Below are positions 1 to 64,000 of a stretch of DNA of 64,000 bases, piece by piece. Made by a program: the position numbers and the translations under genes. Under the pieces are notes generated by a model. The model was not told where the DNA came from, ran no database searches, and saw only the letters and a list, made by a program, of their open reading frames with translations. Every line of letters begins with the position of its first letter. The stretch's first letter is position 1. The DNA is taken from assembly GCA_028697205.1 (NCBI GenBank), contig JAQVFO010000002.1, forward strand, positions 124,001 through 188,000, in the 5' to 3' direction. This stretch comes from Candidatus Altimarinota bacterium. GTDB taxonomy: Bacteria; Patescibacteriota; Gracilibacteria; BD1-5; UBA6164.

Positions 1-221
1 TACATTATTCAAGCATACATTAAAGCAATTACAGCAATAACTGCAACATATTTTATTACTTCTGATACAAAGTTTCATATTACATTAACTATTCAATTTT
101 GTCATAAATTATCTCAGGATTCACATCAAGGTAATCATGTACATTCAAACTTTGGTCAACTTGCTGCAAAAGTAGTTAAATATGAACTTAATCATAATAT
201 TATAAAAAGTATTTTTTTCAT
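1..221 (-). CDS. T4SS-pilin-like small membrane protein, cut by the window edge
   Basis: The gene starts at ATG 221..219 and runs off the left edge, so only about 73 N-terminal residues are visible. They show a signal peptide (MKKILFIILG start, cleavage plausible after TTFA), a short Cys-containing glycine-rich stretch with TGA-encoded glycines, then the beginning of a hydrophobic helix (KYVAVIAVIALMYAG). This is the layout of the VirB2/TrbC-type pilin-like proteins common in CPR genomes and matches the gene just upstream, whose stop lies 3 bases before this start, so the two are probably co-transcribed. The family is inferred from architecture and the YAG motif only; the rest of the protein is outside the window. 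Confidence 0.6.
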
Positions 222-224
222 AGT

Positions 225-644
225 TTAATTTCAAGTATATAATATATATCTAAGAAGAGTTACTAGGTAATAAGAAGATAATGCAACAATAAGTGCAACG
301 ATTCATGTTGTAAACATAGTTTTACCTTTTGAAAGCATTTCATCTTGTCAATGATAGAAAATCATATATCAAGCTCAAATAGACATAACCAAAAGTGCTA
401 TAACTCATATAGCTATCATCAAATTTTGTATAATTGTTGATAAAATATTATTTGCAGTGTCTTTGATATCTCAAGTTTCGTTATAATTCTTAGTTCATGG
501 TGATATGTCTGTTGTATTTATCATAAATTCAGTTGAGTTTAGACAATTTTCTCAAGTACATCAAGAACTAGTTGTTCAATCTGCAAAAATATTACTTATT
601 CATAAAGTTGATAATATTAAAAGTAAAAGTATCTTTTTAATCAT
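225..644 (-). CDS. T4SS pilin-like protein (VirB2/TrbC type), 139 aa
   Basis: Read with UGA as Gly from ATG 644. It has a signal peptide (MIKKILLLLILSTLGISNIFA), a short Ser/Thr/Cys-rich mature N-terminus, then two hydrophobic helices joined by a polar loop of the form GAGYMIFYHGQDEMLSKGK. That helix / G-x-D-E-x-x-x-K-G-K loop / helix unit is the signature of the small pilin-like membrane proteins of CPR type IV secretion-like systems and recurs in the proteins at 29136-31485. Presumed role: a secreted or membrane subunit that could form a pilus-like assembly. It heads a minus-strand pair with the partial gene at 1-221. Length and topology fit the family, but the remaining T4SS genes are not adjacent. 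Confidence 0.7.
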
Positions 645-756
645 AATTTTATTATAAAATCACTAAACTAGGTAAATTTTAATAAAAATTTTATATTTAG
701 CAAAAAATTATTAGAATTACTTTCAATTATCTCTCTATAAATATAAAAAACATTGT

Positions 757-1884
757 ATGAAAATTGCAATTTTACATGAAATGCTTGTAAAACTTGGTTG
801 AGCAGAAAAAGTAGTTGAAAAAATTATTTCTATTTTTCCTGATGCTGATTTATTTACATTAATTTACGATGAAAATAAAGTTTGAAAGGTATTTCATAAA
901 AACAAAGTACAAGTAGCAAAAATTACTGAGAGGATTTACAATCTTACTAAAAATCAAAGATTTTGTCTTCCTTTTATGCCAAGAGCAGTTGAAAGTATTG
1001 ATTTTTCAAAGTATGATGTGGTTATATGTTCTTCATCTTGATTTGCACATGGGGCAATTACAAAACCAGACACTAAATTTATTGTTTATTATCATTCTCC
1101 TGCTAGGTACCTTTGGGATTGGACAAATGAATATAAAAAAGATATATGATGGAATAAATGAATAAAGTGATTATTATTAAATAATTTATTTTTAAAGCTT
1201 AGACAATGGGATTTTATAGCTTCAAATAGAGTAGATATAAATCTTGCAAATAGTAATAATTCTGCAAATAGAGTAAAAAAATATTATAAAAAAGATTGTG
1301 AAATTCTTTACCCTCCTATTGAAACAAAAAGATTTAATAAAGAAATAAAACCAATTTGAGTATTAAAAAATTTGGAAACAAATTACTACATAATAATTTC
1401 AGCTCTTACAGAATTTAAAAAAATAGAAATTGCAATAGAATGATTTAATAAAATGCAAGATAAAATTTTAGTTATAATCTGAGCTTGAAACTATAGAGAA
1501 ACTCTTGAAAGCAAAGCAAATTGAAAAAATATTATTTTTACATGAGCAAAATACTGAGATGAACTTGTTGAGTTAGTACAATGAAGTTTATGACTTGTAT
1601 TTCCTTGAGAAGAAGACTTTTGAATAGTACCAATAGAAGCTATGGCTAATTGAAAACCTATTTTTGCATATCGTGGTTGATGATTGCTTGAAACAGTTCT
1701 AGAAGAAAAAACTTGAAATTTCTTTGATGATAAAAATTGATATGACTTTGTTCCAAAATTTATAGAATTTGATAAAAAAGTAAAAAAATGATTTTTTGAC
1801 AAAGAATTTATTAAAAAACATGCTCTACAATTTGATGAAGCTATATTTGAAAAGAGATTGAAAGAAATAGTGTACAAAAAATAA
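757..1884 (+). CDS. GT4-type glycosyltransferase, 375 aa
   Basis: This is a cytoplasmic GT-B fold glycosyltransferase that adds a sugar to a surface-glycan or lipid-linked intermediate. The N-terminal half begins MKIAILHEMLVKLGGAEKVV, the glycine-rich start of GT4 enzymes (both glycines of the GG that matters are GGT/TGA). The C-terminal half carries EEDFGIVPIEAMANGKP, the E-x7-E donor-binding motif of GT4/GT1 enzymes, followed by a glycine-rich loop. Its length (375 aa) is normal for the family, and the sequence resembles the WbaZ/mannosyltransferase-like branch. It is first in a plus-strand block with an O-antigen-ligase-like and a GT-C protein. Donor and acceptor cannot be told from the sequence. 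Confidence 0.85.
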
Positions 1885-1950
1885 AGATATTTTTGCAATT
1901 TTTTTTAATTTTGTAAAATATATTATAACTATTATTTATTATCCAAAAAC

Positions 1951-3297
1951 ATGAACTTCGCAAAGATATTTACCAAATCACTATTTGTAATATTTATAGC
2001 TTTATTACCTTTTCATGCACTTTTTATAACAACAATTAAGTGTAAATTTTGAATTGATACAAACATACTTAGATTTTGGAAAGAATGACTAATAATACTA
2101 TTACTTTTAGCAACTTTGATTGAACTACATTTTAGGAAAAGAAAATTCAATGAATTATTGAAATGAAATTATTTAGTTTGAACAACAATTGCATTTATTA
2201 TTTGTTCACTATTTTATATTTGATTTCCATATCTTGAATTCAAGGTTTCAAATTTTTTAGGTTTTAAATATGATGTATTTTTTCTATTTTGTCTAATTAT
2301 CTGAATTTACCTAAATTTTATAAAAGATAATTTCAAACTACTCTTAAATACAATTTTTGTTTCATGATTTATATCAATTGTAATTTTTTTACCTTGGTAT
2401 TTATTTTGAGATATTTCTGCATTAAGTTCTATCTTTTGATACTCAGATAAAGTATCAACGTACACAGCCAACTCATGTATAAGTTTTTCACAAAATGTTG
2501 AATGATGACATCATAGATTTCAATGAACTTTTGGTTCTCCTATAAATATCTCTATATTTTTTGTAGTTTTTTATTTAATATATATTTGATACATATTAAA
2601 AAAAGATTATAAAAATTATAATAAAGTATTGTTAATAGCAATTCCAAGTTTGTTTGTTTTTCCATCAATTTTCTTTTCGTACAGCAAAACTTCTATTTTA
2701 TGATTACTTTTTTGAGCTAGCATTTTTATATATTTATCAAATAAATTTATATTTAAAAAAACTCTTAAAAAATGACAAATTTATTATGTTTACTGAATTT
2801 TGATTTTTTTAATTTTAGGATTTGTAATTGCCAAAAGAGATCTATTTTTACATCCTGATGCAGTATTTAATAGATTAGATAATTTATCAAGATCAGTAGA
2901 AATGTTTACTTACAATCCAATATGATATTGACTTTGAGTTGCTTGACCCGCTAGTCAAATTTGAAGGAGTATAGAATCTCTTTGAAATTGGCAAATTATG
3001 GCTCAAAGTACGTCAGCAACTGCATTATTTTTACCTGAAAATTGGTATATACAAATATTATTAGAACAATGAATTCTATGATTATCTCTATTTTTAAGTA
3101 TATTTATAATTATTTGACTTAAATTATATAAAATCATTCAAGTAAAAAAGGATTACTTAAGTATTGCAATTTTCTCAAGTTTCATAGCTATATGCTTTAT
3201 GGCACTAGTTTGTCATGCTTTTGAAGATTCTGCAATTGTTTATCCATTATTTCTTATCATTTGAGCATATATTTGAAAAAACAGTAAGTTAAATTAG
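1951..3297 (+). CDS. O-antigen ligase/polymerase-like membrane protein, 448 aa
   Basis: This polytopic membrane protein has about 11 hydrophobic segments and a large periplasmic-type loop near the C-terminal third. That loop region contains NPIGYGLGVAGPAS and then LPENWYIQILLEQGILGL, matching the Wzy_C / O-antigen ligase (WaaL-Wzy) family pattern (N-P-x-G-x-G-x-G, then H/N-N-x-Y/W-x-x-x-L-x-x-x-G-x-x-G). Family members polymerise or transfer lipid-linked glycans outside the membrane. The start at 1951 follows the glycosyltransferase stop by 66 bases, and the next gene begins 36 bases after its stop, so a glycan operon is likely. Whether it is a polymerase, a lipid A-type ligase or a protein O-glycosyltransferase cannot be decided; CPR cells usually lack LPS, which makes ligation to protein or teichoic-like polymer plausible (inference). 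Confidence 0.75.
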
Positions 3298-3333
3298 AAT
3301 ATTTTTGACTCTCTAAAAATACAATCAAACTTT

Positions 3334-5022
3334 ATGAAACAAAAAAACTTTTTTCTTCTACTTATAATCATTGTTTGAAGTCTAGTTCATATTTGATTTT
3401 TTTCAATAAATGAAATACTTAAAAATGCTGACTCATTTGCATACTTACAAATGAGTTATTATTTTAAACAGTTAAATTTATCATGATTTTGAACTTGATG
3501 GTTTTGATTTCTTTACAGTTTTTTTATATCCATTTTTGGAATAATAACATTTTTCATTAATGAATATTATAGTGCATTATTATTAAATATAATCTTATTC
3601 TGATCTTCTGCATATATCCTTTATAAAATCTGAGAAATATACCTAGAAAAAAAGTATAATTTACTACTTATTATATTGTATTATTTATCTCCAATACTTC
3701 TAAGTTTCAATATAACTATACTTTCTGAAAATATTTATATTCTTATATTTTTATGATTTATATTATTTTTATTAAAGAGCTTTAATAATCCTGACAAAAA
3801 CAGAAATATTAAATTTTTCATAACAATTTCTATTTTTTTAGCACTACTATATTTTACTAGAGCAGAAGCATTTATATATATTTGAAGCGTTTTTATTTTA
3901 TTATTTTTTTATGAACTTAGAAACCATAAATTTAAAATAATAAATAATAAAATATGGATAAATATTATTAAAAAATCTTCATTAATTATCTTATTTTTTC
4001 TTATTTTTATTTCCCCTTACATATTTTATCTGCACTCAATTACATGAGAATGGTGATTAACAAACAAATGAAGTGCTAATTTAAGACAAGCAGAACTTAG
4101 GGGGACAGACAAAATGGATGATGAATGATTTGAAAAAGCTGTTTGAGAACTAACAAACGATAACCATAATCTAAAATCATGATTTGTATGATGATTAACA
4201 TATAATTTATGAGAAAAATCTGAAAGTTTAAAAGAATACTTACTAAAAAATCCAAAAGAAACTACTTTTAGAATACTTGAAAATCAATTAAAATTGTATT
4301 TAAAAAATATCCCTGAACTTATAGTATGAGATTCTATGAAACTTTTTTATTCAAAAGATTCAATTTTTTATAAAAATTATATATTTATATTAGTTTGTAC
4401 CTTACCTTTACTCCTTGTATTATATTGATTATATAAAATGTTTAAACAAAAAGAATATGACTTTTTAATTATATTCTTTTCATTTTTTAGTGTAGCTTCT
4501 ATATTTTTCACATTATTTTTTGTATTAAATAGATATTTTTTATTTTTCTTACCTTTAATACTAATAATACTAGTTTTCTGACTTCAAAATATAAAAGTAA
4601 AATATAAAGAGACATTAATTTCTTTACTAATATGATTATATTTACTATGAAATTATACTTTTTATAACTCAGTAAAAAATGATGATTATAAATATCAAGT
4701 AAAAAAAATAGCTTGAGAATGGTTAAAAGAAAATAAAGATATAACCAATTCTAGAATTATGGAAAGATTTCCTATAGTTACATATTATTCATGAACAAAA
4801 GAAAGATGGTTAACTCCTTTTACTGACGACTTAAATAACTTAATTGAATATGCAAAATACAATAATATAAATTATTTTGTCGTAGATAGTCTTGATTTTA
4901 AAACATATAGGCCTAACCTTATTTTTTTGCTTAGTGATGATTTCAAAAACAATTCATTAATTAAATTAAAAACTTTTAAAATAAATAATGAAAAAGTTAT
5001 CTTGTATAAATTTAATTTTTAG
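3334..5022 (+). CDS. GT-C family (PMT/ArnT-like) membrane glycosyltransferase, 562 aa
   Basis: Multi-spanning membrane protein with roughly 11-12 hydrophobic helices, an acidic residue in the first extracellular loop (ADSFAYLQM near residue 35, where GT-C enzymes carry their catalytic Asp/Glu) and a soluble C-terminal tail of about 120 residues containing RWLTPFTDD and YFVVDS. This matches the dolichyl-phosphate-mannose-protein mannosyltransferase/ArnT superfamily, which uses polyprenyl-phosphate sugars outside the membrane. It is the third gene of the glycan block and probably acts on the same surface polymer or on proteins. Sequence identity within GT-C enzymes is low, so the substrate is unknown. 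Confidence 0.65.
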
Positions 5023-5028
5023 TATAAT
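5023..5028 (+). promoter_or_regulatory. Possible -10 box for the 689-aa exported protein
   Basis: TATAAT at 5023-5028 overlaps the end of the GT-C stop codon, with TTGTAT at 5002-5007 (15-base spacer, shorter than ideal). It lies about 30 bases before the ATG at 5058. Weak evidence in such AT-rich DNA. Confidence 0.25.
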
Positions 5029-5057
5029 TAAAAATGTTTATTTTTTAAAAAATATCT

Positions 5058-7127
5058 ATGGTAAAAAAAGTGTTTAGTTTTATCGTTTTAGTTGTTTTTC
5101 TGACTAGTTCACTAAATATAACTTTTGCAGAAAATAGTACCCTTTTATCTGCTTCTAGAGCAAAAATAAAAACTTTAAAAAATTGATCTAAATACTTAAT
5201 ACAATTAAATAAAGTTGATAAATTTATTGACTCCCAAACTGACTCTGCTTTATTAGCAAAATTAAAGATAAGTGTTGATGGAAAAAAAGAAAAAATCATA
5301 CCTAGTATCTTATGATGAAGTAAGTCAAATGACTTAAATTATGAACTATTAAATTATATAAGCTTAAAATTAAGTGAGAGACTTAATACTTTATCATGAA
5401 TAGAACAACAAAAAATTATAGACTTATTTAATAATCCAGATTTAACTTCTGATGAAATTAAAAAAGTTGAAGATGAAATAGTTAAATTGCAATTAAACTT
5501 ATTTGACTCTAGTAAAACATTTATTGATAAATTAGTAAGTAATTTACAAGATTCTATAAATTTAGAAGAAAAAGGTAATTTAAAAATAAATGCAGAATGA
5601 AGTTGATCATTATTTTGAACTGCTAGTTGAGAATTAAATATAACTAATTATGCTTCTAAAATTTCAAATTTTGACTCTGAATTTAAAGCACAAGTTGATT
5701 TACTTATTAATTCAAGCTTAAGATGATGAGAAGATTTCAAAACTCAGTTTTCATCATTTATCAACTTTATAAGCAAAGATGGTAACATATATATACTTTT
5801 AGATAAATTAAATTATTCAGGAATTGACTCAAGTGAGATTGAAACATATCTTGCAAAATTAAAAGAATTAGCTGCAAATAATGAATATTTAAAATTTGAA
5901 GATCAAAATTCAACTTATGTACTAAATTTAATTAGAAATTTTGATTTAAATTCTATTTATGGGGAAACAAATAAAATTCTTTTAAATCCTATGTTTAGAC
6001 CATATAAAAAAGATTGAGATAGATATTTATTATTACCTACTAAAGAAGCATGTGATGCAATAAAATGAATAGAATATAAAATAGCATGAAAATGAGTTTG
6101 GTATTGTAGTGATAATGAATATGATAAAATGTTAAAAGAAAGTTTAAAAAATTGAAACTTTTATATTGTTATAGACTGAAATGAAAAATATCTATGATAT
6201 GATATGATAAGTAATGATGTAACTTGATGAGTTAAAGTTTATTATTCTGATAAAAAAATTGAAAAAATACTTGTAAGAATTGATCCAAAAGATAATAAAT
6301 ATAAATGAGAATATTTTGAATTAAATTTCGTTAACTGACAAAAATTGGATATTGTACTTAACGCAATGTCTGAAAATATGCTTTTATCTTTCAAATCTTT
6401 GTTATCTAGTGATAATAAATTTAATAAAATTAATTTTATATGAAATTTTACAGACTTTACATCATCTTTTAATTTAGAGAATAAAAAGTTTAATGGTAAC
6501 TTTGAAAATAAATTAAAAAGATATAATTATGATTATAATAACTGAACTTGAAATTATGAAGATAGCTGAAAAATAATATGAACATTAAGTTGAGAACTGA
6601 ATAGTGAAAATACACTTATATCTTTAAATTTAGATATAAGTTGAAATGAAAATGCAAATAAATATAACTATGATTGGAATACTTGAAAATCATCATACAC
6701 TCCTGTAAACTCTATTTTTAATTTAAAATATACTTTAAAAAATGAGATAATTTCATGAAACATATCATACAAAGAATGAGATAATGAATTATTTTCTTTA
6801 AATTCAACTTGAAAATATAGAAAAAATTATTTTGAATTAAATAATATAATAAATTTCTTAAATCCTATTAGCTTTACATCTGATAAAGAAACAGTAGTTT
6901 GAAATTTAAATATTAAATATGAATGAACACTAAATAAAAATAATTCAAATATTTATCTTGATGTTAAATCTAAAACAGATTATATAAAAATTATAATAAC
7001 TTCAGATTATGAAAAAAATCAAAATAATAATATAAAAATTGAAGCTCCAACTAAATATAAAACTATTGATGAAGTTTTTCCAAAAAATAACTCAAGCAAT
7101 AATGATTTCTTTTATCAAACTAAATAA
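5058..7127 (+). CDS. Exported protein of unknown function, 689 aa
   Basis: I do not recognise a family. The N-terminus is a clear signal peptide (MVKKVFSFIVLVVFL, cleavage plausible after NITFA). The mature protein is rich in Asn, Lys, Ser and TGA-encoded Gly. Its first part is Lys/Asp-rich and largely helical in character (residues about 20-200); the second half (about 450-680) has alternating polar/hydrophobic strands of the type seen in beta-rich surface proteins. Two Cys residues (in EACDAIK and VWYCSDNE, about 20 residues apart) could form a disulfide. It follows the glycan block and ends in a strong terminator, suggesting an independently terminated exported or surface-anchored product. 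No LPXTG-like or lipobox motif was seen. Confidence 0.8.
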
Positions 7128-7160
7128 ATTGACAATAATATAAAAACTTGCAAAATATAA

Positions 7161-7193
7161 AAAAGTAATATAATACACTTATATTACTTTTTT
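7161..7193 (+). terminator. Intrinsic terminator after the 689-aa protein gene
   Basis: A perfect 13-bp stem (AAAAGTAATATAA) with a five-base loop is followed by a T run. It starts 33 bases after the TAA and only about 12 bases before the next ATG. Confidence 0.8.
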
Positions 7194-7205
7194 AATTTAA
7201 AAATT

Positions 7206-7595
7206 ATGAAAAAAGTTATCATATTATTATGTGTTATACTATGAATAGTTAGTATAAATACTTCATATGCAGCAACAACTACTAGTACTTGATATCTTAT
7301 AAAATCTGATGTAAATATTTATAAAATTTATAAAGAAACTGTGCTTTCTAGACACCAAATTAAACTTGATTTTAAAGATGGAGATAAACTAAATTCTATA
7401 ATTGAAAAATATTTTATAAATGTTTACCTTTCTAAAGATAGAAAACAAAAGCTTGATACATTAGAAAGAAATTTATCAAATGTACTGCAAAAACTAGAAG
7501 CTAAAAAACCTTTAACTATAAATCAAAAAAAGATTTTTAATTTAGCTAGAAATTTATATTTAAGAACTATATTAGAATTAAGAAAGAAAAACTAA
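7206..7595 (+). CDS. Small exported helical protein, 129 aa
   Basis: The start at 7206 gives a signal peptide (MKKVIILLCVILGIVSINTSYA) that includes a TGA glycine; a reading confined to the standard code would begin too late, at 7341, and miss it. The mature part is short and mostly charged and helical (KQKLDTLERNLSNVLQKLE), possibly a coiled coil. No conserved family was recognised. The gene sits between two hairpins, so expression requires read-through or a promoter inside the short leader. Presumed periplasmic or surface-located. Confidence 0.75.
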
Positions 7596-7602
7596 ATGAA
7601 AT

Positions 7603-7640
7603 AAAAAAAATACTAAATCAATTGATTTAGTATTTTTTTT
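7603..7640. terminator. Bidirectional intrinsic terminator between convergent genes
   Basis: A perfect 19+19 base palindrome (arm core TACTAAATCAA flanked by A and T runs) serves the 129-aa gene on plus and the giant gene on minus, whose stop codon (7639..7641) overlaps its edge. Confidence 0.85.
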
Positions 7641-10600
7641 ATTTCATTATATAATTTCAGTTACTCATTTTCATAAGAACCTCTCAGACTTGTTTTGATC
7701 TATTATTATCAAACAATTTAATACTTACATTATCTCATATAGTATTATACTCTAAACTATAATAATTTGAATATGTACTAATTCTTCAATCAGAAAATAT
7801 TGTAAATAAAGGTGTTTTGTATGGGTCATCAATAGAATATATTACAATTGCTCATGGATTATATGGAACACTTAATGGAACTTGGTAATAAGAGTAAATT
7901 GATTTATTATCAAGTCTTAAATAAATTCAATCAGTTGAAGTGTTAACTAAATCTTCAACAATAGAAACATTTTGTACCTTATCAAAGCTAAAATACTCAT
8001 AATAAATTTCATCTACTCAACTACTTAAAATAATTTTTACATAAGGATTAGTATTTGTTGAAGGAAGAACATCTATTTTTGCTCAAGGTAAATTTTTTAT
8101 TGTTATATTTCAAGTATTTTCATTAATTGTAGCAACTACAATTCAATTCTTATACAACAATAATCAATCATTACCATTTAAATTTACATCAAACAAATAT
8201 GTTCAAGAACTTGTTGTATTAACTTTTTGATTGTTTGATTTATCTATTAATTTTGATAAAACTCATCATCTATATCTATATAAATTAATAGGTTCATTAG
8301 ATAACTTTTCATTTATACTTCAAATAACATTATCTCAATTTTTAGCATCAATAGATGGTATAGGACTATATACTTCTAATATTGCTTCTTTGTATAAAGA
8401 GTTTCATGCTAAATCTTTTATATGCAATCATATCTTTTTTGTAAATAACTCATTATATGGTCAAAAATCAACTTTAACACTATTAAATGTCTTTTTTACT
8501 AAACCATTATCTATGTCTCTATCATTCGTTTTATCTCAATCATTATCAGAATCAACATCTAAATCTGTATCAATATAAAAATCATCAATTCAAATTAATC
8601 AAGAATCTTCGTAAATATAAGGAGTAAAATCATAAGTATATTTTTGATAAACAGGTATTTTTATATTTCAACTTAAGTTAATTTCTGGAGCATTATTATC
8701 ACTAGATAATTGAGGAGAAAGTAATACTTGTGATGATTTTGTTCAGTTAATATTTTCTTTAAAAGCATTAATTCTTGAATAATAAAAATCATTTTTTTGT
8801 TTTGTAGAAATTAGATATGAATTAGATTTAAATCATAAATCATATATTCTATAACTTTTTATATCTCTAAAATCCAAATTTGTTACTGTTCAATCATAAT
8901 AATTTATATCTATATGAGATGCTTCTGATAACAATCATAAATTATCATTATTTGAAGTAATCATAACTCAAGGCAAAATAGGTAATCATACATAATCTTT
9001 TATACTTTGTCATTTTAAAGAAATTGTATTTTGTCATTGAATATATGCATTTCAAGTTATAGCAGTAATTTTTGCTCATGATTTAAACTGTATATTTTCA
9101 AATCTATTTACTGTCACTTCATATAATGAACTTGAGCTATTTATATAATATGTAATTGTAAATGGAGTTTTTCATGCATACAATTTAGTATTAGATGACA
9201 ATGATACAACTTTATTATTACTAATATCATCTTTTATGTTTATCATTTCTTTTCACTCAAAAACAAAATCATCATTTATATTATTTCAAACTGCAGATAA
9301 ATATGCTAAATTATTTTTTATATTATAATCAAGTGTATAACGATTGTCTGGAATATTATCAATATCAGCGAAAGAATCTATTATTTCTTTTCTTATATTT
9401 TGAGGAACATATGAATTATAATTTTCATTTAAAAATTTATCAACAATATCATAAAATTCTAACCTAAAATTATTTAAAGTATCATTTGTTGGAGCATCAA
9501 AAGAAAAATTTATATATCAATTAGCCGATGAAACTTCTCTAGGATTATTTATTGCCTCATAAAATATCTGTGAATTAAAAAACTTATTATCTCAAATACT
9601 TAACTCATAAGGATCATAAATAGTAGGATTATTTATAACTGTATTCTTTGTATTTTCCTTTAAATATAATTCTCAATTTACCATATATAGTAAATCTTCA
9701 TCATCATCATTGTCAAAATCTGTATGTCATAACTTTTCATTTCATTTTAATTCATCAATATAATCAAAAAGTCTATAACTTATACCATTTTCAATTACAT
9801 AAATTCACTTATAATCAAATTTATAATTTGGGTCTGAACTACAAGTACTTGAAGCAGAAGTAACTCAAGAAGAAGAATTAGATGTATTTGCTGCAAGTGA
9901 TTTTGTAAAATCATTTAATCCTGACTTAACTCTAGTTAATAAGCTGTCTCAATCTTTCTTTAATTCAGATGTATCATTATTATTATCAGTTAATAAATTC
10001 ATTGTTGCCTTAACTGTTTCAAGATTATGTTTTCTTAGTATTTCATTATATGCCTTAACATTTGAATCATTTGTACTTGAAACAAACTTTATACTATTTG
10101 GTTTATTCAAATTTTTTATAGATTCTTTTTGTGTTTTTGTTCTCTGTATTTCAGTGTTTATAATATCTTTTAAAGCATCAAATTTTTCTTTATTTTTATC
10201 TTTCAAATCATTAATCAACTTGTCTTCATTAGAATAAGTCATATTTGAAACATCTTGCCATAATTTTCTTATATTTTCAGTTTCAGGATCAGCTTGTAAA
10301 GCTTTACTAGCTAAATTCTCATTTACGTAAGTTAGGAAATCTTTATTTGATAACTCTATATTTCTATTATCCTTCATAAACTTCAAAACTTTAAACATAG
10401 AATAAGCTATAAATTTTGAAAAATTGTTTAATTCTCATTCAACTATTTCTTTATCAGTTTTTTTATTTTCATTCATTCCAGTTTTATTTCATAGATTTAC
10501 GTCTATTCTTTCTTGAAGTGGACTTGAAAAATCTAAGTTAGGAACTGTTGTTCTAAATAAGTTAATTATATTATTTGTAAAAGTATTTATAGGAGCAACT

Positions 10601-13600
10601 GACTGTCTTGCCATTTCTGTAACAAAATCAGTTTCCATTTCAAAGTTTACATATGTTGTAATTTTAATTGCATCAACAAAAGGAAAAGAAAATTGAGGAA
10701 GAGAAACATCAATAAAATCAAATGGTAAAAATCATTGTCTCTCAGAAATATAGGCTATTTGATCTCATGCTCTCCACTCAGGAACCAATGGAGATGATTT
10801 AAGTATACATTGAACTTTAGTTATTATTTTAAGAATATTTAAAACTCATTCAATAGATCATAATAATTTAGGTAATTTAGGTGGTGGTGGTAAATCTGGT
10901 AATTCGATTTTTGGTAAAGTTGGCAAATCTGGAAGGGTTGGTAATTCTAAAGAATCAAGTATAGGAATGGTTGGTAAAACAATATTTATATCAGGAACTA
11001 AAGGTAAATAAAGTTTTGGAAGTGTAGGGATAACTATTGGTCTAACATTAAATTTAAAATCAGGTAATGCTATAATTAATCATGCTTTAATGTTATGTAA
11101 ATCCAAAATTATATTTGGCCATTTTGGGAACTGTATAACAGGAATCTTTGGCACTACCATACTTATAAGTTTCCACATAAATGTCATTAAATCTTGTCTT
11201 TCATTTTTACATTGCTTACAACTTACTTCATAATCATTAAAAACATCAACAAGTAATTGCCATGATTTCAATACTGCTTTTATAAGTATATATGCTTGTA
11301 CCCATGCTTTAAATCTTTCTCAATTAGTTCATAACCATCAACCAAAAAGTGAAACTATAGTATCAATATTACAAAGTACTTGTTGTAACCGTTCTTCTTT
11401 TTTATTTAAAAGTCATACTAACTTTTCAGGGAATTTTTTATATCATTCAATCACTTCTGTATCTTTATCTAAAGAATTTATCAAAGCATTAGCTTGAAGA
11501 ATAATTTTATTTCCTGCTTCATTTTTCTTTTCACAATTAGCTTTTTCAACTGGGTCCGATTGATTACATAATTGTCATAAGCTCCATGCTTCTTTTGCTC
11601 TTTCAATTTCATCCTGCCATTGTTTTTTTGTCATTTCAAAATTCACTTTTGCCTTTAATAAAGAAGTTTCAGTTATCCATGGAACATTTACATTTACAGT
11701 TTGTTCTTGAATAGAAATAAGTGGTAAATTTCATATAAATTCATAAACAGATTTTATTCAAGAAATTGTCTGACTTGGTTTATAATCTTTTTGTAATCAC
11801 AAATTTTGTGACTTTAAATTAAGAACTAAACAATCAAAATATCATTCATCAGATGGACTTTTATCTGCACATTGTTTCGATTCTTGTGCACTATTTACTG
11901 TGTCTAATTCAGACTGAACTTTTTGATCTTCTAAAGTTCATTTTTGTTTTCAGTATTCAAATGATGATTTAACATTATCAAAGAAATTATTCCAACTATC
12001 ATCAAAAACTCAACTAAAATCAGGTAAAATTACTATAATTGAAGGAAAACTTGTTAACTTTGTTACTATTTCTTCTATTTGTCTATCAACCCAATCCATT
12101 AAGAAAGCCGGGAAGTCAGTAATCCATGTATTTTGTATTTTTACTACATCTTTTAAATTTCAATTTTTTAATGCCTTTGTATCAATATCTATTGAAAAAC
12201 TTCATGCTCAAGCTTGATTTCCTTCTCAAATTGTAATCAAAGGATTTGCTGGCATATTTGTAATTTGACTTGTATTGTTTGCTATACTATTAAATGAGCT
12301 TTTTATAGCATCTATTACAGATTTAGATTGATCTCAATTTTTATATTTTAAATAGTTTGAAACAAACTGACTATCAAACCTAAAATAACTTTGATTATTA
12401 CTTGATGAAGAATTTACACAACTTCAATTTAAAACGTCATAATTTCAAAAATTAACTGAAGTATTTTTTTGTTTTGGATCTCAGTCAGATCAATCTCATT
12501 TACATCATACAAGAGGTTTTGCTGCAACAACACAGTTTCAACCTAGCGTTAGAAATGGATATAATCATGGGAAAAATGGTGCATATCAAGCTGTCATAGC
12601 TGGTCATCAAAAACAAGCAGCAGTTCCAACAGCTCAAGTTATTGTAGGAGTAACAAATAATCTAAAAACATTAGTTGGAGCCCAAGTTCATAAAATTCAT
12701 CAAGCTGAAGATGGTCAACATGCTGGTCAAGGCACATATGCTGATGATGAAATTGGCCAAACAACAGGAATACAACATGGAGAAGTTCAACAACTAGTTT
12801 GAAGTCAAGTTAATGCAGAAAAAATAGGTAATCCACTTCATACAACTCAATATTGTGATGGATAAGCCGGCGATATAGGAAATCAAAATAATGTTAATGA
12901 ACTTCAAGGAGCAAGAGGTGCAGCATTTAATGGACTTGATACACAAGACCCTCAACCAAATCATTTACATAAACCTTGTGAAATAAAATCAAGTCAGTCA
13001 AGTATTTGGTCTGTTGTATTATTTATAGTATCTAAGAAATTTCATGTATCTTGATTATTATTATTGTAGCCTGGTGTTGGATCTTCATCATCTGGAATTC
13101 AATCTCCATCAGTGTCTTTTAATATATCATTTAAAGCTCAACTTGAGTAATTTTGTATATCTGTTTTATCTTTACTTACAGCACTTGTAGCTAAATTATC
13201 AATATAATCTGGAACTCAATTTCAATTTTCATCTATTTTATTTAATTCTAGACTACCTGGTAATTGAAGTTTATCTAGATTACAACTTGTTTGTACTTGT
13301 CACTTATCATAAGATCTACTACAATTATTACCACTTCAAACAGATCTATATAAGTCAACATTAAGAGAACAAGATTTATCATCAGGCTTTAACATAATAT
13401 CTCAACAAACATCATCTCATGCTTCTCATTTTTCAAATAATCAAGTTTCAAGATATCAATAAGTTAAAGGAAGAGTTTCAACTTGATATTCTAAAGATAA
13501 CTCTTCTCAAGGATTTAATGAAAAATTATCAACAACAAAATCATAATTTCAAATATTGTATCTTATATTTGATTCTTTACTTGTTTGTACATTATTTCAA

Positions 13601-16600
13601 GCATTATTAAAATAGAAATAATCTTCAATATTTTCTGCATATGCTATATTTTTCTTTGTAGAATTTGATGTGTTTTTAAGTTTTACTTCTATATTTACTA
13701 TATCTCATGAATTTAAACTTCATCAATTTATATCAGTAAATACTTTCTCAACTTTTATTCAAAAACTGTTAGAATACTCACTTTTTACAAAAGTTGTATT
13801 TTGAGAATTATTTGAATCAGTTGGATAATAATAAATATTATTAGATGAGTAGTTTGATAAATCCTTTAATCAATTTATTGTATCAGTATTAAAAGTTCAT
13901 AATTCATTACTGTTTGGTACTGGAATATTAAAACTGTCTACAGTTCATCATGTAAATATTGTAGCATCACTTCAAATTACATTTAAAGATCAAGTTGAAT
14001 ATGGTAATTTAACAAATAAAATATTGTCTATCAATCTTTGATCTATATCAAATGAATTATTACTTCATGTTCATGCACTTTGAATTGCCTTGATTAAATC
14101 CTCATTTGATAAAATCATATTATTCAAAGTCTGATCATTATTAAGAGTTGGAAGCCCTGCATAATACACAGCTCAATTTCAATCTTTTACTTGTGAATCA
14201 AGTTTCATTAAATATCAATCTCAAACCTTTTTCTTTGTGAAAACTGGTGAAGTAGAAGTTCATCATCAGTAAAATATATTAATTTCACCTGATGTATCCA
14301 ATGTTACAATATCCTTTTTCCCATCATTATCCATATCAAAACTAGAAGTACGAACAATGCTTCAATTTAAATTAAATTGATTTTCTAAAGGCATCTTTAT
14401 AAACTTCTTTTCAACATTGTTCAAAAGATATGGCTTTCATTTAGCAACATAAAATATATCACCGTATCAATCTCAAGTAAAATCTCAAGATTCAATACTT
14501 GGCTTACTTCATAATTCAGGAATATAAACTAAATTTCATTTATTATCAAAATTTAAGTTTCATCTATTCTCTAAAAGTTGAATATATGAATTTGATTTTA
14601 TTAATATTAAATCATCTAATTTATCATTGTTATAATCAAGAATTTTATATCAAACATTTTTACTATCTTTAGAGATTAGTTTTCAAACTGTACTATCAAA
14701 ACTTCTATCAACATTTGTTCAGGGAAGTTTCTTTTTTATGTTTTTTAAATTTATAACAGGATCTCAAAGATTTATTAATGAAAATGAAGAATATTTTTTT
14801 GTTGATTCTCAAACTGACTCTCAAGCAGCAAAAAGTAATAAAGACTTATTTTTTCATGACCATCCAACTCATTTATTATCTTTGAAATTCTCAATTGAAG
14901 AATTATCAGCTTCAGAAAAAGCATCTAAAGTTGTATTGTCAGCAAATGGATCATTATAATAGATCATTAAAACTTCGTTTTCATTTGTATTTAATGTTCT
15001 ATTACCATAAAGATAAGTATTAAGATAAACTATTATTGAATTTTTTAAGGTACTTAATTTTTGTGATAATAGTGATTCATCTCTAGTAACATTTAAAGTT
15101 GAATTAATTAAATTATATGAAAATAAAGCGACTATAGTATTTCAATCTTTTATAGAAAATACTGCATTTTTTGAATCATTTAATGAATAATTTTCAAGTG
15201 ATAAAACTGCATTCTTAGATATTGTTCAATCCTTATTTATCCTAAAAACAATATTTCACAAAGAATCTTTTAAAACCAAAGTTCAAGATTCTTCATATGC
15301 ACTATATTTATTTCATATATTTTTTAGTGAAATAGAAGTTTTTGTTTTGCTAATATTACAATCTGAAAAATCTAAATTATTACCAGTACAAATTTTTATT
15401 TCATTATTTGTATCCAGATTATAGTAAACTTTTCAAACATATATAGATAAAGCATCATTATATATATCAAAGTACAATTTACCATTTTTATCAATATTTG
15501 AAATATATTTTATATCTTGAGTTATATTTTGACTATCTTTAATACTTGAAATTGCTCAATTTCAACTTATCGAAATTACATCATTATGTTTATATGGATC
15601 ATTTAATAAACTTGTAACAGCTAAACTTCTATTATTTTTATCAAAAAGTAAAGCTCACGCTAAATAATCTTGTTTAGTTATATCTCAATAAGGAGCTCAT
15701 AATAGTACTGTATATAATCAATTATAATAGTTACCATCAATTGCTTCTTTATTCCAAAAATAAAAAGTTTCAAGTTTTATTGCATTTTCACTTTGTGGAT
15801 TAATAGTAATTTTGTTTGTTTTTAACCATAAAGCAATTAAATCATTTTTTTGAGTATTTGTTAACTTATCAAAATCTGGTGAATTTTTTAAATCATTTAA
15901 TGTGCTAAATTTAGACCTATAATAATCTAGATTATACTCTTCAAAAAATTTCTTTCATGTTTCTGTTAATCAATTACTATCAGTAAATCATACAATATGT
16001 AAAGATGATTTTATAAATGGAGCTTGTCACTCAATTTCTAAGATTGTTTTAAACTCTGGGCTTGCTCTTACCATAATATAAGCAAGTCAAGGAATATCTG
16101 TTGCATTTATTTTAAATGTAGCTACTCAAGAAGAAACTATAGAAGAATTAATCTCTGGCGTAATAATATTTTTGTATTGATCTTTTACCTCAAGTGATAA
16201 ATTAACAGAATTATTATTATATACTAAATTTCAAAATCTATCTTTTAATTCAGCTTTAAGTATAGTATAGTCTTTCGGACTAGCTTCAATTTTATCTCTA
16301 GACAAAGATAAATCTATTCTTATTGGATCATCAGGTAGTATATCAATATATTTTGTATAAATTTTTTTAAGTCCTTCGATTTGAAACGATAATTTCACAT
16401 CTTTTGCTGCAGTTCTCTTTGTTATAAATTTCACTGTTCCTACTCAATTTTTTACATCAACATAAGAGTCTTTAGGAATTCAATAAATAGAATTTAGTGT
16501 TAAATAAAGTCTAGAATTAAAATCATTTATAATGTTTCAATCTTTATCTCTAACTGAAAAATTAAAACCATATTCTCATCATCAAACTTTTATAGAGCTT

Positions 16601-19600
16601 TGAAGAGGTGCGACTCATAACACAACATCTTTTATTGTTTTTACATTTTTTGTAACATTTGTAATTTCTGTTCAAGAAACATCTTTTATTTTAAATGAAA
16701 TAGTATTGTTTCATTCATTATCAGTCGATTTTAATCTAAAAGCTTTATATCACTCAATTGTTTGAAATGTAATATTCTTTTTAGAATTTTCATCAAATAA
16801 GAGACCATCTCAACTTATGCTTCATTCTATATTATAAAACTCTCCTGAAACTGGATTTTTAAATTTATCATATATAGTTAAAAAATGTGTAGTTACTACA
16901 TTTCAAGTTTCTAAAATACTAGTTCATAATGTTATTTCTGCACTATTAGCTTTTTCAGGTTTTACTGTAAACTTTTTTGAAAATTTAAATCAATATTTAT
17001 CCTCTACAACAAGATTATAATCTAAAGCTCAGGATAATGCTCAAAAATTAATATATAATAGAGAGTTTAAAGTTCAAGTACTAAATATATCATCACCTTT
17101 ATATAAATTATATTTTATAGGATAATTTATAGGTAATTTAGATCATAATTTAGAATAATTTTCCAAAACAAAAACTAATTTTTCCTTTGAAGTTGATGAA
17201 TTATTTATATTGTTTTTAACTCAATCAATTGTATTATTATATCAATCTACTAAATATATATTTGAATTATCTGAAGCTAAAACTCAATTTGTTCAAGAAT
17301 CTACATTCAATACATTATTATCATTGTTTAAATTATAAGTTGAAGCAAAAAAGTTATCTCATCTTACTTCAATTTTAATAGTTTTTTCTAACTTAATTTG
17401 ACTCTGTTTATTGTAATCAACTATATTTATATAAGCTCTTATATAAGCATCAACATCTTTAGTTTTTGAAGCAAATGCATAATCAGCTTCTCAAGAAGAA
17501 ACTTTTTGGTATCAATCTTTAAAACTAAAATAATTATCAGCATCTTTCCTTCAATTTTCATTACTAACTCATTTTTCATAAATTAGTCAGTTATCTAGTG
17601 ACTCAAGTTTCTCAAGTTCAAAGTTAACAACTGTTGAGTTATCATATTTTAATTGATTTCAATCTTTATCTAATAATTTTAAATTTAATCTTCCAAATTT
17701 ATTATAATAATATCTAGATGAATCAGAAGTAAACTCTAAACTTCCTCATCAAAGTTCAGATTCTAAACAATCATTTATTCAATTTTTATTTATATCTCAA
17801 TCACAAGCTTCATATTTTTTTTGTTCTTCTTCAGTTAAAAACAAAGATTTATTACTACAATTTCATCCTCAAATCTTTATAGTTGGTGGCAACATGGTCT
17901 TTAACCGACACATAATAGCTGGAATCCATTGCCAGATAGGAACTCAATCAGGAGGTCAGCATTTAAAAAGCTTACTTTGATCTACTAAATTTCATGCATT
18001 TAATCATAAAAGTAAATTGTTTAAAGTAGCATTTTTAGCCATTATATCAGCATATGGATTTGCATTTTTTGATTCTGGATCAATCTTTATATACATATTT
18101 TCTGCATCTCATGGTGCTCACATATAAGATATCTCATACATTTTTTTATTCTTTGGTAAACCAAACTTATAAGTATTTCAGTTAAATTGATCTGATAAAT
18201 AATTTTCAAATATAAATTTATATTTTGCAGAAACTGAATTTAAGTTTTTCCAATACAATGAAAATACTAAAGAATCATAATAACTAACTTGTTTTTGATC
18301 TCAATCTAAATTATAAGTTTTTAATGGTTTATCTTTTAAAGATTTAAGTAAATCTAAATTAGCATCTGGATAAGTTCAAGTTTTTAAATAATTATTATAT
18401 ATAGTATCATTTGGATTTGGTTTTGAAGTACTTATTAAATTATTTATTTCACTTGTCTTCGTATTTAAACTAGCTTGTAATAATTTATCAATATTTTCAA
18501 AAGTATCACCAGATCAAGTTGATATATTTATTCTGTATAAATATGGATAATTTATTTTTTTATAGTTTCAATCTGCTCATATAAAATCCACATATCTGTC
18601 CTTATCTATTGGTAAAGCAGGAGTAACCATTGAATTTACCTGAGTCTTTAAATCATCTTGATTTGGAGATTTATGAAAAATATACGATGGGATAGTTTTA
18701 TAAAAATAGTTTTCAGTAATTATTTCACATTCTCCAAATGATAATCAAAATTTTTGTTTAACTACTTTTCAATCTAAACTTACAGATGTTCTCCAACACA
18801 TCTTAGAAGTTAAATTATTATAAGTTTTATAAAAATCATTATAATTTACTGTTCATTTTGCTAAATTATTAGTACTACAATTCCATCAAATTTTTTGATC
18901 TATACTGTATGTTTTACTACAAGTTTCCCATACTAATCAATATTGTTCAGTTAATATTCAAACTCATTTGAAACAATCGAGTGGAGAATTAGTTTTATTT
19001 ATATCATTTTCTTTTTTAGCTCATCATATATCAAAAAGTGGAGTTATTGAACCACTTAAAACATGAGTTCATAAATTCAAGGTAACTCATCAATTACTAG
19101 ATTTTGTATCTAAATTTATTGGACTGTTTCATCACCACCATCATCTAGTCAAACAAGACATATCAGCTCAACAAATACTAAAACTTGATTTACTACATTG
19201 TGATATAACTGTTGAATCAGCTTGTATATTATTTATATTATATCATCTATTTGCCTCAACTAAAGTTCAAGAATTTGTTAAAGATCATCTATAAATACTA
19301 CAATCAGTAGCTCATGTTAATGTACTTGCTTTTTTTCAGTAAAAATAATTAGTATAAGTTCTTCAACACATATTAGTGGTTTTGTATGACTCAAAAATAG
19401 GTATTTTTCTTGATAATCAATTTTTAACTACATTATCTATTGTATTTTCTAAATCATCATTTGCGTTTTTTATAACTTCTTCAGAAATTAAATCAATAAC
19501 AGAAACAAGAAATGGAACTAAATCTGCATTTACTTTATCATAAGTTTGTGAATACCTTCAAGCATTAAACACATTTTGTCTCATCTCAGCTAATGTAGAA

Positions 19601-20706
19601 GAATTAAATATTTCTATAAATCTTTTTGTTAATTGATTAGTTACATATCTAGTTGAGATATCTGAAGTTCAATCAAACATACTTCAAGAACTTGTGGTTC
19701 AAGATAATGCTAATTCTGGGAAAGCAGTTTTTATTAAATTTTGAAGTTCATCTTGTCATCAATTTAAAATTTGATCTTTTAATTTTGTTGCAAGTTCTTT
19801 TGAAAATCTATTATAAACAATATCCTCCAAATTTGATTGTCTTGCCTCATATCATTTATAGTTTGTATAATTTATTGCTTGTTCTTCTCTATATTGATCA
19901 AAATAAAAAACATATGGTTCATAATCATCAGGAATTCAATCATTTTTATTTCAATTTATAACTCACAAATTTTTATTAAATAATCAAGCTCATGTATAAT
20001 AATCATGATTTTTATCAAAATAATCTTTAATTGCTTGAATATCATCATCTTTATTTCAAGTATTTGGAGCAATTACTCATTGCCAAATCTCTGGATTTAT
20101 TGTTGAACTTCAATTTTCAGCCTTCTCATAATTATCATTTTTGTGATTATAAACATAAGTTTTATTTTCAAAATCTATATAAGGAAGTATTGTTTTTGAA
20201 TAATTTTCTCCATTTTTTACAATAGGTAATGGAATATTTCAAACAAATAATGAACCAATAAGTTTTGATTCAAAATTAACATTTTTTACAGATTTATATC
20301 ATTCAAAGTAAAGTGATTCATTCAAAGATGCTATTTGAAAAGAACTAGCATTATGTGGAGTTGGAATTATAACTACTTTTGTATTATCAAGAACTCATTC
20401 TATATCGCGAGCATACCTTGATAGTTTTGATTTAACATCTCAATAAATATTATCATCAACTATAATTGAAACTAGATTATAAAACTCTTTATTTTCTGCA
20501 TTTACTTTGTAATTAAAAAATTCAATGAAAGGAACTCTTAACCCAATGTTAAAAAGTAAAAATGAAATTAAAATAAATGATATAATCTTTTGAGAAAGTG
20601 AGTAATCATTTCTAGGTCAAACAAAAACACTTATAAAATCCTCTATTTTAATGAATTTTAAAGGATTTTTTTTCTTGCTAAAAAATTTTTTTAAAATCTG
20701 TTTCAT
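7639..20706 (-). CDS. Giant surface protein, 4,355 aa, with FG-GAP-like and calcium-loop repeats
   Basis: I followed the frame codon by codon from ATG 20706 to TAA 7641 and met no TAA or TAG. One transmembrane segment lies near residues 33-55 (KIISFILISFLLFNIG), then about 4,300 extracytoplasmic residues. The N-terminal ~300 residues contain GSLFVGNIPLPIVKNG, a pattern I associate with large CPR surface proteins. Acidic D-x-D-x-D loops occur near residues 254, 964, 2529 (DTDGDGIPDDEDP) and 4044. FG-GAP/VCBS-like strands appear near 2023-2125 (DFDMDNDGKKDIV) and 3664 (DFDNDDDEDLLYM). Residues about 2600-2720 are Cys/Gly/Pro-rich and hydrophobic, and about 3225-3285 form an LPxLP repeat. A 15-bp hairpin separates it from dnaE, so it has its own promoter or relies on read-through. 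Likely an adhesin-like cell-surface protein (inference); no enzymatic motif was seen. Confidence 0.9.
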
Positions 20707-20729
20707 TTATCTTATTTTTAGCTCTACAA

Positions 20730-20773
20730 AAGTATAAAAAATAGTTTTTAACATTTTAGTTAAAAACTATTTT
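20730..20773 (-). terminator. Intrinsic terminator of dnaE
   Basis: A 15-bp perfect stem (AAAATAGTTTTTAAC) with a six-base loop, followed on the minus strand by a T-rich tract. It lies between dnaE and the giant gene. Confidence 0.75.
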
Positions 20774-20810
20774 AAAGCAAAAGAAATTGCATACATTTTT
20801 TGAACAAGAA

Positions 20811-23800
20811 TTAAACTCACCATTTACTTTTCTCCCAAAAGAAAATTTCTTCAGTATCATTTACAGAAATCTTTGTATCTATCTTTTGTCATTTTAAGTT
20901 AATATATACCTTTGTTTGTCACTTAGTCATTCATTCTAAAAAGTCTTTTAAATCAATTAAATCAGATTTTTTAGCTGCTTCGGGAATTACTATAATATAT
21001 GAAGATTCAATTCAACAAATACCATCAAGATTTTCTGTACATTCTACTTTTTGTACATCAAAATCATTATTTAAATCATCTAAATTATCACTATTATTTA
21101 AAGTATTATCTTGATTATTCTTCTCATCTTTTTCATCATTAACAACTAAATTTCAACTACTAATAATCTTAATTCATCTTTTAATATCATCAAAAAGTCA
21201 TAAATCACGAGCTTGATCTCTTATTTTAGTAAGTGGAACAATCACAGATTTTCTTGATTGAATTCACTTTCTTCCATATTCCAAATCAACTGATAAATTT
21301 CATTCTAAAATAATTATTTTTCAAACTTCTATACTATCTTTTATATCATTAAATTCTCTATCAAAAATCGTAACTTCAAAATCAACATCAAATCACTCAC
21401 AAGTAAGAAAAACCATATTTTTTCAAGTTTTTGTGAGAATTTTTCTTACATCAGTAATTACTCAAACAGTTTTTACCATTTTTTCTCTTATATCACTCAA
21501 AAATTTCTTTTTTCTTTCATCTGTTTGTTCTTTTTCATAAAGTAATTTTATCTCATCTAGAGACATCTTCAAGTATTTTGTATTTGAGCTTCTTTTCTCA
21601 CAATATCTTTTAAGACTATCTAATGGATGCCCTGAAACCATAAATCATAAAACTTCTTTTTCAAAAAATAATTTTTCTTCATAATGAAATGGAGCTGAAT
21701 CTCTTAATATTAATCTATCTTCATATCAAGAATTTCACATATCAAAAAGTCATATTTGCATAGAATCTTTTCATTTTTCATTTCATTTTGCATATCTTAA
21801 AATCTCATCCAGATTATGATACATCTGTCATCTATCTCAAAACTCATCTAAACTTCATGACTTTATAAGAGCTTCTAAAGATTTTTTATTTATAACTTCT
21901 TTTCATGCTAATTTTATAAATTCTTCTAATGTATTAAATTTTCATCATTCTTTTCTTATCTCAAGTATTTTATCAATAGGTCAATCTCAAAGTCATTTTA
22001 TAGCTTTCAATCAAAATCTTATATTTTTATCATCTATATAAGTAAAGTGTTTTAATGACTGACTAATTGATGGTGGTAATATATTTATCCCGTTTGCTAA
22101 ACTCTCAGAAACTTCCAAAGAAATTCTATCTAAGTCTTCCTCATCTGAAACCATCATAGCTGTTATAAATTCTGTTCTATGATAAGCCTTTAAATATGCA
22201 GTTTCATAGGCTATAAGAGCATAACACGCTGCATGTGATTTATTGAAACTATAATCTGCTGCTGGCATTATCATATTTTCATAAATTGTTTTTGATGTCT
22301 CCTCTTTATATCATCTAAAGGTTGCTGCCTTTTTTATAAATTCTACTTTAAGTTTTTCTATTACATCTTTTTTCTTCTTTCAAACTCATCTTCTAAGCAT
22401 ATCAGCTTCAGCAAGAGAAAATCAAGCCATAGCCTGTACAAGTCTCATAAGTTGTTCCTGATAAACTGCAATTCAATATGTTACATCCATAAATGGCCCA
22501 AGGTCTTCAAAAAGTTTTTTTCTTTCTTCTTCTACAACTTCTTTACCATATTTATTCTCAAGTTCAATTTTAAGCTCATCATACATATATTCTATTGGTT
22601 CTCTTCAATACTTTCTATTTATATAGTTTTCAATAAATTGCATTGGCCCAGGGCGATAAAGAGCTACCATAGCAATTATATCATCAAAACTTGTAGGTTT
22701 TAGGTTTTTTAACCACATTCTCATTCAATCAGATTCAAATTGAAATACTCAAGTGGTATCTCCATTTGCAAATATATCAAGTACTTCTTGATTATTTAAA
22801 TCTATTGCAAGTATATCTAAATCTACATCTTTATTTCTCTTTAATATTTTTCATGTTCTTTTTATAATACTTAAGTTTCTAAGTCATAAAAAGTCCATTT
22901 TTAAAAGTCATAAATCCTCAAGTGGATAAGCACTATACTGTGTAATTATTGTTTTACTATCTTTTGGTGGATGTTGTAATGCAGTAAAATTTGTCATTTT
23001 TTCTGGAGCAATTATTACAGCACATGCATGCACTCAAATTTGTCTTACATTTCACTCGATTTTTAAAGCATCATCAATTATTTCTTTATAAATTGTATTT
23101 TCATCATATGCCTTTTTAAATTCTTGAGACTCCTCAAGAGCTTTTATTAATTTTGTTCAAGGTTTTTCAGGAATCAATTTTGCTAACTCATTCATTTCAG
23201 CAAACGGAATTCCCCTAACTCTACCTACATCTTTAACTGCAGCACGAGCAGCAAATGTACCAAAAGTACAGATTTGAGCAAGATGGTCTGCCCCATACCT
23301 TTCCCTACAATAATCTATTACTTTATCTCTTCAAGTATCAGCAAAATCTGTATCTATATCAGGCATAGAAACTCTAGCAGGATTTAAGAACCTCTCAAAA
23401 AGTAAATCAAATTGCATAGGATCAAGATCTGTAATTCAAGTCAAATATGCAAGTAAAGCCCCAGCTGCAGATCATCTACCTGGACCAACAGGAATATTAT
23501 TATTCTTTGACCACATTATATAATCTGATACTATCAGGAAATACGCATCAAATCACATTTTATGAACTACAAAAAGTTCATATTCTAGCCTATCAATTCT
23601 TTCTCTTGTCTTTTCATCAAGATTACTTAATATTTCTTTCTTTTTTTCTGTATAATAAGCAAGTGACGCATGTCTTAATTCATCTACATTTGAGTCTTGT
23701 AAAGACTTCTCTAAAGGATCAATATCTATTTTTTTTATAAATTCAAAAATTTCATTTTCATTAAAAGTTGTTTTAAATCTAAAATTCATTCATTTAAAAC

Positions 23801-24740
23801 AAAGATATCTTAAATACCACTCATCTGTTGATAACTTTTTAATTCCTTTCTCTCATTTTTCTAGTAACTGTGCTTTATCATATAAATTTTGGTCAGTTTC
23901 TGGAAGTTTATAAACTGGTATTAAAATCCTTCAAGTTTCTATATTAATATTTACTTCATTTGCAATTTTATTTGTGTTTTCAAGAGATGATGGTATGTGT
24001 CAAAAAATAGAAGTCATTTCATCTTCTGATAAAAATGAGTAATCTCAATTTTTTAAACTTGGTCTATCATGATTTTCTAATTCATGCCCAGTTCACAGAG
24101 CTTGGATTACATCTTGAGTTTGTTTATCTTCTTTATTTATATAATAACAATTATTACACGCAACAACTCATAGATTATATTTTTCATGAAGCTCAATCAA
24201 TCTTTTTGTTATAAGCTCTTGTTTTGGAATATCTCTATGTTCTAATAACTCTAAGTAAAAATTTTCTTTTCAAAAAATTGATTGATAATGATTTATTTTT
24301 TCAATTATTTCTTCATCTCTTTTTCCAGAAAGTATATAAAAAGGAATTTCTCAAGACATTGGTCAACTTAAAGCAATAAGATCATTTGCATAAGTTTTTA
24401 TATCTTGAAGAGCTATTTTTCAATTATTTCACTCAAGATTTATTTTTGTCATCAATTCTATTAAATTTCTATATCCATTTTCTGATTTAGCAAGTAAAAC
24501 TAGTTTATGTTTTATATCTTTATCTAAACTTGACTCTACAAAGATTTCAGATCAAAGTATTGGATTTATTCAAGCGTCTTTTGCTTTTTTATATAATTCA
24601 TGGCAACCATATACATTCATTGTATCAGTTATTGCAATAGAAGACATTCCTAAAGAAACTGCTTTTTTTACATAATCTCCAGGTTTTGGTAGTCATTCTA
24701 AAATTGAGTAGTGAGTGTGATTATGTAAATGGATAAACAT
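20811..24740 (-). CDS. dnaE: DNA polymerase III alpha subunit, 1,309 aa
   Basis: Replicative polymerase of the C family. The N-terminal PHP domain starts [16 protein letters not shown], with the HxHxxxxS metal-site pattern intact. The palm carries [15 protein letters not shown] and the catalytic PDIDTDF at residues 460-466. The fingers include [12 protein letters not shown] and ALYRPGPM, and the finger/thumb region [17 protein letters not shown] helix-hairpin-helix segment (LKAIKGLGDGPI) precedes a C-terminal OB-fold region that ends with an acidic Asn/Asp linker and a short beta-rich tail. At 1,309 residues it is somewhat longer than the ~1,160 of E. coli; the extra length lies in the C-terminal linker, with no intein seen. 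It is monocistronic by appearance, divergent from the gene at 24873. Confidence 0.97.
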
Positions 24741-24815
24741 CAATAAAATTTTTAAATTTTAAACTAAATATAATTTAAGCAAAAATATAAAAATGACAAG
24801 TGAAATATTCTTTTT

Positions 24816-24844
24816 TTGATTTATAAAAAAATATATGTTACAAT
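24816..24844 (+). promoter_or_regulatory. Sigma70-type promoter for the 220-aa gene
   Basis: TTGATT (24816-24821), a 17-base spacer and TACAAT (24839-24844), placed about 28 bases before the ATG at 24873. It is in the divergent region with dnaE. The same TTGATT box recurs before rplS and the gene at 36368. Confidence 0.45.
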
Positions 24845-24872
24845 ATATAAAATTTATTATTAAATATAATTT

Positions 24873-25535
24873 ATGGGAAATTTAAATTCACCAGAAAATT
24901 GAATGAATATTGAAATATTAAGATATCAAGAGATTGAAAAGAAACTTAATAAATTAGAACAAAAATCACAAGAAAGAGTAGCTTTAAGTCTACTTAATAG
25001 TTATCAACCAGAAAAATATCCGGTTGATTTAGCTATTGATAGAAAAAATAACCAATATTATATAATTTCGTGAAATGAAGTTCTAAAAATTCGTTTAGAT
25101 TACAAAAACTTAGAATCTTATCTAAAACAAATAAAAACTCTATTAGATACTAATAATGAGTTAATGTTAAAATGACAATTTAGTTTTAGAACAATATATG
25201 AAGATAATATTTGACCTTGGAATAAAAAATTAATAGAACATAAAGATAAAGGGATAGGACAACTAGAAAGGAAAAAAGAAATAGAATGAATGAATAATTT
25301 AGTTGAAGAAATGTATAGATTTGCTAAAAATGTAAAATGAGAAAAAATTGATTCAATTAATACTGATGATAGCGCATTAAGATCTTGAGTTTTATGAACT
25401 CCAGATACATCTGAAATTCAAGAAATAAAAAGAAAAATGGATAATAATACTTCTATCCGTTATGAAGAATATAATATGCCGAATAATCCTCCTTTATACA
25501 GAAAAATAAATAAAAATGCAACTATAAAAACCTAA
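24873..25535 (+). CDS. Cytoplasmic protein of unknown function, 220 aa
   Basis: No family recognised. There is no signal peptide or membrane segment; the first 50 residues are charged and helical (LRYQEIEKKLNKLEQKSQER), possibly a coiled coil, followed by an alpha/beta-looking middle (ISGNEVLKIRLDYKNLESYL). Glycines are mostly TGA, typical of genuine genes here. It has its own promoter candidate and terminator, so it is probably a single-gene unit. The tail (PPLYRKINKNATIKT) is polar. It resembles the 421-aa protein at 36368 only in general style. Confidence 0.8.
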
Positions 25536-25562
25536 AAAGAAGCAATAATTGCTTCTTTTTTT
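25534..25562. terminator. Bidirectional terminator between convergent genes
   Basis: A 12-bp perfect stem (AAAAAGAAGCAA) with a three-base loop and a T run. It overlaps the stop of the 220-aa gene and touches the stop of the minus-strand nucleotidase gene. Confidence 0.8.
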
Positions 25563-26148
25563 ATATAATTATTTCTCACCAATTTTTCACTCTTATAATA
25601 TTTTCATGATTTATATTTTGCCAATTATTCCAAGGTTTCTCAATTAGATGAGCTTTTATTCATTTATTTGCTAAATCCAAAGCATAATCAAAATTATCTT
25701 CAATTATTTCTGTAATTCATAATTCAATACATATTTCTGATTTATCCCTACTTTTTTCCTTATGAAAATGATTTGCATAAATTATATCATCAAATATTCA
25801 ATTATAATGCTTAGATAACCATTTTTCAGTGTAATTTTTAAACAAATCCTCTCTTCTAGCTGTAATAATCATTAAGCCAAATCAATTAGACTTGATTTCT
25901 TGTAATCTGTCTTTTGCTCATAATACAGGCATAATTTCTAATTTCTCTAAGTCGTCTAGCATTGGCTTTTAAAACCATTCAACTGAATCTTCTAAATTTA
26001 TTTCATATTTTTTATGCAAATAATAATCTCTAACATTATCTTTTGAGATTTTTAAATTTCCTATCATATAATTATTATACTCCAAACATCTATCTAGTGT
26101 TTCTGCCAAAACTTCATCCAAGTCAACTCAAATTATTTTCTTTTTCAT
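25561..26148 (-). pseudogene. 5'(3')-deoxyribonucleotidase-like HAD protein broken by an in-frame TAA
   Basis: The frame from ATG 26148 reads MKKKIIGVDLDEVLAETL, the DxDxV nucleophile motif of HAD nucleotidases (NT5C family), and later has LMIITARREDL (motif II with Thr) and IIEDNFDYALDLANKGI (motif IV). A TAA at 25969..25971 (codon 60) interrupts it just before KPMLDDLEKLEIMPVLGAKD. Homology appears to continue in the same frame on both sides, so a single substitution or sequencing error explains it better than a frameshift. An ATG three codons past the stop could restart translation, but that product would lack the catalytic aspartates. Intact family members dephosphorylate deoxynucleoside monophosphates. 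Total length without the stop would be 195 aa, normal for the family. Confidence 0.75.
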
Positions 26149-26247
26149 AATCAAATATAATTTTAATAAATTGTCAAAACCATTTTTTAGATTTTTTATA
26201 TTTAATGTGATAGAATTATATAGATTATATAAATAAAAACAATCCAA

Positions 26248-29097
26248 ATGAATAAATTGTTTTACATAATAGTTGCATTTCTATATACAAAAAATATTAC
26301 ATTTGCTAGACTAGTCTGATGAAGTAATACTCTTAATAGTGCAAAAAGTACTCCAGTTGAAACTTGATGATTTTTTTCAAGTACTTATGATTTTTTATAC
26401 TCTATTTTTTCTCTTTTATTATCAATCGCTGTAATAATTATATGATTTATATTAATAAAAAAATTTATAAGATTAGTTTTTGAAATATATTATGCTAAAA
26501 ATTTAGTATACATAAAAATTACTCTTCCTAGAAATGATAGTAAACTAGATAAAGAAAAGGAAACAAAAAAAGATTTTAAAGAAAAAATATGAATAATGTC
26601 TATGTTTTTTAAAGCTACTCATAAATTAAGTGAAGTAGGTTTTAAAGAAACAATTACTAACCGTATATTTAGACATGCAAAATTATCATTAGAACTTGTT
26701 TATGATAAATGAGAAGTTTATTTTTACATAGTAACATTCAAAAACTTTCTAAATCTTGTAACTCAACATATTACTTCAATATATACAGATGCTGAAGTTA
26801 AAGTTATAAATCCAAAAGAAGAATATATAGATTTGAGGGAAAGTTGATATAATTTAAGATGTGCTTCATTATCAAAAGAAAATGATGATGTATTTCCAAT
26901 AAAATCGTTTAAATATCTTGAAGATGATCCTATTAATAACTTTACTAATGTATTTGGATGACTTTGAAAAGATGATAAAGCTGTTTTTCAAATAGTAATT
27001 AAACCAGTATGATCTAATTGGAATAAAAAAGCAAAAAAAGCTGCATGACTTGTATCAAAATGAATGTATAAAAAGAAAAAACAATTTAAATATTTTGATT
27101 TGTTATGGAATCCAATCGTTGCACTTATACAATGACCTCAAGATATGATAGCAAATCAAAATAATGCCCCATGAGCAAGTTCATGAGATGCATACAAGAT
27201 TTTTAATCAAGCCGAAACAGAAAGTCAAAAAATAATGTGAGAAGCTGCAAGTCAACCAGCTTATAAAGCATCTATAAGAGTTTTAGTTAGTAGTCCAAAT
27301 GAGGATGTAAGTTTAGATTGAACTCATGCAATTATATGAGCTGCATCTATTTTTACTGATGAATATAATAACTCATTAGATAATCCTCAAGTAAGAGAAG
27401 ATTGATTGCATTTTATATTTACTCCTATGATATATTTTTGATACAAATATAAACTTTTATGATTTTTTCAAAATACCTCAACATTTTCAACTGATGAAGT
27501 ATCTACAATGTACCATTTCCCTGATATAAATTATAATAAATCCCCATTAATAAAATGGTTAGATTACAAAAAATTATCTCCTCCTCATAATTTAAAAGTT
27601 CCTCAAGTCCCAACTATTTTAGAGGAAAAATTAGCTAACTGAGAAACTAAATTAATGCAAAGAACTCTTTGATGATTTCCTATTTTTAAAGATGCTTCTT
27701 TAATGTGATGGAATGAATATAGAAATAAAAAAACTCCTATATATTTCAATAAAAAAGATAGATGAAGACATCATTATATTATTTGAAAATCTTGAGGTTG
27801 AAAATCTGTTTTTATAGATTATATGGCAAGACAAGATATACGGAATTGAGATTGAGTTTGTGTAATTGATCCACATGGTGACTTAGTTGAAAGTATATTA
27901 AAATACATTCCTAAAGAAAGAGCAAAAGATGTAATAGTATTTGATCCATCAGATGATGAAAGACCTATGTGATTAAATATATTGGATATAATATCTGAAG
28001 ATCCAGAAATGAGAGTAAGAGAAATGGATAGAGCTGCTCTTGACGCTACTGAAATATTTATAAAAATCTTTGGTGATGAAATATTTGGTCCTCGTATTCA
28101 ACATTATTTCCGTAATTGAGCTTTAACTTTAATGGAAGATAAGGAAGATGGTTGAACTTTGATAGATGTTCCAAGACTTTTTGTTGATGATGCTTTTATG
28201 AGATACAAAACTTCAAAAATAAAAAATCCTGTTGTTAAATCTTTTTGGCAACATGAATATGCAAATACTTGAGATAGAGAAAAACAAGAAATGATTCCAT
28301 ACTTTTCTGCTAAGTTTGGACCATTTATTACAAATACTACAATTAGAAATATTATAGGACAAACAAAATCTGCTTTCAATCTAAGAGAAATAATGGATAA
28401 TCAAAAAATCCTTTTAGTAAATCTTTCAAAATGAAAAATATGAGCATTAAATGCGCAATTACTTTGATTAATTTTTGTATCAAAGGTAAATATGGCAGCT
28501 ATGAGTAGAGCAAATATTCCAGAAGAACAAAGAAAAGATTTTTTCTTATATGTTGATGAATTTCAAAATTTTGCAACAGACACATTTTGAGAAATACTTT
28601 CAGAAGCTAGAAAATATCGTTTAGCACTTATTATGGCTCATCAATTTATAGCACAAATTGGATGAAGTGGTGAAAAATATAAATCAACTTGAAAGCCAGC
28701 AATTAAAGATGCAGTTTTCTGAAATGTATGAACAATAATGAGTTTCAAAGTTTGAGCTGAAGATGCAGAATATTTAGAAAAAGAATATGCTCCAGCTCTT
28801 TCACAACAAGACATAATATGAATTGCAAATTACACAACTTATTGTAAACTAAATATAGATAATGCCTCATCTCGTCCTTTTGATTTCAAAACTATTTGGG
28901 ATGAAAAATACAAAAATGATAAAGCTTCTGAAATAATAAAAGAATATAGTAGAAAAAAATATGGTAGAAAGAAAAAATATGTAGACTTAGAAATAGAGGC
29001 AAGACTTGGTATAACTTCTTTAGATAATGATATGGCAAATGCTCCTTCAAGCTGAGAAATAGCAAGTAGTGAGCCACTAAATAATGAAATAAAATAA
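26248..29097 (+). CDS. VirD4/HerA-type T4SS-like ATPase, 949 aa
   Basis: Membrane-anchored ATPase of the CPR 'type IV secretion DNA-binding / DUF87-TraM recognition' group. A signal-like N-terminus and one TM helix (SIAVIIIGFILIKKFI, about residues 55-75) precede a domain with KITLPRND and FYIVTFKNFLNLV, characteristic of this group. The motor carries Walker A IIGKSGGGKS (about 511-520, with three glycines as TGA), VIDPHGDLVE, a Walker B/DExx-like FFLYVDEFQNF (about 765-775) and MAHQFIAQIG, a TraG/VirD4-type sensor. It would couple ATP hydrolysis to moving DNA or protein across the membrane. It is first of four plus-strand genes closed by a terminator; the next three are pilin-like membrane proteins, which supports a dedicated secretion or pilus system. 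The promoter lies in 26149-26247 (TATA-rich), box uncertain. Confidence 0.85.
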
Positions 29098-29135
29098 AAT
29101 TATTTAAAAATTTATAATTTAAAAAATCATATACT

Positions 29136-30113
29136 ATGTTTAAAAAAATAATATTACTTCTAGTACTTATATCATTAAGTTTTATATCTTGATCTAATGT
29201 ATTTGCAGGAAATGCTCTTGATTGACAAGTAAATACAAGTTTAAATTGAAACATATCAAATAATAAAACAAATGACCCTTTAAATAGTCTTATAAATAAT
29301 TCCGATAATAATTTTTATGGAACAAGTGCAACATGAGCTAATTGAATAAAAAACACTCTTGTCCAAATCGCAAAAGATATAAAAAATTTATTTTTTGTAT
29401 TAGCAACTATATTTTTCTTACTAATAACTTTAAGATTAATTTTTGCTGAAAATACAGAAGAAGACTTTTGAAAATATAAAAAATGAATAATTTGGATAAC
29501 TATGTGACTAGTCGTTATGCAAGTAGCATTTTATTTTGTAGTTGCAATATATGACAGATGAGCTTGAGCAACACTAGCAGATAGTTTATTAACAAATGTT
29601 ATAAAACCTTTATTAAACTTATTATCAACTCTAGCATCAATATTTTTCTTATGAATTGCTTTATATAGTTTCTATAGATTAATCTCAGCTTGATGAAATG
29701 AAGAGAAAATCAAAAACTGAAAAAATTCAATTATCTATGCAATACTTTGAATGGCATTAGTTAAATTTGCATCAAAAATAGTTGAAACAATTTACTGAAA
29801 ATATGTTTGTAATATAAGTCCTTTATGAGTTCAAGAGTGTTGAATACAAAAGGTTTGAGATTTAAGTTGATTTTCAAAAATATTTTTGGATTTAATTAAT
29901 TGGTTAAATTGATTTGTTGCAATTGTTACAGTACTTATGATTTTATATGCATGAAGTTTAATTTTATTTTCATGATGAGATGATGAAAAATTGAAAAAAT
30001 GAAAAAATATTATAGTATATGCATTAATATGAATATTAATACTCGTTATAAGTTATTTAATTCTTACTTTCTTCATCTGACCTAATTGAAGTAATATAAC
30101 AACAACTCCTTAA
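29136..30113 (+). CDS. Membrane protein with repeated T4SS-pilin-like hairpins, 325 aa
   Basis: A signal peptide (MFKKIILLLVLISLSFISG, mature start after NVFA) is followed by about six hydrophobic helices. Three helix-loop-helix units can be traced: a degenerate one (FAENTEEDFGKYKKG), then SAGGNEEKIKNGKNSIIYAI and SGGDDEKLKKGKNIIVYALI. The loop G-G-[ND]-[ED]-E-K-[IL]-K-x-G-K-N is the hallmark of the VirB2/TrbC-like pilin proteins of CPR. One protein thus seems to contain three fused pilin units. A pair of Cys lies in a loop (YVCNISPLG, EECGI-like context). It starts 38 bases after the ATPase gene, consistent with co-transcription. Function as a multi-unit pilus or channel subunit is inference. 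Confidence 0.75.
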
Positions 30114-30138
30114 AAATTTATATTTTTACATAAATTAT

Positions 30139-31050
30139 ATGTTTAAAAGATTTCTATTAAAATTTCTTCTATTTTTACCCCTAGTATTTTTACTTTTACC
30201 TTCACATAGTTTTGCTTGAGCTATTACAATTTGATGAACTTCTGAAATACAAAAGGTTTCATTAAATAATGGATCTAGCTCTGACATTGTATCAACTATT
30301 GAAAACACATGATTTTCATTATTGAGAACAATAAAAATTATACTAATATGACTTTTTGTTATATATATGGTTTATGCATGAGCAAAAATGATTATGTCTA
30401 TGTGAACTGATGAAGATAAAATAAAAAGTGCTAAAAAACAAATTTGGTATGCACTTATATGAATAATTTTTGTAAATATTCCTTGAACTATTTATGAAGC
30501 ATTTTACAAGCCTTCAAATTGAAGTATATGATGATCTATATGAAGTTCATGGAATTCAAAAACACAAAGTTTTGCAGACACTATATTTATTAATTGAAGT
30601 GCTTTTGACTATTTAATTAATAGTGTAGTTTGGATGCTTGAAGTTGTTATATTTTGGTGAGCTATATTTATTCTTGTATATTCATGAATAAAATTAATAT
30701 TATGATGAAAAGATACAAAAATCGTACAAGAATCAAAAATGAAATTACTTTACTCAATTATGGCACTTATACTTGTATGATTTATTGAAGCATGGAAAAA
30801 TTTTGCATTTGGATGACAAATTGCAAGTTGAATAAGTTTATTTAAAACCCTTGCAAATTTAATATTATTCTTAGCTGCACCAATTGCTATATTTTATTTA
30901 AGTTTAGCGTGATATTATTACATTACATCTTGATGAAATGATGAAAAAATAAAAAAAGCAAAAAATATAATTACTTATGTACTTTTATGAGGACTTATAT
31001 TTTTAGCTTCATACACTTTCCTACTTGAATTGTGAACATTTAATTCTTAA
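30139..31050 (+). CDS. Second membrane protein with repeated T4SS-pilin-like hairpins, 303 aa
   Basis: Same architecture as the gene 25 bases upstream: signal peptide (MFKRFLLKFLLFLPLVFLLL, mature after SHSFA), then paired helices. Units: SMGTDEDKIKSAKKQIWYAL, then GGKDTKIVQESKMKLLYSI, then SGGNDEKIKKAKNIITYVLL. The first and third carry the full D/N-D/E-E-K-I-K loop; the middle one has diverged. The pattern implies an origin by duplication and fusion of a single pilin-like gene, in parallel with 29136-30113. It overlaps no neighbour; the next ATG is 9 bases after its stop. Presumably part of the same membrane complex as the ATPase at 26248. Confidence 0.75.
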
Positions 31051-31059
31051 TTACACCTT

Positions 31060-31485
31060 ATGAGAAAATTATTATTGATTTTATCTATACCAACTCTCTT
31101 ACTAATCAATTTTTGAATAACTAATGCAGAGTGAGAAACTCCTACTACTTTAACAATAGAAGTTACAGAACAAGTTCCATGAGCTAAATGTGATACATGA
31201 AGTATAAATAGTAGCTGAACAAAAATATATAAATGTACTGTTGAAAGATGATTTGGTACTGTTAAATCAACAATCTGAGCTATTATTAAATATTTTACAT
31301 ATATAACATGACTAGCTTGAGTGCTTTACATAATTATTAACTGAATTATGCTTTCAATGTCATGATTGGAACAAAGTATGAAAGAAACAGCAAAAAAACA
31401 CATTCAAAAAGTCCTTATCTGATTAGTATTACTTCTTCTATCGTGAGTTTTACTAAATCTTATAGCTCCATGGATATATCAATAA
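31060..31485 (+). CDS. Single-unit T4SS pilin-like protein, 141 aa
   Basis: A signal peptide (MRKLLLILSIPTLLLINFGI, mature after TNA) is followed by a polar segment with two Cys (AKCDTGS, IYKCTVE; potential disulfide) and then one helix-loop-helix unit (LSMSGLEQSMKETAKKHIQK loop). It is the shortest of the three pilin-like proteins and ends the four-gene cassette immediately before a terminator. In size it resembles the protein at 225-644. The polar Cys-bearing head could be surface-exposed in an assembled structure (inference). Confidence 0.75.
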
Positions 31486-31514
31486 AAAAAGAATTGCAAT
31501 GCAATTCTTTTTTT
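31484..31514. terminator. Bidirectional terminator between the T4SS-like cassette and mutL
   Basis: Stem A-run plus GAATTGC / GCAATTC plus T-run, 14 bp with an AAT loop. It starts within the stop codon of the 141-aa gene and ends 2 bases from the mutL stop. Confidence 0.8.
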
Positions 31515-31515
31515 A

Positions 31516-33384
31516 TTATCTTTCATATTTCTTTTTAAGATCTTGTAAATCTATTTCAAAAATAACAGGTCTTCAATGTGGACAAGTCGATGAATAAGTC
31601 AAAACACTATCATTTAATAATTTATTCATCTCAAATAAATTTAATTTATTTCAAAATTTTATAGCAGATCTACAAGCAGTGTAAGCCCAGATTTTATTTT
31701 TTACTTCATCTAAATTAACTGATTTTCAGGTATTAAATTCTCAAATATCATTTATTATTCATAAAAATATATTTTTTATATTCTCTTTTTTTATAAAATT
31801 TGGTATTGAACTTAAAAGTAAAGTTAATCAAGATAGTACCTCAAATTCAAATCACATATCAAAAAATACTTCTTTATAACTTTCTAGTATAGAAAGTTCT
31901 TTTGCTGTTAAATTTAAACTTTCTTGAACAAGTAATTGTTGAGATGTATTATCTAAGTTTTTTTTCACAAGTTTTTCAAATATAACTCTTTCTGCTAATG
32001 CATGTTGATCTAAAATTAATAATTTATCTTCTGCTTCAACAATTATATAACTATTAAATGCTTGTCATATTATTTTTCAAACATGAGTGTAATGTAAATC
32101 ATTTGAAGATTCTACGTTTGTTTCATCAATCTCTATGTTTCACATCAAGACTTTGCTGAAATTAATTGAATCTCTTATAGTTGTTTGCGAAGGATTTGCT
32201 GATATATCTTTATAGGGAGAATATGATTTAAATTTAGTCCCAGATCAAGTATAATAACTTGTTTGTGATTCCTTAGAAGAATATACTTTTCATTGTACTT
32301 GCTGAATTTGTCACTCTTGTTTAAGTCAAAAATCAATTAATCCTGTATTATCAGTAAGATCTGTGTTTTCATCTCATCATCATTTATTTACTAATGTACT
32401 ATTCTCAAGTTTTCAAAAAACTGCATGATAAAATGCCCTATAAATTTCTTGTTCTCTTGCAAACCTTACTTCTTGTTTTCTAGGATGTACATTTACATCA
32501 ATTTCTTCAGGATTTACATTTAAATTAAGTATATACCCTGGATAACTATTATAAGGAATAAACCTATTATATGCCTCATTTATAGCTTTAAAAATTAATG
32601 GAGAACTTATTACTCTTCAATTTATAAATATTGCTTGTCTATTTTTATTTAAAAAACTTACTTTTGGATTTGAAATATATCAAGTTATATGTAGCCCTGA
32701 AAAAGAAAAATCTATTTCTAATAAATTATTATAAAAATCTTCTCAATAAATATTATAAATACGAGTTTTTAAATCTTCATTTTCTTTGTATTTAAATACT
32801 TGTCTGTCATCGCTTACAAATTCAAATCATATATGTGGGTAAGCAAGTGAAATATTATTTAAAAAATCATAAATATGACTATACTCTGTTCTCTCTTTTT
32901 TTAGGTAATTTAACCTTGCAGGAGTATTAAAAAATAAATTTGAAACTATGATTTTTGTTCAAGAATTTATAGTTTCATTTTTGATTTTCTGTTTTTCTCA
33001 TCAGATAACCTCTAAAGAACTTCATGATATATCTTTTAAAGTTTTTGTAATAATCTTAAATTTTGAAACTGCTGAGATTGATGATAAAGCTTCTCATCTA
33101 AATCAAAAGGTCATAACCTTATGTAAATCTTCTAAATTTTTAATTTTTGATGTTGTATGTTTTTCTGTTAATATTTCTAAATCATCTTTTTCGATTCACT
33201 TTCAATTATCACTTATAATTATTTCATCTATTCATCAAGCCTTTATTTCTACTTTAATACTAGATGCTTTTGCATCAATTGAATTTTCAACAAGCTCTTT
33301 TACTACTGAATTTGGCCTTTCTACAACTTCTCAAGCAGCAATTTGGTTTGCAAGTATTTTTGGTAATTTCTGAATAATTCACAT
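31516..33384 (-). CDS. mutL: DNA mismatch repair protein MutL, 622 aa
   Basis: GHKL ATPase of mismatch repair. The N-terminus reads [20 protein letters not shown] and [14 protein letters not shown], the nucleotide-binding motifs of MutL; the TGA codon in AAGEVV is a conserved glycine and confirms the code. The C-terminal domain carries [11 protein letters not shown] (residues 459-466 for DQHALAER), the DQHA(x)2E(x)4E-type endonuclease metal motif, and ends with CPHGRP, the zinc-binding motif of the nicking MutL class. The length of 622 aa is usual. The start at 33384 leaves the normal ten residues before NQIAAGEV. mutS is not in the window. Unusually, its start codon abuts a perfect hairpin (33389-33422). 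Confidence 0.97.
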
Positions 33385-33388
33385 AAAA

Positions 33389-33422
33389 AAATATAATCTT
33401 ATAAATTTATAAGATTATATTT
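33389..33422 (-). terminator. Perfect 17-bp palindrome immediately upstream of mutL
   Basis: Arm core ATATAATCTTATAAA, no loop spacer, followed on the minus strand by a seven-base T run that ends at the mutL ATG. It is best explained as the terminator of the 74-aa gene, but it also forms the whole leader of mutL for any transcript that enters from upstream. Confidence 0.7.
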
Positions 33423-33443
33423 AAAAAGTTGATTAAATAAAGA

Positions 33444-33668
33444 TTATTTATGTCTTTTTATTTTTGATTTTACAGCTTCTTTTACATTATCAGGAATATG
33501 ACTATATCATTCTATAATTTTTTTTATTTTTGTGTAATATCAAGTTATTTCATCAATTACTGAAAGAATTCTAAGAACCTTAAATAATGCTAAAGTTAAA
33601 AGAGTTCAAATAACTGAAATAAAAACTATAAGTACTATATACAAAGCTTCTAAAATTGTGATTGTCAT
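33444..33668 (-). CDS. Small single-pass membrane protein, 74 aa
   Basis: The N-terminal hydrophobic helix (LYIVLIVFISVIGTLLTLAL) carries one TGA glycine; a charged C-terminal half follows (YYTKIKKIIEGYSHIPDNVK) with a lysine-rich tail. No family recognised; the shape (short out-in anchor with a basic amphipathic tail) resembles small DUF948-like or divisome-associated proteins, but this is only a resemblance of layout. It lies 48 bases downstream of the thioredoxin-fold gene and ends at the hairpin before mutL, so those two genes may be one unit. Confidence 0.7.
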
Positions 33669-33716
33669 AAATTTATAATTTAGATGATAGTGAAATTTTT
33701 CCTAAAAATATCTAAC

Positions 33717-34202
33717 TTAAGCAATTTCTAAAACTGATTTTTCTATATCAAGAGTTAATCCTGTTACTATTTTATTTATTTTTTCTTCTCCTGCAACTAC
33801 TTTTAAAACTTTTTCATTTTCAAACATAACTAAACTAGGTAAAATACTTGTTTGATATTTTAGTAAATCAAGTCAGCTTATTCAAGTATCAACAATTTTT
33901 ATCTCTATATTTCTAGTCCATGATTTTGTGTAAACTACTGGAAGAATATATAATGCTTTCTTAAAAAAGTCACTTCATTTCTCAGCAAATATAACAATTA
34001 CTCTTTTACTAACTTCTTTTTTTGTTACATCATTATAATAATTTTTTGACTTTGATATAAATGATTCTAATCATTCTAAATCATTAATTGTAAAGCTAGA
34101 GTTTTGTATTACTTCAGCTCATTTTTCAATTGCTTCATTTGCAACACTTAATGCTTTTTCTTTTAATCAAAGCATTTTTCACTTTATTTCTTCAAAATTC
34201 AT
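33717..34202 (-). CDS. Thioredoxin-fold protein lacking the CxxC motif, 161 aa
   Basis: Cytoplasmic, no signal peptide. Residues 1-60 are helical and charged. From about residue 70 the pattern is thioredoxin-like: RVIVIFAEKGSDFFKKAL (beta strand and the place where CxxC would be), IEIKIVDTG, then TSILPSLVMFENEKVLKVV with the cis-proline of the fold (LPSLVMF, compare IPTLLLF). No cysteine occurs in the active-site position, so it is not expected to act as a disulfide reductase. It may be a binding or scaffolding version. It is divergent from rplS and upstream of a small membrane protein gene. Confidence 0.6.
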
Positions 34203-34284
34203 TTTAATTTTTATTAATAAATAATGTAAAGTTGCTATTATTTTATCACATAAACTATATTTTGTAAAAAAATCAATAATAAAT

Positions 34285-34312
34285 TTGATTATTTTATTTT
34301 TTTCTATATGAT
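34285..34312 (+). promoter_or_regulatory. Sigma70-type promoter for rplS
   Basis: TTGATT (34285-34290), 16-base spacer, TATGAT (34307-34312), about 31 bases before the ATG. The leader is AT-rich and has no Shine-Dalgarno sequence. Confidence 0.4.
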
Positions 34313-34343
34313 ATGCACGATTTTAAAATTAATTATAAAAAAT

Positions 34344-34691
34344 ATGACAAACAGTGAATTAATAAGAAAAATTCAATCAGAATATTTAAAAGATAGACCT
34401 GAAATTAGAACTGGTATGGAAGTTGAAGTTTCTCAAATTATAAAAGAATGAGGAAAAGAAAGAACTCAAAAGTTTAAATGAGTTGTAATTTGTACTGCTT
34501 GAAAAAGTCCTTTAGAAAAAACTATTACTGTTAGAAGAAAAGTTGGACCATTTGGAGTTGAAAAAATATTTGCTGTTCATTCTCCAACTATAAGTAATAT
34601 TGAAATATTGAGAACTTTTAAAGTTAGAAGAAAACATATCTGATTTATTAGAACTGCTATTGGTAAAGAAGCTAGACTAAAAGAAATTAGA
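34344..34691 (+). CDS. rplS: 50S ribosomal protein L19, 115 aa
   Basis: Large-subunit protein at the interface with the 30S subunit. Visible hallmarks are [19 protein letters not shown] (the G-D-x-V-x-V region), [27 protein letters not shown] and [10 protein letters not shown]. The last residues read GKEARLKRN before TAG. The length is normal for L19. Usual neighbours (rpsP, rimM, trmD) are absent; here it stands alone with its own promoter and terminator, upstream of gatA. Confidence 0.97.
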
Positions 34692-34704
34692 AATTAATTT
34701 AATA

Positions 34705-34732
34705 GACCAGTTAAAAACTGGTCTTATTTTTT
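34705..34732 (+). terminator. Intrinsic terminator of rplS
   Basis: A 9-bp stem AGACCAGTT / AACTGGTCT with a three-base loop, followed by TTATTTTTTG. Confidence 0.8.
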
Positions 34733-34743
34733 GTCTTAATAAT

Positions 34744-34770
34744 TTGTAAAAAATATTTTTTTCATATAAT
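34744..34770 (+). promoter_or_regulatory. Possible promoter for gatA
   Basis: TTGTAA (34744-34749) and a perfect TATAAT (34765-34770) with a short 15-base spacer, 48 bases before the ATG. Confidence 0.3.
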
Positions 34771-34817
34771 TACTCTATTAAATTTTTACATTTACTCTTT
34801 TAACTTTTAATTAATTT

Positions 34818-36272
34818 ATGCTTGCCTTTGAAACTCTAGAAAACATTATAAATAAAATAAAAAATAAAGAAATATCTTCAAACGAAGTATTTGATTACTT
34901 TTCTAAAAGAATAGAAAAATATGATTCTAAGGTTGATTCTTTCAATTATATAAACAAAAACTTTATAGAAAAAAACAATACAAGCCTAGCTTGAATTCCT
35001 ATTTGAGTAAAAGATATATTTTGTGAAAAATGAATTCCAACAACTTGAGCTTCAAATATGCTTGCAAATTTTGTTCCACCATATAATGCAACTGTAATAA
35101 AAAATCTAAATGAGGCTTGAATGAATTCAATTTGAAAATTAAATATGGATGAATTTGCAATGTGATCAAGTACTGAAACATCAGCATTTAAAAATACAAA
35201 AAACCCTTGGGATACAACTAGAATTCCTGGTTGATCAAGTTGATGAAGTGCTGTTGCTGTTGCTGCATGATTATGTCCTGCATCACTTTGAACAGACACA
35301 TGATGAAGTATAAGACAACCAGCATCTATGTGTTGAATTGTATGATTTAAACCAAGTTATGGTAGAAATTCTAGATTCTGAGTTATAGCTATGGCATCAA
35401 GCCTTGATTGTCCTTGAACATTTACAAGAACAGTAAAAGATGCTTCAATTCTTTATGAAATAATGAATTGAGAAGATCCTCTAGAAAATACAACTATAAA
35501 ATGAAAAGATAAAATAAATCCAGAAATATGGAATACTAAAGATTTAAAATGAGTTAAATTATGAGTACCAAAAGAATATTTTGAAGAATGACTTGATAAA
35601 AATGTAAGAGATACTATAGAATTAGCTATAAATGAATATAAAAATTTATGAGCTGAAATAGTTGAAATAAGCTTACCTATGACAAAATATGCTATTTCTA
35701 CATATTATATTTTGATGCCTGCAGAAGTATCTACAAACCTAGCAAGATTAGATGGTATAAGATACTGACATGTTTCTGAATTATCTCACGAAAATTTAGA
35801 AGAATTTTATATAAACAATAGATGAGAATGACTTTGAGCAGAAGCACAAAGAAGAATAATCCTTTGAAGTTACGTATTATCAGCTTGATTTTATGATGCT
35901 TATTATAAAAAAGCAACTCAAATTAGAACTCTTATAATAAAAGATTTTAAAGAAGCTTTTGAAAAAGTTGATGCAATTATTTGTCCAACTAGCCCAAATG
36001 TTGCTTGGAAACTTGGTGAAAAAACTGATGATCCATTAAAAATGTATTTAGCTGATGCATATACTATTCCTGCTAGTTTAGCATGACTTCCATGAATTAC
36101 TATTCCTTGTTGATTTGCAAAAAGTGAAGATTGAGAAAATAAAGAATTACCTGTATGAATTCAAATCCTTACACCTTTTATGGAAGAAGAAAAATTGTTT
36201 AAAATAGCTTATACCTATGAACAAAAAACAAAATGGTTTGAAAAGATGATTCCACCTGGATTTGATGATTAA
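34818..36272 (+). CDS. gatA: Aspartyl/glutamyl-tRNA amidotransferase subunit A, 484 aa
   Basis: Amidase-signature subunit of GatCAB, which converts Glu-tRNA(Gln) or Asp-tRNA(Asn) to the amidated form. Motifs: IPIGVKDIFC with the catalytic Lys (near residue 65), the Gly/Ser-rich PGGSSGGSAVAVAAG (near 137-150) with the cis-Ser/Ser pair, and [20 protein letters not shown]. The C-terminus keeps [19 protein letters not shown] and GIQILTPF. Full length for the family. gatB and gatC are not in the window; they are expected elsewhere. It is monocistronic by its flanking terminators. Confidence 0.97.
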
Positions 36273-36278
36273 TTTATG

Positions 36279-36308
36279 AAAGACTAGTATTAAAACTAGT
36301 CTTTTTTT
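36279..36308 (+). terminator. Intrinsic terminator of gatA
   Basis: A 10-bp stem AAAGACTAGT / ACTAGTCTTT with a six-base loop and a run of T. Confidence 0.8.
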
Positions 36309-36312
36309 ATTT

Positions 36313-36341
36313 TTGATTTATAAAAAATAATATGATAAAAT
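36313..36341 (+). promoter_or_regulatory. Sigma70-type promoter for the 421-aa gene
   Basis: TTGATT (36313-36318), 17-base spacer, TAAAAT (36336-36341), 26 bases before the ATG. The -35 box is the same as those upstream of 24873 and 34344. Confidence 0.45.
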
Positions 36342-36367
36342 AATATAAATATATATTAAACTTTATT

Positions 36368-37633
36368 ATGACTACAAATCCAACAACTAATTTAGAAGTT
36401 TTTGAAACAAAAATTGATTCAATTAATAAAGAAAAAAGTAATGAAAGAATAGATGAATTTTCTAAAAAATATGATGAAAATTTATCTAAACTATTGTGAA
36501 ATGATAACTCAGAATATATTATCATTGTTAGAGATTTATACGAAAGAACTTGAGATATTAATAGTGCCTTAAATAAAGCATTTAAAAATATATTATCCCC
36601 TGAAGAAATAAAATATTTAGAATCAGAACTATCAAAAAAAACAGATAAAGATAAAAAAATTGAGAAAAAAGAAGAAGTTCCCTCAAATATTAAAGAATCA
36701 ATCTATTATCCTATTTTACATAGATTTATAGAGTCTTGATACATAAAACTGGATAATTGAGAAAAAGAAGAAAATAAAATAAATGAAATACTATGAAATT
36801 GAGATGATGAAAGTAAAAAAACAAGAATAGAAAATCTAATAAATAGTAGTGAATTTCAAATTGATGCAAAACAAAAAAAAGAAATATTACAAGCTTTATC
36901 AAAATCATTAAATATTTGAAAAGAAAAGGAGAAAAAAAATAAAGATACTTTAGATGATATTGGTAGTTTTGAACAAAGTCAATTATATAAAGATTTTAAA
37001 GATTTTATGAATACATCTAGAAACAATATAGATGCATTCGAAATTGATTTGTCTTATAGATATATTATTATTCCAAATAAAGATTGAACAGATAGAAATA
37101 AAGAAAGTAAAATAAAAGATTTAAATACAGCACTAGATACTGAAAAAAATAAAATATTAAAAGATCATAAAAATAATAAAAGTTTTAGGGAAGTAAATTC
37201 ATGATTAATTAATGAAATTGAAAGAAGTACCAACATAGAAGAAAAATATATATTGGTTAATAAACTATTTATAATATGAAATACTGAATTTTGAAAATAT
37301 GCTATAAATAATAAAACTCAAAAAAATGTTGCAAGCTTAGACAAAAAAATAAGCAAGCAATGAACAATTATAGAACAAATACAAATGAAATTAAGAGAAA
37401 ACAAAGAAGAAAACTACTCTAAAATGGATAAAATGGCTATATTGAGTTTATCTCTACAACTTTTATGAACTCTTGATAATTTAATTTGAGAAGAAAATAA
37501 TAGTAAAAAAGAACTATTAGCATTGAAATCAAAACTTGAAGATACATTAAATGATCCAAAGAAATACAACAGACAATCTATAGAAAAAATTACAAATGAA
37601 ATAAACTCTTTTAAATCATCAACAAACTCTTAA
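36368..37633 (+). CDS. Charged cytoplasmic protein of unknown function, 421 aa
   Basis: No family recognised. There is no signal peptide or membrane helix. The protein is very rich in Lys, Glu, Asn and Ile, with long helical, probably coiled-coil stretches (for example LESELSKKTDKDKKIEKKEE and residues about 310-415). A more globular middle contains IDAFEIDLSYRYIIIPNKDG. Rare glycines are mainly TGA. It has its own promoter candidate and is convergent with the pilB/gspE-like gene with only 23 bases between stops. A cytoplasmic structural or scaffolding role is possible but unsupported. Confidence 0.8.
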
Positions 37634-37656
37634 ATTTTTAAATTAAATAAAATTAA

Positions 37657-38865
37657 TTAATCTAAAATAATCACATCTTTTATATCAATTAGTCATTCAA
37701 AAGCTTTATTTAATGCATCAATATAATATGGAATAAATCATTTTCATTTTAATATAGCATTAAACTCTATATCACCACCTTCAGAAAGTATCTGATTATA
37801 AATATCATCATCATTTTGAATTATTTCAGCAACCAAAGTATTTCAAACATATCACTTTGTACAATTCTCACATCATTCAGAATTTACAGAATAAAATTTA
37901 TTTTTATCTAAAGGTAAATATGACTGAAACTTCTCTGGAATCTCATTTTTATTTAATATAATTTCCTTTCTACAATGAGGACAAAGTCATCTCAATAATT
38001 TTTGAAAAATTATATATTTGATTGAACTAGCTAACAAATAAGGTTCTACTCATAATTTTTTCAATCTTGTAATTGCTCCAATTGCACTACTTGCATGTGT
38101 ACTTCACATAACTATATGTCAAGTACTAGCTGCTTCTAAACAAATCGAAGCTTCAACCCCTCTTCTTATTTCTCAAATCATTATTATATCTGGGTCTTGT
38201 CTAAGTATTCAAACTAATCATTCTTGAAAAGTATAATTTACTTTGTCATCTCAAATTTTTCTTTCCTTAATCTCTGATTGAACATATCAATCAATAACAT
38301 ATTCAACAGGATCTTCAAGTGTAAAAACTGCATTAGTAATAGGATCAAACTCATGCAATAATGAATACAATGTGGTAGTTTTTCAAGATCAAGTTCCTCC
38401 ACAAAGAAGCACTAATCAATCATTCATATTTAATATATTTTTTACCCTATCTAAGGTATTATTAGAAAATCCTAGATTATTTATATCTAAATATTTACTA
38501 CCTGAAAGTAACAATCTCATAACTGTATTTTCTCAATAGATTGTAGGTAAAACAGAAACTCTGACATTAACAAGTAAATCTTCTTCTCATTTCTTAAAAT
38601 TAAAAGACATCTTTCAATCTTGAATATGATTATGCTCATCAATTGTCATGTATGCTCTTACTTTAATAGTATTTAGTAATTTTTCATACTGTTCTAAAGT
38701 AATTCAGTAAAAACTTACAAGATTCCCTGAAATTCTGAATCTAATATATACATAATCCTTACTAGGTGTTATATGAATATCTGACGCATTATAGTCAACT
38801 CAAATAGAAACTAACCTTTTGATAAACTCATTTGGATTATCAAATCATATTACTTTATTTAACAT
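37657..38865 (-). CDS. PilB/GspE-type secretion ATPase, 402 aa
   Basis: Hexameric motor of type IV pilus/type II secretion systems. It contains SDIHITPSKDYVYIRFRISG (N2 domain start), Walker A GGTGSGKTTTLYSLL (starting at residue 156; two glycines are TGA), the Asp box VFTLEDPVEY, Walker B-like IRQDPDIIMIGEIRR, the His box MGSTHASSAIGAI, and a tetracysteine zinc site (LCPHC about 308, CENC about 345) typical of PilB/GspE rather than PilT. It lacks the ~150-residue N1 domain that in PilB/GspE docks onto the platform protein, so it is a short form. It is last in a minus-strand run behind comEC and lgt, suggesting a pilus linked to DNA uptake. A pilin-like gene occurs at 57015. Confidence 0.9.
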
Positions 38866-38916
38866 TTTATTTTTATAAAATATTATTTACTAAAAATAAT
38901 ATTATCATATTTTGTT

Positions 38917-40395
38917 TTATAATACAAATTTAGGCTTTTTTAAAATAAAAAAAAGTAATAAAGTAAAGTATACTACTTCAAAGTAAATTCAGTAATCTCA
39001 AAAATCTCATTTTATTATGTATCTATCTAAATTTCAAAAAAAATGAACAACTAAAATATCCCATTTTAAAAATAAAAATGCTGGAAATCAAATAATAATT
39101 CAAATAAAAATATTTATAAAACTAGTTACTACTGATAAAAATCATAGAAACATAACTAAAGGAATAGTCCAAGCAAATGCAATATTTGAAAGTGGAGCTA
39201 ATAATGATATTTGTCAGAAATTAAAAAAAATAATTGGAAATGTAAATAAAAGGGCAGATAATGTTAAGGAAAAACTCTCTCTTATAGCCAAAATATTAGG
39301 TAAAACAAAAAGTATTTTATCAAAATATTCTTTAAAATAAAGTATTCATAAAACTGCCAAAAAACTAAGATGAAAACTTAAATCATAATTTATATAAAGT
39401 GGATTATAAAGAATCATTAAAAATGCAGCAACTAAAAGCATAGTCAACGATACCGTTTTTCTTCATGTAATAAGTATCAAATATCCTAATATTCACATAA
39501 TTCAAGCTCTAATTACAGATGTTTCAGGTCACACAAAAATACAAAAAATTATTACAAATGATATAATAAATATTGTTCTAATTATAACAGGAAAAAACTT
39601 AAATATTATTCATAAAAAAACTATTAATATTGTTATATTTGATCAACTAACAGCTATAAAATGAGTAGTTCAAGAATTATTAAAATCTGATACTAAGTCT
39701 TTTGGGATATTTTCTCTTGCTCATATTAAAATTCAAGATAATAAAATAGCCTCCTCTTTAGGAAAAATATTATTTATTTTTTCTAAAACAACATTCCTAA
39801 TTTTCTCTAAATATGAAAGAAATCATTTATTCTGTCATATAATTTCAAAATTAGAAATATATGCTTTAAAATAAATTTGTTTTGTAAGTAAAAAATTTTT
39901 ATAATTAAATTTGTCTATATTGTCTATATTAAATATCTTTGTATTTATCGCTAACACATCTCATTTTGATAAACTATAATTATTTGGAATATAGACAATT
40001 CATCTTATATTTTTGTCTACAATCACTCAAGTAATTGCATTTAAAGATACTATATAAGAGTTATAATTATCATCTTTTTTATATAAATCTTTTACCTCAA
40101 AGGTATAATTATAATCAGATAAGTAATACTTTTCTAAAAAATTTTGATTAAAACTTATTTTATCTAAATTAGATTTAGAAATAAAAATTCCAAGAAAGAA
40201 TCAAAATAATAAAAAAATATATAAAGTTATATATCTCATTTTATTATTTTTATATAAAACAAGATTAAAATATAATATAGAAAAACAAATAAATATAAAA
40301 AATGACAATAAAAAATCTTGTAAATAATTATTTACAAGAATTGAAAAAATAAAAATTATAATAAAAATATTTAATATCTTATTCTTTTGAAACAT
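38917..40395 (-). CDS. comEC: ComEC/Rec2-type DNA uptake channel, 492 aa
   Basis: Inner-membrane protein that passes single-stranded DNA during natural transformation. After two or three N-terminal helices there is a soluble stretch (OB-like, residues about 75-160), then the competence domain: EAILLSGILIGARENIPKDL followed by GTTHFIAVSGSNITILIV, corresponding to the family's H-x-x-A-(I/V)-S-G-x-H region, and several helices including GPETSVIRAGIMG. It ends after FILKKPKFVL with no metallo-beta-lactamase domain; many ComEC proteins carry one for degrading the second strand, so this is the short form. lgt ends 5 bases upstream and the PilB/GspE-like gene starts 51 bases downstream. Confidence 0.88.
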
Positions 40396-40400
40396 AAAAT

Positions 40401-41201
40401 TTAGTTTTTATCAATTATATGAATATTTCATTCATATGATGCTAGTTTTACCATATTATATAATATTCTTCAAACAAAAACTAAAAGTATAATTGAGCAA
40501 ATTTGATTAAAATTTAGAAAAAATTTTACAGAGAAAAAGTCATCTTTTCAGCTGAAAAACTCAAAAACTAAATTCATAGTAGCAAATACTCCTAATCCCC
40601 AATATCATATAAATCATTTTGTTTTAATATACATTTTTATTATATATAAACTTGAAAAGATAAAAAAAGATAGTATTGCATAAACAATTGGTAGAGGGAA
40701 AATAGGAACTGTGAATGGAACTAAGGAATTTGAATTATTATATGCTATTTCAATTCATAAATTTGTTGGTTTTCCATATATTTGTCATCATAAGAAAGCT
40801 CATATATATCATATAAATAATACAAATACAAAAGCTAATACTACTCAATCTAAGTATTTTATAATACTTTCTTTTCTTATCCTTAGATTAATAAATAACA
40901 TCATAAAAAAACCAAATAAAGCTCAGTATAATGAGAAATTATAATCACTCATTATAAAAAACTCAAAAGGGCTTTTTATAAATTTCATATCACTCCATTG
41001 AGAAAGAACATAAAAAAGTCTAGAAAATATAAATGTTGATAAGAAAAAAAGTAGGATATTTGACTTAAATAAATTAAAGTCATAAGAAAACTTAACTGAA
41101 AGCTTTTTTAACATCCAATAAAACAAAAAAAATGTGATTGTTATAGTTATTCAGAATGTATAAACCTTAAATCAGGCGAATTCAAAAAGTAATGGATACA
41201 C
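40401..41201 (-). CDS. lgt: Prolipoprotein diacylglyceryl transferase, 266 aa
   Basis: Membrane enzyme that adds diacylglycerol to the lipobox Cys of prelipoproteins. Evidence: seven or so hydrophobic segments; IFSRLFYVLSQW (the R-L-F-Y-V-L region); FSLYGALFGFFM; and GYIGAFLGGQIYGKPT, corresponding to the family signature G-R-x-G-N-F-I-N-x-E-x-x-G. The usual Arg/Asn residues of that signature are changed here, so it is a divergent member. The only usable start is GTG 41201..41199, directly preceded by an in-frame TAA; it gives YPLLFEFAGFKVYTFGI, matching the family N-terminus. Length is normal. It precedes comEC by 5 bases. Confidence 0.85.
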
Positions 41202-41272
41202 TTAAATAAAATTAAGAATTATTTTTATGATTTTAACTAATTTGTTAAATTTTTCAAAGTTTTTTATTTTTA

Positions 41273-42793
41273 CTACTTAGCATATTCAATAACTCTCATC
41301 TCTCTTATCAAGTTAACTTTAACTTCTCAAGGATAACTTAAATTTTCTTGTATATTTTGAGCAATATCACGAGCTAATTCTTGTGCTTCCAAATCAGATA
41401 TAGTGTTAGCATCAACAAATACTCTAACTTCTCTTCATGCACTTATAGCATAAGCTTTGTTTACTCAAGAGAAACTTGCAGCTAAATTTTCCATTTCTTG
41501 TACTCTTTTAATATATTCTTCAACTGCCTCTCTTCTAGCTCCAGGTCTAACTGAACTTATAGCATCTGCAACTTGTACTATTGCAGCTTCTAAGCTTATT
41601 ATACTTGGTTCTCAATGATGATTTTCTATCATATCAACTATTTTTTCTTGTAATCAATATTTTCTACCTACTTTTGCTCATATTTCTGGATGAGTTCACT
41701 CTATATCATGATCAAGTGCTTTTCCTATATCATGCAATAATCAACCTATTTTTACTATTTTTTGATCTACTCACAAATCTTTTGCAATAGAAGCTGCTAT
41801 CATAGCTACTTCTTTACTATGTTTAAGAATATTTTGTCAATAACTAGTTCTAAATCTAAGTTTTCAAATTAATGGAATAATTTCATCTGGAACAGATCAA
41901 TTTATACCTAATTCATCAAGTGTAGTATTTCCTAATTCTTTTAATAAAATATCAGCTTCTTCTTCTGTCTTTTGAACAACTTCCTCTATTCTTGCTGGTT
42001 GAATTCTACCATCCTCTATTAACTTTTCTAATGATTTTTTTGCTACATACCTTCTATATAAATCAAATGCTGATAAAAATACACTATTTGGGGTATCATC
42101 AATTATAAGTGCAACTCAAGTAGCTCTTTCAAACGAAGTTATATTTCTTCATTCTTTTCAAATTAATTTACCTTTGATATCATCTGAAGGAATCTCAATA
42201 ATTGTTGCTGTAGACTCACTTGTAACATCTCAAGCATATTGTTGAATAGATTTAATAACTATTTCCTTTGCTATTTCTTTTTTTCTTTCTTCAACTTTCT
42301 TTTTATGCTTGTCTATAAGTCATAAAGCATCATTTTCATATTTCTCTCAAATTTGAGATAAAAATAATTCACGAGCTTCTTTTTCTGATAATTTAGCTAT
42401 TTCAGATAATTTACCATCAAGTTCATCAATCTTTGAATTAAGAACTTTTTTAGATTCTTTCAATGAATCCTCTTGCTTTAATAAATCTTCTTGTTTTTTT
42501 GAAATTTCATCCAATTTAGTTTCTATTTTTACTTCTCTTTCCAAAATCCTTTCTTCAATTTTTTCAGCTTTTTTTGTCATATCATAACTTTCTTCTCTTG
42601 CTAATTTTAAAATTTGATCTTTTTCTTGTATAGCATTAGCAAGAATTTCCTCCTTCTTTTTCTCTGCATCCTTTAATATAATTTCAGATTTAGAACTAGA
42701 TTTTTGTAATCTTTTATTTTCTACAACAAAAAACACAACAGAAGCAAGAGCTATTCAGAAAATAGCTCCAGCAAATCCTATAATATATGTCAT
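41273..42793 (-). CDS. rny: Ribonuclease Y, 506 aa
   Basis: Membrane-bound endoribonuclease that initiates mRNA decay. It has an N-terminal TM helix ([20 protein letters not shown]), a long Glu/Lys coiled coil to about residue 180, a KH domain and an HD domain with [15 protein letters not shown] (His354-Asp355). The C-terminus [20 protein letters not shown] is the conserved ending of the family. Full length. It has no close neighbour upstream: 310 bases separate it from fusA, including a fusA terminator. Its stop is 71 bases before lgt, so read-through into lgt-comEC-pilB is possible. Confidence 0.97.
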
Positions 42794-43103
42794 ATTTTGA
42801 TTTTTATTAAATATAATAGTATCTTCAAAAACACTATAATAAATAGTACTAATTTAAAAATTTATACCACCTCTATTGTTGTTATAGATGAAGTATTACA
42901 GATGTTTTTGAAAAAATTGAATAATTGTTTTAAAAATTTTTTGATATTTCTTTAGTTAAAAAATTTTTTATCTTCATTAAACACTTACTTTTCCTTAAGT
43001 AAGTAATTGTATTTTAAAGCTTTTTTAAAAAAATCAAAATTAATTTAAAAAAATAAAGAGACTAAGTTAAAACTTAGTCTCTATTATATATTTTTACATA
43101 ATA
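42794..43103. other. Intergenic region between rny and fusA
   Basis: It contains the fusA terminator (43045-43082), an AT-rich leader for rny with no Shine-Dalgarno sequence, an inverted repeat CTTACT...AGTAAG near 42988-43007, and repeated AAAAATTTTTT blocks near 42937-42972. No ORF with coding character was found on either strand, and no tRNA-like fold was recognised. Confidence 0.5.
43045..43082 (-). terminator. Intrinsic terminator of fusA
   Basis: A 12-bp perfect stem AGAGACTAAGTT / AACTTAGTCTCT with a two-base loop; on the minus strand it is followed by TTTATTTTTTT. Confidence 0.85.
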
Positions 43104-45239
43104 TTATTCATCATCTTCAGCAAGTTTAAATCCTCTATCTTCTCTAATCTTCATAGCTACATTTGTAGGAACTTCTTCATAATGATCAAATTCCATAGCG
43201 TATGAAGCTCTTCATTGAGATGCAGATCTTAATTGAGTTGCATACCCAAACATTTCTGAAAGTGGTACATAACAAGTGATAATTTTTGCTTGTCATCTTT
43301 GTCCCATTTCTTCAATTCTACCTCTTTTTGAGTTAATTTGTCCAAGTACATCACCCATATATTCTTCTGGAGTATTTACTTCAACTTTCATTATAGGCTC
43401 TAAAAGTACAGGATTTGCTTTTTTACAAGCTTCTCTAAATGCTTTTGAAGCAGCAATTCTAAATGACAATTCAGATGAATCAACTTCATGGTAAGAACCG
43501 AAAGTAAGAGTAGCTTTTATGTCAACCATAGGGTAACCTGCAAGGTAACCTCTAGCATATGAACCTTCTAATCATTTTTCTACACCTGGAATAAATTCTT
43601 TTGGTATAACTCAACCAACAACTTTATTAACAAATTTATTGATTTTTTTAATTCCATTATCATCAGCATCAGCTTCCTTATATGGTTCAAAAGATATAAT
43701 AACATGACCAAATTGTCATCTACCTCAAGTTTGTTTAGAATATTTATGTTCAACATCTTTAACTGGATTTTTAATTGTTTCTCTGTAAGCAACTTGTGGA
43801 GCTCAAACATTACATTCTACTTTAAATTCTCTTTTCATTCTATCAACAATGATATCTAAATGTAATTCCCCCATACCAGATATAATAGTTTGTCCTGTTT
43901 CTTCATCAGTTCTAACTTTAAATGAAGGATCTTCTTCAGCTAATTTTGATAATGCCATACCCATTCTTTCTTGATCTGCTTTTGATTTAGGTTCAACAGA
44001 AACAGATATAACTGGTTCTGGAAATTCGATAGACTCTACCATTAATTTTTTGTTTACATCACAGATTGTATCTCAAGTTCTAGTATCTTTTAATCATACA
44101 ATTGCTCAGATATTACCTGCAGTAATTTCTTCAATTTCTTGTCTATTATTTGCATGCATTTGAAGTAATCTTCAGATTCTTTCTTTTTCTCATGTTGTAG
44201 CATTGTATACATAAGAACCTGCTCTAAGTGTACCAGCATAAACTCTTGTAAAACATAATTTACCTACAAATGGATCTGTCATTATTTTGAAAGCTATAGC
44301 AGCAAGTGGAGAATTCTCATCTACTTTTATTTGTTCTTTCTTTTCTTTATCATCAGGATCCATAACAGTTAACATACCTTCATTTACATCAACAGGGCTT
44401 GGTAAATAATCACAAGCTGCATCAATCATAAGTTGAACTCATACATTTTGTAGAGCAGAACCACAAATTACAGCATATAAATTATTAGCACAAACTCATT
44501 TTCTTATACCTCTTTTTAATTCTTCTATACTTAAATCTCATTCAGCAAAATATTTTTCCATTAAAGCATCATCTAAAGATGCAGCTTTTTCAACTAATTC
44601 AGCTCTATAAGTATTAGCTTTTTCAACCATATTAGCAGGAATTTCAATTTCAGTTACTTTTTCTCAGCTATTTCACTCAAATTTGTAAGCTTTCATTGTA
44701 ACTAAATCAATTACTCAAACGAAATCTGATTCAGCACCGATAGGTAATTGAATAGCAACTGCCTTATCTCATGATAATCTTTTTCTTATAGAATCAAGTG
44801 TCATATAAAAATCAGCTCAAGTTTTATCCATTTTGTTTACAAATGCGATTCTAGGAACATGATATTTATCAGCTTGTTTCCATACTGTTTCTGATTGTGG
44901 TTCTACTCATTGAGATCCATCAAATACAGCAACTCAACCATCAAGTACTCTAAGTGATCTTTCTACTTCGATAGTAAAGTCAACGTGTCAAGGAGTATCA
45001 ATTATGTTTATTTGCATATCTTTCCAAAATGCAGTAGTTGCTGCAGAAGTGATTGTTATTCATCTTTCTCTTTCTTGTTCCATCCAGTCCATAGTTGCAG
45101 CACCATCATGTACTTCACCAATTTTATGAGTTTTTCATGTATAAAACAAAATTCTTTCAGTTGTAGTTGTTTTTCAAGCATCTATATGGGCAATGATACC
45201 TATATTTCTTACTTTGTTTAAAGCATATTTAGCAGACAT
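43104..45239 (-). CDS. fusA: Translation elongation factor G, 711 aa
   Basis: GTPase that drives ribosomal translocation. G1 is [20 protein letters not shown], where the essential P-loop glycine is encoded by TGA; this is one of the clearest proofs of the code. Switch II appears as the DTPGHVDFT-type segment, ERERGITITSA marks switch I, and NKMDKTGADF the G4 region. Domain IV/V features include [18 protein letters not shown]. The length is normal. It stands apart from rpsL, rpsG and tuf, which are not in the window. It has a good promoter and a strong terminator, so it is probably transcribed alone. Confidence 0.98.
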
Positions 45240-45301
45240 AAATCAATATTTAAAAATAAAATAAAATATTTAATAAAAAAACCTATTAAATTTTCGCGAG
45301 A

Positions 45302-45329
45302 ATTCTATATAAAATACTTAAAAAGTCAA
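45302..45329 (-). promoter_or_regulatory. Promoter of fusA
   Basis: On the minus strand TTGACT (45329-45324), 16-base spacer, TAGAAT (45307-45302), about 63 bases before the ATG. A TCGCGA palindrome, unusually GC-rich here, sits near the expected transcription start (about 45294-45299). Confidence 0.5.
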
Positions 45330-45364
45330 AATTTATTAAAAAATTATTTCTGTAAAAATTTTTT

Positions 45365-45814
45365 TTAATTTTGATGTTTAGGTCAAAGAAAAGAAGCAAA
45401 AAACTCACCTATTCACTTTTTTATTCAATCTATTCAAGCTGTATCCTTTTTTTTAGCAAAAATTAAGTATTTTTTTTCAATCATTTCTCCCTTTTCAATT
45501 TCAAAAAAATATTTTAATCATACATAATATTCTCAATTTAACACTTTTTCTTTTGCGTCATCTTTTAAACTTATATTTTCAGAATCAAATAAAATAAATC
45601 ATTTATATTCATATCACTTATGATTTAAAAAGTCTGGTATTCAATTAATATCTCATAATGTATAGGTATTTAAAAATTTAGTAAAAATTCAATTACTTCT
45701 TAAAACTCATTCTGTCATTTCAGGAAAAATCATTCTAAGTTTTTGATTTAATTCAGATATAATTGGATCTACTCACTGCTCATTATCATAATATGCTCAA
45801 TTAATATTATTCAT
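45365..45814 (-). CDS. Cytoplasmic protein of unknown function, 149 aa
   Basis: No family recognised. No signal peptide; acidic N-terminal half (GAYYDNEQGVDPIISELNQK), then alternating strands (GYEYKGFILFDSE, YYVGLKYFFEIEKG) and a basic glycine-rich end (KKKDTAGIDGIKKGIGEF), the glycines being almost all TGA. The composition looks like a small alpha/beta domain. Its start is 7 bases after the lipase gene stop, so it is probably the last gene of that operon, yet it has no export signal, unlike its neighbours. Confidence 0.75.
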
Positions 45815-45821
45815 AAAATAA

Positions 45822-48800
45822 TTAATTTAATAAACTATTTAAAATTTTTTGTATTTCTAATACTAAGTATTCTATTTCTTTCTTAGTTAAATCATCTTTT
45901 GTCATTTTAAGATATTTTTGTTTTGATTTTTCAAGTGAATTTATAAGTTTTTGAATAGCTTTATTATCTAACTTTTGTGACTCTAATTTTAATTTGGTCT
46001 TATTTAAGTTTGATTTATGTTTAAGTAAAAATGATACATCTAAATCTAATCTCAAAAGTTTTTCAGAATCTATATTTTCATTATTTACTTTTATATTTTC
46101 GCCATCATCTAAGTTATAGTTTATTTCAATAATATTATTATATAAATCACCTATTTTATCTAATTTTCAAGTATATTTATCATAATTAAATGTAATAGTA
46201 TTTTTATCTGATTTTATACTACTTATTTTTCATTCTTGATTATATTTTAAATCAAAATCTTGTAAAACACTTCAGTTACTTACTTCTACTTTCTCTATTC
46301 TACTATCCTTTAAATTATATATATATTTTTTGTTTTTCTCTCATAATATAATATGCATATTTCAAGCATTAAGTATTTCTAAATCACTTTTTTCTTCTGC
46401 TTTATATTTAAAATCTTTACTTAAATCAAAGATTAGTTTTTCTCAATCAGCTTGTATAATCTCAATTTTTTGTTCATTTTTATTATCAACTTTTATATCA
46501 TAATTTGTTATAACTTCTCAAGCTGAATTCTTAAATAATTTTAAATCAATATTATTATAAAATACAGAATTTAAAATATTTTCATTTATTTTTTTATCTT
46601 GAACTCACGTTTTTTCAATTGAGATATGTTCTGTTTTTAAAACTTTATCATTACCATCAAGTAATTCCAAAATTAAATCATATTTTCAAACTTCTTTTAA
46701 TGCAATTTCCAAGATTCAATCTATTTTTTCTTGTCAGCTTAGTAAAACTTGTCATTCTACCACATTTTGTCATTCCGACTGTAATGGAGGAATCTGTTCT
46801 GTGCTTGTTACATTGCTATTATACTGTTCACTATTAATTTCTTTAACAGATTTTTCAACTTCGCTCGAAATGACATTTTTTAATATTTTCCACCTTATGC
46901 TATCAACTTTTTCTCTATCTTGTCATTTTACATTGTATCTAACTTCTAAATTATCCTTGCTAGTTCTTAATTCCTTTGTAACATCTAAAGTAAGTGGTAA
47001 ATTTGCATTTAAGTCTGTATAAGTTCATCAACTTGATGTAGACACAACTTCATAATCTTCACTAAGTCATAGTTTTGCATTTCATGCAATTACCACACTT
47101 CCGCTTTCAGTATCTCAATTTTCATCATACTTATTCATCACGATATGATATTCTCAATCTCAAGTTGAAGTTGTTTCTATTTTATGGTTTATTTTTTCTC
47201 ACTCTTTTATTGGAATCAAGAAAAACTCTCTTTCTCCAGATTCTCATGCTCTTCAACTCGTCCAAGCTCCAGGAATCTCATTTATAATCATTCCAGTATC
47301 TCTATCTATTCCAATTCTTCTACCTTGTTCATCAGTAATTAGAATATCAATTGGTGAGAGAATGTCATATAGTGCTAGTGAAGTTAACTTTTCAGTTGAG
47401 CTAGGTAAGTCTAAAGAATACTTTCAATTTGTAACATTATCAAATTTTTTCGTATAATATTTATCATCAAAAAATATTGATAAAGGACTATAATTTTTTA
47501 TTCAATATAGTGATTCTCTACTAAATAAAAGTGTATTTTCAATTTTTTTATATATATAACTAGCATATCAGAAATTATTTATCAATGATACTCTTTCATA
47601 ATTTGTAGTATTTGTTCAAGCTATAAAATCAATAACCTTTGCACTTGTAGTAAATGGCATAATTGAGTGTGCACAAGCTTCATAAGTTGTATTTGTTCAA
47701 AATCAATTATATATATTTTGGCTACAATCTATTGGCAATGATTGAAATTTATTATTCACTATTTCTTGTCAATCTGTTGTATCATTTGGAACTAGTCTTA
47801 AATTATTTGATGGAACAGTTCAGTCTCATCATAATCATGAATTATCTCTTAAAATATCTTTTATCAAATAGTAATCATTTCAAATATTACTATTATATTT
47901 ATCATAAATATCTTGTCATTTATGATTATAAGTATTATCAATAGTAGTTGAAAATAAAGTAGATTTATTTCACAGTTCAAAATCCAAGATATTATTCTCA
48001 TCTTTATTTCAAGTTATAGTAGAATAATATAAAAGATATTCCCCTTCAATTTTATCAAACATTTTTTCTATATTTTTCTTTTTATTTAACTCCTCCAAGA
48101 AGCTATTGCTAGGATAGTTTTCTGATGGAACAAAATACTTTTGAGTATAATTCTCAGTAATAGTTGTTTCCTTAGGATAGTTTTTTAGCAAGTATCATAT
48201 TTTTATATTATTATAATTCGTATCATCAACCACATCAGGAAGAAGTTGTCATATTGAAACTATTCAATTTGGTATTTTATTATCATATCAATGAATAAGT
48301 TTATATAATCATCCGTCAGTATTTACATCTAATTGTTGTTTGATTCCTATATATCAAACTCAAAATCAATCCGTCATCTCTATATCTCATTTTTCCCAAA
48401 TTGGAAAAGCCTTTGGGGATCATCTCTGTGGAGTTGCAATAGTTACAAGTTTATTAACTTTTATGTTTTTTAATATTGTTTTTGAAGAGTATGGATTAAT
48501 ACATGGAACTGATTGAATCTTAGGTAATATTCAATTTGCTACATAGTTATCTCATCTTGGAAATGATGGAATATCAAAAGATCAATCATTTAATTTATTG
48601 TATCAAGCACACATATCCTCAAGCATAGCTCTAGCCACCAATCATCACATAGAGTGAGCTACTATATTTACCTTTCATATATTACACTTATTTTGTGCTT
48701 CATAATCCTTAAGTATAAGTCATATAAGTTGTGTAAGTAGAGTTGCAGATATCTTGTTGTCTTTTTTCCAATCATATCACCATACATACAGTCATCATTT

Positions 48801-49136
48801 AGGATTACTTCAATCTAAACTTAAAGTAAATTCGTCTTTGTAAAATACGTCTTTTATACTATATCAATTTTTCTTAAATGTATATATAAGTGGATCATAA
48901 GCATGTGTTATAGGATCTGGTATCCATCTTTTTACATTTGATTCTCCATATCACTCAGAACTATACCATGAAGCAAGTATTCAAGGAATAAGTATAGTCG
49001 GGATATCTTTTTCTTGTACATTTTCACATGTATTATCTCAAAGCGTTAAAATAGCTCTTTCCTCAGGTAGTAAAAGAGCTAATGTTTGATTTGTTAAAAG
49101 GAATATAATTATAGTTATTGATAGTAATTTTTTCAT
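45822..49136 (-). CDS. Secreted LCAT/lipase-like alpha/beta hydrolase with long C-terminal region, 1,104 aa
   Basis: Signal peptide MKKLLSITIIIFLLTNQTLA. Residues about 35-500 form an alpha/beta hydrolase of the lecithin:cholesterol acyltransferase/PGAP1-like type: IPTILIPGILASW (oxyanion-hole strand), NIVAHSMGGLVARAML with nucleophile Ser162, LVTIATPQRGSPKAF, GGDGTVPSNNL with Asp438 and EACAHSIM with His490, a complete Ser-Asp-His triad. It would cleave acyl esters of lipids outside the cell. Residues 500-1,030 are beta-rich, with no recognised domain; the last ~70 are a lysine-rich coiled coil. A 108-base palindromic repeat (46768-46875) is translated in frame within this region. The upstream gene ends 6 bases before this start. 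Confidence 0.85.
46768..46875. repeat. Palindromic interspersed-type repeat inside the lipase gene
   Basis: Two 31-base arms (46768-46798 and 46845-46875) form an imperfect inverted repeat with 23 of 31 positions matching when I align them; both begin TGTCATT and end AATCTGTT. They flank 46 bases. The whole is 108 bases, exactly 36 codons, so the host reading frame is kept. A third TGTCATTC lies 18 bases before the left arm (46750). The arms are visibly richer in G+C than the surroundings. Confidence 0.8.
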
Positions 49137-49142
49137 GAAAAA

Positions 49143-50033
49143 TTATATATTTAATATTTTATTATTAACTCAATGTCATATCAAATTTTTTAAAATATCT
49201 AAAACCTTGTCAGATAATTCAACATAATATTCTGATCACTTTTCTTTTCATTTATATTCATCCCTTTTTGTTTCTATATAGTTAATAGCTTCAATTATAT
49301 ATTTATTATTAGTATAGCTTTTATAATTGCCAATAACATTTATATTATTATTATACAATGGCTTATCATTAACAAAATAATCATTAACAAACATCTTTAA
49401 AAAGTATGCTTGAAAGGTTACATCATTATATTTTTTAAATACATTTTCATATCAATATTTTTCTAAATCAAAAAATATGTTTGAATATAATGATTTATTA
49501 TTTGTTCTCATAGCAAACTCCAACCCATCAATACTATCATCCAAAGTTTTAAAGGGCTTATATAAACTAGGGTTAAATCAATATCTTTCAGTTAGAAAAA
49601 AGTAAATATTTTTATTTGTTATATTTTTTCAATCCTGATATAAAAATAATCTTGGATGTGTTTGTAGTGTGTACCAAGGATTTGTGATATAAAAAAGTAA
49701 GTAAACACCTAAAAATGTTCATGCTACTATTTTATAATACCATTTGTTTGTTTTTGTATTATCATCTTTTATAAATTTCTTTTTGAATAAATTTACAATT
49801 ATTACTAGTCAAATTATACTATATAACAAAACCGATACAAACATCCAATTATTACTAAATATACCATCTGTTGTAAAAGCAAATGGTAAATAAAAATTAT
49901 CTACTCTATCCCAATGATAAAACTTTCATATTAATACAAATATTAATATTACTCATACTAACATAGTTAAAAATAATCAAAAATTTTTTAGTATACTATT
50001 TCATAATAATTTTAGTTTTTCATTTTTTCCCAT
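49143..50033 (-). CDS. Membrane protein of unknown function, 296 aa
   Basis: No family recognised. Three hydrophobic segments lie in the first 120 residues (FLTMLVGVILIFVLI, WMFVSVLLYSIIGLVIIV, IVAGTFLGVYLLFYI), then a polar, probably extracytoplasmic domain of about 170 residues with many aromatic and Asn residues (ITNPWYTLQTHPRLFLYQDG). It is immediately upstream of the secreted lipase gene, 6 bases apart, which suggests a partner in its export, folding or anchoring. Such small-spacing pairs of lipase and membrane chaperone are known in other bacteria (Lif foldases), but no sequence match to Lif was seen. Confidence 0.75.
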
Positions 50034-50195
50034 ACAACTAATTAAAAATTAAACTATCTTTACATAATGCAAATACTCAATAACTTTATCTTTTTATTGC
50101 TATATAATATAGATTTTATATATATTAAGTCTATATATTTATATTTTTAAATCAAATATTTTCTCTCTTTAAAAAAACAACTTTATATTCCTAAA
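50034..50195 (-). other. Leader region of the lipase operon
   Basis: This 162-base AT-rich gap is the only large break in the minus-strand run between glyA and the lipase gene. It probably holds a promoter for 50033-45365; several TATA-like boxes are possible and none stands out. No hairpin with a T run was seen. Confidence 0.35.
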
Positions 50196-52157
50196 TTAAT
50201 TAATGGACAAAAAATCCTTTAAAATTCCAAGCAAGTCTTCTTTTTTAGAAGTATTATAAATCAAAATTATTTTATCTAAATACTTTTCTGTTAATAGTGA
50301 TATATTTATCATTAATTTATCATAAAACATAACTTCATATTGCAAATTTTGAAATGAACTATAAGTAATATCTTTATCATAAAAACTTGTTCAATAAGTT
50401 AAACTTTCTACAATTATATTTATAAGTTTTTTATAGTTTTCTTCACTATATCATTTTTTTATATATGAACTATATCATGCCTCAAAATATAATAGATTTA
50501 TATAATCTTTATAGTTTTTTATATCAAATTCTTGAGTTTTATTACTAGTCAAATCAATTTCTTTGTCTATACTTTTTAAAATACTTGTGTCACTACAACT
50601 TACATGAGATATACAGTTATTTAATACATCAAATTTGTTTTTATCTATACGTTTATAATCTTTTAAATATTTATTAATTAAAAATACTTTATCAATTTCT
50701 TTTAAAACTAAATTATATTTTTTATATCAAAAATACGTATTTATAAATGAAATAAAATTTTTCTTATTTTTTGATAAATCATTTTCTATAAATAAAACCA
50801 AATCAATAAAATCTTTTTCAGTAATCTTATCAGTTTTTGAAATTCAAGTTTTAAATAATCCTAAGTCTGAAAATATATCAAAACTTAGATTTTCATTAGA
50901 CAAATAAGTTTGAAATATAATGTTTGATAAATACAAAGATGCTTTAGCATAAGTTAAATATGCACTATTATCAATTTTTGAAACATTTAAGTATAAATCA
51001 TTAAAAACTAAATTTGAACTATCTCAAATATAGATAAAATCAAGAGCTTCTTTTTCACTTATATATTTATTTAAGTTTGGTTTATTTACATAAATTTCAG
51101 ACTTATAATAATCTCATTTTTTATCAAAAAAACTTGCTACACATGAAAAATATCCTTTTAATAATGCAAAATCTATAACATATTTATTATTATTTAAACT
51201 ATCATTAATAATAGTTTTATTTAAATCTTCACATCTTAAGTTTATATTTGAATTTACTTCTATATTACTTGGTATATTTAATAATAATTCATTATTTAAA
51301 AGTGTTAAATATATTTTTCACTCATCACTTTTTCAATAATATTTTATAGTCAAAGCATCACTATAAAATCATGAGTTATAACAATCATTATAAACAACTA
51401 TAAAATACGAATAACTTGAATCAGGAGTCAACGAAAAATCTTCAAAACTACTTTTTCAAGTATCAATTAAATATTCTTTATACTCCGGTGATATTTTGAT
51501 AATTTTGATTTTTTCTCAAGTAGTATTTTGCCAAGAAATATTTACATAATCAAGTAATCAATTATTTTTTATTTCTATTTTTACTGAGCTTACCTTGCTT
51601 GGAATGCTACATGAATTTACATTTGATCATACTCACTGTGGGGTATAAGTTGGATTTTCACTTACATATTTTATCAAAGGATAAGATAAAAAATTATTTT
51701 CCTTTGGATGATCCTGAAATGACAAAATTTGATTTTTATAAATTCAAAATACTCAAACAGGAACTTGATGGAATGGGGATTCTACTGTTCTTTTTGTTCA
51801 TAAAAATCAAATACTACTCCATTTTTGATCACTGAAGTTTTTTGTAAATTTATTTCAAAAGTATCAAATACTACTTCATAATTCATCACTAAAAAAACTA
51901 TTAAATTTATTTCAAAAGTATCAAATACTGCTTCATAATTCATCACTAAAAAAACTATTAAATTTATTTCATAAATACCCTAAATTTATGTTTGTATAAT
52001 TTGAAGAAAAATTATTTAGGTTATCTATATTTTCCAACATACTTCAAGTACTACAAGATCTTCATTCGATATATCAATCACAAAAATAAGTATTAGTAAT
52101 ACTATACGTAAAAGCAAAAATTAAAAATATGTAGATTAAAAGAATCTTTTTTATCAT
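50196..52157 (-). CDS. Exported protein with 19-residue tandem repeats, 653 aa
   Basis: No known family. Signal peptide MIKKILLIYIFLIFAFTYSI. Residues about 55-120 contain tandem repeats of FGNKFNSFFSDELGSSIGY (19 aa, 57 bases): two nearly identical copies, a diverged third (NKFTKNFSDQKWSSIG) and a fourth remnant. Next comes a Fn3-like or Ig-like segment (VKIEIKNNGLLDYVNISWQN) with Cys residues, then an Asp/Lys/Asn-rich helical C-terminal half. The stop of the preceding exported-protein gene lies 3 bases before this ATG, so the two are co-translated or at least co-transcribed. Probably a surface protein. Confidence 0.8.
51806..51985. repeat. 57-bp tandem repeat within the 653-aa gene
   Basis: The unit is 57 bases (19 codons). 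Two adjacent units differ at one base (CTACTTC versus CTGCTTC) over nearly their full length; flanking units are diverged. Near-identity at silent positions implies recent duplication. Confidence 0.85.
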
Positions 52158-52160
52158 TTT

Positions 52161-53402
52161 CTACCGAGAAAAAATAGCATAAACAGAGTTTGCAATTGCA
52201 GGAATATCTTGTCATGTAATTTCCTTATACAAAGAAGTACTTGAATAATTTAATTTAAACATATCTGAAGCGTTCAATTTTTGAAAAATCCATCAAATTC
52301 ATTTTGTTCAAATGTTATCAAGTTTATAATTTTTCCTTAAATTTCTTATATCATAAGTATCAGTATATTCACCTAAAAATACATTATTTATTATGTTCCT
52401 ATTATATGAAATATCTATAGTATTAGTATTTTCAAACAAATTATTCACAAATATTCAATACTTTAGATTTGTATCATTAGCTCAAAGATAAAAATTATTA
52501 AAATTAGAAAATTTATTGTTTATAAATGAAACATTTTTTGTATTTTCTGTTATAAAATTATTTCATCATAAATCTAATTCATTTGACATCAAAGTAAAAA
52601 AATTAAGATCATATCATCAAAAATTTCATCATTTATTTTGAAAGGTAATATTGTAAGTTCAACTAGAATATAAGTTCTGAAAATTAATTTTACTATCTTT
52701 AATAATTAATGGAGTATAAAAGTTATAATTTCAATTCATCTCTATATCAATCGTTGAATTTTGTATATATTGAAATGGATTATAATAGTATTTTACAACA
52801 TAAGTTACTCAGTGAGCATAATCATTATATCAATAAGAGTTTGTATTTCAAAATTCAGTTCATGGTAAAAGTTTTATATAAGAATCCTTTATTTTAACTC
52901 ATAAATTATAATAATCATATCACAAATAAGGAGGATTAGTTAAAAAATAGTATCAAACAGAATTACTTAAAAACTTTGCATTATTAAAAATAATTCCTCA
53001 TCACTTTAAGTAAGGGATATTAAAAATTATATTACTTATAACTAACCCATTATCTCAGATTCATTCTATATTTAAATAATTTTTGTAAGCATTTCAATCA
53101 AAATTTAGATTAATTGTATTTACTCATAATTTTTGCAAACTACAACTTACTTTTATATTAAAATTAATTCCTACTTGATAAGTTAATAATCAATTATTTA
53201 TATTATTGTTTATATATTCTATAGTTTTTTCAATTCAATCATTTAAAGTTTTATACGGTTTTGTTGAATCAAATGGAATTCAAGATGAATCACTTCAATT
53301 CTCACAATCTATCAATGTATAATCACTTTGATAATCTGAAGCTGCAAAAGTGTGTGAATAAAGTAAAAATAATGAAATAAATAAAAATATTAATTTCCTC
53401 AT
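52161..53402 (-). CDS. Exported, probably beta-helix protein, 413 aa
   Basis: Signal peptide MRKLIFLFISLFLLYSHTFA. The mature protein is very rich in Asn, Tyr, Phe and TGA glycine, with repeated short strands and N-rich turns (NFITENTKNVSFINNKFSNF, NLFENTNTIDISYNRNIINN), the texture of right-handed parallel beta-helix proteins such as the pectate-lyase-like or autotransporter passenger type. Two Cys pairs are near the N-terminus (DCENGS, VSCSLQ). No catalytic motif was recognised. It is the gene just before the tandem-repeat protein (3 bases) and 25 bases after a cytoplasmic protein gene. Confidence 0.75.
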
Positions 53403-53427
53403 AACAATTATTATTTAAAAATATAAA

Positions 53428-54105
53428 CTACTCCTCCCCCTCAATCTCCACAGAAAAATAAACACTTCTATATGATTTTTTCAATTCAGATATTATGAAA
53501 TCTACATAATTATAAGACTTTCACTCACTTATATTTATATTTAATGATTTGAAAAAATACACAAAAACTTCACTTATAAACTTATGTAAATCTTCATCAT
53601 AATTATCAAGTAAATCTATAAGTCTTTTTGTAAGTATATCAGAAGATTCCATTGCAACTACATCCATCATATCTTCTACCCAATGGTTAATCCTATCTCT
53701 TAATTCTTTTGGCATATCATTATCATCAAAGTCTTTTTCTATATTATTTTTATATTCAAACTTTATGTGTGATTTTCATGAAATATCTCTTATTGCTTTG
53801 CTTATATCTTCATAGATAAGTGAAAATATCCCTATTAAAAAATTTGAAGGGTATCATCTATCTCTACAAGGAAAAAGCAAAGAAACTATATCATCATATT
53901 TCTTCTCCAAAATAATCTTTACCAAAAAATGAGCTAAAAGTAAATCATATTTTTTAGCTTTTTTTTCATCTTTTTGAATTTTTTGTGATTTAGCACTAGC
54001 TTTTTTTACAGATTCTTTAAATTTTTCAGAGACTTCTAAACCACTGTTAGCGGTATTTCCAGACTCATCACCTGCTTCACCAGAATCAAAATCATCTAAT
54101 CACAT
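53428..54105 (-). CDS. Cytoplasmic protein of unknown function, 225 aa
   Basis: No family recognised. The second codon is TGA (MGLDDFDSGEAGDESG), giving an acidic, disordered N-terminus of about 30 residues, then a lysine-rich helix (KESVKKASAKSQKIQKDEKK) and an all-alpha domain (LIGIFSLIYEDISKAIRD, ELRDRINHWVEDMMDVVAME). The end is acidic (EIEGEE). It uses few glycines. It follows prmC by 25 bases and precedes the beta-helix gene by 25 bases. A structural or regulatory role is possible; nothing in the sequence specifies it. Confidence 0.8.
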
Positions 54106-54130
54106 AAGTAAAAAATTAGTATTTAATTGT

Positions 54131-55003
54131 TTATTGAAGCTTGTCTTCTTTAAACTTTATTTTTATTACCCTTTCTATATTATTTGTATCTTTAAAATAT
54201 TCAAATTTTAATCATTTTTTTGATAAGAAATTTTTGCTTGTTTCATATTGATCAAACCCTATTTCTATAAACAACACCAAACTTTTAAAATTGCTTTTCA
54301 AATCAAAAAGTTTGTTTATAAGTTCTTCATAAAGTTCAAATCAAGTTTCAACTCAACCATACAAAGCCACTTTTGGTTCAAAAGTATAAACTCAAAAATC
54401 CATATTATTAAAGTCTTTTTCTTTTATATATGGCAAATTTGCTGTAATTACTAAATCTTTTCAATCAAGTTGTCAAAAATCAAAATTTCTAAAATCAATA
54501 TTTATTAAATTAATTTTTTCTTCTAAATTATGTATTCATATATTTTTTTTTGCTACTTGAAATGCTTTTGGTGATAATTCTAATGCAAAACAATTTTCAA
54601 ACCTTATTTCTTTTGTTTTTAAAATACTTATAGGAATAATACCAGATCAAGTTCATATATCTATAAAAACTGAATTTTTATGATTTTCACCTCTAAATTT
54701 TTGATTTTTAATTACTTGTAAAACAAGTACTTCAGTATCATCTCTGGGAATAAGGACATTTTCATCTACATAGAAATCAATTCAAAAAAAATTAACATTA
54801 TTTATTATATAAGCTAAAGGATATCAAGATTGAATTTTCTCATAAATTTTTATTATTTTTTCAGCCAAATTTGTATCTATGTTATCAAGCAAAAAGACAC
54901 CTTTTTTATCCATATTTAAAACAAACTCTAAAACTTGATTTATAGTCTTAGAGTCTAATTTATATTGTGATTTTCAAATATTTACTAATTCATATTTCTT
55001 CAT
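54131..55003 (-). CDS. prmC: Release factor glutamine methyltransferase, 290 aa
   Basis: SAM-dependent enzyme that methylates the GGQ glutamine of RF1/RF2. It has the N-terminal helical domain ending GYPLAYIINNVNFFGIDFYV (family P-x-x-Y-I-x-x-x-x-F-x-G), then IPRDDTEVLV, motif I FIDIGTGSGIIPISI with two TGA glycines, and NLPYI at residues 189-193 in place of the usual NPPYI, followed by FEPKVALYGG. Normal length. NLPY occurs in some family members and still supplies the Asn, Pro and Tyr that hold the substrate amide. In a lineage that reads UGA as Gly, RF2 is expected to be missing and RF1 would be the only substrate (established idea, not visible here). Confidence 0.92.
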
Positions 55004-55024
55004 TTAAACTTAATTTTTTAGTAA

Positions 55025-55786
55025 CTAATTTTCAAATTTTTTTCTGTTAAATATAAGTACCGTAAAAATAATTATCAAACTTAAATATACAAGTGAATAT
55101 GTAGTATTAAAAAGAAAATATAAAGGTTTAAAATCTGTAAAACTTCAAATTACATCTTTTATATTCAACGCCTCAAATGGAGGAAATAACAATTGAACAA
55201 CTTTTATAGAATTAATTAGTATGATATTTTCAGTTTTATTAACTAAATCTAGAAGTAAAGAAAAACTATGACTAATAAAGTAAATCATAACACTTACTAA
55301 GATAGTGAGAATATTTGACATAAATGTTGAGAAGAAAAAAACAAGTCCAAGAAGTATCTCAAGTTTAAAAAATGTAAATATCAAAGACCAAATAATTAAT
55401 CAAGTGATGCTAATATCTTTTAAAAATAAAACAATAAAAAATAAAATTGCTTGTAATAAAACTATAAGTGCTATACAAAGAGAAAAACCTAAGAATTTTC
55501 AAATAATAAATTCCCATCTTTTAATTGGTTTTGAAAGTATTAAAAAGATAGTTTTTCATTCTATTTCTTTAAAAAGTAACTGACTTCATACAAAAAGTAC
55601 ACTTAGAAATCAAAATATTTCAATCATTCCAAGTCAAAAATCAGTTATTATTTTACTATCATCTCATATAGTTAATTTTCATAAAGATATAGAAAAAACT
55701 ATAAGAACAAATGCAAAAAAGATTATCAAATATAAAAATTTGTTTCTAGTTATTTCTCTAAATGTATTTAATGCTATGTTAAACAT
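55025..55786 (-). CDS. ABC-2 type transporter permease, 253 aa
   Basis: Six hydrophobic segments and a NosY/ABC-2-like beginning: MFNIALNTFREITRNKFLYL, then ILSKPIKRWEFIIGKFLGF, a hallmark of these permeases (L-x-K-P-I-x-R-x-x-F-x-x-G-K). Such proteins pair with an ABC ATPase to export lipids, glycans or proteins. No ATPase gene is adjacent: the upstream neighbour is a 64-residue protein and the downstream one is prmC. The partner must be encoded elsewhere. The gaps to both neighbours are short (26 and 21 bases). Confidence 0.8.
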
Positions 55787-55812
55787 AATAATTAAAGTTA
55801 ATGTTATTAAAT

Positions 55813-56007
55813 TTATAATATTTCTATCACTCTATGACAAGGAAGATTTGAATTATCTATAACAGTTTTGTTGTTAGATTCTCAATTTCATCAACCTCCT
55901 TCTTTTCTTAAAATACTATTTACCAAATTTCCTACTAATCAAGAAATTGAAATCTTATTTGTAGTAATTTTTCATAAATTTCAGCTATCTCTTAATGAAT
56001 TTACCAT
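55813..56007 (-). CDS. 64-aa protein ending in an MGMT-like PCHRV motif
   Basis: Short reading frame from ATG 56007 to TAA 55815, 8 bases after the fmt stop. It has ISISGLVGNLVNSILRKEGG, a GGGGNGES stretch (mostly TGA glycine), and ends SNLPCHRVIEIL. PCHRV is the alkyl-acceptor signature of O6-methylguanine methyltransferases, and VGNLVN resembles the VG-x-A-x-x-x-N that precedes it in that family, but the spacing is about 15 residues too long and everything after the motif is missing. It may be a remnant or a chance match. The frame has TGA codons and tight spacing, so it is probably translated. Confidence 0.5.
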
Positions 56008-56015
56008 ATTTATAT

Positions 56016-56954
56016 TTAATTAAATTTATAATCTAAAAATTTTTTATTTCAATTTATGAAACTATTTATATCCATACTTTTTTTTCCTGCAAGTTTTATT
56101 TTATTCAAAAGTATCGCTTGTCAATTTTTTGAAATTATTCAAATTTGTTTATTTGCTAATTTAACTACACTTCATATTTTTCAGTCAATTTTTTCTCATA
56201 AACAAATATCCTCTAAATCAAGTTTTTTTCATTCAAAAAAAGTATAGATCCCAGGCCAAGTATAATAAGCTCTATATTTGTTATAAATTTCATCAGAATC
56301 CATTTCTGAAAAATTAATTTCTCAATCCTCTTTCTCTATTTTTTTACAATATGTAGCTTTTGAATTATCTTGAGGAGTTCATTTTATAGATCAAGATATA
56401 ATTCAATTTAAAGTTTCAATTAAAAGCTTAGGTCAAATTTCTTCAAATTTTTTAAATAAATCAGGTGTTTTGTCTACATTGTCCACTTTGATTTCTGCTA
56501 TTTTAAGCACATCTCACTCATCCATACCTTCTGACATATACATTATTGTCAATCATGTCAACTTATCTCAATTTTTTAGACTTTCCTGAATAGGACTCGC
56601 TCAACGGTATTTTGGAAGGATGCTCCCATGTATATTTATACACCCATATTTTGGAGCTTCCAAAACTTCTTTTGGCACAATTTTTCAGTAAGCTACAACA
56701 ACTATAAAATCTAGATTTAAATCTTTTAGAAATTTAAAAAAGTCCTCATTATTTTTTAACTTTTCTGGTTGAAGTATTTTTAATCATAATTCATTTGCTA
56801 CTTGTTTTACTGGAGTTTCTAGCATTTCTTTATCTCTTCAAACTGGCTTATCTGGTTGACTTACAACCAAAGCAACTTCTATATTTTTATCTTCATATAC
56901 TTTTGAAAGTATATTTTTACTAAACTCTCATGTTCAAAAAAATGCAATTTTCAT
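56016..56954 (-). CDS. fmt: Methionyl-tRNA formyltransferase, 312 aa
   Basis: Formylates initiator Met-tRNA with 10-formyl-THF. N-terminus MKIAFFGTGEFSKNIL, VVSQPDKPVGRDKE, and the catalytic region [20 protein letters not shown] with Asn107 and His109 of the N-x-H-x-S-x-L-P-x-[FWY]-R-G-[AG] signature. TIMYMSEGMDEGDVL carries the catalytic Asp. The C-terminal OB-like domain begins with RAYYTWPGIYTFF. Full length. It lies between a pilin-like gene (60 bases) and the 64-aa gene (8 bases); glyA in the same run supplies one-carbon units, a functional link. Confidence 0.96.
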
Positions 56955-57014
56955 ATAATATGGTTATATCATAAACTTATTAAACAATCTTTCTCCAAAA
57001 ATATGTATTCTTTA

Positions 57015-57731
57015 TTAATTATTACTTATTTTTATACTTTTTTCCAATCAAGCTTTTTCAAAGAAAAGATATACATTAGGAGTATCCCATAAACTAGATC
57101 AAGAATAAAACTCAATTTTATTATTTATATTTTTTATGATAAGGTTTTGAGTTCTTAATCATGATTTATCTTCTTTTGTATTAGCTTCAGTAAAATTAGT
57201 TGTTATTCAAGAGGAATTTAAATTATCTTCACTAAAAAAATTTATTCAAAAAATATTTTCCAAAGAATTCACATATGACTTAACTTCATAATTCTTATAT
57301 AAATCCATTACTCATGTAAAAACTGTTCAACTTTGATTTAGCACTATATTATTTATTATCTTATCTCAAGAATAAATTTTTATATTCCAAGCTCATGTAT
57401 ATGTTAGAGTTGTATTCATTGAAAATATCTTTGAATCTTCATTTAATTCAAAATTTGTATTATAAGAATTAACTATCTGGTTTTGCTTATATAAATCATA
57501 CAATCTTCATGAAAAACTTATTTCATAATCATATATTTCTTTGTTTTTTACTTTATTTTCTAAATTATCAAAACTACTTTTAATCAGGAATATATCTCAA
57601 TCTAATTTTTTTGAATCAACAAAGTTTCGAAAATAACTTATAGATGCTACAGAAATAAATGATATAATTGTAATAACAAATAATATTTCTATCAAAGTAA
57701 ATGCTTTATTGTAAACTAGATTCTTATTCAT
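57015..57731 (-). CDS. Type IV pilin-like (pseudopilin) protein, 238 aa
   Basis: Short leader MNKNLVYNKA, then FTLIEILFVITIISFISVAS, the class III prepilin N-terminus with Glu at +5; the residue before Phe is Ala instead of the usual Gly, which prepilin peptidases tolerate in some pseudopilins. The rest is a soluble domain with beta strands (SKIFSMNTTLTYTGAWNIKI). Presumably cleaved by a prepilin peptidase and assembled by a pilus or T2SS-like machine; the PilB/GspE-like ATPase at 37657 is the only motor of that type in the window. One of the rare CGA codons occurs at ISYF-(CGA)-NF. Confidence 0.88.
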
Positions 57732-57749
57732 AAATTTTCAAGTTTTAAA

Positions 57750-58802
57750 TTATTTTTTCCTTTTTTTAAGCTCACTTATTATATTGTTTATAAAAATTAC
57801 AACAAATACTATTATTCAAAAAACTACTAATTTACCATTTTTATCAAGGAATAAAGCAGTAATTCAAAAGAAGAAAGAAAGTGAATAAATTAAAATAAGT
57901 ATTTGCTTATTTGATAATCAAATAGCAAGTAATCTGTGATGTAAATGAGTAAAATCTTTTTTTAAAGGATTTTTTTTATTTATAATTCTTTTAAAAAGTA
58001 CATAAATAGCATCTACTGTATAAATACCAAAAACTACTAAAACAGTAGCAATTTTTCATCAAGATATTATAGCCATAGTTGCAAGCATAAACGCTAGAAA
58101 CATAGTTCAACTATCTCACATCAAAATACGTTCTTTTACATCATAAAACCAAAATGGTATAATCGCTCAAACTAATATTATAGCCATAGTCATTATAAAT
58201 ATTGCATTATCTACTCATCACTCATAACTATCTTTATTGTATAAAATTACTCAAAGCAAAAAAAGTATAAAAAATGAAATTATTGATATTCAAGCGGTAT
58301 TACCCGGAATTCAATCACTCCAATTTAGAGAATTAAAAATAAATACATACCAAATAATTGTAAACAAAAAAGGAATAGTATAAACTTCTACAGAAAATAA
58401 TGTAAAATGATATGTTTGTAAGTCTATAACTCATCAAAAAATATTGCTTATATATCCTATTTTTATAGATGTAATTCAAATTATTGCTCAAATTATTATT
58501 TGAATTACAAGTCTTATTTTTGGGTTTACATCAAGTAAATCATCTAAAAAGCTTATAACTGTAACAATTCATCAAAATATCCAAATTAAATATAATTTAT
58601 AGTTATGTTCTACAAAAAAATACGATACAATTATAAATACTAAAAAAAATACAATTCACATACTGTATGGAACTGGATCTCTTTTCTTTCAATATTTTTT
58701 TGGATTATCAAGAATCTTAATTTTTTGAAAAAATCTTTTAAATATTTCCACAAAAACAAAAGATAATAATAAAGAACTTAAAAATGATAATAAAATAATC
58801 AT
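57750..58802 (-). CDS. MraY/WecA-type polyprenyl-phosphate sugar-1-phosphate transferase, 350 aa
   Basis: Membrane enzyme that starts lipid-linked glycan assembly. About ten TM helices. Family motifs: VISFLDDLLDVNPKIRL (D-D-x-x-D-type), FNSLNWSDGIPG (N-x-x-D-G-x-x-G), MGDSGTMFLAF (G-D-x-G-S/T), and FTHLHHRLLAIGLSNKQ (H-x-H-H-R), which is typical of WecA/TagO-like rather than MraY enzymes. It could initiate the surface polymer made by the genes at 757-5022. It overlaps neither neighbour; gaps are 18 and 19 bases. Confidence 0.88.
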
Positions 58803-58821
58803 AATTATAGTAATTAATATG

Positions 58822-59520
58822 CTAAATATTATTTTTTAATAAGTAACTTGGTAAAAGTTTTATGTAAAAAATAAAAACAGTTCAAGTAAGTAAAAAGTAT
58901 CAAAGTGCAATTCAATCTAAATTTCATAAATTGTAAGAAATTACAACTCATAAAAGAGATCATAATGTCAAAACTCAAATTCATATTATATTTAACCAAT
59001 ACCTTACAATATCTTTAACACTAACTAATCAAGTTGTAATAAAGGAAAATCAAATAGCTTGTAATATATGAAAATTTTCATGTGGAATATAATTGATAAA
59101 TATTAATAATAATATTATATTTATAGGAATAAAAGTATACTCATTCAATATTTTTAAATCTTTTTTTAATACAAAAAATGATACAGTGTTTAATGCAGCA
59201 AGAATATACATAATTTGCCACAATAAGTATTGAGATTGCGATTTAAAAATATATCAGTAAATTGATATTGAAGTAAAAATTGCAACTCACAAAATTTGAT
59301 TAATTGCTCAATATTTATTATTTCATGATGAGTAATAATCTTGCATTATCATTATAAAAAGATTTCATAAAAAATTAGCAAGAAACATTATTATAATTTC
59401 TATTAAACTTCAATTTCAAGTAATATAAACAATTACTAAACAAATAGCTAGGATCAAATAAATCCACCAATTTTTTTTTGAAAAATCAACTATTTTTGAA
59501 AAAAATAAATTTAAAAACAT
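58822..59520 (-). CDS. Polytopic membrane protein of unknown function, 232 aa
   Basis: About seven or eight hydrophobic helices with short loops; no conserved motif recognised. Layout recalls PnuC-like small transporters (IYGYIFKSQSQYLLWQIMYI and similar W/Q-containing helices), but no diagnostic residue string is present and I do not assign it. It sits 21 bases downstream of glyA and 19 bases upstream of the WecA-type gene, in the same transcript by appearance. Confidence 0.7.
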
Positions 59521-59541
59521 AAACTAAAGTAAACGAATAAA

Positions 59542-60867
59542 CTACTTATAAATAGGAAATTTCAAACAAAATTCTTTTACTTCTTTTTTTATATTTTTAA
59601 GGTCTTCATTTGAATCAATAAACTTGTAAAATCATTCTAAAATACTTTTTCTTTCTTCTTTATCTTCACTATATTTGAAATCAGATATTAAATCACTTAC
59701 TTTTTTTATCCAGCTAGCAATTTTATCCATATCATGTTCTTTCATTCATCTCATTGTTACAATTGGAGTTCATAGTCTAATTCAACTTGGACTAAAAGCT
59801 GTTGCAGGATCTTTTGGAATAGTATTTTTATTTAATGTAATACCTGCTTTATCTAGTGCTTCTTGCATAAAAACTCATCTTCATTTTCAAACATTTACAA
59901 GCATTAAATGATTATCTGTTCATCAACTAACTAACTCAAATCATAAATTATGTAATTTTTCTGCAAGATATTTAGAGTTCTTAACTATTTGTTTATTTGA
60001 CTCTATAAATTCAGGTTTCAAAGCTTCTCACAAAGCAACAGCAATAGCTAAAGTTTGATGATTATGAGGTCCTCATTGTAATCATGGAAATATTGCTTTA
60101 TCTATTTTTGAAGCTAATTCTGGATCCTTTTTAAGTCATTTTTCAGTAACCATTACCATACCTCCTCTTGGTCATCTAAGTGTTTTATGTGTTGTAGTTG
60201 TTATTATATCAACATAAGGAGCAGGACTAGGATGAACTCATGAAATTATAAGTCAAGAAATATGAGCAATATCTGCTGCAACATATGCCCCAACTTCATC
60301 AGCTACTTTTGCAATTTCTTCAAACGGAAAAAATCTTGAATAAGCTGAAGCTCAAATCCAAACAAGTTTTGGTTTATTTTCTCTTATAATTTTTGCTGTT
60401 TCTTCTAAATCTACATATCAATCTTCTCTTACATGATACTGAACTGAATTAAAAAAAGATCAAGTAACTGAAGCTTTCCATCAATGAGTTAAATGTCATC
60501 AATCAAGTAAACTTTGTCATACTACTGTATCTCCTGGGCGACAAGTAGCGACATATACTGACAAGTTTGCAGGGCTTCAACTATATGGTTGTACATTTAC
60601 ATGAGCAACTCAAGGAAAAGCCTTTTTAGCTCTTTCTATTGCTAATTCTTCAACTTCATCAACAAATTCATTTCATCAATAATATCTTTTTCTAGCATAT
60701 CATTCACTATATTTATTTGTAAAAGGAGTTCAAAGAGCTTCAATAACTGACAAAGAAGCTATACATTCAGATGGAATAAGTTCCAAAGTTGTTTCTTGTC
60801 TTTCTATTTCTTTTTGAACTAAATTATAACAAAATGGATCAGTAGTTTTTAAATTATCAAAATTCAT
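59542..60867 (-). CDS. glyA: Serine hydroxymethyltransferase, 441 aa
   Basis: PLP enzyme that converts serine and THF to glycine and methylene-THF. Motifs: [47 protein letters not shown] and [14 protein letters not shown], with the PLP lysine at residue 228. Full length. It is the first gene of the long minus-strand run. Supplying glycine may be particularly relevant in a lineage whose proteins use glycine at all TGA codons, and the one-carbon unit would feed fmt in the same run (inference). Confidence 0.97.
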
Positions 60868-61002
60868 ATGAAAAAAATTAAATTATAAATTTATTCTTGG
60901 CTTATTTTTTAGCTTTTTATATTCTATACATTTTATAAAATCTTCAAAGATTTTTTTTAATTTTTCTTGAATATATATATATTTTAATATAATGCCTAAT
61001 TA

Positions 61003-61016
61003 AGGATTATAATCCT
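61003..61016. promoter_or_regulatory. Palindrome AGGATTATAATCCT before the symporter gene
   Basis: A perfect 14-base palindrome containing TATAAT, 22 bases before the ATG at 61038 in the divergent glyA/symporter region. It could be a -10 box inside an operator. A second TATAAT at 61088-less position 60988-60993 with TTGAAT at 60967-60972 is an alternative promoter. Confidence 0.35.
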
Positions 61017-61037
61017 ATTTATTTTTAATTTATAACT

Positions 61038-62471
61038 ATGTGAAATTGAGTAAATAGTGTAATGGTAATTTCAGTTTTTTTATACCTTTTTCTTACATTA
61101 GCTGTATGACTTTTTTTTGCAAGAAAAGTAAAAAACTCTCAAGATTATATTTTATCATGAAAAAATCTTCCTTTATATATAGTTACAGCAACTGCATTTG
61201 CTACATGGTTTTGAGCAGAAACTGTAGTTTGAACTAGTTGATCTGTAATAGAAAACTGATTCATATGAATAATTGAAGATCCTTTTTGAGTAGCTATGTG
61301 TTTGATTCTAATATGATTATTTTTTGCAAGAAAACTATATAGACTAAACTTAGTAACATTATGAGATTTTTATAAATTAAAATATGGTAGAAAAGTAGAA
61401 ATAGTTGCTAGTATTATTATAATTCTTTCTTATTTTGGTTGGATTGCTGCACAGATGCTAGCATTAGGAAAAATATTTAATATAGTTACTTGAATAGAAA
61501 CTGAGTACTGAATACTAATTGCATCTATTATAGTAATTATTTATACAGTTTTAGGTTGAATGTACTCAATTGCTCGTATAGATTTTATGCAAATGATATT
61601 AATCTTTATATGATTAATTGCTGCTTGAATTGAAGTAGTCCTTAATGATGCTTGATGATTTATGACAGTTTTTAATAAAATTCCGGTATGAACTTTTAAT
61701 ATGATGCCATCTCTAGAACCTAGAGAATTTTTAACATGGGTTGCTGCATGGATTACTCTTGGTTTATGATCTATCCCTCAACAAGATGTTTACCAAAGAG
61801 TTATGTCTTCAAAAAATGAAAAAGTTGCAATGTGGTGATCTATAAATGCATGACTTATGTACCTAACAGTTGCTATGATTCCTATTTTTTTATGACTTGT
61901 TGCAAAAGTTGTTTATCCTGAATTAATTGCCTGATGAGATACAGAAACTGTATTAACTTCTATGATTTTATTACACACACATGTATTAACTCAAATTCTT
62001 TTCTTCTGAGCATTACTATCTGCAATTATGAGTACTGCTAGTTGAGCATTATTAGCACCATCAACAATCTTATCAGAAAATATTATTAGACCTTATTTTA
62101 AACATTTAGATGATAAAAAGTTTTTACTTTTAACTAGATATTCAGTACTTTTTATGGCTATTATTTCTATATGATTTGCTCTAACTAATTGAAGTGTATA
62201 TGAATTGGTAGCAAATGCTTATTCTTTAGTTTTAGTTTCTATTTTCGTTCCATTAGCATTTTGACTATATTGGAGAAAAGCAAGTCCTCTATGAGCTATG
62301 CTTTCAATTCTAGTTTGAATTTTAGTTTATGTAAGAATGGAATATTATAGTGCTGACTTTGTAATTCCATCTCTGATTTCATGACTTTTAGCATCAATTG
62401 CTTGAATGGTTTTCTGAAGCTATTTACCAAAAATGATTCACGAAAGATTTGAACCAAAAGCTATGGAATAA
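61038..62471 (+). CDS. Sodium:solute symporter (SSS family), 477 aa
   Basis: Twelve to thirteen TM helices with SSS landmarks: DYILSGKNLPLYIVTATAFA and WFGAETVVGTSG in the first helices, then YSIARIDFMQM, SIPQQDVYQRVMSSKNEKVA, and LLSAIMSTASGALLAPST (Na+ site region, A-x-x-S-T-x-x-S) followed by SENIIRPYF. This is the family of PutP/PanF; the substrate cannot be told. It allows uptake of an amino acid or vitamin by sodium motive force. The start ATG is followed directly by TGA (Gly). Preceded by a palindromic promoter region and closed by a strong terminator. Confidence 0.92.
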
Positions 62472-62480
62472 ATTCTTTAT

Positions 62481-62515
62481 AAAAAAGCTAAATCAAATTG
62501 ATTTAGCTTTTTTAT
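62481..62515. terminator. Bidirectional terminator between symporter and ctpA-like genes
   Basis: A 16-bp perfect stem (AAAAAAGCTAAATCAA) with a one-base centre and a T run. It lies between two convergent stops. Confidence 0.85.
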
Positions 62516-62516
62516 A

Positions 62517-63797
62517 TTATTTTTTTTCATTAATACTTTCCTTGTACTTATCAACTGAAAGTTTTAAAGCATCATATTTTATAAAACTATCTAATACTTT
62601 TTTGGCTTCTTCTAACTGTCTATCATAATTCTTTTCATAATCATCTTTTGTAAATAATACTTCAATATCTGGATCAATTCAATCTTTATCAATATTTCTT
62701 CACTCAGGGGTAAACCATTTAGCAATAGTTAATTTTAAAAGTCATCAATTAGATAATTCAAATGGTTCTTGTACAGATCATTTTCAGTAAGTTTTTTCTC
62801 AAACAATAATTGCCTTATTATATTCTCTTAGAGCTCATGAAGTTATTTCTGATGCTGATGCAGTATTTCAGTTAACCAAAATTACAATTTTTTTATCAAA
62901 AGTTTCTCAAGTATTTAAGCTATAATAAATATTATCAATCAAACTTCATTTATATTTTGTTTTTACTAAAACTTTTCATTTAGGGATAAATTCAGATAAA
63001 ATCTCAACAGCACTTTGTAAATATCCTCATCAATTATCTCTTAAATCTATAATTAATCATTTAACATTTTTATCATTTACCTCTTTTAATTCATCTCTAA
63101 ACTCTGATGAAGTATTATCTCAAAACATATTTAATGCTATGTATCAAATATTTTCTTTATCAAATATTTTACTTTGAACAGATGGAATTGTTATTTTTTG
63201 TCTAGTTACTTCTTTTTCAAAAGATGATATTTCTCAAGCTCTTAAAATAGTTAGTTTTACTTTTGTTCATGCTGGTCATTTAATAAGCTTTACAGCATCA
63301 TATAAATTTTTATCCTTTAAATCAACTCAATCAGCCTTAGTAATTAAATCTCAATTTAGAAGACCAGCTTCTTTCGCAGGAGATCATTTAATAATCATAC
63401 TAACTTGTACTCATAAATCTACTTTCTCTACAACTGCTCATATTCATTCAAAATCTCATGCCAAAGTATCTTCAAAAGATTTTTTTTCTTCAGGAGACAT
63501 ATATTCACTATGCTTGTCTCAAAGAGCATCTACCATTCATCTAACAATTCATGAAACTAAATCTTCTTTTTTTATTCAATCAATTGAATAATATTCATTT
63601 TTAACTTTATCATATGCTTCCCATAGTAAACTTAAATCTAAATCTTCTTTAGCATTAGTTTGCAAGTTTAGTTTTTCATATAAAGCTGTAGGCTTTTTAT
63701 TGGTTAAATAGTCATTAAATACTATTCAAAGTAAAAAACTTGTTAAAAATATTATCAAAAATATTCAACTTTTAACATATTTGTTAAATTCTTTCAT
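62517..63797 (-). CDS. C-terminal processing protease, S41 family, 426 aa
   Basis: Exported serine protease of the CtpA/Prc type. N-terminal TM anchor (SGIFLIIFLTSFLLGIVF), SALGDKHSEYMSPEE-like segment, PDZ domain (GIGAVVEKVDLGVQVS ... SPAKEAGLLNGDLITKADG), then the catalytic core: GLIIDLRDNGGGYLQSAVEI, VILVNGNTASASEI with Ser314 and GEKTYGKGSVQ with Lys339, the Ser-Lys dyad at the family spacing. KWFTPEGRNIDKDGIDPDIE ends the core. All landmarks and length are normal. It processes or degrades extracytoplasmic proteins and may act on the many exported proteins encoded here (inference). Confidence 0.95.
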
Positions 63798-64000
63798 TTT
63801 CACTTTTTTAAAAACTAAAAATTTTTTACATTTTGTAATATAAGATTTAATTGAAAAAACACAAGTCAATTAGAATTAAAATAAAATGTTTAAAACTTAT
63901 TAACATTTTATGATGGCTATAAATAAGGATTATTTTTTCCTTTCTCACAAATTTTAAAAAAATAAAAATTTGACTTCCCTATTTTAAAGTAATTTTTTTT
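63798..64000. other. Intergenic end of the window
   Basis: AT-rich, contains the ctpA-like leader and probably its promoter. No gene start with coding character could be followed before the window ends; the only ATG-initiated frames are a few codons long. Confidence 0.4.

Follow-up and report, generated by a model that had tools for sequence, protein, structure and literature searches.

A 4,355-residue exported protein encoded in the window (the whole 64,000-nucleotide stretch of DNA that was analysed) is the product of a single-copy gene that is conserved over almost its whole length in Gracilibacteria and their sister groups. Its class-wide conservation in single copy, together with an operon of four exported proteins, makes it look like the backbone of an undescribed surface machine and not a one-off adhesin. 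We lean, by a modest preference, towards a reading in which it forms the backbone of a surface apparatus of these bacteria that is associated with the cell wall, has several subunits and is conserved across the class. The conservation of the giant, its export signal, the partner operon in several lineages, co-inheritance and the SLH domains of distant members are observed here. On the preferred reading, the giant would be exported by way of a cleaved signal peptide, and its chain would run from an apparently inactive gingipain-like head through an Ig-like stalk, a calcium-binding FG-GAP unit and a Cys-rich hydrophobic beta domain to a helical and Pro-Leu core. It would assemble with four smaller exported, Cys-containing proteins of the ancestral operon, and SLH domains would hold it on the wall in Peregrinibacteria-type members. 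Its most likely use would be to attach the epibiont to a host cell, perhaps jointly with a T4SS-like machine. How Gracilibacteria and their relatives hold on to, or feed on, other bacteria is not known; the giant and its defined partner set offer a concrete, testable candidate for the attachment or feeding apparatus, and a marker for it. The gene and the parts of its product are as follows.

7639..20706 (-), giant gene, 4,355 aa, code 25 (TGA = Gly); from the frame and orthologues
20497..20706 (-), probable signal peptide at the N-terminus, residues 1-70, with a hydrophobic stretch at 37-55 and cleavage predicted behind ...YKVNA; hydropathy and AxA-type site
19897..20484 (-), predicted caspase/gingipain-like domain, first part, residues 75-270; model md046b4844e73 and VIA comparison
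18337..19896 (-), predicted large insertion in the caspase/gingipain-like fold, residues 271-790; structure model, VIA
18109..18336 (-), predicted closing strands of the caspase-like fold, residues 791-866, without conserved Cys/His; model range to 813, invariant columns
17737..17961 (-), conserved Cys/Pro/Trp motif CxPPxG...W...C...LPP and acidic loop, residues 916-990; invariant residues
16057..16956 (-), Ig-like modules, residues 1251-1550, weak Invasin_D3 and GH2_C5; Pfam
14227..14739 (-), FG-GAP/VCBS-type repeats, residues 1990-2160, invariant Asp; PF13517
13072..13254 (-), acidic calcium-type loops, residues 2485-2545; sequence pattern
12412..12969 (-), hydrophobic Cys/Pro/Gly-rich beta domain, residues 2580-2765; model m7f795cecbaa1, invariant Cys
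11137..12159 (-), long helices and invariant CxxC, residues 2850-3190; model, alignment
10837..11136 (-), Pro-Leu spine, residues 3191-3290, within the family's most conserved stretch; alignment
10507..10836 (-), conserved segment past the Pro-Leu spine, residues 3291-3400; alignment
9637..9813 (-), second FG-GAP-like unit, residues 3632-3690; sequence and conserved residues, no significant Pfam match
7642..9039 (-), C-terminal region, residues 3890-4355; site of SLH domains in distant orthologues, none here

A TGA-rich frame and its conservation

The reading frame lies on the minus strand, from an ATG at 20706 to a TAA at 7641-7639; its 4,355 codons include 255 in-frame TGA and no TAA or TAG. 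An earlier note on this DNA gave these coordinates and this length exactly and was silent on the strand. The frame is readable only because UGA specifies glycine in this bacterium: translation of the region with table 11 leaves no surviving ORF longer than 149 aa. The probability that a frame of this length would stay open by chance at this base composition is ~10^-150. In distant orthologues with 0-1 in-frame TGA, glycine stands at 39.7% of the columns in which the query has TGA, as compared with 34.5% of its GGN columns, which supports the assignment of TGA to glycine; the gene is a clean natural test of it. Across relatives, the same ~4,000-codon gene carries from 6 to 291 in-frame TGA. Three orthologues (L137, L162 and L146) have 6-15 and two others (L099 and L101) more than 250, so that the use of TGA as a glycine codon varies strongly inside the order.

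Stops or frameshifts in the frame had been named as the finding that would speak against a single giant protein. Instead, intact orthologous frames of 4,011-5,471 aa (median 4,311) are found in 37 of the fetched orthologous stretches, each from a relative, so the ORF is not a sequencing artefact; with the alignment evidence for TGA as glycine, they rule out a frameshift or decoding artefact. Searches with both halves of the protein detect the giant in 78 of 79 genomes of the genus and of its wider relatives up to class level (the window's own genome, in which it occupies one locus, is counted), and the orthologues align at 28-54% identity across about 3,700-4,200 residues. The family's most conserved part, residues 3100-3400, holds the CxxC, FPKWPD and PxLPxLP spine; a profile of residues 3095-3400 matches in 14 of 287 genomes of the phylum, all 14 of them in the same class, and in none of the 261 sampled genomes outside the class. 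A longer profile places the giant family in 56 of 79 class genomes and finds it absent from every sampled genome of three families (f10, f137 and f143). Among named records, Gracilibacteria, Peregrinibacteria and Peribacteria have it. Family f140, which from its code and class is probably Absconditabacteria, has TGA-rich copies of about 4.1-4.6 thousand residues. The comment that the combination and order of parts match no nameable family is right to the extent that no named family covers the giant; as a suggestion of a one-off it does not stand, for the whole architecture is conserved class-wide. Conservation of that kind, in a single-copy core gene, suits a structural part of some conserved machine better than it suits a host-specific adhesin.

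Companion proteins and the cell wall

Behind the giant, and on its strand, Peregrinibacteria-type genomes carry four genes whose products measure about 200, 220, 590 and 375 aa. A majority of these companions begin with a hydrophobic export signal, they have conserved cysteines in common, and their gene ends often overlap or abut. By HMM search, seven class families (f7, f8, f9, f12, f13, f136 and f139) have the order giant-companion 1-companion 2-companion 3-companion 4, whole or partial; this order also occurs in named Peregrinibacteria/Peribacteria records, and in f140 a related gene run lies behind the giant. A type IV pilus operon was considered and set aside: the ~590- and 375-aa downstream genes resemble PilB and PilT in size only, their sequences being those of exported proteins of another kind. 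A CxxCH heme motif in some members of companion 3 was likewise rejected, its His not being conserved.

In the window's order, companions 2-4 are dispersed and unlinked to the giant, and homologue searches there do not find companion 1. The E-values of the companions found in this order are modest. Companion 3 is strongly supported by profile-profile matching (hhalign, 99.4%, E 1.4e-21) and in the window's genome is a protein of 525 aa (G000:C3:248875-250452). In 11 of 11 aligned loci of the order it is followed by an exported protein of ~420 aa, whose profile-profile match to companion 4 (88.5%, E 2.7e-6) gives moderate support to their relationship. Companion 2 (314 aa) lies on another contig of the same genome (G000:C18:44476-45420). 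Companion 3 is present in 44 of the 56 class genomes with the giant and in 3 of the 23 without it (Fisher p 7.8e-8, in a test that ignores phylogeny); the three giant-less exceptions come from families in which the giant is otherwise present, and three class families lack both. The partner set of the giant is well supported, and it provides a common context for genes that, where tested, match no family.

Four distant, Peregrinibacteria-type orthologues have SLH domains close to the C-terminus, scoring above the Pfam cut-off. Relative to the window protein these domains fall in an insertion at residues ~4290-4315; a Pfam search of the window protein itself finds none. They indicate wall attachment in those relatives. 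On its downstream side, at 757-7595 on the plus strand and convergent with it, the giant has genes for a glycosyltransferase, a Wzy-like ligase, a 562-aa multi-TM protein and exported proteins of 689 and 129 aa, several of which recur beside the giant in other genera. The SLH domains and the glycan genes (the glycosyltransferase and Wzy-like ligase), like a single-copy giant that is nearly universal in the order and conserved throughout, would also suit a general, S-layer-like envelope scaffold made of the giant and its companions, which would build or cross-link the coat of the cell itself and have no dedicated role in host recognition. Conservation this strong along the whole length is as compatible with a general role in the envelope as with host recognition. 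The known crystalline S-layer proteins, however, do not resemble a 4,000-residue multidomain protein in which FG-GAP, Ig-like and caspase-like modules go together with one to a few SLH domains, and the giant is missing from three class families; we consider an envelope scaffold of this kind rather improbable. For the cell-wall-associated apparatus that we prefer, use in host contact remains plausible. The fuller proposal is that an undescribed five-component extracellular machine, comprising a scaffold of 4-5 thousand residues and four exported partners, was already present in the ancestor of Gracilibacteria, Peregrinibacteria/Peribacteria and the code-25 sister family and serves these epibionts as their device for host contact. 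It is put forward tentatively, as a possibility that we do not expect to hold in all its parts.

Genomic surroundings and the T4SS genes

Upstream of the giant the window carries the following genes.

20811..24743 (-), dnaE, upstream neighbour, outside the system; neighbour annotation
26248..29097 (+), VirD4-like T4SS coupling ATPase, possible partner; neighbour of the giant
29136..31485 (+), three T4SS pilin-family genes, possible partners; PF18895

The gene for dnaE lies 105 bp upstream of the giant. Synteny beside dnaE, proposed earlier as a check, holds in 6 of 6 relatives examined (three of the same genus and three of other genera); further genera carry other genes upstream, so that the linkage is local. 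Beyond dnaE, 5.5-11 kb from the giant, stand the VirD4-like ATPase and the three pilin-family genes, two of which (325 and 303 aa) have three PF18895 matches each. ATPase and pilin-family genes recur near dnaE and the giant in a genome of another genus (G010) and the ATPase in one of yet another (G019). Three f140 genomes have a T4SS-pilin-like gene at the second position downstream of the giant, past companion 1. A 2025 survey reports no PrgB-type T4SS adhesins in Patescibacteria (PMC12102498). The giant resembles the PrgB-type adhesins of Gram-positive conjugation in being a large exported protein that in some genomes is near T4SS genes; it differs from them in having no PrgB-type profile match and another domain make-up, and its T4SS linkage is not universal.

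A complex of the giant, as a component of the Patescibacteria T4SS or as its adhesin, might bridge that system to the target cell, in place of the adhesins that have so far not been found in the phylum. We think this unlikely: G004, of the same genus as the window, has its T4SS genes away from dnaE and the giant, the f140 pilin matches fall below the Pfam cut-off, and the VirB4-type ATPase that was detected is on another contig. The occurrence of T4SS genes near the giant in some genomes, and the lack of a known T4SS adhesin in Patescibacteria, make the link worth testing but do not establish it. Downstream of the giant in one f140 genome there is also a gene for a protein of 1,003 aa (cut) with Listeria-Bacteroides repeats and a Fib_succ_major domain (L187:16893-19901).

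Predicted folds and relatives of the giant

The sole TM-like stretch of the giant, residues 37-55, is followed by a signal-peptidase-type site (cleavage between YKVNA and EN), and by a simple hydropathy/AxA rule the same pattern is present in 53 of 62 orthologues. The N-terminal segment is therefore probably not the membrane anchor that it had been taken for; a cleaved signal peptide fits better, and export of a giant surface protein is supported.

The structure model of residues 60-1000, built from 52 sequences, has a pLDDT of 80.8 and a pTM of 0.74. Foldseek gives no significant match to it; in VIA the four top rows are all gingipains, RgpB at Z 10.2 (rmsd 4.3 A over 203 residues) and Z 8.7 (132 residues) and Kgp twice at Z 8.1, with caspases frequent among the weaker rows. 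A C25 fold had been suspected from the sequence ahead of the structure search. The region is accordingly predicted to be a gingipain/caspase-like fold with a large insertion (~500 residues), in which two distant orthologues have a PDZ domain (PDZ_2, E 3.7e-7 in L173 and 0.008 in L191). Fold is what the N-terminal domain would have in common with gingipains (peptidase family C25, clan CD), from which it differs in lacking detectable sequence similarity, in its insertion and in being part of a 4,355-aa surface scaffold. Pfam gives no C25 match in the window protein, in 22 members or in 10 distant members; sequence profiles A2 and A8 match neither gingipains nor other solved structures, and profile A4 gives coiled-coil chance matches only. 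The orthologue alignment has no invariant Cys or His after the core strands. On these grounds the domain is tentatively read as an inactive relative of the gingipain fold, apparently without a conserved catalytic Cys/His pair and with catalysis presumably lost. An active peptidase that digests host proteins, or processes surface proteins, might be argued from the gingipain-class fold and the PDZ insertions, but the absence of an invariant Cys or His after the core strands and the missing C25 matches make it very improbable.

Between the head and the conserved core, GH2_C5, weak in the window protein, exceeds its cut-off in orthologues L172 and L173. Two groups of FG-GAP-like strands had been proposed: the first is borne out by a PF13517 match at residues 2024-2085 (29.6 bits against a Pfam cut-off of 26.9) and by FG-GAP matches in 9 of 11 orthologues; the second, at ~3632-3690, can be seen by eye and is conserved but not significant. 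The TSP3 repeats that were to be sought with them are not detected by profile in the window protein (PF18884 matches in orthologue L172 only). For the acidic calcium-type loops, of which at least four had been counted, the pattern yields 16 matches (overlaps included) as against 4.1 in shuffled sequence. FG-GAP_3 repeats are shared with FG-GAP/VCBS-repeat surface proteins, but they make up only about 4% of the giant, most of the remainder being without a named family. VCBS-repeat proteins have been detected in a groundwater Gracilibacteria proteome (PMC11452946), and these are possibly of the same family as the giant.

Two features of the earlier note, a Cys/Gly/Pro patch (2580-2765) and a Pro-Leu repeat (3191-3290), are real and rank with the most conserved parts of the protein. 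Residues 2625-2704 of the beta domain are modelled at a pLDDT of about 89, with the long helices and then the Pro-Leu spine behind. The structure prediction recommended at the outset thus gave a likeness for residues 60-1000, whereas the model of residues 2555-3640 has no confident match in Foldseek or VIA; the rows being confined to helical parts, a new fold is neither shown nor excluded.

Giant surface proteins are known from related CPR bacteria. Vampirococcus lugosii and other Absconditicoccaceae are predicted to have membrane or surface proteins of up to 4,163 aa with adhesion-type domains (PMC8080830, PMC13059738). These resemble the window giant in length, in predicted surface location and in belonging to a related epibiont lineage; compared by their published description, they are presented as a group of large proteins, with no mention of orthologues throughout a class or of a partner operon. 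Neither such a family nor such an operon is described in the passages of the literature that the analysis covered. With these precedents, its size and its Ig-like and FG-GAP modules, the giant might pass for an ordinary fast-evolving, lineage-specific adhesin, but an architecture and core conserved end to end class-wide, with partners co-inherited, largely refute this and leave it scarcely credible. A phage or plasmid structural protein is rejected, there being no PHROGs match and no match to the conserved core in 50,697 phage and 72,556 plasmid records. The conservation of the giant means that CPR "giant adhesin" genes are not all fast-evolving.

Two copies of the family are of unusual form. 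In a class-level relative (G077, contig C6; part in L192) the homologue sits within a frame of 7,874 aa, and a palindromic contig of another genome (G034, contig C37), probably an assembly artefact, carries mirrored copies of the giant.
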